The position numbers and the translations under genes are program-made. Under the pieces are notes generated by a model that was not told where the DNA came from, made no database searches, and saw nothing but the letters and a program-made list of their open reading frames with translations. Shown piece after piece: positions 1-64,000 of a DNA stretch of 64,000 bases. How positions within the stretch are numbered: position 1 is the first letter of the stretch; each line of letters begins with the position of its first letter. The stretch comes from Staphylococcus sp. (GTDB taxonomy: Bacteria > Bacteroidota > Bacteroidia > Bacteroidales > Muribaculaceae), in assembly GCA_023665865.1 (NCBI GenBank), contig JAMPDC010000001.1, positions 1,574,737-1,638,736 on the forward strand, written 5' to 3'.

Positions 1-868
1 TCAACGGCATTTCATAGAGTGCCTGTAACTCTTCCTCGGTGAGATAAATCTCGACTGCCTTGTCGCGGTCTTCAATCTTATTTTTGACTATGAGCGATGC
101 GGCGCGTTGGTTGTCATGGACACCGTCAATAAAAGCGGCGTTGATAAGTGCTTTAAGATTTGTTATGTGCTTGTTGACGACCTTGGGCATATAGCCATGC
201 CGCCGGAGATAGTTGATATAGCGGCTTACAAAGGCGCGGTTGATGTCAGCCCAACCGAACTGATGCAAGGGGTCGAAGCCCTCGTAAACTCCAACGTAAC
301 TTTTCCATGTCTTGCAGGATCCGGCTGAATAGTCCTTGCTGCCAATCTTCCGCGCGCCGCTCTTAATGTCTTCAACAAACTGAACGAGGAACGGCCAGAT
401 AAGACGGTTCTTCTCATCTTCGATACGTTTCTTCTCCTCGGCTTTCTTACGGGCTTTTTCTTTCGCCGCCTCTTTCTTAGCCAAAGCCTTGCGTTCTGCT
501 TCGGCGGCTTCCTCCATTGCCTTCCGTTCAGCCTCGACTTTCTCCGGCTCAGAAATGTAGCGCACATCCATGTCAAGAGCCTCGCGGTCAAAATTGAGTT
601 TGGCGAGGTGGGATTTAACGATGCCTTCAATCTGCGTCAGTTTTGCGTGGAGTTGGTAATTCTTTTTCTGATGTGCCAGCCACGCACGGGGCGAAGCAGT
701 CGCTTTGAGCCACTCGCTCACCTCCACTTGTAGGAGCGTCGAAACCAAGAACATCACATCAATCTTGCGGGTAGGTACGCGGATAAACAGTGTCGCCGTT
801 TCTTTCTTCAAATCCTTGTTACGGACATAAAACGGGGTCAATTTTTTCGGAGATGGTGTTGTTGCCAT
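1..868 (-). CDS. Tyrosine recombinase / integrase, 3' part missing
   Basis: The reading frame opens at the ATG at 868 and runs off the left edge without a stop, giving the first 289 residues or so. The N-terminus (about residues 1-100) looks like the arm-type DNA-binding region of Bacteroidetes phage/transposon integrases. It is followed by a Lys/Glu/Ala-rich coiled coil (about 115-165) and a SAM-like core-binding domain (about 175-270, including the RRHGYMPKVVNKH stretch). The catalytic R-H-R-Y domain lies outside the window, so activity cannot be judged. Such enzymes excise and integrate mobile elements; the element itself would lie to the left. Family assignment is from the domain layout and sequence character, not from catalytic residues. 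Confidence 0.82.
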   Translation of the reverse strand, partial: MATTPSPKKLTPFYVRNKDLKKETATLFIRVPTRKIDVMFLVSTLLQVEVSEWLKATASPRAWLAHQKKNYQLHAKLTQIEGIVKSHLAKLNFDREALDMDVRYISEPEKVEAERKAMEEAAEAERKALAKKEAAKEKARKKAEEKKRIEDEKNRLIWPFLVQFVEDIKSGARKIGSKDYSAGSCKTWKSYVGVYEGFDPLHQFGWADINRAFVSRYINYLRRHGYMPKVVNKHITNLKALINAAFIDGVHDNQRAASLIVKNKIEDRDKAVEIYLTEEELQALYEMPL

Positions 869-1047
869 CTATTTTTCGGTGTTAAATATCATCCGTCGTG
901 ATTCACAGTCGTTCACAGTCAATTACTTTGGTTCTCTCGGGGCAAGTAAACATTTCTTGCATAGTATGGCGAATACAGATAAACCAATATCAAAACAGTT
1001 TTTCTTAGAAATGTAGGCTGTACATATTTACATATCGTCTTTTGATA

Positions 1048-1055
1048 TAACTTTG
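1048..1055 (+). promoter_or_regulatory. -7 box (TAACTTTG) before GNAT gene
   Basis: TAACTTTG matches the Bacteroidetes -7 consensus TAnnTTTG and lies 52 bases before the chosen ATG of the acetyltransferase. No clear -33 TTG is seen at the usual 19-21 base spacing. Confidence 0.5.
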
Positions 1056-1107
1056 CAGTATAGAATAAACCTTATTGCCCATAGGTGGCAATGCAATATA
1101 TGTTTGT

Positions 1108-1677
1108 ATGAGTATTTTAATAAGAGATGCTGTTGCGGAAGATGCTGGTACGATAGCGGAAGCAATCGTCATGGCGATTGGTGAGGATTTAGCTATAAAA
1201 TATTGTGGCGATGATTATCCGGTTGTAATGGATGACATAATCATGACAGACGGCACTCAATTCAGTTATCACAACGCATTGATTGCTGAGGTTGACAATA
1301 TCCCGGCTGGTGCTATAATCGGATATGATGGAGGTAGCATTAAGCAACTTAAAGATAAAACATTTTCTGTAATAAACAAATATCATTCAGAGTTTAAAGC
1401 ATCCGGAGCTGAAACAGGCGAAGGAGAATACTATCTTGACGCTATCGGTATTTTACCACAATTCAGAGGTTGTGGTGTCGGCAGCAAATTGTTAACCGCA
1501 ATGTGCAACAAAGCATTTTCCTTAGGTCATAAAGTTGTCGGACTGTCAGTTGACGACGAAAATCCAAACGCTGAGAAACTATATAGAAAAATAGGATTCA
1601 AATGCGTTGGTGAACAAGATTTCTTAGGTCACACATTAAGACACCTGCAAATCAAAAAGGAGTGGATTAAACAATGA
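1108..1677 (+). CDS. GNAT-family N-acetyltransferase
   Basis: A 189-residue protein of the acetyl-CoA-dependent GNAT superfamily. The beta-alpha core is clear: residues 112-127 carry LDAIGILPQFRGCGVG, where Q-F-R-G-C-G-V-G is the motif A acetyl-CoA pyrophosphate loop, and NPNAEKLYRKIGFKCVG is the typical motif B C-terminus (A..LY...GF). The ATG at 1108 is preferred over an upstream in-frame TTG at 1075 because the MSILIRDA start begins the first GNAT strand. The acceptor substrate cannot be inferred. It stands alone beside the integrase and may be accessory cargo. Base composition is AT-rich compared with the core genes further right. Confidence 0.85.
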   Translation: MSILIRDAVAEDAGTIAEAIVMAIGEDLAIKYCGDDYPVVMDDIIMTDGTQFSYHNALIAEVDNIPAGAIIGYDGGSIKQLKDKTFSVINKYHSEFKASGAETGEGEYYLDAIGILPQFRGCGVGSKLLTAMCNKAFSLGHKVVGLSVDDENPNAEKLYRKIGFKCVGEQDFLGHTLRHLQIKKEWIKQ

Positions 1678-2120
1678 ATCGTTGTTTAATAATTGGAAAT
1701 TCATAATTTGTGAATATCCAAATTGTGTGGTCTCGATTACCAATCAACATGGGCGATGGAAGCAAATGAATTCTCCCGGTTGATGGACATAGCATGTACA
1801 GTTTCGCTTCTGCGATACTCGCCTAATCACTTTCTGTTGCCATTCACCACAAGAAATCGTATTGCAACGGCGGTATGTCAATGGGCTTATCCACTGCTCT
1901 TGGTTGCGGATTCGATACCGATTTTAATGATTGTTGGACTATGTAGGGGGTGTTGCTGAACCGTGGCATATTACCGCTCCTGCAGACCTTTTCTCTGGCA
2001 GTAATGCCACATTTCTTTAGGTGTTCCAATCCGAAGCCACCAAAAAGCATCTCGAAATATCCTAAGTTACCTGATACCGCACTTTCGATTATAAACTCAT
2101 TCGTAAGAGTTGAAATTTTG
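1678..2120. pseudogene. Degenerate region, possible gene remnant
   Basis: This stretch of about 440 bases has no intact gene. On the plus strand, one frame around 1827-1946 reads ...NGGMSMGLSTALGCGFDTDFNDCW and stops at TAG 1945. A neighbouring frame then continues GGVAEPWHITAPADLFSGSN. The two together look like one decayed coding sequence with a stop or frameshift. The GFDTD word followed by a small-residue stretch and a Trp faintly resembles the C-terminal end of ADP-ribosylglycohydrolases, but this is weak. It may simply be non-coding DNA. Confidence 0.25.
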
Positions 2121-2128
2121 TATCTTTG
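2121..2128 (+). promoter_or_regulatory. -7 box (TATCTTTG) before 2171 gene
   Basis: TATCTTTG is an exact TAnnTTTG match 42 bases before the start codon at 2171. The -33 element is not obvious. Confidence 0.55.
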
Positions 2129-2170
2129 CGTTGTTAATACTAAACATACAAATCATTAACGTAAGAACCT

Positions 2171-2777
2171 ATGTTTCCTCTTGAAAAAGAATTTGGTTTA
2201 AAAGAACTAAGGCATAAATGCGGTGGCGCGGCTTCCCGTGTATTTGGATTTATCATGTACACGCGGAGTCATTCCTATATAACGAAAGTTTTGCGAGATG
2301 TTGACTTTTGGGCTGAGTTAGATGAGATTTCTGGTCCGAGATGGCCGATATTCGCCGTAAGGCCATTGGCCCAAGGATATTATGACGCTCCAAGCCAAAT
2401 CGATCCGGGATTGTTTTGTCAGATGGTTCCAACATGGACTGAACCAAATGAAAATCGAAAAATATCTTGATGTCTTTTCGTTAGAGGAATCCAGTGATTT
2501 GCCTTGTTTTGTTGTGTTTATCTGGAATGATGATAATGAACTTGAGCAGATGACATGTAAGCTGAGTAATGATAATTTAGAGGCCGCTTTTGACTCGATA
2601 AGAGAGGTCGTATCGATTATTGCAGAGTCTGAACGGAAGATACGGCCACCATATCGTAAGACGGATAGAGTATATAGAAATGCTATAGAAACTCTCAAGT
2701 CGCACTTCGTCCATAAAAAAATCAAGCGATCGTTTCAATACTTCTCCTATATCTATGACTTCATCTCTAAGTTTTAG
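2171..2777 (+). pseudogene. Small unknown protein gene split by a frameshift
   Basis: Frame 1 from ATG 2171 codes 99 residues and ends at TGA 2468-2470 (...WTEPNENRKIS). Another frame continues across it with ...YLDVFSLEESSDLPCFVVFIW... to the stop at 2775-2777. Removing one A from the five-A run at 2458-2462 joins them as ...NENRKYLDVFSLEES..., giving one protein of about 201 residues. The whole is acidic and soluble, with no signal peptide, and the family is not recognised. It has its own promoter box. The break could be a real mutation, a phase-variable homopolymer or a sequencing error in the A run. Confidence 0.6.
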
Positions 2778-2826
2778 AGTGTGATGAGTTGTGGGATAGA
2801 TATCTGTTAAAATCAAGGATTTTTTG

Positions 2827-2834
2827 TACTTTTG
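2827..2834 (+). promoter_or_regulatory. -7 box (TACTTTTG) before YciI-like gene
   Basis: TACTTTTG fits TAnnTTTG and lies 63 bases before the ATG at 2898, giving a leader of about 60 bases. Confidence 0.55.
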
Positions 2835-2897
2835 CGTGTGTGCATGTGACGTGAATTCGTCATTCCCAAAAAGTAAAACGAAAAAGAATATCCGGTC

Positions 2898-3188
2898 ATG
2901 TTTATAACTATTCTTACATACAAGAAACCTCTGAGTGAGGTTGACAAATATCTTCAGGCTCACCGCGATTATCTTGCCGAGCATTATGCCGCCGGTGATT
3001 TCATTGCGTCCGGGCCGCAGAATCCGCGCATCGGTGGTGTGATAATGATAAAAGCCGCCGACCGCGAGGCTGTCAACTCTATTTTCTCGCAAGACCCGTT
3101 CAACATCAACGGTATCGCTGACTATCAAATAGTGGAATTCACTCCGACAATGTTCTGCGATGAGCGGATGAAAGAGATTTTGTTATAA
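2898..3188 (+). CDS. YciI-like (YCII-related) small protein
   Basis: A 96-residue protein with the dimeric alpha/beta-barrel fold of the YCII family. The N-terminal strand (MFITILTYKKPL), the LQAHRDYLAEHYAAGDFIASGPQ stretch with its conserved His, and the DPFNINGIADYQIVEF ending are the usual family landmarks. Length is typical. Family members are small cytoplasmic proteins suggested to be enzymes or stress-related factors, but no reaction is established for this type. It is followed 31 bases later by a lipoprotein gene and may share its transcript. Confidence 0.85.
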   Translation: MFITILTYKKPLSEVDKYLQAHRDYLAEHYAAGDFIASGPQNPRIGGVIMIKAADREAVNSIFSQDPFNINGIADYQIVEFTPTMFCDERMKEILL

Positions 3189-3219
3189 GATTTCATACCG
3201 AAGAAGCAGGAATAAATAT

Positions 3220-3984
3220 ATGAATAGATTTCTATTGCCTATAATAGGCATGGTGTCAGTCGCACTCAGTGCATGTACTGCCGCCAATAAATCAGCAGAT
3301 GGCGGCGAGAACATTATGCCTGACGCTGCTTGCTTGTCTGGCGTATGGCATCTTGATTCTTATCGCATAGATTGTGAGTCAACGCAATTTGATGCTACAT
3401 CAGGATATAGATTGTCATTCAGTGGGCCGGACAACACATTCAGCATATCCACTGACTGCAACATGATTAGTGGGGAGTTTAGGGTCACTAATGATACTAT
3501 CCGCTTCAAAAATGTGCTCGTTACAGAAATGGCTTGCGACAATATGATTGTTGAGCAGGATATGTTGCGACTGCTCAACGACAGTTCGGCTTATGCCGTG
3601 TGTCTTGGTGATACCCTTGATTTCACAGCTCCATATATCGGGTCGGCCATATTTATAAAACAGTGTGGAGAGAAAAATGCTTCTGCTTGTGAGAGCTTGA
3701 TTGGAGAATACATAGACCCCAATGATGGCTCGACTCTTCAGATCAATAAAAGTACAGATTCAGAGGCAAGAATCAGAATCAGCTTGTTCAGGCTGACAGA
3801 CATTGATGATGGGATTGGTAGAGTATCCGATGACACATTGTCATTTACAGCGACAGACGCCGCCGGCCAACCGATAGAAGGCAAGATCACCATTGAAGGA
3901 GAGAATGTCACTTTGGTTTTCACCGGATCGACATGGGAGTATCTACCTAATGGCACCACCTATCATTTTAAGCGCATTGGCTGA
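3220..3984 (+). CDS. META-domain (HslJ-like) lipoprotein
   Basis: A 254-residue lipoprotein: the signal peptide ends in the lipobox LSAC with Cys19. Residues about 36-130 form a META/DUF306 domain (LSGVWHLDSYRID..., FSISTDCNMISGEF..., then MACDNM...EQDMLRLL), as in HslJ. Residues about 150-254 form a second beta-rich half (LIGEYIDPNDGSTLQI...WEYLPNGTTYHFKRIG). META-domain proteins are usually envelope-associated, and HslJ is linked to novobiocin and heat stress in E. coli. No catalytic role is evident. The mature protein is probably anchored in the inner leaflet of the outer membrane or on the surface. Confidence 0.82.
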   Translation: MNRFLLPIIGMVSVALSACTAANKSADGGENIMPDAACLSGVWHLDSYRIDCESTQFDATSGYRLSFSGPDNTFSISTDCNMISGEFRVTNDTIRFKNVLVTEMACDNMIVEQDMLRLLNDSSAYAVCLGDTLDFTAPYIGSAIFIKQCGEKNASACESLIGEYIDPNDGSTLQINKSTDSEARIRISLFRLTDIDDGIGRVSDDTLSFTATDAAGQPIEGKITIEGENVTLVFTGSTWEYLPNGTTYHFKRIG

Positions 3985-4042
3985 TTCTTGACAAAAAATT
4001 TCGATGGATTGGGGAAAATAGAAAAACAACCATTAGTAACTT

Positions 4043-4336
4043 ATGCCAACTAATACGATTGATTACCCGTTTGAAGATGCCCCGGATACGGCAACCATTA
4101 TCTGTCGACATATTGTGGAGGATAATGCTCCGATATTGTACGTCTCGCATGATGAAGATGATGGTATGTGGCAATTCTTGTGTGGTAAAGATCATGAAAC
4201 AAATGATGCAAAATTAGTATCATTAAAATGGGTCTATGACCATGACCCTTCTGTCGGTCTATTGAAAGATCTACCCATAGGATATGTTGCAGAGAGAAGC
4301 TCGGTCCACGACAAGTGGACTATAAAAAAAGGATAA
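4043..4336 (+). CDS. Small DUF2185-like protein
   Basis: A 97-residue acidic soluble protein without a signal peptide. Landmarks are ICRHIVEDNAPILYVSHDEDDGMWQFLCG, a central DAKLVSLKWVYDHDPSV and a terminal LPIGYVAERSSVHDKW. This pattern matches small proteins commonly annotated DUF2185, some of which sit beside toxin-immunity or SMI1/KNR4-type genes. That label is from memory of the pattern and no partner toxin is visible here. Function is unknown. It lies in the accessory stretch 58 bases after the META lipoprotein. Confidence 0.6.
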   Translation: MPTNTIDYPFEDAPDTATIICRHIVEDNAPILYVSHDEDDGMWQFLCGKDHETNDAKLVSLKWVYDHDPSVGLLKDLPIGYVAERSSVHDKWTIKKG

Positions 4337-4446
4337 AACGCAGACCATCAATAATACGATTGCAGATAATGTGCCTGCCATTGTGCCCATTCTGATGTCA
4401 TGGGAATCCACTCCTTTTACATACTCATAATCTGAGCCAAAAATAG

Positions 4447-4454
4447 TATCTTTG
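4447..4454 (+). promoter_or_regulatory. -7 box (TATCTTTG) almost touching ATG
   Basis: TATCTTTG matches TAnnTTTG exactly. Its last base is only eight bases before the ATG at 4463, so transcription should begin within a few bases of the start codon. This predicts a leaderless or nearly leaderless mRNA for the regulator. Confidence 0.6.
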
Positions 4455-4462
4455 CAGGTGAT

Positions 4463-6109
4463 ATGAAGAATTTGATATGGATATTGCTTATCGTAGCCGT
4501 CAGTGTGGTCTCATGCTCACGGCCAGCGTCATATTACGAAGGTATTATAGCTAATGCTGAGACCCTTATCACAGATGATCCTGATAGTGCGTTGTCAATT
4601 CTTGAGATTATAGACCCGACAGAATTGTCGGCTGATTCCCTAAAGGCAAAATACCACTATCTTCGAGCTTCAGCACATGAGATGCAGGGCCACGTCATGC
4701 TGGCGGATTCGATGATCCGCCATTCGGTGGATTACTATAAGGATAGAGATCTGCCCCTTGCCATTAGAAGCGCTACATTATTTGCTTTATATAAATTATG
4801 GAGAGGAGATGGCAGAACTGCCATCATGGAGCTTGATTCTTTGTCAAGCCTCACAAATGTGCCTGACAGCTTATTGATTTACCCATTGTTTAAGAGGGCT
4901 TATTGGGGAGCAAAAGTTTCGGATGTGGATAGTGACAGAGCGAATATCCGACGCTTGCTTTCGATTGATAAAGATTCAGCCGCCCATGGCCTATATAAGT
5001 ATTGGCTCTATATCGACTATCTGTTGAATAGTGACAGCGATTCAGCTCTTGTAGTTTTGGATGAACTGATTGACAAAGCTATCGCTGATAGTGCTTATTC
5101 ACGGCAATTCAGTTATGAGTATGAGAAGATCGGAACATTGGAAGGCCTGGGCAGATACGAAGAGAGCCTGGAACTGGCCGACAAATTCCTGGAAAAAGCA
5201 CCTGGAAATTCAATAAAGCACTATATTCATCTCTGGAAATCCTTGGCTCGTTTCAATATGGGCCAAAGGGACATGGCTATTCAGGAATTGGAAAAGGCCG
5301 ATAGCTGTGCCTCGGTCATTTCCGACGCTGAAAAAGGTTATTATAATAGTTTTGCCTGCGTCCTTTATGCTGTTATTGACTTTCAAAAGACCGGCAAATT
5401 AAAATTGGTCCCGCTGGCGAGGCTAAACAATACTCAAAAAGACAACTTGCTTCGCAGTCAGTCCATACGGCGTGAGTCTGAGCAGAGTGCTCTTCAACTT
5501 GAGAATAAACGACTGATCCTTAAAGCGAAAAATGATCGGCAGATGGCTATAATAGTCATAATCGTTCTTGCCGGCTTCCTTATTTCGGGAATATTGCTTT
5601 GGTATGCGTTGAACAGGAAGCGAAAGGCTATCGAGATAGAAGAGCAGGTTGAAACTTTGCAAAAGATGGTTGACGAGTTGAAGGTTTCGGCCTCACCATC
5701 TACCGGGCAGGAAGCGTTGCGCCGCGCGATGCTTCAGCAACTCGGCATCATAAAAATGGTAGCCGAAACGCCGACTGAGCAAAACCGCGAGATGCTTCGT
5801 AAAATCTCCTCGATAGACAGTGACACGAAAGGTGGGCTTGTGAATTGGAATAATGTGTATGAAATAATCGACAATCTGTATGCAGGTTTTTATTCCTATC
5901 TCCACCGGCGTTATGGGGATGTGCTTACCGAAAGGGAAGAGCAGATCATAGTTCTCATGATGGCCGGATTTTCGACAAAGGAAATCAGTGTCATAACTTC
6001 ACAGACGACTGCTACGGTCTATGTGCGCAAATCATCTGTCAGGAAGAAAATCGGCGTGCCCGAAAAGGAAGATATCGTGGCTTTTCTCCATCAGGAGGTC
6101 TCCGCTTAA
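4463..6109 (+). CDS. TPR lipoprotein regulator with TM segment and C-terminal HTH
   Basis: A 548-residue Bacteroidetes-type membrane regulator. It has a lipobox VVSC at Cys18, TPR-like helical repeats over about residues 25-330, a coiled coil at about 335-355, one transmembrane helix at about 358-382, a cytoplasmic coiled coil and a LuxR-like helix-turn-helix at about 487-535 (LTEREEQIIVLMMAGFSTKEIS...VYVRKSSVRKKIGV). The layout suggests periplasmic sensing linked to DNA binding at the membrane, but no ligand or target is shown. It directly precedes the outer membrane barrel/GLPGLI operon and is the likely regulator (inference). The gene at 26711 has the same plan, with its TM helix at nearly the same residue. 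Confidence 0.85.
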   Translation: MKNLIWILLIVAVSVVSCSRPASYYEGIIANAETLITDDPDSALSILEIIDPTELSADSLKAKYHYLRASAHEMQGHVMLADSMIRHSVDYYKDRDLPLAIRSATLFALYKLWRGDGRTAIMELDSLSSLTNVPDSLLIYPLFKRAYWGAKVSDVDSDRANIRRLLSIDKDSAAHGLYKYWLYIDYLLNSDSDSALVVLDELIDKAIADSAYSRQFSYEYEKIGTLEGLGRYEESLELADKFLEKAPGNSIKHYIHLWKSLARFNMGQRDMAIQELEKADSCASVISDAEKGYYNSFACVLYAVIDFQKTGKLKLVPLARLNNTQKDNLLRSQSIRRESEQSALQLENKRLILKAKNDRQMAIIVIIVLAGFLISGILLWYALNRKRKAIEIEEQVETLQKMVDELKVSASPSTGQEALRRAMLQQLGIIKMVAETPTEQNREMLRKISSIDSDTKGGLVNWNNVYEIIDNLYAGFYSYLHRRYGDVLTEREEQIIVLMMAGFSTKEISVITSQTTATVYVRKSSVRKKIGVPEKEDIVAFLHQEVSA

Positions 6110-6205
6110 TGCCGATTTAAACAGATAAACGCAAAGTTTAAGATTTTAAGAATAATGATTCTTGATAGTCAGCGTGTTATGCGTAGCTTGTTAAGACTTT
6201 TACTT

Positions 6206-6237
6206 TTGTAGTTAAGATTGCTTTAGACATAATTTTG
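6206..6237 (+). promoter_or_regulatory. Promoter of first outer membrane barrel gene
   Basis: TTG at 6206-6208, a 21-base spacer and TAATTTTG at 6230-6237 form a Bacteroidetes promoter. It rules out the in-frame TTG at 6235 as start and supports ATG 6268. A second TAnnTTTG match (TACTTTTG, 6201-6208) overlaps the -33 element. Confidence 0.6.
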
Positions 6238-6267
6238 CGATATGAAAATCAAAAATTCTATCGTAAT

Positions 6268-8367
6268 ATGAACGCAAAAGACATTATCAGAATCGCAACG
6301 GCATTGGTGGTTATCATCACTATGCCTACAGTTGTCATAGCCCAAGAAGCGGCAGACACAATCGCAGCCCGGGAACTCAACGAGGTGGTAATCCAAGCGC
6401 CGAAGGTCATCCGCAAGGCCGACATGGATGTCTATAATCCATCCAAAAGTGCGGTTGACAATTCCAAAAACGGTATGCAGCTCCTCCGCAACCTCATGAT
6501 TCCGACGCTCACCGTCAATGACGCTCTAGGCTCTATAAAAGCCGCCGGTCAATCGGTGCAGGTGCGTATCAATGGTCGGGAATCGACAATAGAACAACTC
6601 CAGGCTCTTCTGCCTGAAACCATCAAACGTGTAGAGTGGATTGATAATCCCGGCCTACGTTATGGGGGTGCGAATTATGTGCTTAATGTTATCGTTGCCA
6701 ATCCAACGCTTGGAGGGGCGCTTATGGCTGAAGCTCAACCTGCGTTAAATTGCGCGTTTGGCAAATATAATGTATCCGCAAAATTCAACACCGGACGTTC
6801 GCAATGGGAAGTCGGCGGCTACTTCAAGCTTACTGATGGGATGAAAGCTCACCGTGACTACACCGAGACATTCACATGGCCGGACGGGAGAGAACTAACA
6901 CGGACAGAGACTCCGCTTAGTGGTAAGCTGAACAATACTCAGGGCGCCGGTTGGCTTACCTACAACTATATAAAACCTGACACGACTGTGTTCTATGTCC
7001 AGTTACTTGCCAATCGCTCTTTCTCAGATCTGGCCAACTATAAAGGTCTCTTGTCACTTAGCAGTGGGGAGCAGGATATACTTTTGAATGATGTGACCGG
7101 TCGGGAGGGTACGACACCAAGTTTCTCGGCATACCTGGAGCAACATTTTGCACATTGTCAGACACTCGTCGTCGATTTCAATGCTTCATTATATACCGGA
7201 CATTCGTATTCAGACTATCGTGAAAAATACGAGGATGTTTCGGACTATATAACAGATGTAAGCACCTATATCAAAGACCGCAACCAAGCCTACGGACTTG
7301 AAGCGGACTACATAAAACAATGGCGTTCGTCCAAACTGACTGCCGGAGCATCCTATACCGCTAACTGTAACCGTTCACTCTACGAGAATCTCGGTGGTGA
7401 GATTTTCCATCAGCGTCAGGACAAGGCATATTTCTTCACTGAATATTTTCAGCGTATAGACAACGTCACTCTTACCGGTGGACTCGGTGCGCAATACACA
7501 TCTTTCAAGTTCAAGGAAACCAATCAGGGAAATCACTCATGGAATCTTCGTCCGCAAGCCACCGTGACATACTCGTTGAATCAGAATCATAATTTCAGAT
7601 TGGCTTTCACTTCCTGGCAGTCAGCTCCATCTTTGGCCGAGACCAATATTGCGCCTCAGCAGCTCGACGGATTCCAATGGCGTATAGGTAATTCAAACCT
7701 GAAAACATCGTCATCCTACATGCTGACATTCCGTTACGGCCACAATCTGTTCAGTCAGCGTGTCAGCGGTTCGTTCGGGGCGAGAGCATATACAAGCCCC
7801 AATGCTATAACTCCTTATCTCTATTGGGACAATAACCGGCTCATTACTTCATACGAAAACAGCAAAGGCTTGCAGAATCTGAGTTTCTGGCTCGCCGAAC
7901 AGATACAGATTATTCCGAATTGGCTTATGTTTTCGGGCACACTCCAGTATAAAGCAGAACGCATGAAGGGCAATGCTTATACTCTTTACAACCATACATG
8001 GAGCGGTGATGCCGCCTTGATGTTCATGTATAAGGGATTCCAGCTCGTATTTCAATACGTGAGAGCCCAACGCGACCTCTGGGGTGAGAAAATCAGTTGG
8101 GGTGAGGATTTTAATGTCATAGCCGCTGACTATAACTGGAAAAATTGGCAATTCTCTGCCGGTATGCTCATCCCCTTCGGCAAATACGATCAAGGATCGA
8201 AATCCCTCAGCCAATGGAACCGCAACGAGCAACACACGCGCCTCGACATGCGTATGCCATACATAAGTATCAGCTACAACCTCCAATGGGGACGACAGAA
8301 GCGTGGCGCCAACAAGCTGATCAACGCCGATGCAAACGTAGATCATTCAACCACCGGCGGAAGATGA
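6268..8367 (+). CDS. Outer membrane beta-barrel protein (OMP_b-brl_3 type)
   Basis: A 699-residue outer membrane protein. A signal peptide ends near VVIAQE (about residue 26). It is followed by a short ELNEVVIQAP segment like a TonB-box/linker, a plug-like domain to about residue 140 (VQVRINGRESTIEQLQALLPETIKRVEWIDNPG), and then a long series of amphipathic barrel strands. The C-terminus YNLQWGRQKRG... with a short polar tail is typical of this TonB-receptor-like family, which lacks the full SusC architecture. The cargo is unknown. It is the first structural gene of locus 1 after the TPR-HTH regulator. Confidence 0.85.
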   Translation: MNAKDIIRIATALVVIITMPTVVIAQEAADTIAARELNEVVIQAPKVIRKADMDVYNPSKSAVDNSKNGMQLLRNLMIPTLTVNDALGSIKAAGQSVQVRINGRESTIEQLQALLPETIKRVEWIDNPGLRYGGANYVLNVIVANPTLGGALMAEAQPALNCAFGKYNVSAKFNTGRSQWEVGGYFKLTDGMKAHRDYTETFTWPDGRELTRTETPLSGKLNNTQGAGWLTYNYIKPDTTVFYVQLLANRSFSDLANYKGLLSLSSGEQDILLNDVTGREGTTPSFSAYLEQHFAHCQTLVVDFNASLYTGHSYSDYREKYEDVSDYITDVSTYIKDRNQAYGLEADYIKQWRSSKLTAGASYTANCNRSLYENLGGEIFHQRQDKAYFFTEYFQRIDNVTLTGGLGAQYTSFKFKETNQGNHSWNLRPQATVTYSLNQNHNFRLAFTSWQSAPSLAETNIAPQQLDGFQWRIGNSNLKTSSSYMLTFRYGHNLFSQRVSGSFGARAYTSPNAITPYLYWDNNRLITSYENSKGLQNLSFWLAEQIQIIPNWLMFSGTLQYKAERMKGNAYTLYNHTWSGDAALMFMYKGFQLVFQYVRAQRDLWGEKISWGEDFNVIAADYNWKNWQFSAGMLIPFGKYDQGSKSLSQWNRNEQHTRLDMRMPYISISYNLQWGRQKRGANKLINADANVDHSTTGGR

Positions 8368-8373
8368 TGCGTG

Positions 8374-8409
8374 TGTCATTCTATCCGGTAACAGCCGGAT
8401 AGAATGACA
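8374..8409 (+). terminator. 15-bp perfect hairpin after barrel gene
   Basis: TGTCATTCTATCCGG at 8374-8388 pairs perfectly with 8395-8409 around a six-base loop, starting seven bases after the stop codon. There is no T run, so it could be an mRNA 3'-end stabiliser or terminator. It sits just upstream of the next promoter. Confidence 0.55.
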
Positions 8410-8439
8410 TTGAAATCTCGATATTTCTTTGTACTTTTG
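8410..8439 (+). promoter_or_regulatory. Promoter of 8501 gene
   Basis: TTG at 8410-8412, 19 bases, then TACTTTTG at 8432-8439: an exact Bacteroidetes promoter. The in-frame TTG at 8429 overlaps it and is therefore not the start. Confidence 0.7.
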
Positions 8440-8500
8440 CGTGTCACAGGACGAGATATTTGAAATATGTTCCAGACCTTTCGTAAAAATATTAACCCCG

Positions 8501-9493
8501 ATGAACAGAATCTTTGAAATATCCGATATTGAAGAGTTGCGTGAATATCTGTTGAGCTGTGGCGATAAGGAGATTTTGCGCGGGCAGCTGTTGGATGCGT
8601 TTCAGAGATACTCGCACTACCGTAATGCCTCGGAGTGGAATTTAGCTGTTAGGGTCTGTGAGGCTCTTGCCATAGTAGGTTGGGGGAGTCACAAGCCTGT
8701 AGAGGCAATAAGAGGCGCATATTTCAACGGCAATCCAGACACATGTTTTCTTGACCGCAATGCCAAACCCTGCTATCTCGACGCCGTGTGGTCGAAACGT
8801 AAGGATGGTGTTGCCATAGACTATACCCGTTCGTTTTCCCACGAAAACTCCGGCAGTGGGAGGCTCATGTCGGAACTGATAGGGATACAGGTCGGGGAGG
8901 TGCAGGATATAAAACTGGACACACAGCGAAACTGGATACCTAAAAATCCGATACGCATAGTCCGAGGGCTTGCTAATTGCTATAGCGGTTCCAGACCGGT
9001 GGTCAAGAGCATAGACAATTTTCTGATGCCGGCGCTCAACGCCTGTATGCGTCCCGAAATGTATGGTTCCGATATTGACATAATTATCTTTAATTTATCG
9101 TTCAGTTTCTACGATAACTATCATTGCAAAACCAATCATATAATTGCAGACGAGTCACTCAAACTCCGACACAAGGATTTCTATCCGAAATTGCTTGAGA
9201 TGTATTCTCTGAAAGAGATCGAGGACAATGGCTATTATCTTAGAAACCGTTTCACCTATGGACCTTTTCGGAAAGAGACGGGGAATGTGCGTGTCGATAT
9301 AGTGTTTGAAAAAGAATTCAGCCAAAAGACAGTGTCTGTCCAGAAAGAATTATTGAGTGGTTATCTCATTCATGCAGCCCAACATCTGGCAAAGCGGTTG
9401 CATCGGAAAATAAACTACGATTTCCCGCTCATGATCGCTGATTTCAAATCGGTTTTGGAAACCTGGGCTGAGGGGACTACGGATAAGTTTTGA
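8501..9493 (+). CDS. Unknown cytoplasmic protein within locus 1
   Basis: A 330-residue soluble protein that I do not recognise. ATG 8501 is chosen because the TTG further upstream lies inside the promoter. It has no signal peptide or membrane helix. Visible features are an N-terminal helical part (ISDIEELREYLLSCGDKEIL...), a Cys- and aromatic-containing centre (NPDTCFLDRNAKPCYLDAVW) and a C-terminal helical part (LIHAAQHLAKRLHRK). It has its own promoter and ends 82 bases before the second barrel gene, between the two outer membrane barrels. This placement is odd for a cytoplasmic protein and may mean a regulatory or accessory role, or just an insertion. Confidence 0.7.
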   Translation: MNRIFEISDIEELREYLLSCGDKEILRGQLLDAFQRYSHYRNASEWNLAVRVCEALAIVGWGSHKPVEAIRGAYFNGNPDTCFLDRNAKPCYLDAVWSKRKDGVAIDYTRSFSHENSGSGRLMSELIGIQVGEVQDIKLDTQRNWIPKNPIRIVRGLANCYSGSRPVVKSIDNFLMPALNACMRPEMYGSDIDIIIFNLSFSFYDNYHCKTNHIIADESLKLRHKDFYPKLLEMYSLKEIEDNGYYLRNRFTYGPFRKETGNVRVDIVFEKEFSQKTVSVQKELLSGYLIHAAQHLAKRLHRKINYDFPLMIADFKSVLETWAEGTTDKF

Positions 9494-9574
9494 TGAGTGA
9501 CTGACATTTTGTTTGCAAATCAGTGTAACAACGTCGCGGATTTTTCGTCTAAGATATATAAACCATTCACAATT

Positions 9575-11695
9575 ATGCTCAAATTCATTGTTTCAACATT
9601 GCTGCTTTCGTCCACGTTGGCAGCGTCGGCTCAGGTGCCAACAGACAGCCTTTCTCTTCAGAGTGACTCAATCGGGACACAAGCACTTGGCGAAGTCGTG
9701 GTCGAAGCCCGGACCCAACGTGTTGTGAAGAATGGAGTTGAGTATTATCCTGCCAAGAAAACCAAGAAGATCTCACTCGACGCGACCAGCCTGTTGCTCA
9801 ATATGCAGATTCCGCAACTGAACATCGATCCTGTCAGTAAGGCCGTCACAACGATTGCCGGCAAAGGAGTGTCTGTTTTCATAGACTATATTCCGGCTAC
9901 CGAGCAGGACATCCAAGGTTTGCGTCCGGAAGATGTCGTGCGCGTGGAGGTATTGAACTATCCGGAGGATCCGCGGTTTAAGGATGCGGCTCATGTGGTC
10001 AACTTCATCATGCAGCATTACGAGTGGGGCGGTTACACAAAGCTGACTGCCGATGGGCGGACTTTGGCCAATGATAATGTGAATGGGAATGTTTTCTCCC
10101 GTTTTGTCTACAAGAAGTGGACATTTGATGGCTCTGTAAACTCTTCATGGTCACACACAGGGCAAAACACGACAAATCAGATCTCAACTTTCCGGGACAT
10201 TGAGTTTGATGGACTGCACTACGATGAGGTGACACGCGACATGCGTTACGGTGACGACTATCTGTCCCGTGACAATTCGCAATATGCGTCGCTCACAGCG
10301 CGCTATCGCAGTGATAAGACTTTCGTGCAACATTCAATCTCCTTTGGCCGCTCAGCCACTCCTCTGGCGCGCTACGGATCGGATGTGGGCTTCAAGGGTA
10401 TTGATCTTGACAATGTCCCCTCCCTGAGCCGCGACAAAATGCAGATGCTTTATCCTGCCGTTCGCGGCTACTACATGTTTTGGCTTCCGAACGATAATTC
10501 GATTGTAGCCTCATGGAATTTTGTCTATGGATCGACAAAACGAAGTTCCTTCTATCAACTCGGCGATTTCAGTCCGATTATCAACGACAACAGGGAGAAA
10601 GTCTACTCTCCCACTGCAACGGTGCAGTATTATAAGAAACTCCCCCATAACAATGCCTTCCGCGTTGACCTGATGACTTACAACACCCTCTATGACACCC
10701 GCTATTTCGGCTCGGACAACAGCCGGCAGAAATTGTTGTCATCTGAAAACATGCTTTTCCTTATCTACACCCAGAGTTGGGATAAACTGAGTCTCTATTC
10801 ACGAGTGGGTGCATCATACGTCATCGGCCGTGTCAACGGTATCACCACTCTTGAGCAGTGGAATCCACGCCTGGGATTGCAAATGGAATATCAGATCAGC
10901 GACAAACACTCGGCAACCATCGAGGGATGGTGGGGCAACTCTCATCCGGAGGCCTCGACCGCAAACGATGCGCTCGTTCAGTCAAATGAGCTACTGTGGC
11001 TGCAAGGTAATCCGGATCTGAGAAACACTCTCTTTGCATCTGCATCCGCTTCATATACCTATATCCCGACAAATAAACTTTCGCTCTCAGCTGTGGTGGA
11101 ATATGAAGGCAATCCTGATAAACAGGCCTATCGCTTCTACTCTATGCCGGGCTATGATGGGCTCATCCGACAGTCGGTCAACAGTGGCGACGCACATTCC
11201 TATTCAGCGTGGCTCTCGGCCAATCTGAGGCTCTTCAATAACTCTTTGAGTCTTCGTGCAAGCGGACAGGCTCAGCGTATTGTTCTCACCGGTTGTGACT
11301 CCCAATCGCTCAACAAGCTTTTTGCAACCGTCTATGCCCAGTATTCAAAAAGCAACTGGTCAGCTATGCTCTACTATCAGTCGCCTCAGAAGGAACTCAA
11401 TGCGTGGACCAACGGCTTCCGTTCACGCTACAAGTGCACCTACGGACTCAACGTCAATTACGCCGTCGGCGATTTCAAGGCGAGTGTGCAGTTCCGTAAT
11501 TGGTTCAGACGCAACGGTTACGTGGACTCCTGTTTTGATTCGCCGCGCTATGCTGAGGTCAACCATCTGTGGAGAGCATCTCTGTCGCGCAGTCTTGCCC
11601 TCACCTTGACCTACACCTTCAACTATGGTAAGAAAGTCTCCAACCAGAATGAACAGCAAGGCGATAGGGGAGTCGGAAGCGCAATCTTGAAATAA
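9575..11695 (+). CDS. Second outer membrane beta-barrel protein (OMP_b-brl_3 type)
   Basis: A 706-residue outer membrane protein. ATG 9575 gives a clean signal peptide ([20 protein letters not shown]), unlike the longer upstream frame. After a LGEVVVEAR linker there is a plug-like region ([31 protein letters not shown]) and then barrel strands to the end, closing with [12 protein letters not shown] and a polar tail ending SAILK. This is the same family as the 6268 protein but well diverged. The next gene, GLPGLI, starts 60 bases on with no promoter or terminator in between, so barrel and GLPGLI genes are probably co-transcribed. Confidence 0.85.
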
Positions 11696-11755
11696 ACCGC
11701 TCGATTTAATGTAATGAAACAGATTACAATGACTTTAAAAACAGATATTAAATAT

Positions 11756-12550
11756 ATGAATAGAATATTTTCATCACTTATATTCGGCCTGCTTACTGTG
11801 GTAGCTGTGGCACAAAATGCGTCCATAAAGGTGGAATATACCGAGAAATATGAGAACTGGACAGGTGCCAACCGTGTGGAGAAGTTCCTACTGCTGGCCA
11901 ACAATGACGAATCGCGCTATTTCAGCCCTATGACCCAGATTGTCGACTCCATGTTGTCGACCTCCGAAGGGGCGGCTCAGTTCAATGCCATGGTAGAGGC
12001 TGCCAATGCTGCGGGGCGGCGCCCGGCTCTTCTTCCCGGCAGCCGTACGTATATCCTCAAATCGTGGCCGAAAGCCGAGATGAAATGCTTTGAGGAAGCC
12101 GTCGGGGAGTTGGGCAACTACACCGAACCTTTGGATGAGTGGAGTTGGTCAATTTCTGACTCGACAAAAAATATTTTAGGCTACGATTGCGTTATAGCAG
12201 AGACCGACTACCACGGACGCCATTGGACCGTGTGGTTCACTCCCGATCTTCCCTTGCAGAATGGCCCTTGGAAGCTCAGTGGCCTCCCGGGGCTTATACT
12301 CGCCGCTGATGCCGACAATGGCCGCTATGTTTTTGAGGCTACCGGTATCGAGGCTGTCAATCAACCATTTCCCCGGAAGATATACGGCCATGATCTGAGC
12401 GAAAAGATGGACCGCAAGGAGATGCGCCGGATGACCTGGACTTTCTACAATCATTCGGGAGCGCAGATGGCTGCCCAACTGGGTGTCAGCGGTGTGCCAG
12501 AAATATCGCTCCCCGAGGGCTTCGACTTGATTGAGACAGATTACAAATAA
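11756..12550 (+). CDS. GLPGLI family protein 1
   Basis: A 264-residue exported protein. ATG 11756 gives a signal peptide MNRIFSSLIFGLLTVVAVAQ; the upstream in-frame ATG would add 14 residues of unlikely leader. The family signature is present at about 170-181: NGPWKLSGLPGLIL, preceded by the conserved stretch LGYDCVIAETDYHGRHWTVWF. GLPGLI proteins (TIGR01200-type) are Bacteroidetes-specific, periplasmic or envelope-located and of unknown function. It ends 10 bases before the next, related gene. The fixed pairing with an outer membrane barrel suggests a joint role at the envelope (inference). Confidence 0.88.
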   Translation: MNRIFSSLIFGLLTVVAVAQNASIKVEYTEKYENWTGANRVEKFLLLANNDESRYFSPMTQIVDSMLSTSEGAAQFNAMVEAANAAGRRPALLPGSRTYILKSWPKAEMKCFEEAVGELGNYTEPLDEWSWSISDSTKNILGYDCVIAETDYHGRHWTVWFTPDLPLQNGPWKLSGLPGLILAADADNGRYVFEATGIEAVNQPFPRKIYGHDLSEKMDRKEMRRMTWTFYNHSGAQMAAQLGVSGVPEISLPEGFDLIETDYK

Positions 12551-12560
12551 TTCACACAAT

Positions 12561-13385
12561 ATGAACAGACTGTTTACGATCCTCTCCCTCTTCATCATCA
12601 CTATTGCTGCCTTTGCGCAGGAAAGAGCCGCCATCGAGGTTAGCTATAGGGCTACTGAGCCGAATCTGAAGACCGGCAAAATCAATCGGCCAAACAAGTT
12701 TATCCTCCTTGCCGGCGCTTCGGAGTCGAAATTCTATTCTCCAATGACGGAATATCTCGACTCTCTCCAGTCCACTCCCGAGGGAGAGGCTAAGTATAAG
12801 GAAATGGCCCGTGGGGCATTTATGAGCGGGAAACAAGATAAGATTCCCCGCCCTGACGGTAGCTACTATGTCGTGAAGTCGGTCAATGACAACACCATGA
12901 AGACTTTCGACATCAACGGCATGGAGAAATATCTCATCGAAGAACCTATGCCGCAGTGCGGATGGGAGATTGCCGACAGTACAAAGACTATCCTGGGTTA
13001 TGAGTGCCAGATGGCTACGGCCGACTACCACGGCCGCACGTGGACAGTCTGGTTTACCCCTGAAATTCCCATCACCAATGGTCCTTGGAAACTCGGAGGT
13101 CTTCCCGGAATGATATTGGAAGCTGCCGACGCTTCAGGACTCTACACTTTCGAGGCCACCGGCTTGCAGCAGTCTTCGCGTCCCATCATACCCGTCTATT
13201 CCTCTGACGCCTACGATCCTGTTGACCGTAAGGAGTTCCTTAAAATGAAGCGAAAGATGATCGACAACACAATCTCCGAGATCAACGCCCAGCTCAGTGG
13301 TCTCGGCATTTCAATCGCCTCCATCTCACCCACCGCCCCAAACAAATCCCGCAAAGAACTCGACCTCATCGAAACCGACTATTGA
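12561..13385 (+). CDS. GLPGLI family protein 2
   Basis: A 274-residue paralogue of the preceding gene. The ATG at 12561 opens a signal peptide MNRLFTILSLFIITIAAFAQ. The signature is NGPWKLGGLPGMIL, with the last residues of the name motif changed from GLPGLI to GLPGMI, preceded by LGYECQMATADYHGRTWTVWF. Both proteins end in DLIETDY(K). It is the last gene of locus 1 and is followed by a hairpin. Function is unknown; tandem duplication with divergence is evident. Confidence 0.88.
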   Translation: MNRLFTILSLFIITIAAFAQERAAIEVSYRATEPNLKTGKINRPNKFILLAGASESKFYSPMTEYLDSLQSTPEGEAKYKEMARGAFMSGKQDKIPRPDGSYYVVKSVNDNTMKTFDINGMEKYLIEEPMPQCGWEIADSTKTILGYECQMATADYHGRTWTVWFTPEIPITNGPWKLGGLPGMILEAADASGLYTFEATGLQQSSRPIIPVYSSDAYDPVDRKEFLKMKRKMIDNTISEINAQLSGLGISIASISPTAPNKSRKELDLIETDY

Positions 13386-13427
13386 TTATCCGCTCATCAT
13401 CTCTTTACCGTGTATTTTAAAGCCTAT

Positions 13428-13480
13428 TAGCACTGATAGTGTGATTTTAGTCATACCGTCAGTGCTATAATTATTTTATA
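13428..13480 (+). terminator. Hairpin terminator of locus 1
   Basis: TAGCACTGA at 13428-13436 pairs with TCAGTGCTA at 13459-13467, followed by the AT-rich stretch TAATTATTTTAT. It is placed between the end of locus 1 and the SPFH promoter. Confidence 0.5.
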
Positions 13481-13519
13481 TGTTTATAATATGAAGCATG
13501 AAAAATTTCGGTGTGGAAA

Positions 13520-13551
13520 TTTGGAAGTGATTTGTGTTTATGCTATATTTG
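13520..13551 (+). promoter_or_regulatory. Promoter of SPFH gene
   Basis: TTTG at 13520-13523, 20 bases, then TATATTTG at 13544-13551. The start codon at 13585 lies 33 bases downstream. Confidence 0.65.
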
Positions 13552-13584
13552 TGGTATTGAAATAATATCATTTTAATATCATAT

Positions 13585-14541
13585 ATGATTATGGAAAATA
13601 AAGAGTATGAATATCGGGGCTTTGTCCTTAATGGCTTTGCGATGCTTGCCGTGCAACTGTTGCTCATTCCGGCTTTGATAATATTATTGTTGCTGTTGCC
13701 TGATGCTCCCCTCTGGCTCACCGTCGTAGGGTGTCTGTTGCTTGGATTTGTATGGATCGTGTTGTGGTGCGGCATCTTCACTCAGCAGCCGAACCAGTCG
13801 CGTGTGATGATATTCTTCGGTAAATATTGCGGCACTTTCCGTCAGACGGGTTTCTTCTGGGTAAACCCCTTCATGGACCGCACAAAGATGTCGCTCCGCA
13901 TCCGCAATATGGACATCGAACCGATAAAGGTCAACGACAAGATCGGCAACCCCGTGATGATTGGCATGGTGCTCGTCTGGAAGGTGAAAGATACGTATAA
14001 AGCCGTGTTTGATGTCGACAGTCCTGACGTCGGGCTTGTCTCAGTACAGGCTTCAGGTCAGGGGGGAGCTAAAGGACGTGATGCCGCGCTCAGCGAGTTT
14101 GTAATGATCCAGAGCGATGCTGCCTTGCGCGAGGTGACCGGTCACTTTGCCTATGACGATACCGACAATTCGACCGGTGAGATCACCCTGCGTGGCGGTG
14201 GTGAGGAAATCAACGAGCTTCTTGAGACGAAAATCAACGAGCGTCTGGCCATGGCCGGAATCGAGGTTGTCGAAGCGCGTCTCAACTATCTCGCCTATGC
14301 TCCGGAGATCGCAGCAGTCATGCTTCGCCGTCAGCAGGCATCGGCCATCATCTCGGCACGTGAGAAAATAGTGGAAGGAGCCGTGACGATGGTTAAGATG
14401 GCTCTTGACCAGCTCTCGGCCGAGCAGATTGTCGAACTCGACGAGGAGCGCAAGGCAACGATGGTCAGCAACCTGCTCGTGGTCCTCTGTGCCGATGAGC
14501 CGGCCCAACCTGTACTCAATACCGGTTCATTGTATCAGTAA
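13585..14541 (+). CDS. SPFH/Band 7 membrane protein
   Basis: A 318-residue protein with two N-terminal membrane helices at about 16-40 and 42-65, followed by an SPFH (stomatin/prohibitin/flotillin/HflK) domain. The domain carries SRVMIFFGKYCGTFRQTGFFWVNPF and IEPIKVNDKIGNPVMIGMVLVWKV. A helical C-terminal part (LRRQQASAIISAREKIVEGAVTMV) follows. SPFH proteins form oligomeric membrane microdomain scaffolds and often control proteases. An insertion rich in Gly near residues 155-165 (ASGQGGAKGRD) is noticeable. The small RHH gene follows nine bases on, a pairing also seen in other Bacteroidales (from memory). A second in-frame ATG at 13591 is an alternative start. Confidence 0.85.
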   Translation: MIMENKEYEYRGFVLNGFAMLAVQLLLIPALIILLLLLPDAPLWLTVVGCLLLGFVWIVLWCGIFTQQPNQSRVMIFFGKYCGTFRQTGFFWVNPFMDRTKMSLRIRNMDIEPIKVNDKIGNPVMIGMVLVWKVKDTYKAVFDVDSPDVGLVSVQASGQGGAKGRDAALSEFVMIQSDAALREVTGHFAYDDTDNSTGEITLRGGGEEINELLETKINERLAMAGIEVVEARLNYLAYAPEIAAVMLRRQQASAIISAREKIVEGAVTMVKMALDQLSAEQIVELDEERKATMVSNLLVVLCADEPAQPVLNTGSLYQ

Positions 14542-14550
14542 TTTTCTGTT

Positions 14551-14739
14551 ATGGAAAAGAAAGGGCAGAACAAGGGTTTTCTGTTGCGTCTTGATCCCGA
14601 GACAATGGAGCTCGTCGAGCGATGGGCTGCCCAGGAATTCCGCTCAGTCAACGGGCAGATTCAATGGATCATAAACGATGCGCTCACACGCTACAAACGG
14701 AAACCTAAAGCAAAAGCTTCACGCAAAGAAAGCGAGTGA
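14551..14739 (+). CDS. Small Arc-like ribbon-helix-helix protein
   Basis: A 62-residue basic protein. KGFLLRLDPETMELVERWAAQEFRSVNGQIQWIINDAL fits an Arc/MetJ-type ribbon-helix-helix: one beta strand with alternating residues, then two helices with the conserved N-G-Q-I turn. A Lys-rich tail (KRKPKAKASRK) follows. It is co-transcribed with the SPFH gene nine bases upstream. It probably binds DNA, perhaps regulating its own operon, but the target is not known. Confidence 0.72.
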   Translation: MEKKGQNKGFLLRLDPETMELVERWAAQEFRSVNGQIQWIINDALTRYKRKPKAKASRKESE

Positions 14740-14753
14740 ATATAAAACTAAAG

Positions 14754-14802
14754 CACCGGCCGTAACGTCAATCTCTGACTCACGGCCGGTGATGTTTTTT
14801 TT
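14754..14802. terminator. Intrinsic terminator after RHH gene
   Basis: CACCGGCCGT at 14754-14763 pairs perfectly with 14782-14791, followed by an eight-T run. It lies between convergent genes (RHH on plus, GH28 on minus). Confidence 0.85.
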
Positions 14803-14819
14803 CGAGTGGCAGTGTGAGG

Positions 14820-16202
14820 CTACCTGATGACGAGTCCCTCAGAGTCCGTGGCGACAATGGCCTCACGTTCGTCGGGGTTGATAGTAGTCACAACTACGTT
14901 GTCAAACGTTATGTCGCGTGTGTGGTTGAGCCAGAAGCCCTTGGCGGGAAGGATGCCCCACATGGTCGACTCGGGATACTCCGCGCGCTTCTCGTCGGTC
15001 GGTGTAGCAGTGATTTTCTGACCTCCCTGCTGACGGATGCGGATGTTGCGGAGCTCCACGTCGCACACAGGGTGTCCTTCAAGACCGGTGATCGATGATC
15101 CCGACGGGCCCGCCTCGTCAATCATGATGTCGTGAAGGCAGAGGCGCTCCATTGTTCCAACTCGTTCCACTGGGATGTCGGCTGAGTATGGGCGTGCGCG
15201 ATCGGCCAGACGGATGAAGATCGGCGATTCAGTCCCGCGGATAGTGATATCACCAATGTCAACGTTGCTCATCGTTCCACCGTCAACAATCTCAAGCGAG
15301 ATGGCCGAGTGGCCGATGCCTCCTGGATAGCCGAAATATTGGCTTGACTGGTCGGCCGATGGTTTCACCGTTATGCCGCGGATGATTATGTTGCGGAATC
15401 CTCCGTTGGTCTCCGTCCCGAGTTTGATGGCGTTGCAGTGGCTCGACACTACGCAGTTGCTGATGACGATATCCTCGCATAGCCGTGGCGATGTGCTCTT
15501 GAGTGTGATACCGTCGTCGTCAGAGTCTGCGATCATGTTCGAGACAGTCACATCGTGACACCCGTCGAGGTCAAGCGCATCATTGTTATAGTTGTTGCGG
15601 TTGACGACGGTGATACCATCGATGTTCACCTTGTCGCAGGCGAGATAGTGTTGCATCCAACAGCCGGAATTTTTCAGTGTGACGTCGCGTAGCCTCACAC
15701 CCTTGCAGCAGATGAAGCGCAGCAGATGCGGGCGTGTGATACCCTCATCGTTCCACGATAGCTTCGGGAACGCCTTGCCGCGTCCGTCGATGGTTCCCTC
15801 GCCGGTGATGGCTACGTTTTCCGCTCCGTCGGCATATATCAGCTGTATGGTAGGCGTGTGGGTGCGCAGCGACACATAGTCGGTCTTCACGGGGGTATAG
15901 TCATTGATATCGGTGCTCCCGAAGAGTGTAGCCCCGTTTTCAAGATGCAGGGTGACATTACTTTTCAGAAAAATACTCCCCGTTTTGTAATGCCCGGCAG
16001 GGATAAGCACTGTACCGCCTCCGTCAGCTGTGCAGCGGTCTATGGCAGTCTGGATCGCGGTGGTCGACAGCGCTGTCGTGTCGCTCACAGCTCCGAAGTC
16101 AGTGATGTCGTATGTTTCAGCCACGGCAGCCATCGGCAGCAATAGCAATGCTGCCGTGAGCGCTCGTGTAGTCCGACATAGTTTCATTGCTGATATCCTC
16201 AT
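14820..16202 (-). CDS. GH28-family pectinase, exported (gene 2 of pair)
   Basis: A 460-residue right-handed beta-helix enzyme of glycoside hydrolase family 28 (polygalacturonase clan). Signal peptide to about residue 28 (LLLLPMAAVAE). The N-terminal pectate-lyase-like start YDITDFGAVSDTTALSTTAIQTAID is typical. Catalytic-region motifs are NNDALDLDGC (the NTD motif changed to NND), DSDDDGITLKS (the DD pair) and SSHCNAIKLGTE (GHG-like, with His kept but flanking Gly lost). The start at 16202 overlaps the upstream stop as ATGA, implying translational coupling; ATG 16187 is an alternative. It probably cleaves galacturonan or a related acidic glycan outside the cytoplasm. Confidence 0.85.
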   Translation of the reverse strand: MRISAMKLCRTTRALTAALLLLPMAAVAETYDITDFGAVSDTTALSTTAIQTAIDRCTADGGGTVLIPAGHYKTGSIFLKSNVTLHLENGATLFGSTDINDYTPVKTDYVSLRTHTPTIQLIYADGAENVAITGEGTIDGRGKAFPKLSWNDEGITRPHLLRFICCKGVRLRDVTLKNSGCWMQHYLACDKVNIDGITVVNRNNYNNDALDLDGCHDVTVSNMIADSDDDGITLKSTSPRLCEDIVISNCVVSSHCNAIKLGTETNGGFRNIIIRGITVKPSADQSSQYFGYPGGIGHSAISLEIVDGGTMSNVDIGDITIRGTESPIFIRLADRARPYSADIPVERVGTMERLCLHDIMIDEAGPSGSSITGLEGHPVCDVELRNIRIRQQGGQKITATPTDEKRAEYPESTMWGILPAKGFWLNHTRDITFDNVVVTTINPDEREAIVATDSEGLVIR

Positions 16203-17530
16203 TGTTCTGCAAAGGTTATCTCGATAGTCCCGACATCCTGGAGCTTGATATTCTTGTTGGCCGACTTGACATTGGTGACACTCAGATTTTCGACAGGCAT
16301 CTCAGGCAGACCCTTGGCCTGGATGAGCAATCGGCAGGTGCCGACCTCGATGTTATCGACATGGATGTTGCGGAATACCGGTGTCACCGTCCCGACCGGC
16401 TGTGCGGGCAGACGTTCGGCAAGCGCGCCGAGCCATGAGGGGCTCCCGAGCATATCCATCTGGATGGCAGGACCGTTGGCGTTGTCGATGTGGATATTGT
16501 TGATCCAGATATTCTCAGCGCCACCGCCACGTGGACGGCGGGTCTTGAAGTAGAGAGGCATGCGGGGATTCTCCATCACGACATTTTCGGCATACACGTT
16601 TCTGATGAATCCGGCGGTTTCAGTCCCGACAGTAATTCCTCCTACGCCGCGCTTTACACGGCAATTCCGTATGACAACGTTTTCAGTCGGACGTCCGAGT
16701 TTCACAGCCTCTTCTCCGCGTCCGGCCTTGAGGGTGAAGCAGTCGTCGCCACAGTCGAGGGTTGTGTTCTCGATAAGGGCATTGACGCTTGAGTCGATGT
16801 CAATGCCGTCGGTGCGTGGATGACCGTGGCTGTTGACGGTGACACCACGAATGATAATATTTTCGCAGTAGACCGGGGCGATATTCCAGAAGATGGAACC
16901 GTCGAGCGTCACATCCTCAATGAGGATATTGCGGCAGTTGACAGGCCCGATGAAAGTAGGCATATAGATCTTCTCAAGAGTTGCAGTGCGGGCTTGGCCC
17001 GACTCGATATTTTTCTCGGCCGTCACTGTCAGTCCGGTGTCCATCCTTTTGGTGATCTCGCAGTCGCGGTCCGGGCCCTGGAGATGTCCCTTGCCTGTCA
17101 CAGCGATGTTTTCCTGACCATAGGCATAGATCATGGCACCGAGCGATTGGACGTCGGCTCCTTCATAGCGGGAGGCTACTGTAGGGAGATAGTCGTTGAT
17201 CTCACCGGTAAACTCGAGGGTCGCGCCCTCTTCGATGTGTAAATCGACATTGCTTTTCAGCATCAGTCGTCCGGAGAGCCATTTGCCGGCTGGCACTGTC
17301 ACACGGCCGCCACCCTGTGCGGCTACCCGGTCGATGGCTTTTTGTATTGCAGTTGTGGCCACGCGTCCTTGCTTGGCCCCGGTTTTGGTGATACTGAGTT
17401 CACGTGTAGGGAATTCAGGCGCTTGCATGGCTGTTACAATATTCACAAATTCAGGAAGTTTGGTTTCCTGAGTCTGCGCGGTGGCTCCTAAGCCGAGCGC
17501 GATCAAAAAAATGGCGATTAGTCTCTTCAT
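16199..17530 (-). CDS. GH28-family pectinase, exported (gene 1 of pair)
   Basis: A 443-residue GH28 beta-helix protein with signal peptide MKRLIAIFLIALGLGATAQ. Motifs are HPRTDGIDIDSS (NTD region written as RTD), LDCGDDCFTLKAGR (the DD pair) and RGVGGITVGTETAG in place of the GHG loop, where the His is missing. Loss of the GHG His is seen in some GH28 subgroups and may mean altered specificity. It heads a two-gene operon with the second GH28 (4-base ATGA overlap) and has a minus-strand -7 box at 17547-17554. No SusC/D genes are adjacent; the hexuronate genes lie 43 kb away. Confidence 0.85.
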   Translation of the reverse strand: MKRLIAIFLIALGLGATAQTQETKLPEFVNIVTAMQAPEFPTRELSITKTGAKQGRVATTAIQKAIDRVAAQGGGRVTVPAGKWLSGRLMLKSNVDLHIEEGATLEFTGEINDYLPTVASRYEGADVQSLGAMIYAYGQENIAVTGKGHLQGPDRDCEITKRMDTGLTVTAEKNIESGQARTATLEKIYMPTFIGPVNCRNILIEDVTLDGSIFWNIAPVYCENIIIRGVTVNSHGHPRTDGIDIDSSVNALIENTTLDCGDDCFTLKAGRGEEAVKLGRPTENVVIRNCRVKRGVGGITVGTETAGFIRNVYAENVVMENPRMPLYFKTRRPRGGGAENIWINNIHIDNANGPAIQMDMLGSPSWLGALAERLPAQPVGTVTPVFRNIHVDNIEVGTCRLLIQAKGLPEMPVENLSVTNVKSANKNIKLQDVGTIEITFAEQ

Positions 17531-17546
17531 GTACGTTAGATCTTGG

Positions 17547-17554
17547 ATTTACTT
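17547..17554 (-). promoter_or_regulatory. -7 box of GH28 operon
   Basis: Read on the minus strand this is TAAATTTG, a TAnnTTTG match ending 16 bases before the GH28 start at 17530, so the leader is short. Confidence 0.5.
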
Positions 17555-17596
17555 TGCAAATTTAAGCTTTTCTGCCCGTATTCCCGAAATAATTGC

Positions 17597-17604
17597 TAAA
17601 TTTG
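17597..17604 (+). promoter_or_regulatory. -7 box touching lysozyme ATG
   Basis: TAAATTTG lies four bases before the ATG at 17609, so the mRNA should be leaderless. A -33 TTG at the usual distance is not evident. Confidence 0.5.
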
Positions 17605-17608
17605 TAGC

Positions 17609-18316
17609 ATGAAGCCTTGCCGTTTACTCGTCTATACCATGATTTTAGCCGCACTCCTCACAGCCTGTGGCAAAAACCGTTCAGCCGGGAGCAAAGTATA
17701 TCCTGACCGTGAGCGGTTTGAAGTCATAGGCATAGATATCAGTTCCCATAATGGTGAAATTGACTTTGAGAAAGTGGCGGCCGACGGAATTTCTTTCGTC
17801 ATAATCAAGGCGACCGAAGGCGGGACCTTTAAAGACAAGAAATTTGTCGACAACCTTCGTCGCGCCCGCGAGGCGGGTCTGAAAGTTGGGGCCTACCATT
17901 TCTTTCGTTTCGATACCCCGGGCTACATGCAGGGGCTCAACTTCCTCAACTCAGTGAAGTCACGCTCGCTCGACCTGCCTCTTGTCATTGACATCGAGGA
18001 GTGGGCCAATCCCAACAGCCAGCCAACGCCGATGGTGCTCAACCGTCTGTCCGAAATGATTGACCACCTCGAGGACCATGGCCATCGGGTGATGCTCTAC
18101 ACCAACAAAAATGGCTTCGCCCGCTTCGTTCGCGGTCGTCTCGAGGGCTATCCGCTTTGGATATGTTCGCTCGTCGACGAGCCTACCGACATCGGCTGGA
18201 CACTATGGCAGGGCACCCACAACGGGCGAGTAAGCGGCATCAATCATCCGGTCGACATCAATGCCTTCACAGGCACTGTCTCCGAATGGGAGACTTTTCT
18301 GAATCCAGAACAGTGA
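17609..18316 (+). CDS. GH25 lysozyme lipoprotein
   Basis: A 235-residue lipoprotein (lipobox LTAC, Cys20) with a glycoside hydrolase 25 muramidase domain from about residue 38. It shows the family's VIGIDISSHNGEIDF (Asp43), FVIIKATEG, GAYHFF and PLVIDIEEW (Asp128, Glu130, the catalytic acidic pair) motifs. It should cleave the MurNAc-GlcNAc bond of peptidoglycan. As an envelope lipoprotein it may act in cell-wall turnover or against other bacteria. The predicted transcript start lies at the start codon. It is divergent from the GH28 operon. Confidence 0.92.
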   Translation: MKPCRLLVYTMILAALLTACGKNRSAGSKVYPDRERFEVIGIDISSHNGEIDFEKVAADGISFVIIKATEGGTFKDKKFVDNLRRAREAGLKVGAYHFFRFDTPGYMQGLNFLNSVKSRSLDLPLVIDIEEWANPNSQPTPMVLNRLSEMIDHLEDHGHRVMLYTNKNGFARFVRGRLEGYPLWICSLVDEPTDIGWTLWQGTHNGRVSGINHPVDINAFTGTVSEWETFLNPEQ

Positions 18317-18435
18317 CCGGCGCAATAATGACCTGTCAATCCACGTTCTTACATAGATAAACCTGTCCAATTACCGACACACTCTTTTTACGTATTTTTC
18401 ACACTTATATTCCCTCCTTATCACAGTCATTGACA

Positions 18436-21400
18436 ATGAGAACATTTGTCCGCAACATACTGATACTTCTCATCATACTCATCGGAGCCACCGGCCACAT
18501 CAACGCCTTTTCGCTCGACACCTACGCTTCATCTTCTGTCCTTTCCGAAGGGCGATGGGTCAAGGTGAGCGTCAGCGAGACCGGTCTCCACTTCATCTCG
18601 ACTTCCACTCTGCGCTCATGGGGGTTCTCAGATCCTGCCGCGGTGCGCATCTTCGGCTATGGCGGAGAACGTATCTCCGACCAACTGACACGCGATCTCT
18701 ATGTCGACGACCTCCCGCCTGTCCGCTTTGAGCAGACGACCGGGGGCATCGTGTTTTTCGCCAAAGGGCCGGGGACATGGACGGCAAAAGCCTCCGGCGA
18801 GTTCACACATTCGCTTAATCCGTATTCCACTGTCGGCTATTACTATCTGACTGACTCGCGCCCCGATACCGATGCGTCAATCCCGACCGAGGGAAGCGGG
18901 CCGACGGCCAATGCAGCCACTACATTCACTGAGCGGCTCTATCATGAGTCCGAGATCTCCACTCCGGCCGAGAGTGGCCATCAGCTTGTGGGCGAGGATT
19001 TCCGCTTCACACCCAAACGCACCTTCAATTTCCCCTTGACAGGAAGAGTGGAGGGAACGGAAGTGTGGATGCAGTGTGAATTTTTCGCCAAGAGTGCTTC
19101 CGATGCCGTCCGTCTGACATTCACAGCCAACGGCGAGACTCTCCCATCGGTCAGCTCAGACTGCGTAAACGCTACAAGCGAGTGGGGCAACACAGCTACT
19201 ATCACCAAGACATTTATCCCGCAAGGCTCGACACTTTCACTCGGGATAGCTATCTCGATTTCAAGTCCGGTCTCGCTTGCCAACCTTGACCGCATAGCCA
19301 TCAACTATACCCGTTCGCTGTCACTTCCTGCCTCGGGCAATCTGCTGTTCACCTCCTCGACACGATCACTGAAACTTGCAGGTGCGAAAGCCTCAACCCA
19401 TGTATGGGATGTCACTGACCCCAACCGTCCGATTGCCATGCCTGTCAGCGAGGGTACCGATGGAACCGCCGGCTGGACCAATGACTATAACGGACTCCGT
19501 TCCTACGCAGCGTGGACCACGACAGCTTCCATGCCGGCTCCGCGTCTTGTTGGGAAAGTAGCAAACCAGAATATACATGGTGAGGATACCCCCGACATGG
19601 TCATCATTTCTCCTTCACAGCTTCTGGAGCAGAGCCGTCGTATTGCTGATCTTCATGCCAACGGCATTGATAGTCTGAAAGTGCTTGTGGTTACCGACGA
19701 GCATGTCTACAATGAGTTTGGCTCCGGAGCTCCCGATGTGAATGCACTGCGCCGTATGCTTAAGATGTTCTACGACCGTGGGTTCTCCGCGTCATCGTCC
19801 AGTAAGCTGAAATATGTTCTTCTTATGGGTGGCGCTCACCATGATCATCGTCGTCTGACATCTGCCATGACAGCCAGCTCGATTATTACGCTTCCGATAT
19901 GGCAGACGGATCTCTGCAATAGCGAGCTGTCCTCCTATTGTACGGATGATTTTATTACCTTTCTTGAAGACAATTCCGGTCTACGCATGTCGACTGATGC
20001 TATGAGCATCGCGGTGGGCCGTATCCCTGCGCGTAGTGTCAGTGCTGCCAAATGTTATGTCGACCGTCTCATCTCCTATACCCGCAATCCCTTGCAGAAT
20101 GAATGGCGCAACCGCATCTTCATGTATGCCGATGAAGGCAATCTTGCCGAACACATGGTTCAGAGTGATACTTTCGAGAGTAATGCCCGGGCAGTGGTGT
20201 CGGACCGCGATCTGACATTCCACAAAGTGTATATTGACGCCTACGAACTCCGTAACGGAACTTCAGCCGAAGCAAAGACCAAAGTATCGACGCTCTTCAA
20301 TGACGGTGTTGTCCTTTGGACATACATAGGCCACGGTGCCCTCAATAATCTCTCCGGCGACGGCATTTTCACCCCGTCATATCTCAATAGCCTCTACCTC
20401 CGCTATCCGACCTTCTTCTATGGAGCCACCTGTTCATTCGGACAGTTTGACGGAAACTCCACGTCAGGTGTCGAATCATTTATCCTGACCGACGAAGGTG
20501 GTGGCATCGGTGGCCTGACAGCTGTGCGTCCGGTCTATATTGTCCGCAATGGTATTCTTACCGCTGCACTTGGAACGGAGATGTTTTCGCGTGCCGAAGA
20601 TGGCAACTACCGCAGCGTTGGAGAGATTATCCGCCGTTCAAAGAACGCCACTATGCCCGACGACAACATACGCCGTTATGTCCTGTTCTGTGACCCGGCG
20701 CTCCGCCTTGCAATTCCGTCAAACAATGTCCGTATCCTGACTGTCGACGGCAAGGAAGTGACCTCCGACAGCCAGCCGACACTTGCTGCGCTATCACGCA
20801 CTTCCCTCACCGGCGAGATCTGTGATCCCAATGGCAAGCGTCTGGAGAATTTCAACGGCTGGGTATCGCTTTCGCTCTACGATGCGGAGCGAAGCATCAC
20901 CACCCTGGGCCGTGGTGACAAAGACCAAGGCAGGCAACATACTTTTGAGGAGCAAGGCGAACGTCTCTACGCAGGTCGTGCCAATGTCGTCAACGGATTC
21001 TTCGAGGCTGTGATTGCAATGCCCGGAGAGATAGCCGACAATTTCCGTCCTGCCACTCTCTCGATGTTTGCCGCCGCCGAGACTGGCGAGGAAGCCACCG
21101 GTGTGTGTCGTGATCTCTATGCCTATGGACTTGACGAAAACGCGGCTCCCGACGATGTCGCTCCCGTAATCGAATATCTCTATCTCAACCACGAGAGCTT
21201 CAAGCAGAATGATGTTGTCGATGCGACTCCAATGCTCATTGCCCGAGTGAGCGACGATGTGGCTCTCAATATGTCGGCTGCCGGTGTTGGTCATCAGATG
21301 ACAATACGCATCGACGGCGATAAAAACTATACCGATGTGTCATCGCGCTTCACTCCTGACAACGATGGCACTCCGGCCGGCACAATCCTCTATCAGCTTC

Positions 21401-21813
21401 CCGAGCTCGCTGCCGGCAATCACACCGCGACGCTTAAAGTCTGGGATACCGGAGGCAATTCGGCTTCCGCCTCGCTCGATTTCTTTGTCGATCCCAACAT
21501 CGCGCCCAAGATCTTCGATGTGTATTCCGATGCCAATCCGGCCACCACAGAGGCTAATTTCTATGTGAGCCACAATCGTCCGGAGGCTACGCTGACCGTC
21601 AAGATTGAGGTCATTGACCTTGGCGGCAACCACATCTGGAGTTCGGAGACAAGAGGCCGTGCCGACATGTACACCTCAAGTCCTGTCACCTGGAATCTCA
21701 CCAATTCTGCCGGTTCGCGTGTGGCAAGAGGCATCTATCTCTACCGCACCACTGTCTCATCCGGTGGGGAGAGTTCCACACTCACCAAGCGTATCGCTGT
21801 CGCTCCTCATTAA
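18436..21813 (+). CDS. porU: Type IX secretion sortase PorU (C25 family)
   Basis: A 1125-residue gingipain-like (peptidase C25) protein with a signal peptide (to about INAF, residue 25) and an N-terminal beta-rich domain. The C25 catalytic domain is at about residues 370-760 with His633 in YIGHGALNN and Cys666 in GATCSFGQFD. C-terminal beta domains end in a FlgD-like module (VARGIYLYRTTVSS...LTKRIAV). PorU sits on the cell surface, removes the C-terminal signal of T9SS substrates and attaches them to a lipid/LPS-type anchor. ATG 18436 is used; a TTG two codons earlier is in frame. T9SS relatives in this window are the plug-type protein (49227) and a candidate substrate (53622). Confidence 0.9.
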   Translation: MRTFVRNILILLIILIGATGHINAFSLDTYASSSVLSEGRWVKVSVSETGLHFISTSTLRSWGFSDPAAVRIFGYGGERISDQLTRDLYVDDLPPVRFEQTTGGIVFFAKGPGTWTAKASGEFTHSLNPYSTVGYYYLTDSRPDTDASIPTEGSGPTANAATTFTERLYHESEISTPAESGHQLVGEDFRFTPKRTFNFPLTGRVEGTEVWMQCEFFAKSASDAVRLTFTANGETLPSVSSDCVNATSEWGNTATITKTFIPQGSTLSLGIAISISSPVSLANLDRIAINYTRSLSLPASGNLLFTSSTRSLKLAGAKASTHVWDVTDPNRPIAMPVSEGTDGTAGWTNDYNGLRSYAAWTTTASMPAPRLVGKVANQNIHGEDTPDMVIISPSQLLEQSRRIADLHANGIDSLKVLVVTDEHVYNEFGSGAPDVNALRRMLKMFYDRGFSASSSSKLKYVLLMGGAHHDHRRLTSAMTASSIITLPIWQTDLCNSELSSYCTDDFITFLEDNSGLRMSTDAMSIAVGRIPARSVSAAKCYVDRLISYTRNPLQNEWRNRIFMYADEGNLAEHMVQSDTFESNARAVVSDRDLTFHKVYIDAYELRNGTSAEAKTKVSTLFNDGVVLWTYIGHGALNNLSGDGIFTPSYLNSLYLRYPTFFYGATCSFGQFDGNSTSGVESFILTDEGGGIGGLTAVRPVYIVRNGILTAALGTEMFSRAEDGNYRSVGEIIRRSKNATMPDDNIRRYVLFCDPALRLAIPSNNVRILTVDGKEVTSDSQPTLAALSRTSLTGEICDPNGKRLENFNGWVSLSLYDAERSITTLGRGDKDQGRQHTFEEQGERLYAGRANVVNGFFEAVIAMPGEIADNFRPATLSMFAAAETGEEATGVCRDLYAYGLDENAAPDDVAPVIEYLYLNHESFKQNDVVDATPMLIARVSDDVALNMSAAGVGHQMTIRIDGDKNYTDVSSRFTPDNDGTPAGTILYQLPELAAGNHTATLKVWDTGGNSASASLDFFVDPNIAPKIFDVYSDANPATTEANFYVSHNRPEATLTVKIEVIDLGGNHIWSSETRGRADMYTSSPVTWNLTNSAGSRVARGIYLYRTTVSSGGESSTLTKRIAVAPH

Positions 21814-21879
21814 CATTTGGTCGATTGAACTTTTTAGCTTTCATAGGTTTTTAATATTGTATATATTTTTTAAATCATT

Positions 21880-22383
21880 ATGAAAAAGCTATTTCTATCA
21901 ATCGCTGTTCTCGCTGCAACCTGTATGATCTCTTGCAGCTCAGAGAAGAAAGCCGAAGACAAGGGCGCTGAGCTCAAGGCTAAAATCGAAAATTGTACAA
22001 ACCCCGACAGCCTCAAGATCTATGTTGATCAGGCTAAGGAATATGCCGATAAACTTATCAAAGAAGGCAAGGATGCAGATGCCGAGACTTTCATCAACGA
22101 GATTGCACCTGCTGTCAAGGCGAAAGATCCTGTTGCGGCTGTGACATTTGCCGGACTTGATCTCAAGGCAAAAGCTGACTCTGCCTTCGAGGTAGTGAAA
22201 GATGCCGCCGACTCGACCAAAACAGCCGTCAGCGATAAAGTGTCTGACGCCAAAGAGGCTGTCAGTGAAAAAGCTGAGGATGTCAAAGATGCAACCAAAA
22301 GCGCGGTGGATGCTGCCAAGACCAAAACAGCCGAGGCTGCACAGGCCGGCGCCGACAAAGTGAAAGACCTCATGGGTAAATGA
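21880..22383 (+). CDS. Small Ala/Lys-rich repeat lipoprotein
   Basis: A 167-residue lipoprotein (MISC lipobox, Cys19). The second half (about 100-165) is a long amphipathic helix of 11-residue-like repeats rich in Ala, Lys, Asp and Val (VSDKVSDAKEAVSEKAEDVKDA...). It resembles LEA-like or apolipoprotein-like helices. No enzyme motif is present. It could be an envelope spacer or membrane-surface-binding protein. It follows porU by 66 bases and ends at a strong bidirectional terminator. Confidence 0.75.
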   Translation: MKKLFLSIAVLAATCMISCSSEKKAEDKGAELKAKIENCTNPDSLKIYVDQAKEYADKLIKEGKDADAETFINEIAPAVKAKDPVAAVTFAGLDLKAKADSAFEVVKDAADSTKTAVSDKVSDAKEAVSEKAEDVKDATKSAVDAAKTKTAEAAQAGADKVKDLMGK

Positions 22384-22402
22384 TCTCCCTTCGCTAAGAT
22401 GA

Positions 22403-22460
22403 GAAAATAAAAACCGGGTCCGGTTCCTGCGTTCAGGAACCGGACCCGGTTTTTATTTTC
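22403..22460. terminator. 27-bp perfect bidirectional terminator
   Basis: The arms at 22403-22429 and 22434-22460 are perfectly complementary over 27 bases around the four-base loop CGTT. A-rich and T-rich ends give a U tract in both directions. It separates the convergent lipoprotein and S41 protease genes. Confidence 0.92.
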
Positions 22461-22479
22461 TTGCCACATCTGTCAGCCC

Positions 22480-24084
22480 TCACTCCTTGGGAGTGGTGAG
22501 GACTGAGTTGTAGAGATCCGGCTTGGTGATGATCTCGATAGCCTCAGCGTAGATCGGATCGAATGGAGAGACGAGGCGCGAGTAGACCGATTGCTCATAG
22601 ATGTCACGCCCGATAAGCCCTTTGACAATCGCTTCAAGTATCGGTTGAGAGCGTTTATACTCCTCTTCGTTGTAGTTGACGCCATCTTTTGTACCCTGGT
22701 CAATCAGACCCTGCATGAGCTCGGGAGTGACCTTGAAACCGGCTATATAAGCCTTGTCGTCGGGGTAGAGACGTTTGAGCTCTTCACGGTGTTCGTCGAC
22801 ATAATTGACACAGAAATTGTTGAGGGCTCCTTTGGCGATGAGATCGCGGTAGTAGGGCGAGTACATCGTCGTGTCAATAGCGACAAATTTATCGGGCATG
22901 ATGCCTCCTCCGCCGTAGACCGGACGTTTAAGCCGCTTGGTGAAGAATCGGAGTGAGTCGGCGAAGTGATGAATACTATCCTCGTTTGTGAATTCTCCTG
23001 CGTTGTAGCGCTTGATCATGTCGAGTTCATAATCTTCGTCATCGCCGTTGGTATAAGGCTTCTGTATGCAGCGTCCGGAGGGTGTGTGGTAGCGCGACAC
23101 TGTGAGACGCATCATCGAGCCGTCGGGGAAGGGGAAGGGGCGCTGCACGAGTCCTTTGCCAAAGGTCCTGCGTCCGACGATCACACCGCGGTCATTGTCC
23201 TGGATCGCTCCTGAGAGAATCTCGGAAGCTGACGCTGAAAACTGGTTGACCATCACGACCACGCGGCCGTCGCGGAAATCTCCTTTCTTGTCAACTACAT
23301 ACTCTGCCACCCCGTTTTTGGGCGACTCGGTATAGACGATCATGTCACCCTTGTCGAGAAACATCTCGGCAAGATCGGTTGCGGGACGCATGTAGCCACC
23401 GCCATTGTCCGTCAGGTCGAAGATGAGGTGGCGCATGCCTTGGTTGCGCAGATTCTTCATCGCTTCCTTGACCTCCTCGGTTGTTGTCTCGGCGAAGCGG
23501 GTCAGACTGATGTAGCCGACAGAGTCATTGACCATGTAGGAAACGTCGACACTATAGAGCGGGATGTCGTCGCGGACCACTCTGAACTCAAGCGGCTCTG
23601 CGCTGCCCTTACGGATGATCTTCAGGTTTGCCACAGTCCCCTTTGGACCGCGGAGCACCTTCATGATGTCGGTGTTTTTCTTCTTGACGCCGGAGATGAT
23701 GGTGTCGTTACACGAGATGATACGGTCGCCCGGCACGATGCCGATGCGCTCCGACGGACCTCCGGGCACTGACTCGATGACATAGAGTGTGTCGTTGACC
23801 ATCTGAAAACGGATACCTATGCCGGAGAAGTTGCCGTCGAGAGGCTCTGTGAGCTGACGGGTCTCTTCGGGAGTAGAGTAGGTGGAGTGTGGGTCGAGGG
23901 TCTTGAGCATAGCGACGATTGCCTCGGTCACCACCTTGGTGGTGTCGATCTCATCGACATAATATGTCTCTATGATCTGCTCGGCAACGCGCAGCTTGCG
24001 CTCGGGGGTGAGCTGTATGTTCTGGCCGACGGCTGCCGTCACTGCGGCTACCGTCAAGGCTATGGCGCATAGGATCTTTTTCAT
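22480..24084 (-). CDS. S41 family C-terminal processing peptidase
   Basis: A 534-residue exported serine protease with a signal peptide (MKKILCAIALTVAAVTAAVGQ). An N-terminal helical region is followed by a PDZ domain at about 85-180 (FSGIGIRFQMVNDTLYVIESVPGGPSERIGIVPGDRI) and the S41 catalytic domain. Ser of FSASASEIL and Lys of FGKGLVQ form the Ser-Lys dyad, with NGGGY in the tail-binding region. These CtpA/Prc-like enzymes trim or degrade periplasmic proteins from the C-terminus. The length is typical for Bacteroidetes. It is followed downstream by the terminator at 22403-22460; coaD and parE lie upstream in the same direction. Confidence 0.9.
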   Translation of the reverse strand: MKKILCAIALTVAAVTAAVGQNIQLTPERKLRVAEQIIETYYVDEIDTTKVVTEAIVAMLKTLDPHSTYSTPEETRQLTEPLDGNFSGIGIRFQMVNDTLYVIESVPGGPSERIGIVPGDRIISCNDTIISGVKKKNTDIMKVLRGPKGTVANLKIIRKGSAEPLEFRVVRDDIPLYSVDVSYMVNDSVGYISLTRFAETTTEEVKEAMKNLRNQGMRHLIFDLTDNGGGYMRPATDLAEMFLDKGDMIVYTESPKNGVAEYVVDKKGDFRDGRVVVMVNQFSASASEILSGAIQDNDRGVIVGRRTFGKGLVQRPFPFPDGSMMRLTVSRYHTPSGRCIQKPYTNGDDEDYELDMIKRYNAGEFTNEDSIHHFADSLRFFTKRLKRPVYGGGGIMPDKFVAIDTTMYSPYYRDLIAKGALNNFCVNYVDEHREELKRLYPDDKAYIAGFKVTPELMQGLIDQGTKDGVNYNEEEYKRSQPILEAIVKGLIGRDIYEQSVYSRLVSPFDPIYAEAIEIITKPDLYNSVLTTPKE

Positions 24085-24150
24085 ATCGGTTTCTTGAATA
24101 TACGTGTGTTTGTTTGAAAAAAACGCTGTAATGTCGCGTTCTATTGCTGA

Positions 24151-24588
24151 TCAGGGTAAAAATTCGCTGACGTCGTGGCCATACGACTCCAGTTCCCTCA
24201 CTACTGACGATGAAACAGCGGCATATTCTGGCAGCGTGAACAGCAGCAGGGTCTCGATGCCGGAGATGCGGCGGTTGATGTCGGCAATGTTGCGTTCATA
24301 CTCGAAGTCGACCGTCGAGCGCACTCCGCGCAGCATCCAGCGGGCGTTTTCGCGCCTGCATGCATCGACTGTCAGTCCATCGTAGGAGATGACACTGACT
24401 TTCGGCTCGGCTGCATAGAGCTTTCTTATGGCCTCGATACGCTCCTCGACGGTCGGCCCTCCGTTTTTGCCTGAATTTTTGCCTACGGCGATGACCACAC
24501 GGTCAAAAAGGGGCAGGATGCGGTCGACGAGTGAGCTATGGCCGACGGTGAAGGGGTTAAACGACCCCGGAAACAGGATTGTGTTCAT
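24151..24588 (-). CDS. coaD: Phosphopantetheine adenylyltransferase
   Basis: A 145-residue enzyme that transfers AMP from ATP to 4'-phosphopantetheine to form dephospho-CoA, the penultimate step of CoA synthesis in the cytoplasm. The nucleotidyltransferase motifs are LFPGSFNPFTVGH (the T/HxGH box, written T-V-G-H here) and the C-terminal VSSSVVREL (ISSTxVR-like). RGVRSTVDFEYE is the usual central motif. ATG 24588 (MNTILFPGSF) is preferred over a TTG four codons earlier that overlaps the parE stop. It follows parE by eight bases and is probably co-transcribed with it. Confidence 0.93.
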   Translation of the reverse strand: MNTILFPGSFNPFTVGHSSLVDRILPLFDRVVIAVGKNSGKNGGPTVEERIEAIRKLYAAEPKVSVISYDGLTVDACRRENARWMLRGVRSTVDFEYERNIADINRRISGIETLLLFTLPEYAAVSSSVVRELESYGHDVSEFLP

Positions 24589-24596
24589 TCTTTCTC

Positions 24597-26600
24597 TCAA
24601 CTGATTTCGGAATCATCCTCGACCACGAGGTTCTCGATGATGAAATTCTGGCGCTCCATCGTGTTTTTACCCATGTAGAACTCCAGCAGCTCGGCCACAG
24701 CGTCCTCCTTGCGCAGTGTGACGCGGTCGAGACGCATGTCAGGGCCGATGAAGCCTCTGAATTCCTCGGGCGAGATCTCGCCGAGACCTTTGAATCGGGT
24801 GATCTCTGCGTTGGCTCCGAGCTTCTCGATAGCTTCGAGGCGCTCCTCGTCGTTGTAGCAGTAATATGTATCTTCGTTGGGGCCACCGCTGTTGCGCGCC
24901 CCGCGTTTGGTGGTCTTGTGGTTTCGAACGCGGAAGAGTGGCGTCTGCAACACGTAGAGATGCCCTTTCTTGATCATGTCGGGGAAAAATTGCAGGAAGA
25001 ACGTCAGCAGCAGCAATCGGATGTGCATACCGTCGACATCGGCATCGGTTGCGATGATGACTTTGTTGTAGCGCAGACCGTCAATACCCTCCTCGATGTT
25101 GAGGGCAGCCTGCAGGAGATTGAACTCTTCGTTTTCGTAGAGTATCTTGGCCGGGACTCCATAGGAGTTTTTCGGCTTACCGCGCAGAGAGAACACCGCC
25201 TGTGTGGCCACATCGCGGATCTTGGTGATGGATCCGGCAGCCGAGTCACCCTCGGTGATGAATATAGACGATGCCAGTTTCTTCTCCTCGTCGCCTCGGA
25301 TGTCGTTGAGGTGCACCCGACAGTCGAGCAGCTTTTTGTTGTGGAGATTGGCTTTCTTCTGCTTCTCGCGGGCGAGTTTCGTGATGCCGGCCATAGCCTT
25401 GCGGTCGCGCTCGCTCTCCTGGACTTTCTTCAGGATGATGTCGGCTATGTCGGTGTTGCGGTGGAGATAGTTGTCGAGCTCGGTCTTGATGAAGTCACCG
25501 ACAAATTTTGCCACGGTCGGTCCGTCGGGCCCCATGTCGCGGCTGCCGAGCTTGGTCTTGGTCTGCGATTCGAACACCGGCTCCTCGACTTTGATCGACA
25601 CGGCGGCGATCATGCCGTTGCGTATGTCGGAATAGTCGAAATCTTTCTTGAAATATTCCTTGATGGTGCGCGAGACAGCTTCCTTGAATGCCGTGAGGTG
25701 AGTGCCACCCTGGGTAGTATGCTGTCCGTTGACAAACGAATAATACTCCTCGCCGCGCTGGTTGGCGTGGGTGATGGCCACCTCGATGTCGTCGCCCTTG
25801 AGATGGATCGGCATGTAGAGCGGGTCTGTGGTCATCGTGTCTTTCAGCAGGTCAAGCAGACCGTTGCGCGAGATGTAGCGCTTGCCGTTGAAGATGATGG
25901 CCAGCCCCGTGTTGAGGAAGGTATAGTTTTTCAGCAGTGGTATGATGAAGTCGTCCCTGTAGCTGTAGTCGCGGAAGATTGTGGCGTCGGGCGTAAACTT
26001 CACGAGAGTGCCGTTGGGCTCGTCGGTCGGTTCGATGTCACTTTCCTCGACCATGTCTCCGCAGCGGTAGAGCACGCTTTTCATCTGCCCGTCCCTGACG
26101 CTTTGGATGAAAAACTCCGTAGAGAGAGCGTTGACGGCCTTGATGCCGACACCGTTGAGACCCACGGATTTCTTGAAAGCCTTGGAGTCATACTTGCCGC
26201 CGGTGTTCATCCTCGACGACACATCGACAAGCTTGCCCAGTGGCACACCGCGTCCGTAGTCCCTGACGAGAACCGACCCGTCGGCCACGTCGACCACGAT
26301 CTGCTTGCCGAAGCCCATCATGTATTCGTCGATGGCATTGTCGAGCACCTCCTTGATGAGCACATAGATGCCATCGTCATAGTTGGAGCCGTCGCCGAGC
26401 TTGCCGATATACATGCCCGGACGCCGGCGTATGTGTTCCTTCCAGTCAAGCGTCTTGATGTCGTCCTCGCTATAGTTGGCCGGCTTAGGCTCGGAGGCGG
26501 TGACAGAGTCCGCGGTGCGATTCTCCTCCGCGGAAGCCTCAATATTGCCCTCGTTGAAAAAGCCGGTGCTTTCTGCCGATAAATCGTCGTTTTGTATCAT
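24597..26600 (-). CDS. parE: DNA topoisomerase IV subunit B / type IIA topoisomerase B subunit
   Basis: A 667-residue GHKL ATPase. Residues 50-240 hold the ATP-binding domain ([31 protein letters not shown] with the Mg-binding Asn, [21 protein letters not shown]). The transducer domain and TOPRIM domain follow ([11 protein letters not shown] and [10 protein letters not shown] metal ligands), and then the C-terminal IT.FKGLGEI motif. With the A subunit it decatenates and relaxes DNA. Assignment as ParE rather than GyrB follows from the compact length and the Bacteroidetes pattern; GyrB is the alternative. An N-terminal extension of about 45 acidic residues precedes the core. Confidence 0.9.
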
Positions 26601-26628
26601 TTTTTATTTCTACGGAATACTTCTCCCG

Positions 26629-26636
26629 CAAATTTA
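26629..26636 (-). promoter_or_regulatory. -7 box of parE-coaD
   Basis: Read on the minus strand it is TAAATTTG (TAnnTTTG), 28 bases before the parE start at 26600. Confidence 0.5.
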
Positions 26637-26680
26637 CAAAAAAATCGCCACATTCCCGCAGTAACTTTCCCCGTTTTTAT

Positions 26681-26688
26681 TAACTTTG
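26681..26688 (+). promoter_or_regulatory. -7 box of second TPR-HTH regulator
   Basis: TAACTTTG matches TAnnTTTG and lies 22 bases before the ATG at 26711. It is divergent from the parE box 45 bases away. Confidence 0.55.
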
Positions 26689-26710
26689 TTCTGTCTAACC
26701 GACCACACAG

Positions 26711-28396
26711 ATGTCAAAAATCATCCTCTATATATTTTCCCTGCTCTTCCTTGCGTCATGTTCAGACTCCACGGGAGTCGGACAGCAGTTGCGCGAGGCC
26801 GAGTCAGTCATGGACCAATATCCCGATTCGGCTCTCAGGATTTTGCAGACCATCAACTCGTCCGATCTCCGCTCTGACCGGGCGCGGGCACTCCACGCTC
26901 TGCTCTACTCCCAGGCGCTTGATAAAAACTACATAGATGTCACCGACGACTCGCTCATTAACATCGCCGTCGACTATTTCAGCCATTCCTCCGACACGCG
27001 CCACCACATGCTCTCGCTTTACTATCAGAGCATCATCGCAGGTTACCGTCAGGCTTATTCCAAGAGCCTTGTATCGGCATTGAGAGCCTACAGCCTTGCC
27101 GGCGAGCTTGACGATAAATTCTGGTTGGGTCTTACTGCGAGAAATATAACCGACATATATTTTTATAACTATTGTGCGGTCGAGGAACTTAAATATGCCC
27201 GGATAGCTCTCGACAATTTCAGTCAGACCGACCGCCGCAACTTCATGCACTATGCCATCTGTGACCTCGCCCGCGCCTATCATACCAATGAGGACTATCC
27301 TGAAGCTATCCGCATAGCAACCGAGCTTCTTGACACGGCGGCTGTCTATAATGATCCGATACTTGCAGTGCGTGCTCAAAGACTGATAGGACTCGCCTCA
27401 CTTGGCGCCGGAAATATATCCGATGCCCGCGGCGCCTATGATGCTCTCCGAGCTAACCCCACGGCTACTCTTACCGATTCCGTCTATTACGCTGTGCTCA
27501 GTCTTAAAATGGGGGAGCGATGGCCTGCAATCTCCGATATAAAACGCTGGATGGCTTCGCCGGCTATCTCATCGGTGGCAAGTGGTGTGAGGGCTTGGAT
27601 GAAGTATAACTATTATCAAGCTCTTGATTCCACATCCAAGGCTCTAAGTATGAAGAGGGAAGAGCTGCATGTGAATGACAGTATATTCAAGCAGTCGCGT
27701 CGTCAGAATCTCGCCGGAACTGTCATGGAGTTCCATCACTATCAATCGGAACTCGACCATGCCAATCTCAGACTCTCACGGATCCGTTCACTGCTAATCT
27801 GCCTGACGGCTATGGTAGTCATTGCCATAGTGCTGTTGCTTGCCCGCCGCCGCGTAAGGCGTCAGCAGGCGCTCATCGAGCAATACCATGCCATGGCATC
27901 CGATCTCCGTCTGCTCCTCTCCGAAGCCACTGCTGTCAAGCAATCGGTGCCCATCACGGCCGACCCTATGCCACTTCAGCCAGTTGCGCCGTCAATGTGC
28001 AGTCTGGAGAATTTCATTGCCGATTTCGACTCCCTTTGCCGAGATTTCCGGCGCGACGATTCTCCCGAAAGCCGCCGGCATACGGCCGAGGGCGTAGGCC
28101 GTATGATTGATTCTTTCAGTGCCGACAATCATAAATTTCAAGAGTTGGAGAGCTATGCTGATTATCGCTTCGATTGCATTATGTCGAAACTCCGCCTCGA
28201 TTGCCCCGGCCTCAAGGAGATTGACTATCAAGTTTTCCTCCTCTCCCGACTCGGATTCTCTATAGCTACAATGGCGCTTCTTCTACGTGGCGACGACAAC
28301 AAAACCTTTATCTATAACCGCCGCAAGCGTCTGCGCGAGAAGTTCCGAGCCATCGACGGTCCCATGCGTGACGTCTATCTTGAAGTCATGGCATGA
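26711..28396 (+). CDS. TPR lipoprotein regulator with TM segment and C-terminal HTH-like domain
   Basis: A 561-residue protein built like the one at 4463. It has lipobox LASC (Cys17), TPR-like helical repeats over about 20-320, a coiled coil, one transmembrane helix at about 359-380 (LLICLTAMVVIAIVLLLA) followed by Arg-rich residues, a cytoplasmic coiled coil and a C-terminal HTH-like region at about 503-548 (LLSRLGFSIATMALLLRGDD...YNRRKRLREKF). This C-terminal pattern is common in Bacteroidetes TPR regulators. It precedes a small lipoprotein and the three-GLPGLI operon, which it may control (inference). The sensed signal is unknown. Confidence 0.8.
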   Translation: MSKIILYIFSLLFLASCSDSTGVGQQLREAESVMDQYPDSALRILQTINSSDLRSDRARALHALLYSQALDKNYIDVTDDSLINIAVDYFSHSSDTRHHMLSLYYQSIIAGYRQAYSKSLVSALRAYSLAGELDDKFWLGLTARNITDIYFYNYCAVEELKYARIALDNFSQTDRRNFMHYAICDLARAYHTNEDYPEAIRIATELLDTAAVYNDPILAVRAQRLIGLASLGAGNISDARGAYDALRANPTATLTDSVYYAVLSLKMGERWPAISDIKRWMASPAISSVASGVRAWMKYNYYQALDSTSKALSMKREELHVNDSIFKQSRRQNLAGTVMEFHHYQSELDHANLRLSRIRSLLICLTAMVVIAIVLLLARRRVRRQQALIEQYHAMASDLRLLLSEATAVKQSVPITADPMPLQPVAPSMCSLENFIADFDSLCRDFRRDDSPESRRHTAEGVGRMIDSFSADNHKFQELESYADYRFDCIMSKLRLDCPGLKEIDYQVFLLSRLGFSIATMALLLRGDDNKTFIYNRRKRLREKFRAIDGPMRDVYLEVMA

Positions 28397-28644
28397 GGAG
28401 CATTGAAGCTGTCCGGACCTGTTTTTCGTAAAAAAGTGTAGCCACATCTTAGTCATTGGCCACTTTTATCTATTTCGGTGGCTATTGATAAATCATTGAT
28501 CTTTAATAATATATACCACCACTAAAGCAAGTGACTAAAAATTAGCTTTAGTCGCCCATGTAAGATACTGATTAATAAGGATTTATAAACTTAGTTGACT
28601 AATAGAATTTCGTCTGAAAAGTTTTTGATTTGGGTTTTGTTACA
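28397..28644. other. AT-rich intergenic stretch, no gene seen
   Basis: About 250 AT-rich bases between the TPR regulator and the next promoter box. I see no coding frame with family character and no strong hairpin. Confidence 0.5.
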
Positions 28645-28652
28645 TATCTTTG
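28645..28652 (+). promoter_or_regulatory. -7 box of 28709 lipoprotein
   Basis: TATCTTTG matches the consensus exactly; a TTTG at 28624-28627 may be the -33 element (17-base spacing, slightly short). It rules out upstream in-frame starts and supports ATG 28709. Confidence 0.6.
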
Positions 28653-28708
28653 CGACTGTCAACACTATTACGGAAACCAATAAAATCACTAATCCAAAAC
28701 TTATAATT

Positions 28709-29098
28709 ATGAATATTATTTCCAAACTGACAGGCATGAGAGTATTGTTGGTCACTATTTGTCTTATGGGGTGTTTAGCCTTCATTTCATGTGATAAAGA
28801 TAATTGTGGTTATCCCGGTAGTGTTACCTTTTCATCAAAAGGGGGTTCAAAAATAATAAGGACAAATGAAGATATCAACTTAGTCTATATGCAGATCCTT
28901 GATTATGATGGAGAGGGTAATTATAGTGATCAAGAAAGAGAAGATTCACTAATTGTCACATATCAGTGGCTTACTGCTAAAGCAGCTCTTTATGGCAATG
29001 AGATAGAGCTTATAGCCGAACCTTCGCTGTCGTCTAAAAAACGTACACTATATTTAGATGTGAATGAAGATATTGAAATAAAAGTAACTCAAAAATAG
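28709..29098 (+). CDS. Small unknown lipoprotein in locus 2
   Basis: A 129-residue exported protein. The N-terminus MNIISKLTGMRVLLVTICLMGCLAFISCDKD-type leader contains two possible lipobox cysteines, Cys22 (LMGC) and Cys28 (ISC followed by DKD); Cys28 fits the Bacteroidetes pattern better. The mature part is short, beta-rich and acidic, with no family I recognise. The first residues after the lipid anchor (CGYPGSVTFSSKGG) resemble the start of a BACON-like beta sandwich, but this is weak. It is monocistronic, with a -7 box upstream and a terminator downstream, between the regulator and the GLPGLI operon. Confidence 0.7.
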   Translation: MNIISKLTGMRVLLVTICLMGCLAFISCDKDNCGYPGSVTFSSKGGSKIIRTNEDINLVYMQILDYDGEGNYSDQEREDSLIVTYQWLTAKAALYGNEIELIAEPSLSSKKRTLYLDVNEDIEIKVTQK

Positions 29099-29130
29099 CA
29101 AGACCTATCTTTATATAAATAAATGTGATG

Positions 29131-29170
29131 GCCTCACGGATGTTTTTATAATTATCCGTGAGGCTTTATG
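29131..29170 (+). terminator. Hairpin terminator after 28709 gene
   Basis: GCCTCACGGAT at 29131-29141 pairs perfectly with 29154-29164 around a 12-base loop, followed by TTTATG. Confidence 0.75.
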
Positions 29171-29262
29171 CAAATTTAAGAATAAAGATACTGTCTGTTG
29201 CTTGTTTAATTAGTGCATCGTTGTTTTAAATAAAATTTAACTAAAAATATATAGTTAAAAAT

Positions 29263-29293
29263 TTTGTAAATATAATTGCGTGACTTATCTTTG
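29263..29293 (+). promoter_or_regulatory. Promoter of the locus 2 GLPGLI operon
   Basis: TTTG at 29263-29266, exactly 19 bases, then TATCTTTG at 29286-29293: a consensus Bacteroidetes promoter. The leader to ATG 29392 is about 95 bases and includes a small CTGCCGACGGCAG hairpin near 29338. Confidence 0.75.
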
Positions 29294-29391
29294 CGTAAAT
29301 CATAACTGACTCATTAACGCTTTTCCAATGATCACACTGCCGACGGCAGCCTCACTGTTCTCATTAGCCACATTATATTTAATCAAGCAAC

Positions 29392-30249
29392 ATGAAAAAG
29401 TTTCATCACATATTAGCTATAATGCTATCCTTACCTTTTTTAGTCCATGCCCAAGGTGATTGGACTATACAACGGACTGAGGATGGTCCGGCGAAATTGG
29501 CTGAGCGAATTCCGCTTGGGAAAAGCTATATGGAGTGTGTCTATGACCATACCATATATGATCCGGTCAAAAATATAACTGAGGTTAAAGATTGGATATT
29601 GGAAATTGGCAGAGATGCGATTTTTTATAGAGACTATGGTGTTTATAGGGTAGATTCTGTCATTGATAAAGACTATCCGGACGGATATATATTGTGTAGC
29701 GAATATGATGAGATTGAAAGGAAATATAATTCACACCCTAACTATGAGTTGATTATTGATTTAAAACAAAATACGCTTACTCATTATCAGCAAGTTTTCA
29801 TGGATAATTACAATTATGAGGAGCCGATACCTGCGTTTGACTGGACTATCACTGAGGAGGAAGAAGAATTGTGTGGATATGCTTGCAGGAAAGCGACGAC
29901 ATCATTCCGTGGACGTGACTGGACGGCATGGTTTGCCGAGGAGATTCCCGTGAACCGTGGCCCTTGGAAGTTCAGCGGTCTGCCGGGGTTGATACTGAAA
30001 ATGGAAGATAGTAAGAAAGAACACATCATAGAGGCTTATCAGATAAGGCAAAGCGACAGACCCTTCTGGAGATATACTCATTCGACAGCAATGAAGACCG
30101 ATAGGCTTAACTTCAACAAAATGTTGACTGACTACATGACTAATCCAGGTAATTTTATAGTCGGTCAACCGGGAGTCCCTATGGGCGCGGATGGCAAACC
30201 GGCAATAAAAAATAGACGTCGCTTCTTCAACCCCATCGAGTTGGAGTGA
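29392..30249 (+). CDS. GLPGLI family protein 3
   Basis: A 285-residue exported protein with signal peptide MKKFHHILAIMLSLPFLVHA. The family core is CGYACRKATTSFRGRDWTAWFAEEIP and, at about 188-200, NRGPWKFSGLPGLIL. It ends in NRRRFFNPIELE. First gene of the locus 2 operon. It is a recent duplicate of the 30502 gene: signal peptide, core and C-terminus are nearly the same, while the segment between about residues 28 and 135 has diverged. The 5' half is AT-rich and the core is GC-rich. Function unknown; the conserved Cys pair in CGYAC may form a disulfide (inference). Confidence 0.88.
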   Translation: MKKFHHILAIMLSLPFLVHAQGDWTIQRTEDGPAKLAERIPLGKSYMECVYDHTIYDPVKNITEVKDWILEIGRDAIFYRDYGVYRVDSVIDKDYPDGYILCSEYDEIERKYNSHPNYELIIDLKQNTLTHYQQVFMDNYNYEEPIPAFDWTITEEEEELCGYACRKATTSFRGRDWTAWFAEEIPVNRGPWKFSGLPGLILKMEDSKKEHIIEAYQIRQSDRPFWRYTHSTAMKTDRLNFNKMLTDYMTNPGNFIVGQPGVPMGADGKPAIKNRRRFFNPIELE

Positions 30250-30263
30250 CGGCAAGGGGAGCT

Positions 30264-30467
30264 GCTGCCGGAGGCAGCATAGTCGTGCCGAAACCCCGGG
30301 CTTTGCCTGGGGCAGCCACGAGGATAAGAGGAAATCCTCGGAGAGGCGTCTTATGACTGCACGGCTAACTCTCACATAAACCGCCTCTCCGAGGCTCGAT
30401 ACTACCCATCACGCTCTTCCCGGGCGTTGCCCGGGGTTTCAGCACGATCACGGCTGCCTCCGGCAGC
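30264..30467. repeat. Mosaic palindromic element, nested A-B-C-C'-B'-A' arrangement
   Basis: The gap between two GLPGLI paralogues holds three palindromic words, each present twice in mirror order. Word A is GCTGCCGGAGGCAGC (30264-30278; inverted copy 30453-30467). Word B is CCCCGGGCTTTGCCTGGGG (30294-30312; partner 30419-30436). Word C is CCTCGGAGAGGC (30336-30347; inverted copy 30383-30395). Flanking bases such as GTGCCGAAACCCC also pair with their mirror, so the whole 204 bases is one imperfect inverted repeat. The same words recur at 31383 and 53235-53535. It has no coding capacity. Confidence 0.85.
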
Positions 30468-30501
30468 TATGGCGTAAATTATCAACACTAAGTCAAGCAA
30501 C

Positions 30502-31359
30502 ATGAAAAAGTTTCATCACATATTAGCGATACTGCTATCCCTTCCTTTTTTAGTCCACGCTCAGGGCGATTGGACTATAGAAGGATATGAGGATACAATG
30601 GTGGAAATAGGGAAAGGGATACCACTCGGCGTAAGTTTCATGGAGTGTGTCTATGACCATACTGTCTATGATCCTGTCAAAAAGAAAACTCGTGTATATG
30701 ATGAGATTTTAGAAGTAGGCAGGGATGCTTTGCGATATGGAGATTATGGACGGTATCGCAAAGATTCCGTCATGGCGAAAGATTACCCTGATGGAAAAAT
30801 AATGTTCAGTGAAAGCATGAGACTTGCGAAAGAGTATGGAGTCAGAAGTTCATATACTATAATTGAGGATTTAAGGCAAAACAAATTGTTGTTTTACCGT
30901 CAGATTTTCATGGATAATTACAATTATGAGGAGCCAATCCCTCAATTTAACTGGACTATCACGGAGGGGGAAGATGAGTTGTGTGGCTATGCTTGCCGGA
31001 AAGCGACGACATCATTCCGCGGACGCGACTGGACGGCATGGTTTGCCGAGGATATCCCGGTGAACCGTGGCCCTTGGAAGTTCAACGGCCTGCCGGGGCT
31101 GATACTGAAAATAGAAGACAGCAAGAAAGAGCACGTCATCGAGGCCTACCAAATAAGACAAAGCGACAGACCGTTCAGTAATGATATAAGTCCGTCATCA
31201 ATAAAGACTGACAGACTTAACTTCAACAAAATGATGAAAGATTTTATGACTAATCCCGGTAATTTCCTTGCAGGCCAATCTGATGCGCCCATCGGCCTCG
31301 ACGGCAAACCGGCAATAAAAAACAGACGTCTCTTCTTCAATCCTATCGAGTTGGAGTGA
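30502..31359 (+). CDS. GLPGLI family protein 4
   Basis: A 285-residue protein of the same length as the 29392 protein. Signal peptide MKKFHHILAILLSLPFLVHA; core CGYACRKATTSFRGRDWTAWFAEDIP; signature NRGPWKFNGLPGLIL; ending NRRLFFNPIELE. Even the bases just before the ATG (TCAAGCAACATG) are copied, so the duplication included the 5' flank. The palindromic element lies between the two copies. The variable segment at about 28-135 differs in residues but keeps length and landmarks (MECVYDHTVYDPVK, MDNYNYEEPIPQF). Confidence 0.88.
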   Translation: MKKFHHILAILLSLPFLVHAQGDWTIEGYEDTMVEIGKGIPLGVSFMECVYDHTVYDPVKKKTRVYDEILEVGRDALRYGDYGRYRKDSVMAKDYPDGKIMFSESMRLAKEYGVRSSYTIIEDLRQNKLLFYRQIFMDNYNYEEPIPQFNWTITEGEDELCGYACRKATTSFRGRDWTAWFAEDIPVNRGPWKFNGLPGLILKIEDSKKEHVIEAYQIRQSDRPFSNDISPSSIKTDRLNFNKMMKDFMTNPGNFLAGQSDAPIGLDGKPAIKNRRLFFNPIELE

Positions 31360-31382
31360 CGATCCGACGATTTATTGTCACG

Positions 31383-31397
31383 GCTGCCGGAGGCAGC
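31383..31397. repeat. Single copy of palindromic word A
   Basis: GCTGCCGGAGGCAGC, identical to word A at 30264-30278, in the 67-base gap between GLPGLI genes 4 and 5. Confidence 0.8.
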
Positions 31398-31426
31398 ACA
31401 GTCATATCAACTTACTACACTTAATC

Positions 31427-32275
31427 ATGAAAACAAAGGTTCTTACCATCATTTTATTTGCTCTTGCTTTTTGTGGCTTTGCGTTGCCAAGCGAAGATTC
31501 AGCTCCAAATGAAGCCAGAAGAAAAGCTATGTATGGTAATCAGGAGGTGATTGGCCGAAGCTATATGGAGTGTATCTATGAACATGCGAGCCATGACCCG
31601 GTGCTTAATGAAACGAGATATACCGACGGCATACTTCAGATAGGGAAGAATGTGAGTATATATCGCCTTTATCTTACCTATCAGCGAGACTCTGTCGTAA
31701 TAAGCAGGAATTATGATGTCTCAAGAGAAGAATTCAGCAAGCTGTCAAAAAAATATAGCGCCAAAAATAATATGTTGGTCAAGAACTTTGCAGACAAGAC
31801 TCTGTCGGTTCATTATACAATCCCGTTTGACAAATATACCTACACCGAAGTTATCCCGCAGATGGATTGGACACTCTCCGACGAGACTGATGAAATCGCA
31901 GGCTACAGGTGCGGGAAGGCAACTGTGGATTTCCGCGGACGCAAATGGACGGCATGGTATAGCGAAGATATCGCCGTCGACAACGGGCCATGGAAGTTCA
32001 ACGGCCTGCCGGGACTGATCATAAAGGTTGAAGACGACAAAAAGGAACATGTCTACCAAATGATACAGCTCCGCAAAAGCGATAGCGAAATTTTCCGGAT
32101 ACATTCTTCGTCTGAAATCAAGACCGACCGGATGAATTTCAACAAGGCTCTCAAAGACTACTGTATGTCACCCCCAAATTTTATCGTCGGCCATCCATTG
32201 GTGCCGAAAAATGCAGATGGCAGTGCTTTGATGGCCCCCAAGCGGGTATTCTACTCTCCGCTTGAGAAAGAGTAG
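31427..32275 (+). CDS. GLPGLI family protein 5
   Basis: A 282-residue exported protein (signal peptide about MKTKVLTIILFALAFCGFA). Core AGYRCGKATVDFRGRKWTAWYSEDI and signature DNGPWKFNGLPGLIIKV; ending RVFYSPLEKE. It is more diverged from genes 3 and 4, with MECIYEHASHDPV corresponding to their MECVYDHT.YDPV. It has only one Cys in the core stretch (YRCGKA), losing the first Cys of CGYAC. It is third in the operon, 58 bases before the barrel gene. Function unknown. Confidence 0.87.
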   Translation: MKTKVLTIILFALAFCGFALPSEDSAPNEARRKAMYGNQEVIGRSYMECIYEHASHDPVLNETRYTDGILQIGKNVSIYRLYLTYQRDSVVISRNYDVSREEFSKLSKKYSAKNNMLVKNFADKTLSVHYTIPFDKYTYTEVIPQMDWTLSDETDEIAGYRCGKATVDFRGRKWTAWYSEDIAVDNGPWKFNGLPGLIIKVEDDKKEHVYQMIQLRKSDSEIFRIHSSSEIKTDRMNFNKALKDYCMSPPNFIVGHPLVPKNADGSALMAPKRVFYSPLEKE

Positions 32276-32333
32276 GGGATGTTTCCCACCGAAAATCTAT
32301 AATAAGGAACAATTTTAACCGCTCCCTGACAGT

Positions 32334-34961
32334 ATGAGACATATTTACCAGACACTCTTCCGGCTGCTTGCCGTGTGCATCCTGACAATGATCTGTCAGG
32401 AAGTCCGCGCGTGGCAGATCAGCGGTCATGTGGTCGAGGCATCCGGCGAGGCTTTGCCGGGTGTGGTGGTCAAACTTGTTGACGGCAATGGAAAGACTGT
32501 CGCCTTTTGCTCGACAGACAACAAGGGCTCGTTTACGCTCAGACGCAGTCAGGCTCCGGATGGAAAATGGATGGTAAGTTTCGCCTTTCTTGGCTATGAG
32601 ACCAGGAAATTTCCGGTGGAAAAGGTGAACGATGGTATGAAAGTCGTGATGAGCGACGCACCGCTGGAGTTGAAAGAGGTTGTTGTCAAGGTAGCTCCCA
32701 TCAAAAATATCGGCGACACGTTGGTCTACGATGTAGCCTCGTTCCGCAGTGCCGCCGACCGCAATATAGAGGACGTCATCAAGAAATTGCCCGGTGTCGA
32801 GGTGGCCTCAGGCGGTACCATCTACTATAATGGCGAGCCGATCAACCGCTTCTATATCGAGGGTCTCGACGTGGTGTCGGGACGCTATGCGATTGCTACA
32901 AGAAATATCTCGCCCGACGATATAATGTCGGTCGACGTCTATGAAAACCACCAGCCTAAGCGGGTGTTGAAAGACCTCTCGATCAGTGATAAGGCTGCAA
33001 TCAATCTGACTATGAAGAAGAAAAGCATGCTGCGGCCGGTGGGCAATATCACCGGTGGAGTAGGGCTTGATGACAATAGCGACGTCAAGTGGCTCGGGGA
33101 ACTGTTCGGGATGTTGATCTCTCCATCATCGCAGATATTGCTGACCGCTAAGACCAACAATCATGGTAACTCATACGCCGACGAGACTCAGCAACTCATC
33201 TCCGGCATGAGAGAAAAAAGCTCGCAGGCGAGCAAGCTCTACGGGGAGACTCCGTTCGGCACGGCCAACATCCCTTCGGAGCGCTATTTTGACAACCGTT
33301 CCATCTCAGCCTCGGTCAACTCCATCAGAAAGTTCGGGAAGTATGGCAAGCTCGGCATCACCGCTGACTATAATGACGAAAACAACCGCACCGACAACTC
33401 CGAGACCATCGTCTACAGCAACGGTGACAATCCTGACATCAATTTTCACGAGGAAGTGAGAAGTCATCCCCACTCGCGCGAGGCAAAAGTCAATGTGAAT
33501 ATCGAAAACAATGCCCCGCAGACATTTTTCACCGACAAGATCAGCTTCCGCGGACGCTTTGCCGACAACCGCTATGACATAGTCAACTCAGGTCGTGTCA
33601 ACCAGCAGTCGCGCACTGATGACTACTATATCAGCAATCTCCTTGACGGAACGTTTAAGAAAGGACGTCGGCTGGTGGCCTTCAGTTCCGATATCTCCCT
33701 TGTCACTACCCCGGTGAGCCGGCTCTGTGCCTCGCAGGATGAGGTGTCGCTGCTGTCGCAGTCGGGCAGGGCACTGTCGTTCACTACTTCTGAGAAGGCT
33801 TCGGCCTCTCTCAGTCTTGGCTCGGCATCATCGCTCGGAGTCAATCTCAGATTTGATTCCGCTTATGACCTTTTCAAATCCGACTATTCCACAGGCACCG
33901 ACGGTAGTGTGGCCAACAATGTCAGGGGCTATGACCTGAAGGTGGTCACCGAGCCTGAATACAGGTATAAGCCCGGCTACACGTGGTCGCTGAGTGTGCG
34001 TGTGCCCCTCAGCTACACCGCCATGAAATTTCACAACCGCATCAGCGGCAAGGAGTATCCGACCGACAGATTTGACGCCGGTGTCAATGCCTCGTTTAAC
34101 ATTCGACCTTCGGGCAGCTTCCGCGCCTCGCTGACCCTGCGTCAGCAGAACTCTCTTGGCGGCATCAGGGACTATATAGTCAATCCGGTCTACATCACCT
34201 ATCGCCAGCGTTCCACTTTCGGCTCAGGTGATCTCAATAACCGCGAGACCTACGGCGCTACGGCCAATATCTTTTACCGCGACCCGATCAAGGCATTTTT
34301 TGTCACTCTTCTGGCCGGCTACCGTCTCAGCAGGGACAATGTCATCTCCGGCAGCGATGTCACGACCGACCAGGTCGCCAGTTCTGTGTCAAACTCTAAA
34401 AACAGCAGCCGGATGTTTAACGTTGACCTGACTGTTTCGAAAAACATGCGAGACTGGCGCACTACCTTTACTCTTGACGGCCACATCGCAGTCCTCAGCC
34501 GTAAGGTGTTGAGGCAGAAACTGCCATATACGGTGAGCAATACCTCCTATGTCATCCATGCGGCTGTCAACAGCAATCCGATAGCCAGTATCATAGACGT
34601 TTCAGCCGAACTGTGGTATAAACCCTCCGTCCAGAAAATATCTGCAATGGGTATGCGCAACACTGTCGACGATATCGTCGCTCAGGGAAATGTCTCTGTC
34701 CATCCTTTCAGACGGGTTGAGGTATATTCGGAAGTCTATTGGAGCAAAGTATCGGTAGCAGCCGGTACCTCTAAGAGCAGTCTGTTTGTCGGTGCGGGCG
34801 TGCGTTACCATAAGAAGCCCTTTGCAGTCGAGCTCAGCGGGAAGAATCTGACAAACACTAAGTCGTATTCCTACACCTACTTCATGGCGTCAGATCTTTA
34901 TAGCCACACCTTCTCACTGCGCCCTGCGGAGTTGCTGCTGTCCGTTAAATATACTTTTTAA
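32334..34961 (+). CDS. Outer membrane receptor with carboxypeptidase-regulatory-like N-terminus
   Basis: An 875-residue outer membrane protein with signal peptide (to about EVRAW, residue 26). A CarboxypepD_reg-like beta-sandwich spans about 27-108 (ISGHVVEASGEALPGVVVKLVDGNG...). After the linker ELKEVVVKVAPIKNIGDTLVYDVASF comes a TonB-dependent-receptor plug at about 135-230 (KLPGVEVASGGTIYYNGEPINRFYIEGLD) and a barrel ending in the terminal Phe of LLSVKYTF, a good BAM signal. It closes the three-GLPGLI operon. It differs in architecture from the locus 1 barrels, which lack the N-terminal sandwich. No SusD partner is present; cargo unknown. Confidence 0.87.
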   Translation: MRHIYQTLFRLLAVCILTMICQEVRAWQISGHVVEASGEALPGVVVKLVDGNGKTVAFCSTDNKGSFTLRRSQAPDGKWMVSFAFLGYETRKFPVEKVNDGMKVVMSDAPLELKEVVVKVAPIKNIGDTLVYDVASFRSAADRNIEDVIKKLPGVEVASGGTIYYNGEPINRFYIEGLDVVSGRYAIATRNISPDDIMSVDVYENHQPKRVLKDLSISDKAAINLTMKKKSMLRPVGNITGGVGLDDNSDVKWLGELFGMLISPSSQILLTAKTNNHGNSYADETQQLISGMREKSSQASKLYGETPFGTANIPSERYFDNRSISASVNSIRKFGKYGKLGITADYNDENNRTDNSETIVYSNGDNPDINFHEEVRSHPHSREAKVNVNIENNAPQTFFTDKISFRGRFADNRYDIVNSGRVNQQSRTDDYYISNLLDGTFKKGRRLVAFSSDISLVTTPVSRLCASQDEVSLLSQSGRALSFTTSEKASASLSLGSASSLGVNLRFDSAYDLFKSDYSTGTDGSVANNVRGYDLKVVTEPEYRYKPGYTWSLSVRVPLSYTAMKFHNRISGKEYPTDRFDAGVNASFNIRPSGSFRASLTLRQQNSLGGIRDYIVNPVYITYRQRSTFGSGDLNNRETYGATANIFYRDPIKAFFVTLLAGYRLSRDNVISGSDVTTDQVASSVSNSKNSSRMFNVDLTVSKNMRDWRTTFTLDGHIAVLSRKVLRQKLPYTVSNTSYVIHAAVNSNPIASIIDVSAELWYKPSVQKISAMGMRNTVDDIVAQGNVSVHPFRRVEVYSEVYWSKVSVAAGTSKSSLFVGAGVRYHKKPFAVELSGKNLTNTKSYSYTYFMASDLYSHTFSLRPAELLLSVKYTF

Positions 34962-34978
34962 AACAACAGCTTAAAGAA

Positions 34979-36370
34979 TCACTCCTCAGGACCCGGGGTC
35001 TGATAGGCTCCGAGGTTGGGTGAGGGGAGGCGGGGAGTGCCGTAGAAGTCCGTTGCTCCATGCGAGGGGATGAGGTTGACGTCGGCGGCTCCAATGGCCG
35101 GCGAGCCTGGCTGGAGACGGTAGTCGAAGAGATAGTCGTTGCGGACCGTGAAATAGAGCGGGTCAGCTCCCCAGATGCAGTCGATGAAGTTGTCGTCGTC
35201 GGAACCTTCGCTTTTCAGCAGACAGCGGCGGAGGGTGACGGCTGTGCCGGTGAGGTCGCCTACCGAGAGGTCGGGCGAGAGACCGTAGATGATGCAGTTG
35301 TTGAATGTGGCCTCAAGGAGCGGCGCCCCTGAGCCGTTGTCGGTCTCGGTGCTGAAATGATCGAGCTGTATGGCAGGAGTGGTTGGATAGACAAAAAGAT
35401 AATAGTTGGCGAAAGTGCAGTTGTCGGCCGTGACCTTGCCACCTCTTAGCAGCAGTAGCCCTGAGCCGGCCTCGGCTATCTCACAGCCGGTCAGCGAGAG
35501 CTCGGAGTGGATGGCTGAGAGGGTGTAGCCCGCACTGTTGCGCAGACGGCAGTTGACCATATCCACCTGCGAGAGCGAGTCGGCATGGAGGCCGGAGACA
35601 GTATTGATGATTTCTGTATGGCTTAGCCTGTTGCCCCGGCTTTCGGGGGCGAATTGCACTCCCACCCATTGCGACGACATTACTTCAAACGATATGTCGC
35701 CGACGACGTTGCCCGTGCGGTCGCCACCCAGTCTGACCGGGGCAGCGGGGGTGCCCTCGGTGATGAGAGTACCATCGACGCGCATGAGCGCACCGTCATG
35801 GAAATGGAGGGTCGATCCGGCTCCTATGGTCAGGGTCGCGCCTTTGGCCACAATGAGCGAGTCGTAGATCTGATAGGGGTAGGTTGCGTCAAATCGTGTG
35901 TCGGATCCTATCACAGTCCCGCGCAGACGCTCCACGTCCTGGCCGGTCGCGTTGAGCACCACGCTCTGTGTGACGCCGTTGGTGGTGAAGTCGATGATAT
36001 CGTTGAAATCAGTCAGTTCAGGGGCTCCGTTAGGTCGCAGTGTCGCCTCCACAAAGACATAGATGGAATCATTTGGGCGGATCTCCACATTCTGGAAACT
36101 CGTCCCTGAAAAACCGTCGACATTTATGCGAAACACACGCTCACCGCTCCGCAGCGAGATATTGCTGATGCTGAGGATGCGGTCATGACGGTTGTAGACC
36201 ATGAAACGGTTGGTCGGAGTGGGCTGGTCGGTGAATACGACGCCCATTTTCAGCGTGTCTACCGAAAATTCGGGCTGATCGGATGGCGACGTAGTGATGC
36301 CGTCCTCGATGCAGGCAGGGAGGACCGAAAGGAGTATGAGAGCAAAAAATATACTGAGGAGTGTTTTCAT
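34979..36370 (-). CDS. Lipoprotein with right-handed parallel beta-helix repeats
   Basis: A 463-residue lipoprotein. ATG 36370 gives MKTLLSIFFALILLSVLPAC with lipobox Cys20; an upstream in-frame start adds 18 residues that spoil the signal peptide. Residues about 40-140 are a beta-sandwich (FSVDTLKMGVVFTDQPTPTNRFMVYN). Residues about 175-440 are beta-helix turns (LIVAKGATLTIGAGSTLHFHDGALMRVDGTLITEG, then HTEIINTVSGLHADSLSQVDMVNCRLRN). The ending PAIGAADVNLIPSHGATDFYGTPR...LGAYQ is a common tail in Bacteroidetes parallel beta-helix surface proteins. No catalytic motif is seen; a glycan-binding or adhesin role is possible. It converges with the barrel gene, 17 bases apart. Confidence 0.8.
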   Translation of the reverse strand: MKTLLSIFFALILLSVLPACIEDGITTSPSDQPEFSVDTLKMGVVFTDQPTPTNRFMVYNRHDRILSISNISLRSGERVFRINVDGFSGTSFQNVEIRPNDSIYVFVEATLRPNGAPELTDFNDIIDFTTNGVTQSVVLNATGQDVERLRGTVIGSDTRFDATYPYQIYDSLIVAKGATLTIGAGSTLHFHDGALMRVDGTLITEGTPAAPVRLGGDRTGNVVGDISFEVMSSQWVGVQFAPESRGNRLSHTEIINTVSGLHADSLSQVDMVNCRLRNSAGYTLSAIHSELSLTGCEIAEAGSGLLLLRGGKVTADNCTFANYYLFVYPTTPAIQLDHFSTETDNGSGAPLLEATFNNCIIYGLSPDLSVGDLTGTAVTLRRCLLKSEGSDDDNFIDCIWGADPLYFTVRNDYLFDYRLQPGSPAIGAADVNLIPSHGATDFYGTPRLPSPNLGAYQTPGPEE

Positions 36371-36457
36371 CGTCCGTTGAAGAGCTGGGAGGGTTAGTGT
36401 AGGGTTATCCCGCTTACTAACCAACGGAAAACAAGTCCTTTTATTGCACCGCGGAGC

Positions 36458-37672
36458 TTATCTGGTCTTGGCCTTTTCGAGCTTCATCGGTGTCTCCTTT
36501 TTGGGGGCGCGCTGAGGAGCTCCATGTTGCCCCCTTGATGGCGGCGGAAGTCTGTTGGGGACAATGGCGGTCGCTTCCTCCTCCTTCTCTTCCCGTCCGG
36601 CATTGTCGTTTTCAGGCTCCACAACCTCCTCTTCGGAACTACCGCTGCCCGCAAAACCGGCAAGGTGATGACGGATGCTGTCATTGGCGGCTGAGAGAGC
36701 GCTACCGCGGTAGATCTGATGTCCGGTACTGTCAGCTACGATAAAAAACGGCACCGACGGTATCTGGAGAGAACGGATGGCCGTATTAGCCACTCCTCCC
36801 TGCACCCATGCCTGAGGCCAGCGGGCGCTATCGTTGCGTATGCTGCCGGCCCAGATGGCGCTGTCGCCCATCACGCTCACTTCCACAGCTTCCAACCGCC
36901 GTTTGGGAAAATCTTTTGTGAGTTCCTTGAGTGTGCGCCTGACGCTGTCCCCTTTTTGGGTCCCGATAAACACTAAGATGCTGTAGCTATGGCTCGACGG
37001 CCAGTAGCGCACCACGGTGTCTTTCCTGTTGTGGTGGCCGCAAGATAGTGTCATCGGCTTTACATTGCCTCGGGCGGCTGTCGATACCTGTTCGCCGACC
37101 ATTCCGGGATAGGCTCCGACTACCCATGTGGGTCTGGCCTCGGGTTTCAGCATGTTGACAAGAGAATCGGCTGTGAGTTCATGGCCTCTGGCTGCGAATT
37201 TGGTGACCAGCAGCATAGCCGACGATATTCTGTCGGGATGCTTCCTCACTTGTTCAGCCACAAGCCTGTTGATGGCGGCTGCGTCGCGGCTGCTCATAAC
37301 TTCGTTGTTCTCGCTGATGAAAGCGGCATATTCTTTCGAGGCATCATTGCCGCTGATCTCTACCTTGCCCGGATTCTGGAGATCCATCTTCACCTCAAGT
37401 TCATCGCCGTTGCGGGCCACGCAGGTGAAGAGAGGCTCATTGTCGATTGTGAAGACCTCGACGAGAGTTATGTCGGGCGACGCTCCGCGCAGCGTCACTT
37501 TTCCATCGACAGGATGGAAGGAAGCACGCTGTACGCCACGGGTCGTGTAGTACATTTCGACGCCCCGCGAGTCAAGCCCGCTGATTTCACACTTGATAGT
37601 GAATTCTTCGTCATTGCCGCAGCCGGTGAGCGCGACAAACAGGATGAGCAAATACAGATGAATATAGCGCAT
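36458..37672 (-). CDS. DUF4369-like / thioredoxin-fold-like lipoprotein lacking CXXC
   Basis: A 404-residue lipoprotein (VALTGC, Cys18, followed by GNDEE as in surface-exposed Bacteroidetes lipoproteins). The N-terminal beta domain (about 24-115) has DUF4369 character (EISGLDSRGVEMYYT...). The middle part (about 225-335) resembles a thioredoxin fold (YSILVFIGTQKGDSVRRTLKELTKDFP... IPSVPFFIVADSTG with the cis-Pro-like VPF), but the CXXC active site is replaced by GTQKGDS. The last 65 residues are low complexity: acidic, then Pro/Arg/Lys rich. It is probably not a classic disulfide reductase. A -7 box six bases before the ATG suggests a leaderless mRNA. Confidence 0.7.
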   Translation of the reverse strand: MRYIHLYLLILFVALTGCGNDEEFTIKCEISGLDSRGVEMYYTTRGVQRASFHPVDGKVTLRGASPDITLVEVFTIDNEPLFTCVARNGDELEVKMDLQNPGKVEISGNDASKEYAAFISENNEVMSSRDAAAINRLVAEQVRKHPDRISSAMLLVTKFAARGHELTADSLVNMLKPEARPTWVVGAYPGMVGEQVSTAARGNVKPMTLSCGHHNRKDTVVRYWPSSHSYSILVFIGTQKGDSVRRTLKELTKDFPKRRLEAVEVSVMGDSAIWAGSIRNDSARWPQAWVQGGVANTAIRSLQIPSVPFFIVADSTGHQIYRGSALSAANDSIRHHLAGFAGSGSSEEEVVEPENDNAGREEKEEEATAIVPNRLPPPSRGQHGAPQRAPKKETPMKLEKAKTR

Positions 37673-37677
37673 GACCG

Positions 37678-37685
37678 CAAAATTA
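37678..37685 (-). promoter_or_regulatory. -7 box close to 36458-37672 gene start
   Basis: Read on the minus strand it is TAATTTTG, five bases from the ATG at 37672; the transcript is probably leaderless. It is divergent from the box at 37698. Confidence 0.5.
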
Positions 37686-37697
37686 GTAAAATTTGCT

Positions 37698-37705
37698 TAT
37701 ATTTG
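37698..37705 (+). promoter_or_regulatory. -7 box of phospholipase gene
   Basis: TATATTTG (TAnnTTTG), 44 bases before ATG 37750. It makes the in-frame start at 37693 unlikely. Confidence 0.55.
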
Positions 37706-37749
37706 CACTCTCAATTCTCCTAATTTCTTCATTCTTCGTTATCAATCGG

Positions 37750-38598
37750 ATGAAAACACTTTTACGCCTCGTGATGATAGTTGCGGTGCTCTCCGGCATC
37801 GCCGCTCCTCATGCTTCAGCACAGATTGTCAATATCGGAAACGAGGGGATCAATACCGACAGCGTCCGCCGTGCGTTTGACGATAGTCCATATTTCGGGC
37901 TGTATAAAGACAACTATTTCATTTTCGGTTGTCCGGTAGGTCAGAAGGTGAGGCGAGATAATTCCAACATTAAATTTCAGATCTCCATAGCCCAGCGCCT
38001 GACCCGCTCCAATCTTCCTTTCGGCACCTATCTCTATCTCTTCTATTCTCAGAAATGTTTCTGGAACATCCTCGAAAACTCTATGCCAATGACCGATCTC
38101 AACTTCAATCCGGGTATCGGTCTGACCAAACCGCTCTTTGTCAAGGGGCGCTTTCTCGGCAAGGTGGGTCTGATCATAGAGCATGAATCAAACGGGCGCG
38201 ACGGAGCTGCCTCCCGTTCATGGAACCGCATCAGTCTGGCCGGAAGCATCATGATCGATCCGCAGATTGTGGTCCATGGCAAAGTGTGGATTCCCATTAT
38301 AGACGGGTCTGAAAACAAAGATATCCTGGATTATTGTGGCATCTATCAGATGGGCACAGCCTTCACCTCGGCTAACGGGCGCTTCGGTCTTGCCGTAAAT
38401 CTCGTGAAGCGCAAGGGCTGGAGGCTTAACTACAACACTACTGTCGAGATCAACTACCGCATCTTCGCGCGCGACAATCAATATCTTTTCCTGCAATACT
38501 ACAACGGCTATGGCGAAGGTCTTTTGGCCTACAAGGAATTCCATTCCATGATCCGCGCAGGCATAGTCATCAAGCCTAAACTTTTCAGTGACTATTGA
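37750..38598 (+). CDS. pldA: Outer membrane phospholipase A
   Basis: A 282-residue outer membrane enzyme that hydrolyses phospholipids that reach the outer leaflet. Signal peptide MKTLLRLVMIVAVLSGIAAPHASA. The OMPLA signature HESNGRDGAASRSWNR is complete: His145, Ser147 and Asn159 have the same 2- and 12-residue spacing as the E. coli catalytic triad (142/144/156). FYSQKCFWNILENS and LNFNPGIGL match the conserved early strands (YTQKSWWQ..., NYEP). The fit suggests a Ca-dependent, dimer-activated enzyme as in the family. The start at 37750 follows the promoter box and gives the signal peptide. Confidence 0.88.
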   Translation: MKTLLRLVMIVAVLSGIAAPHASAQIVNIGNEGINTDSVRRAFDDSPYFGLYKDNYFIFGCPVGQKVRRDNSNIKFQISIAQRLTRSNLPFGTYLYLFYSQKCFWNILENSMPMTDLNFNPGIGLTKPLFVKGRFLGKVGLIIEHESNGRDGAASRSWNRISLAGSIMIDPQIVVHGKVWIPIIDGSENKDILDYCGIYQMGTAFTSANGRFGLAVNLVKRKGWRLNYNTTVEINYRIFARDNQYLFLQYYNGYGEGLLAYKEFHSMIRAGIVIKPKLFSDY

Positions 38599-38622
38599 CC
38601 CTATATAGGCATACATGCTAAA

Positions 38623-38668
38623 ACGACCGGCAACGGTGGACAGATACATGTCTCTGGTTGCCGGTCGT
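38623..38668. terminator. 12-bp hairpin between convergent pldA and tpx
   Basis: ACGACCGGCAAC at 38623-38634 pairs with 38657-38668; the loop is 22 bases. There is no long T run, so the terminator call is moderate. Confidence 0.6.
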
Positions 38669-38690
38669 CTTGCAAATATCACAAATCTAT

Positions 38691-39203
38691 TTACTTAGCG
38701 CTGTCTTTCAAGACCTTGATGGCTTCATCATAGTCAGGCTCAGTGGTGATTTCCTCAACGAGATCGCGGAAAATCACGCGGCGGTTCTCATCGAGCACGA
38801 GTACGCAACGGGCGAGAAGTCCGGCGAGAGGGCCGTCGACGAGTTGCACGCCATATTTCTGACCGAAGAGCGGTGAGCGGAAGGCCGAGCCAAAGAGCAC
38901 ATTGTCGATATTCTCGACAGTGCAGAAGCGGCCCATGGCAAAGGGAAGGTCCATAGAAACGCAGATGACAACCACATCATCGAGCTTTCCGGCTTCCTCA
39001 TTGAAGCGGCGGACGCTACGGGCGCAGACTTCAGTGTCAAGGCTGGGGAAAATGTTGAGCACTACTCGCTTGCCGGCAAAATCCGAGCAAATTAGCTGCG
39101 AAAGATCCTTACCGGCGAGGTGGAAGCAAGGAGCGGTTTCTCCGATTGTCGGAACTGTGCCACAGGTATGGCAGGGTTGGCCTTTGAAAAATACTGTTTC
39201 CAT
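38691..39203 (-). CDS. tpx: Thiol peroxidase (Tpx)
   Basis: A 170-residue atypical 2-Cys peroxiredoxin that reduces peroxides using thioredoxin. The peroxidatic Cys60 lies in PSLDTEVCARSVRRFN and the resolving Cys94 in MGRFCTVENI, the usual Tpx spacing. Substrate helix and dimer residues (APCFHLAGKDL) agree with the family, and length is normal. It carries extra Cys residues at 11 and 14 near the N-terminus, within GQPCHTCG. Confidence 0.95.
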   Translation of the reverse strand: METVFFKGQPCHTCGTVPTIGETAPCFHLAGKDLSQLICSDFAGKRVVLNIFPSLDTEVCARSVRRFNEEAGKLDDVVVICVSMDLPFAMGRFCTVENIDNVLFGSAFRSPLFGQKYGVQLVDGPLAGLLARCVLVLDENRRVIFRDLVEEITTEPDYDEAIKVLKDSAK

Positions 39204-39252
39204 ATTCTATTTTTGTATATTGTTGTTTTTATATGATTCCGGTATTGTCGGC

Positions 39253-40437
39253 TCAGTTGACGAGCGCCATTGTCTGTAGAACAATGTTGCGGAGCTCCTT
39301 GTTGAATCCGAGCACTACATTTTTCACATTTCCGTTGCTCCCGGCCATGATGATGACCGGAAGAGACGCCGCGCCACAGTCGCGGATGAGAGAACGGCCG
39401 TTCATCAGTAGATGCTCTCCCGGACGGATGGAGGGGACTATCGCTTCGATGCCGTCGATGTTTGTCGAATTGAACACCCAGATGACGTCAGCAGGAGTGG
39501 GAAGCGCGTCGACAGCTCCGCGCAGATCGGTGACGATTTCAGGATTGAATCCGGTCGTGGGATCGAGGAGTGCGATGATTGTGGGGACAGCGAACCGATC
39601 GCCACGATGATAAGTGTAGCGCTCGCCGGTGGTTGTCGGCAGAGAGAATGTCGGCAACTGCGTGCCGGCGAGATTCTCGATGCGGAAATTATTTTCCCGA
39701 TACTTCTCAAACACCTCCGGATAGACAGCCGAGAGCCTATTCTCCGAGAGCTCAGGACATTTCATTTCTGAAGGATAAGTGTATGCAACATACATCGACT
39801 GCTCTGTGATCTGCCCCGGGTTGCACTCGGTCTCTATCCTGAGCGGTAGATATGACTCAGCGTCAAACAGAAATTCCTTCTCAATGGCCGTCACATCATT
39901 GACAGTCATGACGCTCTTGACTTTCACAGCCTTGCGGCCGTCGAAATTCACATCCGGTATGACAGTCAGCGCGTATGCCGGGTCTGAGCTCATTTTCGAG
40001 ATCTCACGTGCGATATAGGCCGGGTAGAGGTCGGTAAACTGAGCCGAAGCCTGTACTCCCTCCGAATTGCCTCGCTTCATGAAGGGGATTGAATCCCACT
40101 CGGTGTGATATTCCTGAAGCCGTTCGTTGCGATAACGGTAATGATGTCCGTCGAAATAGGCTGAGAAGCCCGTGACTTCTCCCGAAGGAGTCTCAAGGCT
40201 CCACTCGGTCAGATACGAGCAGGGCGAAAGCCTGTCTGACGGGGTGGGGGCGGATGAGAGATCGATAGTGTAGACCACATCTTTCTCACTCTGCGGCAGC
40301 GACACGCTGAAGCTTGCCTTGCTTTCGTAGCAGCCGGTCTTTTCAAGCACCGACACGATATCAGCTATCCCCTGTGCCCATAGGCCCAGGGGACATAATG
40401 CTGCTAACACCATTAACAATCTTGATTTCCCTTTCAT
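39253..40437 (-). CDS. Exported protein: LolA-like N-terminal and degenerate thioredoxin-like C-terminal part
   Basis: A 394-residue exported protein (signal peptide to about LGLWAQ). Residues 25-230 form an antiparallel beta region reminiscent of LolA/LppX folds (ASFSVSLPQSEKDVVYTIDLS..., FSAYFDGHHYRYRNERLQEYH..., KAVKVKSVMTVNDVTAIEKEFLFDAESYLPLRIE). Residues 270-394 look like a redoxin domain (LPTFSLPTTTGERYTYHRGDRFAVPTIIALLD...). The CXXC is replaced by TTGFN, and SLPVIIMAGSNG carries a cis-Pro-like site. Proteins with this combination occur in Bacteroidetes next to redox genes. It lies 50 bases upstream of tpx in the same direction and may be linked to it. Function is not established. Confidence 0.6.
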   Translation of the reverse strand: MKGKSRLLMVLAALCPLGLWAQGIADIVSVLEKTGCYESKASFSVSLPQSEKDVVYTIDLSSAPTPSDRLSPCSYLTEWSLETPSGEVTGFSAYFDGHHYRYRNERLQEYHTEWDSIPFMKRGNSEGVQASAQFTDLYPAYIAREISKMSSDPAYALTVIPDVNFDGRKAVKVKSVMTVNDVTAIEKEFLFDAESYLPLRIETECNPGQITEQSMYVAYTYPSEMKCPELSENRLSAVYPEVFEKYRENNFRIENLAGTQLPTFSLPTTTGERYTYHRGDRFAVPTIIALLDPTTGFNPEIVTDLRGAVDALPTPADVIWVFNSTNIDGIEAIVPSIRPGEHLLMNGRSLIRDCGAASLPVIIMAGSNGNVKNVVLGFNKELRNIVLQTMALVN

Positions 40438-40571
40438 AAACAATAGTTGACGTTCACTATTAACAACGCAGTTTTGGCCAAATCAGTTCATGACCACGAA
40501 AAAAAACGCCACTCGAAGTGACGAAATGCCAATTTTCATCGGGAGGCTGACCGATAGTCCAAATAATTTTG

Positions 40572-40579
40572 TAAATTTG
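40572..40579 (+). promoter_or_regulatory. -7 box of dtd operon
   Basis: TAAATTTG (TAnnTTTG), 51 bases before the dtd ATG. Confidence 0.5.
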
Positions 40580-40630
40580 CGAATTAACTCTGAGTTCAGC
40601 CATTGAGTTCAGAAAACAAAATGTCGAGAA

Positions 40631-41083
40631 ATGAAGTTAGTAATTCAACGTGTGACCGAAGCGTCGGTTTCTATCGGCGGAGAGCTGCATAGCTCGATTG
40701 GTCCGGGATTGATGGTGCTCGTCGGAGTAGTCGACGGTGATACTCCCGACGATGTGCGCTGGCTCGCCGCCAAGTGTTGTGCCATGCGCATATTCGGCGA
40801 TGAGGCCGGTGTCATGAACCGTTCCATCATCGATGTCGGCGGCGATATGCTTGCCGTCAGCCAGTTCACGCTCTGTGCCTCGACCCGCAAAGGCAACCGT
40901 CCGAGCTACATCCGTGCCGCAGGCCATGATGTAGCCATTCCGCTCTACGAACTTTTCTGTTCTGAATGTCGGGCTTTGTTGGGCCGGGAGGTGAAAAAGG
41001 GTGTCTTCGGAGCCGACATGCAGGTAGCTCTCGTCAATGACGGTCCCGTCACAATTATTATTGACTCAAAACTCCGCGACTGA
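40631..41083 (+). CDS. dtd: D-aminoacyl-tRNA deacylase
   Basis: A 150-residue enzyme that removes D-amino acids (and glycine from tRNA-Ala) from mischarged tRNA. It shows the MKLVIQRVTEASV start, the SQFTLCASTRKGNRPS motif and the C-terminal NDGPVT Gly-cisPro motif that reads chirality. Length is standard. It heads a probable operon with a MazG-like gene (7 bases on) and deoC (38 bases further), a housekeeping grouping in Bacteroidales. Confidence 0.95.
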   Translation: MKLVIQRVTEASVSIGGELHSSIGPGLMVLVGVVDGDTPDDVRWLAAKCCAMRIFGDEAGVMNRSIIDVGGDMLAVSQFTLCASTRKGNRPSYIRAAGHDVAIPLYELFCSECRALLGREVKKGVFGADMQVALVNDGPVTIIIDSKLRD

Positions 41084-41090
41084 TACAGAT

Positions 41091-41459
41091 ATGGACAATC
41101 ATAACTCCACTGCCGACGACTCGATCACTCTCCGCTCTCTTCAGGCGACGGTCGATGACTGGATCACCACTGTCGGTGTCCGCTACTTCTCCCCACTGAC
41201 CAACATGGCTATTCTCGCAGAGGAGACTGGCGAGGTGGCGCGCATCATGGCCCGGACTTATGGTGACCAGTCGTTCAAGGATGGAGAATCACCCGACGCT
41301 CTCGCCGATGAGCTCGCCGACCTGCTCTGGGTGCTCACAGCCATCGCCAACCAGACAGGAGTGGATCTCACAGAGGCCTTCAGACGCAATGTCGAGAAGA
41401 AGACCAACCGTGACAGTCTCCGTCACATCCGGAATCCGAAACTTTCCGACAGGAAATAA
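41091..41459 (+). CDS. MazG-like nucleotide pyrophosphohydrolase
   Basis: A 122-residue all-alpha protein. The metal-binding motif of the MazG fold is visible as LAEETGEVARIM (ExxE) and, 30 residues on, DALADELADLLWVL (ExxD). A single MazG-like domain of this size usually acts as a dimer or tetramer, hydrolysing NTPs or house-cleaning dNTPs to monophosphates plus PPi. Which substrate is preferred cannot be told. ATG 41091 (MDNHNSTADD) is chosen because the longer frame overlaps dtd. It follows dtd by seven bases. Confidence 0.85.
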   Translation: MDNHNSTADDSITLRSLQATVDDWITTVGVRYFSPLTNMAILAEETGEVARIMARTYGDQSFKDGESPDALADELADLLWVLTAIANQTGVDLTEAFRRNVEKKTNRDSLRHIRNPKLSDRK

Positions 41460-41497
41460 CAATACTTAAGTCAAACTCTAAAACAAAACGACTCACC

Positions 41498-42382
41498 ATG
41501 GATAAATATCAGCAAGTCCTTTCTGAAAGCCGCGTCACTACCTCTGACGCGGAAGTCTCAGCAAAAGTAGAAGAGATCCTCTCAAAGCATCTCGCTGAAA
41601 ACAATACCCCCGAGGTTCTGAAGAAGATTTTCAACTCCATCGACCTCACTACGCTCAAATCGACTGACTCCCAGCGCTCGGTCGCAGATTTCACCGAGCG
41701 TGTCAACGCCTTCGCTCACGAACATGCCGACCTTCCCAATGTCGCTGCAATCTGCGTCTATCCCAACTTCGTGCCTATCGTGCGCACAGTTCTCGACTGC
41801 TCTGATGTTGATATTGCTTCTGTCGCAGGTTGCTTCCCCAGTGCACAGAGCTTCATTGAGGTGAAGATCGCCGAAGTCGGTCTTGCTGTTGAGTCGGGTG
41901 CCGATGAGATCGATGTCGTCTTCGGACTCGGAGACTTCTTCGACAAGGACTACGAGGAAGTGTGCGATCAGCTTTCGGAGATGAAACATTCATGCCGCGA
42001 CTCTATCATGAAAGTCATTCTTGAGACAGGCGCTCTCAAGACGGCCGAAAATATCCGCAATGCCTCGATTCTGTCAATGTACTCAGGCGCAGACTTCATC
42101 AAGACATCGACCGGCAAGGAATACGCCGGTGCATCACTCGAAGCTGCCTATATAATGTGTGAGTGCATCAAGGAATACTATGAGAAGACCGGACGCATGG
42201 TCGGCTTCAAGGCTTCGGGTGGCGTCTCGACTACTGAAGAGGCTCTCAAATACTACACCATCGTCCACAGTGTCCTCGGTGACCAGTGGGTAGCTACCAA
42301 CGAGTTCTTCCGCATCGGCGCCTCACGTCTTGCAAACGCTATCCTCTCTGATATACTCGGCGAAGAAACCAAATTTTTCTAA
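41498..42382 (+). CDS. deoC: Deoxyribose-phosphate aldolase
   Basis: A 294-residue class I aldolase splitting 2-deoxyribose 5-phosphate into acetaldehyde and glyceraldehyde 3-phosphate in nucleoside catabolism. The Schiff-base Lys is in DFIKTSTGK and the proton-relay Lys in MVGFKASGGV. AAICVYPNFV opens the TIM barrel. The chain is a little longer than the E. coli enzyme, with an N-terminal helical extension of about 45 residues, as in other Bacteroidetes DeoC. It is third gene after dtd and mazG-like. Confidence 0.94.
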   Translation: MDKYQQVLSESRVTTSDAEVSAKVEEILSKHLAENNTPEVLKKIFNSIDLTTLKSTDSQRSVADFTERVNAFAHEHADLPNVAAICVYPNFVPIVRTVLDCSDVDIASVAGCFPSAQSFIEVKIAEVGLAVESGADEIDVVFGLGDFFDKDYEEVCDQLSEMKHSCRDSIMKVILETGALKTAENIRNASILSMYSGADFIKTSTGKEYAGASLEAAYIMCECIKEYYEKTGRMVGFKASGGVSTTEEALKYYTIVHSVLGDQWVATNEFFRIGASRLANAILSDILGEETKFF

Positions 42383-42474
42383 TAAATAGCAAAGAGTAGT
42401 GTCCGGAGCTGAACAAGGAGATACAATTCACAGCTCCGGACCCTCACTCCATACAATTCCATCCCCCTTTCCCT

Positions 42475-43041
42475 ATGAAATACTGGATCATTATCGACGG
42501 CGAACAGCGCGGACCTCTCTCTGTCGAAGAAATAGCGTCGCTTCCCGGTCTCAATGCCGCCACACCTGTGTGGTATGAAGGCCTGGGCGATTGGACTACC
42601 GCGGCTGCTGTCCCTGAAATAGCCGCATTGCTGTCAAACTACACTGCCAATCCAAATATGGGTGCGTCAGGATTCAATCCCAATGCCGGCTCATGGCAAC
42701 AGCAACAACAACAGTCGTACGGTCAGCAGACCTACAACGCCAATCCCTACGGCTACAATGCAAATCCCTACGGTGGCTATAATCAAGGCTATGACCCCAA
42801 CCAGATACCGCAGATGCCCTCCAACTATCTCATTTGGGCCATTCTCGCAACCATCTGCTGCTGCATCCCCAGTGGTATCGTCGCTATCTTCTATGCCGCC
42901 AAGGTCTCTCCGGCCTACTATCGCGGTGACTACGCAGCTGCCTTCGACGCATCGTCCAAAGCACAGCTTTGGGTTATAATCTCCTTTGTAGCCGGTCTCA
43001 TCTGGGCACCCTTCTCAGTCCTCTTCTCGGCTCTGCTGTGA
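42475..43041 (+). CDS. GYF_2/DUF4339 - CD225 (dispanin-like) membrane protein
   Basis: A 188-residue protein. Residues 1-50 are a GYF_2/DUF4339 domain (MKYWIIIDGEQRGPLSVEEIASLPG...TPVWYEGLGDWTTA). A low-complexity Gln/Asn/Tyr/Gly linker runs from about 55 to 110 (QQQQQQSYGQQTYNANPYGYN). The C-terminus is a two-helix CD225/dispanin-like membrane part (NYLIWAILATICCCIPSGIVAIFYAAKV..., SSKAQLWVIISFVAGLIWAP) with the typical Cys cluster. These domain pairs are common in Bacteroidetes; a role in membrane organisation is only inferred. Its stop overlaps the next gene's GTG start (GTGA). Confidence 0.88.
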   Translation: MKYWIIIDGEQRGPLSVEEIASLPGLNAATPVWYEGLGDWTTAAAVPEIAALLSNYTANPNMGASGFNPNAGSWQQQQQQSYGQQTYNANPYGYNANPYGGYNQGYDPNQIPQMPSNYLIWAILATICCCIPSGIVAIFYAAKVSPAYYRGDYAAAFDASSKAQLWVIISFVAGLIWAPFSVLFSALL

Positions 43042-43424
43042 TACAGCTCCAACGTTACCGGACTCTGCTGATAGTGCTCGGGGTTCTGCTGGTCGCCGGT
43101 CTCCTCAGTCTCTATCTCTTAGCCGAACCCTCCTCCGGCCTCTATCCGAGATGCATGTTCAAAGAGCTGACCGGCCTCTCATGCCCCGGATGCGGATCCC
43201 AACGTGCACTCCACGCCGTCATACACGGCGACCTACGTGGCGCTTTCTCCTACAACGCACTCCTCATTCTGGAGATTCCGCTGCTTGCGCTTCTTGTCAT
43301 CTCTTCCTTGTTCTCCGACAGGATGCCAAGATTGAAACGTTTTCTCGGTGAGAGGGTCTTTATCCTCCTCATCCTTGCAACAATCATTATCTGGACTATT
43401 GTCCGCAATATATTTGACGTATGA
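43038..43424 (+). CDS. DUF2752 membrane protein
   Basis: A 128-residue protein with three hydrophobic helices. The DUF2752 signature is present: CMFKELTGLSCPGCGSQRALHAVIHGDLRGAFSYNALLIL, with a CPGCG knuckle and the conserved His-Gly-Asp-Leu. The function is unknown. GTG 43038, overlapping the TGA of the upstream gene as GTGA, is chosen because it places the first membrane helix near the N-terminus; earlier frames extend into the CD225 gene. Its own stop overlaps the next start as ATGA, so the three genes are translationally coupled. Confidence 0.85.
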   Translation: MIQLQRYRTLLIVLGVLLVAGLLSLYLLAEPSSGLYPRCMFKELTGLSCPGCGSQRALHAVIHGDLRGAFSYNALLILEIPLLALLVISSLFSDRMPRLKRFLGERVFILLILATIIIWTIVRNIFDV

Positions 43425-45487
43425 TAACTCTGCCATCGCGCCAGCTTTCGCTAAGGATATTGCTTTTCATAATCATGGTGTCGGTCACGGTTTATTTTCT
43501 CCCCCGCACAGGCGAGAACCACTACACCTTTGAAGAGGACCGCCCATGGAGCTACGCGCTTCTGACGGCACCATTCGACATCCCGATCCATCTCGATTCC
43601 GTCAGTGCATCGAAAGTCAAGGATAGTATTGACGCTCATTTCGAGCCGGTGTTCACGCGCGACCTCACCACTGAGAAAACCATCGTCTCCGACTATGCCA
43701 CAAGGCTCAACGCGGCGACGGATCTACACATCACACCGGCCCAGCGCAACCAGATCATCAATGAGATACGCAAAGTCTACGAAAACGGCATTGTTGACCG
43801 CGAGACCTATGCTAAAATCACCGCAGGCAAGCTCCCGGCGGTGCGTTTCATCCACGACAATGTTGCAATAAGCCTTCCCACGACCAACTATCTGTCAGCC
43901 TTCCGTGCCTATGAGCATCTTGACAGTGTGTTGCGTGACAGAGATGTCCGTCAGGCCATATCTGCGACAAAGCTCTCGCAGATGCTTCACCCAAACATTC
44001 TCATAGACTCCGTGACTACCCGCCGTCTGCGCGACGAAGCCTATCAGAAAGCCATGGCTCCGGTCGGCGTCATCCAGCAGGGCGAGCGTATCATCGACAA
44101 GGGCGACATCGTAACCCCACGCCTCGCCACAGTCCTGCGCACCTATGAGAAGATTGCCAATGAGCGCGGCAATGGCGCCATATCGCAACACTACTACCCG
44201 GTGGCCGGACAGATACTCTACATGCTTATCCTCTATGGTGCTCTCTATGGCTATCTCTACATCTTCCGGCGCGAGTATTTCGACAACGACCGCACCGTGA
44301 TCTTCCTCATGACACTTATGGGGCTCTTTACCCTTTTTGCCTTCGCCATGGATGCCGGTTTCAGGATGGGTTTCTACATCACGCCCTTCACCATGGTGCC
44401 GATCATGGTGTTGATATTTCTCGATTCCCGTACAGCTTATTTCTGCCATCTCATCCAGGTGTTGATCTGTGCCATCATATCCTCGTTTGCGCTTGAGTTT
44501 GTATTCATGCAGTTTATTGCCGGAGTCGTTGCCATAGATTCGCTCAAAGATCTCAGTCGCCGTTCGCAGCTGATACGCACGGCCGCGCTGATATTCCTCG
44601 CCTACACGCTGTGTTATATCGCAGTGGAAATAATGCAATCGGGCTCGCTTGCAAAATCGGAGGGACGCGTTTACGGTGCCTTTGCCATCAACGCCATCCT
44701 CATTTCGTTCAGCTACGTGTTGATGTTTCTTGTCGAGAGAGTCTACGGATTCACCTCCCGTGTGACTCTCGTTGAGCTCAGCGACATCAACAATCCCCTC
44801 CTCCGTGAACTCTCTGAGGAGTGTCCCGGTACATTCAACCATTCGATGGCCGTCAGCAACCTTGCATCGGCGGCAGCTTCGAGAATCGGTGCCAACGTGC
44901 AGCTCGTGCGTACAGGCGCCCTCTACCATGACATAGGCAAGATCAAAAATCCCGCTTTCTATACAGAAAACCAGCATGGTGTCAATCCCCATGATGCCCT
45001 CGATCCCACCCAGAGCGCCCGCATCGTCACCGGACATGTGCTCGAAGGCCTTGCGCTTGCTGAGAAGGCAAAACTTCCGAAGGTCATACGCCAGTTCATT
45101 TCCGAGCATCACGGAGCCGGCAAAGCACGCTATTTCTACACCACCTATTGCAACGCCCATCCCGATGAGGTTGTCGACCCTGCCCAGTTCAGCTATCCGG
45201 GGCCGAATCCTCAGTCAAAGGAGACCTCTCTCATCATGATGGCAGACTCGATCGAGGCAGCCTCGCGTTCGATGACCGACCACTCTCCGGAAGCTATCTC
45301 GGCTCTGGTCAACAAAATCATCGACGCGCAGATAGCCGAAGGTCTCCACAACGAATCGCCCATCTCGTTCCGCGATGTCAACATCATCAAGGACGTCTTT
45401 GCGCAGCGTCTCCGCACCATGTACCATTCGCGTATCTCCTATCCTGAGCTGAAGAAGGCTCCGGGCGAGCAGAATCAACCTGCATAG
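43421..45487 (+). CDS. 7TM-HD family protein (PgpH-like c-di-AMP phosphodiesterase)
   Basis: A 688-residue membrane protein. After an N-terminal helix there is an extracytoplasmic 7TMR-HDED-like domain (about 30-260), then seven membrane helices at about 265-440, and a cytoplasmic HD domain at about 470-650. Metal-binding motifs are NHSMAVSNLASAAA, ALYHDIGKI (His-Asp pair), HVLEGLALAEKAKLP and FISEHHGAG. This is the layout of PgpH of Listeria, which hydrolyses c-di-AMP to pApA. Substrate assignment rests on architecture only. It overlaps the DUF2752 gene by four bases. Confidence 0.88.
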   Translation: MITLPSRQLSLRILLFIIMVSVTVYFLPRTGENHYTFEEDRPWSYALLTAPFDIPIHLDSVSASKVKDSIDAHFEPVFTRDLTTEKTIVSDYATRLNAATDLHITPAQRNQIINEIRKVYENGIVDRETYAKITAGKLPAVRFIHDNVAISLPTTNYLSAFRAYEHLDSVLRDRDVRQAISATKLSQMLHPNILIDSVTTRRLRDEAYQKAMAPVGVIQQGERIIDKGDIVTPRLATVLRTYEKIANERGNGAISQHYYPVAGQILYMLILYGALYGYLYIFRREYFDNDRTVIFLMTLMGLFTLFAFAMDAGFRMGFYITPFTMVPIMVLIFLDSRTAYFCHLIQVLICAIISSFALEFVFMQFIAGVVAIDSLKDLSRRSQLIRTAALIFLAYTLCYIAVEIMQSGSLAKSEGRVYGAFAINAILISFSYVLMFLVERVYGFTSRVTLVELSDINNPLLRELSEECPGTFNHSMAVSNLASAAASRIGANVQLVRTGALYHDIGKIKNPAFYTENQHGVNPHDALDPTQSARIVTGHVLEGLALAEKAKLPKVIRQFISEHHGAGKARYFYTTYCNAHPDEVVDPAQFSYPGPNPQSKETSLIMMADSIEAASRSMTDHSPEAISALVNKIIDAQIAEGLHNESPISFRDVNIIKDVFAQRLRTMYHSRISYPELKKAPGEQNQPA

Positions 45488-45546
45488 CCCTCTGAATCTT
45501 CAGAGGTTGAGAAAAAGTAACCTCTACATATCCAAACATAGTTAAT

Positions 45547-47874
45547 ATGTCAAAAAAAATTATCTTTCCTTTCTTGGCTGTCGCTTTCTCCGCGGCTGCC
45601 TATGAGCCTGTCACTCTTCCCGTGATTCCACCTGACCCTCAGATCGAGGCAAAAGTCAAAGAGACTCTTTCGCGTATGACCCTCGAAGAGAAGATCGGTC
45701 AGATGACTCAGATCCAGCTTGACATCCTCGGAGAGACCGGGCCTGATGGAAAATTCCGTATCGTGCCAGAGAAGCTCGACACAGTCATAGGAATCTATAA
45801 AGTCGGCTCTATTCTCAACGCTCCCTACTCCTATTGTCTCGATGCGGAATCGTGGAACGTCGTAATTCCTCAGATCCAGGAAGCCTCGATGAAATATATG
45901 GGCATCCCTTGCATCTATGGTCTCGACCAGAACCATGGTACCACATATACCAATGGTGGCACCCTCTTCCCGCAGAATCTCAGTGTCGCCGCTTCCTTCA
46001 ATACCGAACTTGCACGTAAAGCAGCCGAGATCACAGCCTATGAGACACGTGCGAGCGACTGTCCCTGGACTTTCTCGCCGACTCTTGACCTTGCCCGTGA
46101 CCCGCGGTGGCCACGTTTCTGGGAAAACTATGGTGAAGACCCGCTCGTCAATGCTCTTATGGGTGCGGCAGCTGTCCGTGGCTTCCAGGGCGACGACCCC
46201 AACCACATCGACCGCAACCACATCGCTGTCTCGCTGAAACATTTCATGGGCTACGGCATCCCCTTCTCCGGCAAAGACCGCACTCCGGCCTATATTTCAC
46301 CCTCCGACCTCCGCGACAAGCATTTCGCGCCCTATCTTGAGGCGATCAAAAACGGTGCTCTTACCATCATGGTCAATTCTTCCTCGATCAATGGTACTCC
46401 CGTCCACGCCGATCCGATCCTCCTCACCCAGTGGCTCAAAAACGATCTCCAGTGGGATGGCTTGATCGTGACAGACTGGGCAGACATCAACAACCTATAC
46501 ACCCGCGAGAAGGTTGCAAAGGATAAGAAAGACGCTATCCGTATCGCCATCAACGCCGGCATCGACATGGCCATGGAGCCATATAAGGTCGACTACTGCG
46601 AGATCCTCAAGGAACTCGTCGAGGAGGGCGCGGTGCCCATGAGCCGTATCGACGACGCTGCCTCGCGTGCCTTGCGCCTTAAATATCGTCTTGGCCTCTT
46701 CGACCAACCGAACACCTTGCTCAAAGACTATCCCAAATTCGCCTCAAAGGAGTTTGCCGACGCAGCTCTCGATGCTGCCGCAGAGTCAATGGTGCTTTTG
46801 AAGAATGATGAAAATATTCTCCCGCTCCGTCAGGGTGCCAAGCTGCTTGTCACCGGACCGACAGCGGTATCCATGCGCTCGCTCAACGGTGGCTGGTCCT
46901 ACACCTGGCAGGGTCATCTGACAGACGAGTATGCCAAGGACTACAACACCATTTTCGAGGCTTTGACATCGACATTTGGTGCAGACAATGTCAACTATGT
47001 CCCGACAGTCACCTTTGATCAGAAAGGCTCCTATCAGGACGAGACCGTGGTTGATTTTACCGACGCAGCAAAGGCTGCCGCTTCAGCCGATGTGATTGTC
47101 GCCTGTATCGGTGAGAATTCCTATTGTGAGACTCCGGGCAACCTCTCAGACCTGCATCTCTCCGTCAACCAGCGCGAGATGGTCAAGACTCTGGCCGCTA
47201 CCGGCAAGCCTGTCATCCTCATCATCAATGAAGGCCGTCCGCGCATACTTGCCGACATCGAGCCTCTTGCCAAGGGTATCGTCGACATCATTATCCCCGG
47301 AAATTTCGGTGGCGACGCTCTCGCTCAGCTCCTTGCCGGACAGCGCAACTTCTCCGGACGTCTTCCCTTCACCTATCCCCGCGAGATCAACTCGCTTGTG
47401 ACTTACGACTATAAAGTCAGCGAGGAGGTAGGCAAGATGGAAGGTGTCTATGACTATGACGCCCGCGTCAACGTCCAGTGGCCTTTCGGCTATGGCAAGA
47501 GCTACACCACGTTCAGCTATTCCAATCTTAAAGTCGATAAGAAGGAATTTACTGCCGACGATATCATCACCGTGACTCTCGACGTCACCAACACCGGCAC
47601 GATGTCGGGTAAGGATGCAGTGCTCCTGTTCTCGTCCGACCATGTGGCCTCTGTTGTCCCTGACAACAAACGTCTGCGTGCCTTCTCAAAACTTGCCCTC
47701 ATGCCCGGCGAGACACGTAGCGTAAGCTTCCGCATCCCGGCCTCAGACCTTGCCTTTGTCAACGCCGCCGGCAACTGGACTCTTGAGGAAGGCGATTTCA
47801 CCCTCACCGTCGGTAATCTTACCCAGCCACTCCGCTGCACCTCTACCTACACATGGTCAACCCCCAACATTTGA
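45547..47874 (+). CDS. GH3 beta-glucosidase
   Basis: A 775-residue exported glycoside hydrolase family 3 enzyme, BglX-like. Signal peptide about residues 1-18 (MSKKIIFPFLAVAFSAAA). The (alpha/beta)8 domain carries the nucleophile Asp310 in LIVTDWADI; the second domain carries the acid/base region CIGENSYCETPGNLSDL; and a C-terminal fibronectin III-like domain (about 680-775) follows. FGYGKSYTTFSYSNL is the usual boundary motif. It would release terminal beta-linked glucose or related sugars in the periplasm. It stands alone, with a terminator after it. Confidence 0.92.
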   Translation: MSKKIIFPFLAVAFSAAAYEPVTLPVIPPDPQIEAKVKETLSRMTLEEKIGQMTQIQLDILGETGPDGKFRIVPEKLDTVIGIYKVGSILNAPYSYCLDAESWNVVIPQIQEASMKYMGIPCIYGLDQNHGTTYTNGGTLFPQNLSVAASFNTELARKAAEITAYETRASDCPWTFSPTLDLARDPRWPRFWENYGEDPLVNALMGAAAVRGFQGDDPNHIDRNHIAVSLKHFMGYGIPFSGKDRTPAYISPSDLRDKHFAPYLEAIKNGALTIMVNSSSINGTPVHADPILLTQWLKNDLQWDGLIVTDWADINNLYTREKVAKDKKDAIRIAINAGIDMAMEPYKVDYCEILKELVEEGAVPMSRIDDAASRALRLKYRLGLFDQPNTLLKDYPKFASKEFADAALDAAAESMVLLKNDENILPLRQGAKLLVTGPTAVSMRSLNGGWSYTWQGHLTDEYAKDYNTIFEALTSTFGADNVNYVPTVTFDQKGSYQDETVVDFTDAAKAAASADVIVACIGENSYCETPGNLSDLHLSVNQREMVKTLAATGKPVILIINEGRPRILADIEPLAKGIVDIIIPGNFGGDALAQLLAGQRNFSGRLPFTYPREINSLVTYDYKVSEEVGKMEGVYDYDARVNVQWPFGYGKSYTTFSYSNLKVDKKEFTADDIITVTLDVTNTGTMSGKDAVLLFSSDHVASVVPDNKRLRAFSKLALMPGETRSVSFRIPASDLAFVNAAGNWTLEEGDFTLTVGNLTQPLRCTSTYTWSTPNI

Positions 47875-47893
47875 TTTGAAACGTAACAGAGAT

Positions 47894-47946
47894 TAAAAAA
47901 AAGAATCCGCAACGGCTGGTAGTAAAGCTGTTGCGGATTTTATTTG
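47894..47946. terminator. Bidirectional terminator between GH3 gene and tRNA
   Basis: AATCCGCAAC at 47904-47913 pairs with GTTGCGGATT at 47930-47939; an A run on the left and T-rich bases on the right serve both directions. Confidence 0.85.
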
Positions 47947-48018
47947 TATTCCCGTAGGGAGTCGAACCCTAATCGTCGGAACCGGAATCCGATATTCTAT
48001 CCATTGAACTACGGGAAC
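47947..48018 (-). tRNA. tRNA-Arg, anticodon CCG
   Basis: Read on the minus strand from 48018, GTTCCCG pairs with CGGGAAT (G-U at the first pair), the D-arm contains GATAGAAT, and the anticodon stem TCGGA/TCCGA encloses TTCCGGT with anticodon CCG. The T-arm TAGGG/CCCTA encloses TTCGACT. The CCA end is not encoded. It decodes CGG arginine codons. Confidence 0.93.
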
Positions 48019-48081
48019 ATTGCGTCGGGTCTCTGATGGATTGAGAGGGCGAAAGTGCGCCTTTAACCAACGATTGAGATG

Positions 48082-48112
48082 CAAAATTAGTGATTTTTTC
48101 GTATTTTTGCAA
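48082..48112 (-). promoter_or_regulatory. Promoter of tRNA-Arg
   Basis: On the minus strand TTG (48112-48110), 20 bases, then TAATTTTG (48089-48082). It overlaps the divergent ung box. Confidence 0.6.
48102..48109 (+). promoter_or_regulatory. -7 box of ung
   Basis: TATTTTTG (TAnnTTTG), 33 bases before ung ATG; it sits inside the spacer of the divergent tRNA promoter. Confidence 0.5.
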
Positions 48113-48142
48113 AATATGCTTCAAATTTAGCAATCGACATTA

Positions 48143-48817
48143 ATGGACGTAAGAATTGAACCTTCCTGGAAAAAAGTCCTTGCCGACGAGTGGGACAAGG
48201 ATTATTTCAAGTCTCTGACCGATTTTGTGCGTGGCCGCTACATGCAGCAGACCGTCTTCCCGCCGGCCGGAAAGATTTTTGCTGCTTTCGACGCCTGTCC
48301 GTTCGACCAAGTAAAGGTCGTCATCCTCGGTCAGGATCCCTATCCCGGCTACGGGCAGGCCAATGGACTCAGTTTCTCTGTCAATCCCGGAGTGGAGCTT
48401 CCGCGCTCATTGCGCAACATCTATCGTGAGCTTCAGGACGACCTCGGATGTCCGCCACCTCCCACCGGTGACCTCTCATCATGGGCGCGTCAGGGCGTGC
48501 TCCTGCTCAACGCTACCCTCACTGTCGACGCCGGTGCCCCCGCATCGCATCAGGGTCAGGGTTGGGAGACCTTCACCGACGCTGCCATCCGTCATCTTGC
48601 CGAGCAACGCTCAAACCTCGTCTTTATTCTCTGGGGAGCCTATGCCCAGCGTAAGGGTGAGTTCATTGACCGGAACCGTCATTGCGTCATCACCTCCCCT
48701 CATCCCTCTCCGTTGAGCGCCTCGCGCGGTTTCTTCGGCAGCCGGCCATTCTCGCGTGCAAACGCCTATCTCACCGCCAACGGTATCTCCCCGGTGGACT
48801 GGTGTGCCATCAACTGA
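48143..48817 (+). CDS. ung: Uracil-DNA glycosylase
   Basis: A 224-residue family 1 uracil-DNA glycosylase that removes uracil from DNA in base-excision repair. Motifs: VVILGQDPYPG with catalytic Asp65, LLLNATLTV for uracil recognition, and the HPSPLSASRGFFGSRPF leucine-loop motif with the active-site His. Standard length. The next gene begins 21 bases later. Confidence 0.96.
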   Translation: MDVRIEPSWKKVLADEWDKDYFKSLTDFVRGRYMQQTVFPPAGKIFAAFDACPFDQVKVVILGQDPYPGYGQANGLSFSVNPGVELPRSLRNIYRELQDDLGCPPPPTGDLSSWARQGVLLLNATLTVDAGAPASHQGQGWETFTDAAIRHLAEQRSNLVFILWGAYAQRKGEFIDRNRHCVITSPHPSPLSASRGFFGSRPFSRANAYLTANGISPVDWCAIN

Positions 48818-48838
48818 CTTAATCCTTTTTTTTGAACG

Positions 48839-49237
48839 ATGAAATACACTCTCGGACAACGTCAGGAGCTCGCGCGTGAGCTCCGCAAACAAGGTCTCAA
48901 CTGCTGCCAGTGTGTCACCATGGCTTTCGACGACCTCACTGCGGCTGACCCGCAGCTCCTTGCCTCCATTTCAGCCGGATTTGGCTCCGGCTTTGGTGCC
49001 AGCGGTGAAGTCTGCGGCGCCATATCGGGTGCCACAATGCTCACCGGTCTGCTCAACCCCTCGCTCTCTCGCCCCGACCTCTACAGGCAGGTGCGCGAGA
49101 CCATGGCCGAGTTCAGTGCTATCAACGGCTCCTGCATCTGCCGCGAGCTCAAGAAGCCTGGCCGCAAACCCTGTATCGACCTCATCACCGATGCTGTCGC
49201 CATTCTTCACAAGCGCTTTGAAGCCGATGGATATTAA
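48839..49237 (+). CDS. C_GCAxxG_C_C family protein
   Basis: A 132-residue Cys-rich protein of the C_GCAxxG_C_C family. The signature is spread as NCCQCVTMAF, SAGFGSGFGASGEVCGAISGATMLTGL and, near the end, CICRELKKPGRKPCIDL. The family is suspected to bind metal or a cofactor, with function unknown. It lies after ung and its stop overlaps the next gene's start by 11 bases. Confidence 0.87.
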   Translation: MKYTLGQRQELARELRKQGLNCCQCVTMAFDDLTAADPQLLASISAGFGSGFGASGEVCGAISGATMLTGLLNPSLSRPDLYRQVRETMAEFSAINGSCICRELKKPGRKPCIDLITDAVAILHKRFEADGY

Positions 49238-50507
49238 GCGTCTCCTCCTCTTGCTATTCCTTCTCCTGTGCTGCATGACCACGGTGCTTGCCGATGATAT
49301 GGACACGCGCCAAGGCATCTTTAACCCGTCATTCCGCTCTCTGCGTGTGACTCTCGGCGACAACGACTTCGCCCCGCCGGTCGTGATGCTCAACGACAAC
49401 TCATCGCGCCTCACTGTCAGTTTCGACGAACTTAGCGAGGAGCGCCGGTTCATGCGCTACGAGCTCATCCACTGCGATGCCCGTTGGCGTCCGGAAGGAC
49501 TCGTGGCCTCTGAATTTCTCGATGGGTTCAACGAGGGTGTGGTCGAGGACTACGACTACTCCCGCGCCACGCTCGTCCACTATGTCCACTACACTATCAC
49601 TATTCCCAACAACGATATACGCATCACCCAGCCCGGCAACTATCTCCTCCGTGTCTACGATGAGACCGAGCCCGACGATACTCTCCTTCAGGCGCGTTTC
49701 GGCGTCTCGGATTTCTCGGCTGTCATAGGAGCGGGTGTGACATCGCTGACCGATATTGACACAAACCGCAGCCACCAGCAGCTGAGTGTCACCGTTGACC
49801 TGAGCCACGTCACCGGTGTCGACGACCCGTTCAACGATCTCATTCTTGTCGTCAGCCAAAACGGTCGCCCCGACAGCGAAGTCATCCTCACAGCCCCGCA
49901 GAGGGTTCTCGGACGCCGTGTGATCTACGAACACCTACGTCCTCTCATCTTCCCAGCCGGCAACGAATACCGCCGATTTGAGACCGTCTCTACCGGCTAT
50001 CCCGGCATGGGTGTGGCCGACATCTCATTCGAGTCGCCCATCTACCACATGACTCTCTACACCGACACCCCGCGTGCGGCTTCCTCATATAGCTACGACA
50101 GCACCCAACATGGCCGCTACTTCATCCGCGAGTCTTCGTCGTCCGACTCCGACACCGAGGCCGATTACGTCATGACCAACTTCTCGCTTGAGATGCCTGA
50201 GCTCTATGGCCGCGACATCTTCATCGACGGCGACCTCACGCAGCGCCGTTTCGATCCCTCCTCGCGCATGGTCTACAACCATGCCACCGGCCGCTACGAG
50301 CAGTCGCTTCTCCTCAAGCAGGGTGCCTACAACTACCAGTATCTCACCGTCCCCTCCGGCTCTGAGCGTGGCGCCACAGCCCCCGTCGAGGGCGACTACT
50401 ACCAAACAGTCAACGAGTATCTCATAAAGGTCTACCATCGTCCGCGCGGCACACGCTTCGACCGTCTCATAGGCACCTCCATCATCTCCTCTGCCTCCCA
50501 ACTTTGA
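49227..50507 (+). CDS. T9SS plug-type protein (former DUF5103)
   Basis: A 426-residue exported protein. ATG 49227 (MDIKRLLLLLFLLLCCMTTVLAD) gives a proper signal peptide and overlaps the preceding gene by 11 bases. The chain is all-beta, with typical DUF5103 landmarks: SLRVTLGDNDFAPPVVMLNDNSSRLTVSFDEL, YELIHCDARWRPEGLVASEFLDGFNE, and the late IFIDGDLTQRRFD.. .YNHATGRYEQSLLLKQGAYNYQYL. The family was renamed after the Plug of the SprA translocon of T9SS, the protein that seals the periplasmic side of the outer membrane pore. The name rests on this recollection of the family, not on a search. PorU at 18436 supports a T9SS. Confidence 0.78.
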   Translation: MDIKRLLLLLFLLLCCMTTVLADDMDTRQGIFNPSFRSLRVTLGDNDFAPPVVMLNDNSSRLTVSFDELSEERRFMRYELIHCDARWRPEGLVASEFLDGFNEGVVEDYDYSRATLVHYVHYTITIPNNDIRITQPGNYLLRVYDETEPDDTLLQARFGVSDFSAVIGAGVTSLTDIDTNRSHQQLSVTVDLSHVTGVDDPFNDLILVVSQNGRPDSEVILTAPQRVLGRRVIYEHLRPLIFPAGNEYRRFETVSTGYPGMGVADISFESPIYHMTLYTDTPRAASSYSYDSTQHGRYFIRESSSSDSDTEADYVMTNFSLEMPELYGRDIFIDGDLTQRRFDPSSRMVYNHATGRYEQSLLLKQGAYNYQYLTVPSGSERGATAPVEGDYYQTVNEYLIKVYHRPRGTRFDRLIGTSIISSASQL

Positions 50508-50516
50508 ATCAACAAT

Positions 50517-51137
50517 ATGGAAGAAGAAACCAAAGAAGAAATTATGCTACAGATACAGGATACCCTCGTGTCGCTCGACCTCGCCGAGGTCTTCTTTTGC
50601 TGCGACATAGAGAAATGCAAAGGTGAATGTTGCATCGAAGGCGACGCCGGAGCGCCGCTGACCGCTGCCGAGCGCGATGAGATCGACCGCCTTCTCCCGG
50701 CCTTCGCCGACCGCCTCCTCCCCTCGGCCACGGAGCGCATCCGCGAAGCCGGCACGAGCTATGTCGATGAGGAGGGTGATCTCGTCACCCAGATTGTCGA
50801 CGGACGCAACTGCATCTACACCTGCTACGCTCCGGGTGGCATCTGCCAGTGTGCCATCGAGTGTGCTTTCAACGAAGGCAAGACCGGCACCTTCCGCAAA
50901 CCATCATCCTGTGCACTCTATCCCGTGCGCCTGACCGAATACCCTACCTTTACAGCTGTCAACTATCACCGATGGAAGATCTGCAAGTCTGCCGAACAAC
51001 TCGGGCGCAAGCTCGGAGTGCGGCTCTATCAGTTTCTTGAAGGCCCGCTGACCGCACGTTTCGGCAAGGAATGGTATGATGAACTCAAACTCGCCTGCGA
51101 GGCCTACCTTGAAGAATACGGGGAAACCACAGAATAG
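50517..51137 (+). CDS. DUF3109 family Cys-rich protein
   Basis: A 206-residue soluble protein. Conserved Cys groups: FFCCDIEKCKGECCIEGDAGAPL, NCIYTCYAPGGICQCAIECAF and SSCALYPVRL; later NYHRWKICKSA. This YkgJ/DUF3109-like pattern suggests metal (zinc or iron-sulfur) binding. The N-terminal part GAPLTAAERDEIDRLLP is typical of the family. Function unknown. It follows the plug-type gene by nine bases and may be in its operon. Confidence 0.85.
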   Translation: MEEETKEEIMLQIQDTLVSLDLAEVFFCCDIEKCKGECCIEGDAGAPLTAAERDEIDRLLPAFADRLLPSATERIREAGTSYVDEEGDLVTQIVDGRNCIYTCYAPGGICQCAIECAFNEGKTGTFRKPSSCALYPVRLTEYPTFTAVNYHRWKICKSAEQLGRKLGVRLYQFLEGPLTARFGKEWYDELKLACEAYLEEYGETTE

Positions 51138-51139
51138 GG

Positions 51140-51240
51140 TACAGAAATTCAGAAATGACATAAATAACAGATTATTTTGGGAGTCAATGCTCTCTAAAAA
51201 TATTTAAGTCTGTTATTTATGTCATTTCTGAATTTTTGTA
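51140..51240. repeat. Long inverted repeat, 32-base arms with one mismatch
   Basis: The arms at 51140-51171 and 51209-51240 are complementary at 31 of 32 positions (one A/G difference near the outer ends), around a 37-base loop. It starts two bases after the DUF3109 stop and is followed directly by a run of about eight C then A-rich sequence. It could fold as a terminator-like hairpin or be a small foldback element. Confidence 0.85.
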
Positions 51241-51261
51241 CCCCCCCCAAAAAAAAATATA

Positions 51262-51301
51262 TAAAAAAACCGGCTGCGCCATAAGCTTGGCACAGCCGGT
51301 T
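51262..51301 (-). terminator. Intrinsic terminator of gdhA
   Basis: AACCGGCTGYGCC-type arms at 51268-51280 and 51289-51301 pair (one G-U-like mismatch). On the minus strand they are followed by a seven-T run. It lies 26 bases beyond the gdhA stop. Confidence 0.85.
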
Positions 51302-51327
51302 GATCTTTTGGTTCTTGTTCTGATGGA

Positions 51328-52665
51328 TTAGAGGATGCCCTGGCCGATCATAGCGTTGGCAACCTTCATGAAGCCTGCGATGTTGGCGCCCTTCATGTAG
51401 TTGATATATCCGTCAGGCTCAGTGCCGTGCTTCACACACTGGGTGTGGATATTCTTCATGATCTCATGGAGACGGCGGTCAACTTCCTCAGCGCTCCACT
51501 GGAGGTGCTCGGCGTTCTGGCTCATTTCGAGACCTGAAGTAGCCACACCACCGGCGTTCACAGCCTTACCGGGAGCGTAAGTAGTCTTCGAAGCGAGGAA
51601 TGTGTCGATAGCCTCGGGGGTGCAGCCCATGTTTGAAACTTCAGCCACGAGCTCTACGCCGTTTGCCACGAGTTTCTTTGCATCTTCGCCGTCGACCTCA
51701 TTCTGGGTAGCGCAGGGGAGAGCGATGTCCACCTTCTGTTCCCAAGGCTTGCGGCCTGCGAAGAACTTGGCGTTGGGATATTTCTCTGCATAGGGAGCGA
51801 CGATATCCTCACCGGTTGCACGGAGATAGAGCATATAGTCGATCTTCTCGCCTGAGATACCGTCCGGGTCATAGATATAGCCGTCGGGGCCGGAGATGGT
51901 GACCACCTTTGCACCGAGCTCGGTAGCCTTGAGGGTAGCGCCCCAAGCCACATTGCCGAAGCCTGAAACGGCCACTGTCTTGCCCTTGATGTCGTCTTTC
52001 TTCTCGGCGAGCATGCTCTGGACGAAATAGAGAGCGCCGAAACCGGTAGCCTCAGGACGGATGAGTGAACCGCCGAAGTCGAGACCCTTGCCGGTGAAAG
52101 TACCAGTGCACTCGTTGACGAGTTTCTTATACATACCGTACATATAACCGACCTCGCGGCCACCTACGCCGATATCGCCTGCGGGTACGTCGCGGTCAGG
52201 ACCGAGATTCTTCCAGAGGCCGAGGATGAAAGCCTGGCAGAAGCGCATGATCTCAGCGTCGCTCTTGCCGCGGGGCGAGAAGTCGCTGCCACCCTTGGCG
52301 CCACCCATCGGGAGTGTGGTGAGAGCGTTTTTGAAAGTCTGCTCAAAGCCGAGGAACTTCAGGATTGAGAGGTTTACTGATGCGTGGAAACGGATACCGC
52401 CTTTATACGGGCCAATGGCGTTGTTAAATTGCACGCGGTAGCCGATATTGTTCTGGACTTCACCTTTATCATCGACCCAGGTCACGCGGAAAGTGACGAT
52501 ACGGTCAGGCTCGACCATGCGCTCGATGATTTTTGCTTTTTCAAATTCAGGGTGCTGGTTGTAGACATCCTCTACGCAGATGAGCACTTCCTTCACTGCC
52601 TGAAGATATTCTTTTTCGCCCGGATGCTTTGCCTCCAGGTTGCTTAAGATGGTGTTGATATCCAT
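51328..52665 (-). CDS. gdhA: NADP-type glutamate dehydrogenase
   Basis: A 445-residue hexameric glutamate dehydrogenase catalysing 2-oxoglutarate + NH4+ + NAD(P)H to glutamate. Catalytic stretch: GPYKGGIRFHASVNLSILKFLGFEQTFKNALTTLPMGGAKGGSDFSP with the catalytic Lys; GGSLIRPEATGFGALYF; the dinucleotide fold VAVSGFGNVAWG. The subfamily (50s type, NADP) is judged from the overall sequence pattern. A -7 box precedes it. Confidence 0.94.
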   Translation of the reverse strand: MDINTILSNLEAKHPGEKEYLQAVKEVLICVEDVYNQHPEFEKAKIIERMVEPDRIVTFRVTWVDDKGEVQNNIGYRVQFNNAIGPYKGGIRFHASVNLSILKFLGFEQTFKNALTTLPMGGAKGGSDFSPRGKSDAEIMRFCQAFILGLWKNLGPDRDVPAGDIGVGGREVGYMYGMYKKLVNECTGTFTGKGLDFGGSLIRPEATGFGALYFVQSMLAEKKDDIKGKTVAVSGFGNVAWGATLKATELGAKVVTISGPDGYIYDPDGISGEKIDYMLYLRATGEDIVAPYAEKYPNAKFFAGRKPWEQKVDIALPCATQNEVDGEDAKKLVANGVELVAEVSNMGCTPEAIDTFLASKTTYAPGKAVNAGGVATSGLEMSQNAEHLQWSAEEVDRRLHEIMKNIHTQCVKHGTEPDGYINYMKGANIAGFMKVANAMIGQGIL

Positions 52666-52715
52666 GATAAAAGAAATTAGTGGTTGGTGTGTATTGATGA
52701 TTTTGGTTAACGCTG

Positions 52716-52723
52716 CAAATGTA
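52716..52723 (-). promoter_or_regulatory. -7 box of gdhA
   Basis: On the minus strand this is TACATTTG (TAnnTTTG), 51 bases before the gdhA start; leader about 45 bases. Confidence 0.55.
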
Positions 52724-52754
52724 ATAATTTAATTTGATAGGACGGATCAAAAAA

Positions 52755-52808
52755 ATCGAAAAAAAACTGTCTCGATGTTGTATAACATATCGAGACAGTT
52801 TTTTTCTT
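52755..52808 (-). terminator. Terminator of ferredoxin gene
   Basis: ACTGTCTCGAT (52767-52777) pairs with ATCGAGACAGT (52789-52799), with A and T runs on the two sides. On the minus strand it follows the ferredoxin stop by about 60 bases. Confidence 0.85.
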
Positions 52809-52864
52809 GGCCTGACGGCCCTTGATGTTGTCTGAGCGGAGTACGCTCAAGGGGGTTTCTGTGA

Positions 52865-53035
52865 TTATTCGCCGGGGATGATAGCTTCGCTGGGGCAAAC
52901 TTCTGCACATGAACCGCACTCGATGCAAGTATCGGGATCGATGTGATAGATGTCGCCTTCTGAGATAGCGTCAACGGGGCATACGGGCTGGCAAGTGCCG
53001 CAAGCTACGCATGAATCGGTAATAACGTAAGCCAT
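52865..53035 (-). CDS. Small 2[4Fe-4S] ferredoxin
   Basis: A 56-residue protein: MAYVITDSCVACGTCQPVCP then a second half CIECGSCAEVCPSEAI. The two CxxCxxCxxxCP clusters bind two [4Fe-4S] centres, as in clostridial-type ferredoxins, used as a low-potential electron carrier. It has a promoter at 53126-53157 and its own terminator, so it is monocistronic. Short length is normal for this family. Confidence 0.96.
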   Translation of the reverse strand: MAYVITDSCVACGTCQPVCPVDAISEGDIYHIDPDTCIECGSCAEVCPSEAIIPGE

Positions 53036-53125
53036 GATTGTTTGATTTTGATGGTTAAGATAATTGTTACGAAATAATTCTCATTTTTCAGACGGCCCGG
53101 GGCCATCTTCATACGAAATTGTCTG

Positions 53126-53157
53126 CAAATGTAATGCTTTTCGCTCGAATAATCCAA
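53126..53157 (-). promoter_or_regulatory. Promoter of ferredoxin gene
   Basis: On the minus strand TTG (53157-53155), 21 bases, then TACATTTG (53133-53126). Leader about 90 bases. Confidence 0.6.
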
Positions 53158-53234
53158 ATAAATTCACTAAAATTCACTTATAAATTGTTACCGTAAGGCC
53201 ACACTGAATATATATAGTTACAAGCATGGAGCCT

Positions 53235-53535
53235 GCCTCGGAGAGGCGGTGTTAGTGTTGTCGTGAGGATTCGCTCTTCTTGCCTCTCCGAGGCATGTGG
53301 TTGGGGGCGTCATATCCCCCAGGCGTTGCCTGGGGTTTCATCATGATATGCCGACCTCCGGCCGGCCGCGGGGCATGCCATGATATGTGGGGCTATCATC
53401 GGCGGTGGGGATATGCGAGCTCCCACCGGCGGGCGGTGGGATATGTGGACCTGCCGGAGGCAGGGCAATTATGCAGAAGCCCCAGGCAAGGCCTGGGGAC
53501 ACAGATGCGCCCCCGATACATAGCCTCGGAGAGGC
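53235..53535. repeat. Second mosaic of palindromic words A, B, C
   Basis: Between the ferredoxin and a minus-strand surface protein gene, the same words as at 30264-30467 recur: C at 53235-53247, its inverse at 53282-53294, B-like CCCCAGGCGTTGCCTGGGG at 53317-53335, A core CTGCCGGAGGCAG at 53451-53463, B-like CCCCAGGCAAGGCCTGGGG at 53480-53498, and C again at 53523-53535. Between them lie further GC-rich palindromes such as TCCCACCGGCGGGCGGTGGG at 53421-53440 and short ATATG direct repeats. It accounts for most of the 586-base gap; no gene is seen. Confidence 0.8.
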
Positions 53536-53561
53536 GGTATGTGTTCGTGGCATTGGGGTAT

Positions 53562-53597
53562 AAAAAAAATCAGGGCGGCCTGATGGCTGCCCTGATT
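53562..53597 (-). terminator. Terminator of the SusCD operon
   Basis: AATCAGGGC at 53568-53576 pairs with 53589-53597 and the pairing continues inward. On the minus strand it is followed by an eight-T run. It lies 24 bases after the stop of the surface protein gene. Confidence 0.8.
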
Positions 53598-53621
53598 GTA
53601 GTCTATTATAATAGGGGGGGA

Positions 53622-54578
53622 TTAGAAGTTCATGAACTTCTTGCCGTTCTGGATGAGGACGCCCTTGTAGTCCTTGTTTACGCGCTGGCCCATCACGTTG
53701 TAGATGGGAGCGTTTTCATTGAGCTCGTCAGCAACGATGTTTTCGATACCGTTGGTGTCGCCACCTTCAGCAGTGGGGTATGCGAAAGTCATGGGAGCGG
53801 GAGCCTCTTCGCCGTCACCGTAGATAACAGCAGTGGGAGCTTCAGTTGAGAATACGAAACCGGGGCAAGTCATCTTAGATCCCTGTGCGCCGAAGATGTA
53901 GTTGCAACCTGCGTAAACGGGGAACATCATGACACCGTAGCCATTCTTCTTGACGTCGGGAGCGTCTGCACCGAGGATGATCTTTTCGGGCCACATGATA
54001 GTGGTACCGCTTACATACTTGTCGAGATCAGCTGCGTTGAGATCGAGGTAACCGTCTTTGTCAGCGGGGAGTGAGTATTCGAGACGACCGGTAGGGAATT
54101 CAGGAATGTCAGTGAGCTGCATTCCGAGAGTGTAAGCTTCGCAAAGCTCACCTTCACCTGCGAGACCTTCGAACACCCAGTAGTTCTTGTTGGTAGAATA
54201 CTTGCTGGGGATAGTGAGGTAGCCATCCTTTTCTGCAGTGTACTGGAAAGCTGCACCACCGGTAGCGGCAGTAGTGACTGACCAGCCTGCGGGGTTAGCG
54301 GTACCTACAGCACCGCTGCCGACGCGACCAAGATCAACGCCGTTGACTTTGAGTGAGTTGTAGCCGTTGGCATCGATGCCACCGAGGCCCCAAGAGTCAG
54401 CGTAAGCGAGTTTGAGGGAACCGACACCGGCAGCCTCAGCGATTACGATCTGACCGTCAACCTGAGCCTTATCAGTAGTGAGGCCGTGGTTTCCGCCTTC
54501 AACCCAAGCGGATACAACTTCTGCCGATGCGCTGAAAGTCATTGCAAGAGCAGCGAGAGCGAGTAAATTTTTCTTCAT
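53622..54578 (-). CDS. Exported surface protein with T9SS-like C-terminal signal
   Basis: A 318-residue exported protein (signal peptide MKKNLLALAALAMTFSASA). The body is beta-rich and acidic, with no recognised domain. The C-terminal 35 residues (ENAPIYNVMGQRVNKDYKGVLIQNGKKFMNF) have the form of the short type IX/Por-type sorting signal common in Bacteroidales (YN.xGQ.V......G.Y/LI.NGKK). It is the last gene of the SusC-SusD operon, where SusE/F-like or glycan-binding proteins usually lie. The likely role is surface binding of the transported glycan; the ligand is unknown. Confidence 0.78.
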   Translation of the reverse strand: MKKNLLALAALAMTFSASAEVVSAWVEGGNHGLTTDKAQVDGQIVIAEAAGVGSLKLAYADSWGLGGIDANGYNSLKVNGVDLGRVGSGAVGTANPAGWSVTTAATGGAAFQYTAEKDGYLTIPSKYSTNKNYWVFEGLAGEGELCEAYTLGMQLTDIPEFPTGRLEYSLPADKDGYLDLNAADLDKYVSGTTIMWPEKIILGADAPDVKKNGYGVMMFPVYAGCNYIFGAQGSKMTCPGFVFSTEAPTAVIYGDGEEAPAPMTFAYPTAEGGDTNGIENIVADELNENAPIYNVMGQRVNKDYKGVLIQNGKKFMNF

Positions 54579-54648
54579 TTTGATTGATTTTAGAAAAATG
54601 GTTAGTAAATAAATGAATGGTAAAGATTCTTTTTATCAGATTATGAAA

Positions 54649-54684
54649 ATCCGGCGGGGATGCGGGAGCGCAGCCCCGCCGGAT
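54649..54684. repeat. 11-bp perfect GC-rich hairpin in operon gap
   Basis: ATCCGGCGGGG at 54649-54659 pairs with 54674-54684 around a 14-base loop, in the 164-base gap between two minus-strand genes. No T run. It may stabilise or process the operon mRNA rather than end it. Confidence 0.6.
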
Positions 54685-54742
54685 ATGAAATCTATTGATT
54701 GTGTTGAAACGGTAAGTTGAAAGTGATAATCAAAATGAGTGA

Positions 54743-55225
54743 TTACTGCTTCTTGCCTTCAAACACGTAGTCGTAGGTGTAAGTCACACGACCCGAGCGG
54801 ATAGTCTTGGAGAAAGACATCTTAACATCACCGCCAAACGATACGGAGCCGGTGAAGGGAGTTCCGAGGCCGTTTGTTGTGAGCGGATTGTGGAAAGCAT
54901 ACTGGCCGGTCTGATAGATGACGTTGCAGGTGCTCTCGAGGCTGGTGAAAGAGCTGAAGCTCATGTTGGCATCATCGCAGGCGATGGTTACAGTGCCGAC
55001 GTATGCCTCGCCTGTTTCAGCAAGAGTGACGGTACCATCGGCAACTACGGGAGCATTGGTCGAGTTGCGCTGGGTCTTGGTCCAGGTTCCGGCATAGGTT
55101 CCGGCAACCTCTTTCTCCGGGTTCTTGGGAGTGCCGTGGCCGGGGATTTCTGCTTCTTCGCGGCAGCTCGACAGAGTGAAGACGAGAGCTGCGATGAGCA
55201 AAAGACGGTTTATTAATTTATTCAT
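54743..55225 (-). CDS. Small lipoprotein of the SusCD operon
   Basis: A 160-residue lipoprotein (LSSC, Cys21, followed by REEAE). The mature part is a compact beta barrel-like chain: GTYAGTWTKTQ..., GTVTLAETGEAYVGTVTIACDD, then repeated GSVSFGGDVKMSFSK and a final YDYVFEGKK. This lipocalin/beta-clip-like shape is frequent for SusE-position proteins but no named family is recognised. It lies 33 bases after susD and is probably surface-exposed. Confidence 0.75.
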   Translation of the reverse strand: MNKLINRLLLIAALVFTLSSCREEAEIPGHGTPKNPEKEVAGTYAGTWTKTQRNSTNAPVVADGTVTLAETGEAYVGTVTIACDDANMSFSSFTSLESTCNVIYQTGQYAFHNPLTTNGLGTPFTGSVSFGGDVKMSFSKTIRSGRVTYTYDYVFEGKKQ

Positions 55226-55258
55226 TGTTGTTTCTGTTTTGACGAATTTAACTGAAGA

Positions 55259-57091
55259 TTAATAACCCGGGTTCTGATCCTCAAGGGTCATCGAAGTGTT
55301 GTTGTTGATTTCGGTTGCGGGGATCGGACGATACCACTTGGTCTCACCCTTTGAGTTCTGCATGTCGGCTACGTTGTCGATCGAGCGGGCGAATTCGATG
55401 TTGTAGCGGACGAGCTGACGGGTGCGGCGGAGGTCTTCCCAACGGGTGCGCTCTGCGTAGAGCTCACGTGCACGTTCGTCGAGGATGAGGTCGAGCGGAG
55501 TGGCTGTCCAGCCGCTGGTGACGGTGTAGGGAGCCTCGTATGCGCCAAATGAAGCGAGGTTTGCGAGACCTGCACGGTTGCGGACTGCATTGACCTTGGC
55601 GAGAGCGTTGGCTTCCTGACCTGCGAGGAGGTAGGCCTCAGCTGCGATGAGATACATATCGCTGACGTGGAAGATTACGATGTCGCGGTAGCAGTTTGAT
55701 GCTGTCACACATTCGCTCTGGGGATCATCCCACTTCTTCACGCAGGGTGAGGAACCGAAGCCGGCCTTGATAAACTCAGCTGTGCTCTTGGTCTGCTTAG
55801 GCTGGATAGAACCGTCAGTGTTGAAATACCAGATGCTGACATTATCAGAGTTCATCACGCAAGCGAAGGGGAGGTTGTTGCCCATTGTATTAGTCGGGAA
55901 CTTCTTGGTCTGGGTAGAGTGGGCTGCGAGGTCGGCAAGGACTTCCTCATCGGTAGTGTATGAAGGATAGAACTTCACAGAGATAGGTTGTTCGGCGAGT
56001 TTGTCGGCTGAGAGGTTCCAGTAGGCGAGGTAACCCTCGGTGCCCCAGACTGCGGTTGAACCGGTGACGGTAGAGTTGTAGTTGGTGGTCATGAAGGTGC
56101 CTTCATAGCGCTGGTCACCGCGCTCAAAGAGCTCCATGGCTTTGTAGGATACAGAGTTCGTACCGCCTGACTTGGTTCCCTTGTGGCCGGTGGCAACGCA
56201 GTTGCCGTAGTAACCCATGTAGTCATACATAAGCGAGTGTCCACCGGTTGAGACGTTGCCGGGGAAGCCGGCGCGGTCATACTGGACTGAGAAAATTTCC
56301 TCAGCATTGCCTTCATTTGAGGGAGACCATTTGTCGGCGAAGCTCATGGTGAGCTGCACACCGTTGATGGCTTTCTCAGCCCAATCAGCTGCGGTCTTAA
56401 ACATGTCTGTGTTGGTGACAGTGTAAGTGCCGCGAACCTCATCGGTCATAGTGGTGCCGAGATCCCAGGCAGCTGCAAGAGCAACCTTGGCAGCCAGAGC
56501 AGCAATAGCCTGCTTGCTTGCATGTCCGGTATGGTCGGTGTTGGGGAGACCTGCGTTGTTATATGCATTGGTCAGATCCTCAAGCATGGCGGGATACATC
56601 TCAGCGAGGGGAGTACGTGGATAGTCTCGGGTCGCACTTTCAATATAGTTTGTCACATAGGGGACAGAACCGAATTGCTGGGTCAGATAGTAGTAGCCCC
56701 AGTTGCGGAGGAAAGTCGCTTCGCCTACAAGTTTGGAGTCATTGGCATATTTGATGACCGCATTTGCGTAGTTGATAGCATTGTAAGCTTTCTTATAGAG
56801 ATCTGAGACTTTGCCATCCTCTGCATTAAGGTTGTAGAGAGAGTAAGTTCCGTCGTCAGCGCCACGGGCATTGATATAGAGGTCAGCGCCTTGATCGGTG
56901 AGCTCAATCATAGTGGCGATATCTTTGAAGCAATAGTAGGACGCTGTCAGGATTTGGTCGGGATTCTCCTTGAAGTAATCCTCTCCGTTCTGGTCGGCGT
57001 TCGTCTTGTTATCTGCATCAAGGAAATCCGAGCATCCCGAGAGAGAGAAGGATGCGAGCAGAGCCAAGCCTAAAAATTTATATGATTTCAT
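55259..57091 (-). CDS. SusD-family glycan-binding lipoprotein
   Basis: A 610-residue lipoprotein (LSGC, Cys20, then SDFLDAD, a surface-export type N-terminus). The N-terminal SusD-like TPR region contains LYKKAYNAINYANAVIKYAND and AEATFLRNWGYYYLTQQFGSVPYV-like text. The C-terminal RagB/SusD domain contains YLIAAEAYLLAGQEANALAKVNAVRNRAGL, ILDERARELYAERTRWEDLRRTRQL, and the end IPATEINNNTSMTLEDQNPGY. It caps the SusC channel and captures the substrate. It lies 23 bases after susC. Confidence 0.94.
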   Translation of the reverse strand: MKSYKFLGLALLASFSLSGCSDFLDADNKTNADQNGEDYFKENPDQILTASYYCFKDIATMIELTDQGADLYINARGADDGTYSLYNLNAEDGKVSDLYKKAYNAINYANAVIKYANDSKLVGEATFLRNWGYYYLTQQFGSVPYVTNYIESATRDYPRTPLAEMYPAMLEDLTNAYNNAGLPNTDHTGHASKQAIAALAAKVALAAAWDLGTTMTDEVRGTYTVTNTDMFKTAADWAEKAINGVQLTMSFADKWSPSNEGNAEEIFSVQYDRAGFPGNVSTGGHSLMYDYMGYYGNCVATGHKGTKSGGTNSVSYKAMELFERGDQRYEGTFMTTNYNSTVTGSTAVWGTEGYLAYWNLSADKLAEQPISVKFYPSYTTDEEVLADLAAHSTQTKKFPTNTMGNNLPFACVMNSDNVSIWYFNTDGSIQPKQTKSTAEFIKAGFGSSPCVKKWDDPQSECVTASNCYRDIVIFHVSDMYLIAAEAYLLAGQEANALAKVNAVRNRAGLANLASFGAYEAPYTVTSGWTATPLDLILDERARELYAERTRWEDLRRTRQLVRYNIEFARSIDNVADMQNSKGETKWYRPIPATEINNNTSMTLEDQNPGY

Positions 57092-57114
57092 CGTGTATTT
57101 TTAAATCTTAAGAA

Positions 57115-60100
57115 TTAGAATTTAATGCTTGCACCAATCTGATATGAGATCACGCTCGGACCCTGATATTTGAGAGCTGCGGTAGCCCATTCAGGATCAT
57201 AACCTTCATATTTGGTGAAGACAAAGGGGTTGGTGACGGTGAAGTAGAGACGTGCACGCTGGCAACCGATGTGCTTAAGGAGCTGGGGAGCAAAAGAGTA
57301 GCCAACAGTGATGTTTTTCACTTTCATGAATGAGGCATTTGTCACCTGACGGGCTGCCTGGAAGTAGGTGAGTTGAGTACCGATACCGTCAGAGTCACCG
57401 CAGTTGGGGGTCGGCCACTTGCCGTAGTGAGTCTCTGTCTGATAGACGGGGTTGATATAGGTACCGTCGTCACGCATACCGTCGCAGTCGATGAGTGTAC
57501 CGGCGGGAATGTAGTAGTCAAACATCATCTTGCCGCGGCCACGGTCATGCTGGTCATAGTAGTCACCACCGAGGAAGGGAGAAGCAACCTTGCCGCCAAC
57601 GCTTGCATAGAGGTTGAACGAGAAGTCGATCGAGCCACCCTTCTTGGGGAGGTTGTAGGTCATGTTGGAGGTAAAGCTGCCGGTGAAGTCAGGCTGGCTG
57701 TCAAAGATGACTTTGTCATCGTCAGTAATCTGGCCGTCACCGTTTACGTCGCGGATGATGGGCTGGCCTTCAGTGAGACCGTATGTTGCGTAGTAGTAGT
57801 CAGCTGAGCGGACAGTCTCGCCGGGAGTGAAGCCCTTGTCGATGGCGATCTGGTGGTTGGGGACAACCATGTTGCGGTCGCTGACGATGCCGTCCCATGC
57901 CCAGGTGTAGACGTTGTCGAAAGGCCGGCCAACGAAGAGCCACTTGCTGACATCGCTTGAAGAAGCGAAGTCACCTACACCGTTAATCTCGGTAACTTTG
58001 TTGCGGTTATGAGCGAGGTTGAGGGTGGTGGTCCATTCAAAGGTGCGGTTTGTGATGTTGATGGTGTTTAGCGAGAGCTCGATACCATGGTTATGGACAC
58101 GACCGATATTAGTCTTCATTGTGCCGCCACCTGCCTCGAGAGGAAGTTCGACGGGGTAGAGAAGGTCGTTAGACTTCTTGTTGTAGAACTCGATAGAACC
58201 ATTGATGCGGCTGTTGATGAAACCGAAGTCAAGACCGAAGTTCCATTCGTTTGAAGTCTCCCATTTGAGAAGTTTGTCGACAATACCTGTCGGATAGAAG
58301 CCCTGTGAATAGTCGGGTCCGAAAGGATAATAATAAGGGCCGTCAATGCCTACGATAGTGGCGAAGTTACCGATACCGGCATTGTTACCGGTCTTACCGA
58401 AGCTGGCACGGATCTTTAGATTATCGATCCAACTGATGTCACGGAGGAAATTTTCATCGCTGATGCGCCAAGCGACAGCAACTGAGGGGAAAGAACCCCA
58501 ACGATATCCGTCAGCAAAGCGAGATGAACCGTCCCAACGCATGGTGCCGGTTATGAAGTAGCGGCCCTTGTAGTTGTAGTTGGCACGGAGTGCGTATGAA
58601 AGCATGCTCCATTCGTCGTAACTTGAGTATACTCCCTTTGTTTTGTCGTCCGGATTTGATGTCGGACTTCCGGATCCGATATTCCACCAGTCAGTACCAT
58701 CGATCACGCCGTTTGCCACAATCTGGTATTTCTCAGTCTCTGATTTCTCCATAGAGAAAAGACCCATGAAGTTCACGTTGTGAACATCATTGAAGGTACG
58801 GTTGAAATTGATGGTGTTGTCCCATACGTATGAGAAGCTTGTACTGTTTAGAACTTTGGCTTCGCTTGAAGAGGGATCGCCACCGGCGTAGGTCATACCT
58901 GTGTCAGGATCGATATAGCCGGCGAAGGTGCCTTCGCGCGAGCTGCTGTAAGAAGGAGCGAAGGTAGTCTTCACGTTGAGACCCTTGATGATGTCGAGCT
59001 GGAGATAGACATTACCGAGAGCACGGTATTGACGTTTCTCGTGTGTCTGGTTCTTCATCGAGTAGAGGGGATTGACGAAGTCGGAGAACTGGTGGTCGTC
59101 AGTACCGAGGGCACCTTTGGCACCGGGATAGCGGTTGAGCTTGCCATCAGCGTCGTAGGGCTGCATGAAGCAGTTGACACGGTAGGCATTTGAGATGGCG
59201 CCGTCGTCAGCATACTCGGTGTCGATGCGGGCGAGGTTCATGGTGAAACCTGCGCTGAGCACCTTGTTGATGCGGGCGTCAACTGATCCCTTGAAAGAGT
59301 AGGTCTTGGAACCGTCGCCGCGGTAGAGACCATCCTCGGAGTTGTAGCCGATACCGAAGTGGTAGCTTGCAGTCTCGCTGCTGCCACCTACGGCGAGGTA
59401 GTGGTTCTGCTGGTTACCGTCGCGGGTGACAAGTGAGGGCCAATCGACGGTCTCGCCATTGGCGATCATCTCTCTCAGACGGAAGGGTGAGGTGTAGTCG
59501 TTTTTGGTCTCCTGGAGGAGTGCCTGACCGAGTTCGACCTGAGTCTTGGGCGCGTATGCGGTCTGCGGACCGAAGGGGGTAACGGCATTGGTGAACTTGG
59601 CAAAACGGTAGTTGTAGAACTCCTGGCCGTCCATGAAGTCCGGCATGCGGGCTGCGTGGTTGATACCGTAATATCCGTCGTAGGAAACAGAGGTCTTGAC
59701 GCTCTTGTTGACGTTGAGACCGCCGCGGGTTGTCACCATGATGACACCGGCAGTCGCACGCGAACCGTAGATAGCGGTTGAAGATGCGTCCTTAAGCACG
59801 TCGATACGCTCGATATCCTGAGGGTTGAGGAAGTCGATGTCGTCGCACATCACACCGTCTACGATGTAGAGAGGTTTGGTGTCGGAGTTGATTGAAGACT
59901 TACCACGGATCTGGACATCGTAGCTGCCATTTGCACGGCCTTGAGTCTTAACGATGTTCACACCGGGAGTTGAACCCTGGAGTGCTTCGATGGCAGAGGG
60001 AGCACCCTTGGCGTTGAGGGCTTCGGTGCCGACTGAAGAAACGGCGCCGGTGAGGTCGCTCTTCTTCATTGTGCCGTAACCGATGACAACAACGTCGTCG

Positions 60101-60507
60101 AGGATTTCAGTGTCGGGTTCCATGGTCACGTCGATAGTGGTCTGGTTGCCGACTTTGACAGATTTGGTTTTATAACCGATATAGGTGAACTGGAGGGTAG
60201 CACCGGCAGGGACTGAAAGGGTGTAGTTACCGTCAAAATCAGTGGCAACGCCTGTGGTGGTGCCTTGCTGGATAACTGACACGCCGATCATCGGCTCGCC
60301 TGTCTCATCGACTACAGTACCTGTAATTTGGTGTTTCTGGCTACTTGCCTGTGGAACGGAAACATTGCTCTGAGCCTCAGCGCCGGCTGCGTTGGCGACA
60401 ATGCCTGTGCCACCGAGCATGGCGAGGGTGAGCAATCCGCAAGCCCACTTTCTGTCGACAAATGTCGCGCTGTGGAGTGATGGCAGAGATTTTGGCCTCT
60501 TTTTCAT
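57115..60507 (-). CDS. SusC-family TonB-dependent outer membrane transporter
   Basis: An 1130-residue transporter. A long N-terminus with signal peptide (about 1-45) is followed by a CarboxypepD_reg-like domain at about 60-135 (ITGTVVDETGEPMIGVSVIQQGTTTGVATDFDGNYTL), the linker LDDVVVIGYGTMKKSDLTGAVSSV, and the plug (PSAIEALQGSTPGVNIVKTQG...YIVDGVMCDDIDFLNPQDIERIDVLKDASSTAIYGSRATAGVIMVTTRGG). A 22-strand barrel follows, ending in Phe (SYQIGASIKF). With SusD it imports large glycan fragments or peptides, powered by TonB. Sequence alone does not give the substrate. The promoter is at 60651-60680. Confidence 0.95.
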   Translation of the reverse strand: MKKRPKSLPSLHSATFVDRKWACGLLTLAMLGGTGIVANAAGAEAQSNVSVPQASSQKHQITGTVVDETGEPMIGVSVIQQGTTTGVATDFDGNYTLSVPAGATLQFTYIGYKTKSVKVGNQTTIDVTMEPDTEILDDVVVIGYGTMKKSDLTGAVSSVGTEALNAKGAPSAIEALQGSTPGVNIVKTQGRANGSYDVQIRGKSSINSDTKPLYIVDGVMCDDIDFLNPQDIERIDVLKDASSTAIYGSRATAGVIMVTTRGGLNVNKSVKTSVSYDGYYGINHAARMPDFMDGQEFYNYRFAKFTNAVTPFGPQTAYAPKTQVELGQALLQETKNDYTSPFRLREMIANGETVDWPSLVTRDGNQQNHYLAVGGSSETASYHFGIGYNSEDGLYRGDGSKTYSFKGSVDARINKVLSAGFTMNLARIDTEYADDGAISNAYRVNCFMQPYDADGKLNRYPGAKGALGTDDHQFSDFVNPLYSMKNQTHEKRQYRALGNVYLQLDIIKGLNVKTTFAPSYSSSREGTFAGYIDPDTGMTYAGGDPSSSEAKVLNSTSFSYVWDNTINFNRTFNDVHNVNFMGLFSMEKSETEKYQIVANGVIDGTDWWNIGSGSPTSNPDDKTKGVYSSYDEWSMLSYALRANYNYKGRYFITGTMRWDGSSRFADGYRWGSFPSVAVAWRISDENFLRDISWIDNLKIRASFGKTGNNAGIGNFATIVGIDGPYYYPFGPDYSQGFYPTGIVDKLLKWETSNEWNFGLDFGFINSRINGSIEFYNKKSNDLLYPVELPLEAGGGTMKTNIGRVHNHGIELSLNTINITNRTFEWTTTLNLAHNRNKVTEINGVGDFASSSDVSKWLFVGRPFDNVYTWAWDGIVSDRNMVVPNHQIAIDKGFTPGETVRSADYYYATYGLTEGQPIIRDVNGDGQITDDDKVIFDSQPDFTGSFTSNMTYNLPKKGGSIDFSFNLYASVGGKVASPFLGGDYYDQHDRGRGKMMFDYYIPAGTLIDCDGMRDDGTYINPVYQTETHYGKWPTPNCGDSDGIGTQLTYFQAARQVTNASFMKVKNITVGYSFAPQLLKHIGCQRARLYFTVTNPFVFTKYEGYDPEWATAALKYQGPSVISYQIGASIKF

Positions 60508-60650
60508 GATGGTTTACTAAATGTGGTGTATAATTTGATTGTGTAATTGATTTAGGCTAACAAACAGCTAAGTTTTTCGTGGTGCGATTTTGACCCCAAA
60601 TTTGTAGAAATGTGATAAAAACGACCAATAAATTTTAAGGTAATTCTGTG

Positions 60651-60680
60651 CAAAATTAGCACAAAAAACAATTCCCGCAA
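60651..60680 (-). promoter_or_regulatory. Promoter of the SusCD operon with long leader
   Basis: On the minus strand TTG (60680-60678), exactly 19 bases, then TAATTTTG (60658-60651). The leader to the susC ATG is about 140 bases. The rest of the 411-base gap (60508-60918) is AT-rich, with the terminator at 60787-60843; no gene is seen. Confidence 0.7.
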
Positions 60681-60786
60681 AATATTTAACACAAAAATAA
60701 AGGCATTAACATTTTGGAATCGTGGTGATTGGGCCAGAGCTGCGCAGGACTTTTTGTATGAAACCTTAATTTAGAAAAAATAGGTT

Positions 60787-60843
60787 AAAAAAAGCAATCC
60801 CCGATTCCGGATGCCTTATCAGGCTATTGGAAACGGGGATTGC
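60787..60843 (-). terminator. Terminator of the hexuronate operon
   Basis: GCAATCCCCG at 60794-60803 pairs with CGGGGATTGC at 60834-60843; on the minus strand a seven-T run follows. It separates the MFS gene from the SusCD operon. Confidence 0.85.
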
Positions 60844-60918
60844 GGGGCAGATAGATGTTAGGATGTTAGCGGTATGGCCGCTTAGTTATTGTTGTTTTTA
60901 CACTCATTCCTGGAGGAA

Positions 60919-62424
60919 TCAGCTTACGACAATTTTTTTGTAGCGGGGGACAAGAAGCTTCATGATGCACCAGCCGACGAGGTAGGCGACACCACAGATG
61001 CAGAAGACGATGAAGTAGCCTGCGGGCTTGCCTTCGAAACTCATGAACGACATGTTGGTCTGTGCGGCATAGTCAAAGAGGATGCCTGAGCAGTAGTTGA
61101 TGAGGAAGGATCCGAGGCCGCCGGCCATGCCACCGATACCGATGATGGTTGCGATGGTCGATTTGGGGAACATGTCGCCTGCGACTGAGTAGATGTTGGC
61201 GCTCCATGACTGGTGTGCGGCACCGGCGATACCGATGATGATGATCGGGAGCCAGGGTGACATCGAGCTGAGAGGCTGTGCGAGCACCGCGAGAAGGGGG
61301 AAGACGGCGAAGATTAGCATTGCTCTCATGCGTGCGGCGTAGGGGTCGACGTTGATGCCCTTGCGTGCGGCGCGGTCGATGAAGATTGTCGGGAGCTTAC
61401 CGCCGTAGATGGAGAGCATCGTGATCAGATAGAGCACGAAGATCATCAGCATGCCTTCACCCGATGAGGTCGAGAGCTTGAAGACGTCGGTGATGTAGGC
61501 GGGTGTCCAGAAGAGGAAGAACCACCAGACGCCGTCGGTCAGGAACTTGCCGAAGAAGACGGCCCATGTCTGGGGATACTTGAAGCACTTGAGGAAGGGG
61601 ATGGTTGCTGTCTCGCTGTCCTCGACTTCTGCTTTCTGCTTGGCTGATTCATCGGGGGTGTCGTTGTCCTGCTCGATATAGGCGAGCTCGGCGGCATTGA
61701 CGTGCGGGTTTTTGGCGGGTTCCTTATAGAGGAAGATCCAGAAGCCCATCCAGACAAAGCCGAGGGCACCGATGATGATGAAGGCCATCTCCCAGCCGTT
61801 GCCCCAGCCGATGCTCTGGAAGTATTTGGCGAGCGGGCCGATGGTGAAGGGGGCGATGAGGGCGCCGACAGCTGAACCTGCGTTGAAGATTGAGGTTGCA
61901 TACGCACGGTCGCGCTTGGGGAAGTATTCGGCGGTCACCTTGATGGCGGCGGGGAAGTTGCCGGCCTCACCGAGAGCGAGGATGGTGCGGGCTGCGAGGA
62001 AGAAGTAGACTGAGACAGTGGCGATGGTTATGGCGAGGTCGCCTGTGGCCTGCACGAGACCGGCGGCGTCGTGGAGACCGAGGGTGGCTTCAGTGGCCAT
62101 GCCGCAGACTGCGTGGAGGCAGGCGCCGGCTGACCATACGCCGATTGCCCAGAGGTAGCCCTTCTTGGTGCCCATCCAGTCGATGAAGCGTCCGGCCAGA
62201 AGGTTGGCTACGGCATAGACGATGGAGAAGACTGCGGTGATGAGGCCGTAGTTGGCATCGGTCCAGTGAAACTCGGGAGAGATGAACTCCTTCCAGGTGA
62301 GCGAGAGCACCTGGCGGTCCATGTAGTTGACGGTCGTAGCAAGGAAAAGCAGGGCACAGATTGTCCAACGGAAGTTGGTCATTTTCTGGTTTGCAGCCGA
62401 GAGTGGGGAGGATACTGCTGCCAT
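60919..62424 (-). CDS. exuT: MFS hexuronate transporter (ExuT type)
   Basis: A 501-residue major facilitator protein of the anion:cation symporter family with 12 predicted membrane helices. NYMDRQVLSLTWKEFISPEF is the first-helix signature of ExuT/GudP-like transporters, RFIDWMGTKKGYLWAIGVWSAGAC follows helix 2, and EAGNFPAAIKVTAEYFPKRDRAYATSIFNAGSAVGAL lies in helices 4-5. A hydrophilic central loop (about 245-275) is rich in Glu and Asp. It should bring galacturonate/glucuronate into the cell. It starts three bases after uxaC, so the genes are co-transcribed. Confidence 0.9.
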   Translation of the reverse strand: MAAVSSPLSAANQKMTNFRWTICALLFLATTVNYMDRQVLSLTWKEFISPEFHWTDANYGLITAVFSIVYAVANLLAGRFIDWMGTKKGYLWAIGVWSAGACLHAVCGMATEATLGLHDAAGLVQATGDLAITIATVSVYFFLAARTILALGEAGNFPAAIKVTAEYFPKRDRAYATSIFNAGSAVGALIAPFTIGPLAKYFQSIGWGNGWEMAFIIIGALGFVWMGFWIFLYKEPAKNPHVNAAELAYIEQDNDTPDESAKQKAEVEDSETATIPFLKCFKYPQTWAVFFGKFLTDGVWWFFLFWTPAYITDVFKLSTSSGEGMLMIFVLYLITMLSIYGGKLPTIFIDRAARKGINVDPYAARMRAMLIFAVFPLLAVLAQPLSSMSPWLPIIIIGIAGAAHQSWSANIYSVAGDMFPKSTIATIIGIGGMAGGLGSFLINYCSGILFDYAAQTNMSFMSFEGKPAGYFIVFCICGVAYLVGWCIMKLLVPRYKKIVVS

Positions 62425-62427
62425 ACT

Positions 62428-63843
62428 TTAGAACTTGAAGTAGTTTTTGGCGTTGTTGTAGCAGATATCCTCGATCATCTGGTTGACACGTTTCTCTTCG
62501 TAGCCGGTGTAGGGGATGAGTCCGTTCTCGACGTCATTGCCGACGAGGTTGCAGAGCGTGCGGCGGAAGTATTCGTGGCGGGGGTATGAGAGGAATGAGC
62601 GGGAGTCGGTGAGCATACCGACGAAGCGGCTGAGCAGACCGAGGAGCGAGAGGGCGTTCATCTGCTTCTCCATGCCGTCCTTCTGGTCAAGGAACCACCA
62701 TCCTGAACCGAACTGGATCTTACCTGCCACTGAGCCGTCTTGGAAGTTGCCGAGCATTGTGGCGATCACTTCGTTGGCGCAGGGATTGAGGTTGTAGAGG
62801 ATGGTCTTTGTGAGTTTGCCGCGGGTGTTGAGGGTGTCAAGGAATTTGGCGCAGGCCTTGGCGGTAGTGAATTCGCCGATTGAGTCGAAGCCTGTGTCAG
62901 GACCGAGGAGCTTGAACATCTTGGTGTTGTTGTTGCGGATGGCTCCGTAGTGGAACTGCTGTGTCCAGCCTGACTCATAGTCCATTTCGCCGAAGACGAT
63001 GAGCATGGCGCTCTTGAACTTGAGGATTTCTTCCTTGGTGAGCTCCTTGCCGCCATAGACTTTGTCGAAGATGGCTTCGATCTCGCCGTCGGTGAAGTCT
63101 TCGGCATAGAATTCCTCGATGCCGTGGTCTGAGAGGCGGCAGCCCATCTCTTCGAAGAAGTCATGACGCTTCTGGAGGGCGTCAACCATGTCCTGGAACT
63201 TGTTGATCTCCACTCCCGATACCTCGGCGAGCTTTTCGACGTAGGCGCGGAATTCGGCGGGGTTTTCTACGGCCATGGCCTTGTCGGGACGCCATGTGGG
63301 GAGCATTTTGATCTCGAAGCCGCTGTCGCGCACCTGCTTGTGGTATTCGAGAGAGTCGACGGGATCGTCGGTTGTGCAGACGGTCTCGACGTTGTAGCGG
63401 CGCATGAGGCCGCGGGCGGTCATGTTGGGATCGTTGAGGAGCTTGTCGTTACACTCGTCGAAGATCTCGCGTGCGGTCTCGGGGTTGAGGAGCTTGTCGA
63501 TGCCGAAAGCGGTCTTGAGCTCGAGGTGGGTCCAGTGGTAGAGAGGATTACGGAAGGTGTAGGGGACTGTCTCTGCCCATTTCTGGAATTTTTCCCAGTC
63601 GGTGGTGTCGGTGCCGGTGCAGAAGCGCTCGTCAACACCGTTTGAACGCATTGCGCGCCATTTGTAGTGGTCACCGCCGAGCCAGATTTCGGTGATTGAT
63701 TTGAAACGGTGGTCGTCGGCTACCATCTTGGGGATGAGGTGGCAGTGGTAGTCGATGATAGGCATTTTAGCCGCGTGTTCGTGGTATAACTTCTGGGCAG
63801 TCTCAGTCTGCAACAGGAAGTTTTCGTCCATGAAAGGTTTCAT
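62428..63843 (-). CDS. uxaC: Uronate (glucuronate) isomerase
   Basis: A 471-residue enzyme of the amidohydrolase superfamily, interconverting D-glucuronate/D-fructuronate and D-galacturonate/D-tagaturonate. The metal ligands are in IIDYHCHL (His33, His35). Typical text: ITEIWLGGDHYKWRAMRSNGV, VCTTDDPVDSLEYH, and GIDKLLNPETAREIFD. The end LCNLVGNDVENGLIPYTG... is normal. It links pectin-derived galacturonate to the altronate/mannonate branches. The partial gene upstream is probably altronate dehydratase. Confidence 0.95.
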   Translation of the reverse strand: MKPFMDENFLLQTETAQKLYHEHAAKMPIIDYHCHLIPKMVADDHRFKSITEIWLGGDHYKWRAMRSNGVDERFCTGTDTTDWEKFQKWAETVPYTFRNPLYHWTHLELKTAFGIDKLLNPETAREIFDECNDKLLNDPNMTARGLMRRYNVETVCTTDDPVDSLEYHKQVRDSGFEIKMLPTWRPDKAMAVENPAEFRAYVEKLAEVSGVEINKFQDMVDALQKRHDFFEEMGCRLSDHGIEEFYAEDFTDGEIEAIFDKVYGGKELTKEEILKFKSAMLIVFGEMDYESGWTQQFHYGAIRNNNTKMFKLLGPDTGFDSIGEFTTAKACAKFLDTLNTRGKLTKTILYNLNPCANEVIATMLGNFQDGSVAGKIQFGSGWWFLDQKDGMEKQMNALSLLGLLSRFVGMLTDSRSFLSYPRHEYFRRTLCNLVGNDVENGLIPYTGYEEKRVNQMIEDICYNNAKNYFKF

Positions 63844-63898
63844 GATTGCAAATTTTAAGGGTTAAAAAACAAGGGAGGAGAGAGAGGATGACGGGCGC

Positions 63899-64000
63899 TT
63901 AGAGTGTCACACCGTTTTTGAAGATAGAGATCTCGTGGATGCCGCTCTTCTCGGAGTTGACTTCTTCGCCGGAGGCTACCTTGAGCACATAGGCGATGAA
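63899..64000 (-). CDS. C-terminal end of probable altronate dehydratase (UxaA-like)
   Basis: Only the last 33 codons are in the window, reading ...YVLKVASGEEVNSEKSGIHEISIFKNGVTL and stop. This ending (ASGE....E..G.(H/R)EI.IFK.GVTL) matches the C-terminus of UxaA-type altronate dehydratases from memory. The context before uxaC and an ExuT-type transporter fits. Altronate dehydratase converts altronate to 2-keto-3-deoxygluconate. The fragment is too short for certainty. Confidence 0.7.
   Translation of the reverse strand, partial: FIAYVLKVASGEEVNSEKSGIHEISIFKNGVTL

Follow-up and report, generated by a model that had tools for sequence, protein, structure and literature searches.

Relation to described systems

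RRNPP sensors such as Rap and NprR are cytoplasmic, soluble TPR receptors of re-imported peptide, while ToxR/CadC-like logic combines a periplasmic sensor, one transmembrane (TM) helix and a cytoplasmic DNA-binding domain. GLPGLI proteins (TIGR01200, PF09697) are defined by models that name no function. In Bacteroides thetaiotaomicron, BT_3442 adjoins BT_3441, a relative of a small Ig-like protein whose structure has been solved (PMC2954219, available part). Carriers of the LolA/LolB/RseB type have a half-barrel fold and bind acyl chains or lipoproteins. The C10 protease operons of Bacteroides contain staphostatin-like proteins of 116-138 aa that are co-transcribed with secreted proteins (PMC3462683, available part), and bacteroidetocins are described as peptides with a GG leader that leave through an ABC exporter of their own and contain two or more cysteines, in many cases four (PMC6671954, available part).

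The locus considered here, locus 2, lies in a window of 64,000 nucleotides of a gut bacterium's genome, deposited as Staphylococcus sp. and placed by GTDB in the Muribaculaceae (GCA_023665865.1); genes, half-sites and promoters are on the plus strand unless noted. Its gene order is regulator (regulator 2), lipoprotein, three GLPGLI genes and barrel. As in the BT_3442 family (NF053779), a TPR multi-domain protein heads a lipoprotein-rich cluster, and this model matches regulator 2 and regulator 1 of a second locus (locus 1) weakly, at 34.2 and 39.5 bits against a cut-off of 940 bits, so neither is a member. The cargo of the BT_3442 cluster, MACPF and porin genes, is unlike that of locus 2. Small proteins are common to the C10 protease setting and this one, and several relatives of regulator 2 head loci with a small protein and a C10 peptidase; however, the available part of PMC3462683 names no TPR regulator, and the locus-2 cargo is GLPGLI. 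The RRNPP sensors share a TPR superhelix with regulator 2, but the latter is predicted to be membrane-anchored, with a lipoprotein signal, a TM helix and a C-terminal HTH.

Architecture of regulator 2

Regulator 2 (26711..28396) comprises a lipoprotein signal, a predicted TPR superhelix (residues ~21-330), a TM helix at ~360-378, a linker and a helical, HTH-like C-terminal domain. The first-pass annotation was right that a TPR-TM-HTH lipoprotein with a TM helix near residue 360 occurs in both loci: the lipobox cysteine is C17, invariant across 38 aligned rows, and the strongest later hydrophobic peak lies at residue 360 in regulator 2 and 361 in regulator 1. The same peak falls at 355-359 in three other full-length paralogues of the genome and at 382 in one, and its position is therefore a family mark, not the sign of a special pair.

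In the structure model of regulator 2 (pLDDT 88.3), the predicted TPR part has TPR proteins among its structural matches, Rap and NprR included. No HTH model matches regulator 2, and its C-terminus aligns in profile-profile comparison with the HTH of regulator 1, for which GerE is over the Pfam cut-off (35.2 bits). Lipobox, one strong later TM peak and helical C-terminus might fit the predicted topology of a membrane one-component regulator, with a periplasmic sensor and a cytoplasmic DNA-binding domain.

A candidate operator in front of the lipoprotein gene

Between regulator 2 and the GLPGLI genes lies an overlooked gene (28709..29098), so that the regulator is upstream of GLPGLI, as first annotated, but not directly. 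It encodes a 129-aa lipoprotein with a weak, below-cut-off BACON match (E 0.016) and stands directly behind a palindromic candidate operator, TGACTAA-N9-TTAGTCG, at 28532..28554. The pattern TGACTAAN8-11TTAGTC has this single match in the examined genome, and a reversed control pattern has none. The lipoprotein promoter has its -7 box, TATCTTTG, at 28645..28652; 49 bp 5' of this box lies a promoter-proximal half-site TGACTAA (28596..28602), and 83 bp before the palindrome an upstream half-site TTAGTCA (28449..28455, minus strand).

This arrangement recurs in relatives. In each of the six gaps of the regulator-2 clade (five distinct, as L080 = L081), TGACTAA precedes the -7 box by exactly 49 bp, with TGACTAA-N9/10-TTAGTCA 62-64 bp further upstream, two of these copies deviating by one or two bases. 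The upstream half-site keeps a spacing of 81-83 bp to the palindrome in the window and L080-L082; the gaps of L083 and L172 hold no exact copy of it. Elsewhere, any copy of TGACTAA is present in only 1/81 other regulator gaps. Comparison thus identifies the arrangement as a newly found, clade-specific predicted operator of regulator 2. Upstream of the genome's own loci 3-5, L032 and L034 show lone scattered copies of the operator words and L033 shows none, with no copy seen at promoter distance; Rfam over 26000-36000 gave no positive result. A general test for repeated words across 79 regulator gaps scarcely exceeded its control (13.9% vs 9.6% at p 0.05), and operators are therefore claimed for three clades only, the three examined, whose words are TGACTAA, TTAAGAC and CGG-containing words.

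The cassette in relatives

In relatives, the genes form a recurrent cassette, with the order [regulator, ~130-aa secreted protein,] two-cysteine secreted peptide of 58-80 aa, GLPGLI, barrel. Muribaculaceae contain it repeatedly, and other families of the order have a version that lacks the regulator. GLPGLI genes lie downstream in all six rows of the regulator-2 clade; the cassette is complete in L080, L081 and L083, the barrel is split in L172, and the L082 contig ends before it. In other genera a second, distant regulator clade stands in front of the peptide-GLPGLI-barrel cassette. A functional unit, first argued from two copies in one window, does not follow from that argument; for locus 2 alone it holds, on the evidence of the six clade rows and of the second regulator clade before the same cassette.

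At every non-seed peptide locus of the family (11/11) the gene immediately after the peptide is GLPGLI and a barrel follows, and the same is true of four of five peptide matches elsewhere in the order. The weak match in L184, where there is no GLPGLI, was taken as chance, and three weak matches (E 4e-5 to 5e-4) inside frames of 240-837 aa were dropped. In a short-neighbour control with the regulators themselves excluded, the count was 36/299. Neither the peptide nor the small secreted protein gives anything over the Pfam or NCBIfam cut-offs: the best peptide match is NCBIfam EexN (E 3e-4, 20.6 of 33 bits, one of five peptides), and the small secreted protein was also without result in a PDB sequence search. 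Like the bacteroidetocins, as portrayed in the available part of PMC6671954, the peptide is tiny, cysteine-bearing and from Bacteroidetes; it differs in its signal-peptide-like N-terminus and has two invariant cysteines. Since the same part of that source reports general disulfide machinery as absent from Bacteroides, a disulfide in the peptide is doubtful. As a ligand of the regulator the peptide was rejected as the main idea, being present without a regulator in L032 and L186-L188, while most of the regulators examined lack a peptide.

Proposed mechanism and probable targets of regulator 2

We think it rather probable that regulator 2 is a one-component protein that senses the periplasm and activates a surface-trafficking cassette, both signal and traffic being inferred. 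The lipid-anchored periplasmic TPR superhelix would sense a peptide or protein signal and relay it through the TM helix and a coiled linker to an HTH of LuxR-like type in the cytoplasm. This domain would bind both the TGACTAA palindrome and the half-site at 49 bp from the -7 box, and would bring RNA polymerase to the gene that follows. The operator promoter heads the ~130-aa secreted protein, the two-cysteine peptide, the GLPGLI proteins and the barrel in the regulator-2 clade; in the window it heads the BACON-like lipoprotein, which by profile comparison is not a member of the ~130-aa secreted family.

The GLPGLI operon has its own promoter, confirmed as TTTTG-N19-TATCTTTG at 29262..29293 (29263-29293 in the first-pass annotation), with the -7 box at 29286. 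A hairpin with 11-bp arms at 29131..29164, between the lipoprotein and this promoter, is from its sequence a possible terminator; the terminator scan, whose rule leaves out loops >8 bases, found nothing there. Hairpin and separate promoter would fit a circuit in which regulator 2 controls the lipoprotein only, the GLPGLI-barrel operon has regulation of its own, and the gene neighbourhood survives as a relic of the cassette seen in relatives. The window also has neither the two-cysteine peptide nor the ~130-aa secreted protein, so the lipoprotein may be the sole direct target here, and GLPGLI-barrel pairs without such a regulator occur in the genome's own loci 3 and 5, in L186-L188 and in several clusters from other genomes, L171, L173-L177 and L179. 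Against such a relic stand the linkage retained in all six clade rows and a degenerate half-site, TAACTAA (29238..29244), 48 bp upstream of the -7 box of the GLPGLI promoter. This half-site differs from TGACTAA by one mismatch, misses the 49-bp spacing by 1 bp and was equalled in 0.7% of 4000 shuffles, in a post hoc comparison. We regard lipoprotein-only control as possible but unlikely, and because a degenerate half-site sits at almost the same distance in the GLPGLI promoter, the operon is probably a second target of regulator 2. A perfect palindrome with 8-bp arms at this promoter was dropped as evidence, being present in 12.7% of shuffles.

GLPGLI proteins and the outer-membrane barrel

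The three GLPGLI genes of locus 2 were annotated correctly: TIGR01200 is over cut-off for protein 1 (29392..30249, 160 bits), protein 2 (30502..31359, 170 bits, match at C1:1605379) and protein 3 (31427..32275, 169 bits). Protein 2 is a tandem copy of protein 1 (77% identity in DNA, 72% in protein), and a REP-like imperfect palindrome with further copies elsewhere in the genome occupies 30251..30500. Across the genome, 17 GLPGLI genes fall into five clusters, three of which have no such regulator or a truncated one only.

For protein 1 (model pLDDT 83.6), the best structural match by Foldseek is the N-terminal domain of PNGase F-II (4r4z; E 1.1e-9), although GLPGLI has no attached glycosidase domain; RseB (2.6e-4), LolA (~1e-3) and LolA3, all at about 2e-4 to 1e-3, are also among the matches. 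PF22252 is over its Pfam cut-off for the two locus-1 GLPGLI genes and just under for 29392. The predicted fold would hence be of the PNGase F-II N-domain type and, remotely, that of RseB/LolA (TM-score 0.22-0.36 by query length). GLPGLI proteins may be periplasmic RseB/LolA-type carriers that exchange a small cargo, hydrophobic or peptide, with the barrel in one direction or the other; in relatives this cargo is perhaps the two-cysteine peptide itself.

The 875-aa outer-membrane barrel (32334..34961), present as first annotated and a recurrent GLPGLI partner, carries an N-terminal CarboxypepD_reg domain. TonB-dependent-type barrels are importers, and uptake loci seldom begin with the gene of a tiny secreted peptide. 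An import system, in which a ligand enters via the barrel and is bound by GLPGLI while the peptide is a surface or inhibitor protein instead of cargo, would agree with the first of these points and with the joint retention of peptide, GLPGLI and barrel in regulator-free cassettes. The leading position of the peptide speaks against it, as does the barrel, in which Pfam at E 1e-3 finds CarboxypepD_reg models and a sub-cut-off bMG3 only, with neither of the domains that mark a TonB-dependent transporter, Plug and TonB_dep_Rec. Its best phmmer match to PDB sequences has an E no better than 0.05. We regard import as possible but unlikely.

The palindrome and repeats could in principle serve the regulator gene as terminators or as processing signals, since they sit just past its stop codon and in L041/L083 the copy forms a perfect hairpin whose arms measure 20 bp. 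The window copy, however, is not followed by a T-run and the terminator scan was negative; the single half-site forms no hairpin, yet its distance from the -7 box is exactly 49 bp in every one of the six gaps; and the counterparts are direct repeats at regulator 1 and paired repeats in some regF-type gaps. We consider this explanation highly unlikely.

Comparison with locus 1

Locus 1 has the order regulator, barrel, 354-aa protein, barrel and two GLPGLI genes. Regulator 1 (4463..6109), with its GerE HTH, shares only 34% over 61 aa with regulator 2 by BLASTP, but profile-profile alignment extends end to end over 507 columns (18% identity, E 1.5e-31). By these alignments and a tree in which six regulator-1-type rows fall on one side of a branch with support 100, the two are distant homologues in separate clades. 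Behind regulator-1 orthologues the conserved partner is a barrel of ~700-770 aa (24/27; next gene in 21, next but one in three), here at 6268..8367, and GLPGLI occurs at 0/27 of their loci. Separate clades with other partners elsewhere are the outcome by which the first-pass annotation itself would count its reading as refuted.

The operators differ as well. The candidate operator of regulator 1 (6138..6237) consists of TTAAGAC-type direct repeats at 6138, 6191, 6212 and 6222 with a -7 box TAATTTTG at 6230; the words are not those of locus 2, and no operator is shared between the promoters at 6206 and 29263. All five GLPGLI proteins of the window belong to TIGR01200 (138-176 bits, curated cut-off 50 bits), as expected from the first annotation, but those of locus 1 (11714..13385, as 11714-12550 and 12531-13385) are of another subfamily and have no link to regulator 1 in relatives: they are 27-29% identical to the first locus-2 protein, whereas the locus-2 proteins share 42-72% with one another. 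With gene order, partners, operators and clades all different, two copies of one regulator-GLPGLI logic are scarcely credible, despite the common protein architecture and distant full-length homology of the regulators.

Significance

GLPGLI proteins are a widespread family without a named function, and a recurrent peptide, a recurrent barrel and a carrier-like predicted fold supply a testable one. Tentatively, peptide, GLPGLI and barrel could even constitute an undescribed Bacteroidales trafficking system, in which a LolA/RseB-like carrier binds the secreted two-cysteine peptide and passes it through a dedicated barrel, and in which a family of membrane TPR activators, each with a private operator word next to its own gene, lets many parallel circuits of regulator and cargo run in the same cell free of cross-talk. 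TPR-TM-HTH proteins head many surface-protein loci in gut Bacteroidales. The operator prediction at base level makes a simple binding experiment possible, and regulons could become readable from sequence. Furthermore, clade-specific operator words would show how parallel paralogous regulators remain insulated from one another.

Locus 2 and its genomic setting

The regulator ORF of locus 2 (26711-28396; a TPR-TM-HTH lipoprotein, regulator 2), its three GLPGLI (TIGR01200 family) ORFs and its 875-aa outer-membrane barrel ORF (32334-34961) were all found present. The first-pass annotation had read this locus as a functional unit on the same plan as locus 1; it is a genuine unit, with an operator and a cassette that exceed that view. 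It falls short of that view in being no copy of locus 1 and in having a separate promoter for the GLPGLI operon. A previously missed 129-aa lipoprotein gene, with its own promoter and a hairpin behind it, sits between regulator 2 and the GLPGLI genes, the first two of which, GLPGLI 1 and GLPGLI 2, are tandem duplicates at 77% DNA identity. The proposed match in transmembrane position holds for regulator 2 (peak at residue 360) and its counterpart in locus 1, regulator 1 (361), but the peak of further full-length paralogues in this genome lies at 355, 357, 359 and 382. A REP-like imperfect palindromic element lies between GLPGLI 1 and 2 (30251-30500), with further copies elsewhere in the genome (L037 5103-5301 and 9910-10103; 67-77% identity).

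A search of the whole source genome (2.69 Mb, estimated completeness 88.75%) found 17 GLPGLI genes in five clusters, four of which hold barrels of ~854-876 aa, locus 1 being the exception. Eight regulator paralogue genes altogether were found, from nine matching stretches with regulator 2 as query and five with regulator 1, and five of these genes are in stretches without a match in the GLPGLI search. GLPGLI locus 4 of the genome (L033 8817-17346) has barrels and GLPGLI genes on both strands, a truncated TPR regulator (338 aa) and ORFs that, by sequence, resemble a sensor kinase and response regulator (491 and 226 aa) and BlaI and BlaR1 (137 and 431 aa).

In the parts of the literature available, GLPGLI proteins turn up among listed regulated genes and in tables of expression data, BT_3442 is described as a TPR protein heading a MACPF cluster, and a B. 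thetaiotaomicron DUF3244 gene beside a DUF4848 gene features in an iron response (PMC10434189). Titles and abstract openings held no dedicated work on TPR-LuxR/TPR-HTH regulators of Bacteroidetes, the operator or the cassette, though other papers may exist.

Predicted folds

The GLPGLI 1 model (pLDDT 83.6, 12-row alignment) gave PNGF-II as its top Foldseek match (1.1e-9), followed by ependymin-related proteins, P. gingivalis LolA3, RseB, VioE and LolA (7e-5 to 1e-3); as modelled, the likenesses other than PNGF-II are remote. Regulator 2 (pLDDT 88.3, 38 rows) is predicted to be an all-helical superhelix, with a long helix across the membrane region and, at the C-terminus, a domain that is also helical. 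Its listed structural matches are mostly TPR proteins, Rap and NprR included, and the modelled fold says TPR, not peptide sensing.

Relatives and partners of the two regulators

Matches to regulator 2 at E 1e-60 occur in only 9 of 198 family genomes, its own included. All 13 places outside the own genome were examined; GLPGLI was present in two, and a related secreted protein of ~125-130 aa came next in eight (one-sequence profile). A contig scan with 14 aligned regulators covered the best 80 of 186 loci, and among the 73 with a mapped plus-strand regulator at least four (L080-L083, the last two being contigs of L040 and L041) had GLPGLI downstream, a lower bound as 14 of the 73 had less than 3 kb of downstream sequence; the remainder had C10 peptidases, DUF4848 or other genes. 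The next gene was at most 180 aa in 45/66 distinct regulator loci, compared with 36/299 when these loci were scored in the same way behind non-regulator genes of 300 aa or more. One record with a Bacteroidales-type regulator locus (L116) is titled Pseudoflavonifractor (Bacillota), possibly a contaminated bin.

Six rows of an 86-regulator tree make up a single clade (support 98): regulator 2, L080, L081, L082, L083 and L172. Each of the six has GLPGLI downstream; L172 was chosen for its GLPGLI, the other five were not. The cassette barrel gene of L172 (4547-7167; genome G199) is split into two ORFs of 487 and 387 aa. Because GLPGLI-bearing regulators, set against the other labelled groups, require a minimum of three changes along the tree (2/500 shuffles were as low as the 4 counted), cargo seems to have moved between regulator clades.

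Regulator 1 matches at E 1e-60 in 38/198 family genomes (own included; up to seven candidates scored per genome). Among the 27 of 40 places outside the own genome that were examined (7-19.5 kb each), none had GLPGLI. A barrel of ~690-723 aa was the next gene in 16 of the 27, and a protein of ~770 aa that weakly matches the barrel profile was next in five and next but one in three; three had neither barrel type, including L067, which stops at a contig end.

Putative operators

In the regulator 2 clade, TGACTAA starts exactly 49 bp 5' of the -7 box in 6/6 gaps (the DNA directly behind a regulator gene; five distinct). A palindrome, TGACTAA-N9/10-TTAGTCA, starts 62-64 bp further upstream, its right arm deviating to TTAGTTG in L082 and TTAGTCG in the window. 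An additional TTAGTCA lies 81-83 bp upstream of the palindrome in the window and L080-L082; none was present there in L083 and L172. Other regulator gaps contain any TGACTAA copy in 1/81 cases (80 distinct), namely L087, and the window has six copies in 64 kb, three within 300 bp. In the window, TAACTAA lies 48 bp from the -7 box at the GLPGLI promoter, a comparison chosen post hoc and matched by 0.7% of shuffles.

Regulator 1 gaps (26 aligned rows, the window among them; L071 and L079 omitted, having no alignable gap) contain TTAAGAC-type repeats at about helical spacing that lead into the -7 box TAATTTTGC. The pattern TTAAGAC-N13-15-TTAAGA has three copies in the genome, one of them in the window's regulator 1 gap, and its reversed control none. 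A third type, four words spaced by 11 bp, two direct and two inverted, was found in four of eight gaps of regulator-F kind or peptide loci (L164, the near-identical L165 and L166, and own L038), not in L161, L162, L163 or L169, and in 0/69 gaps of the regulator 2 scan. In the own regulator F gap (L038, behind the regulator ending at 5649) the quadruple words are of GAGCGGA type at 11-bp spacing.

A general repeated-word test gave p <=0.05 in 11/79 regulator gaps (13.9%) vs 10/104 control gaps (9.6%), and both regulator gaps of the window itself fell short. A 7-letter word occurred at least three times in 48% of regulator gaps vs 20% of controls, with lengths not matched. Because this general test over 79 gaps is weak, putative operators are claimed in three clades only: regulator 1, regulator 2 and the regulator-F type.

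The two-cysteine peptide and its cassette

ORFs of 58-69 aa that have two cysteines and begin with a signal-like stretch precede GLPGLI in L040, L041, L080 and L081. Copies include L032 7195-7413, L040 1205-1396 and L080 9383-9592, with others in L160-L170, L180, L182 and L183. The window has no ORF of this type, and the own genome has one, in its GLPGLI locus 3 (L032). Each of 17 rows retains both cysteines, and no Pfam or NCBIfam model scored above cut-off.

A five-copy profile matched in 17/198 family genomes, 14 at E <1e-8, and all 14 strong matches directly precede GLPGLI (11/11 once three seeds are set aside; some share a genus). All 11 non-seed loci have a barrel behind, and a TPR regulator precedes in seven, L168 and L170 being cut by contig ends and the L161 regulator being counted from its sequence and then placed in the tree. 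Order-wide, at least five further matches were found in 393 genomes (own included; 15 candidates scored per genome), and four of the five precede GLPGLI and a barrel; in one of the four, L185/L189, the peptide scores weakly. In L189 (3918-11075), ORFs of 450 and 726 aa adjoin the weak peptide match, GLPGLI and barrel; these two ORFs look like a putative radical-SAM peptide maturase and a putative C39-peptidase ABC exporter. If this resemblance is true, the cassette would be tied to peptide natural products.
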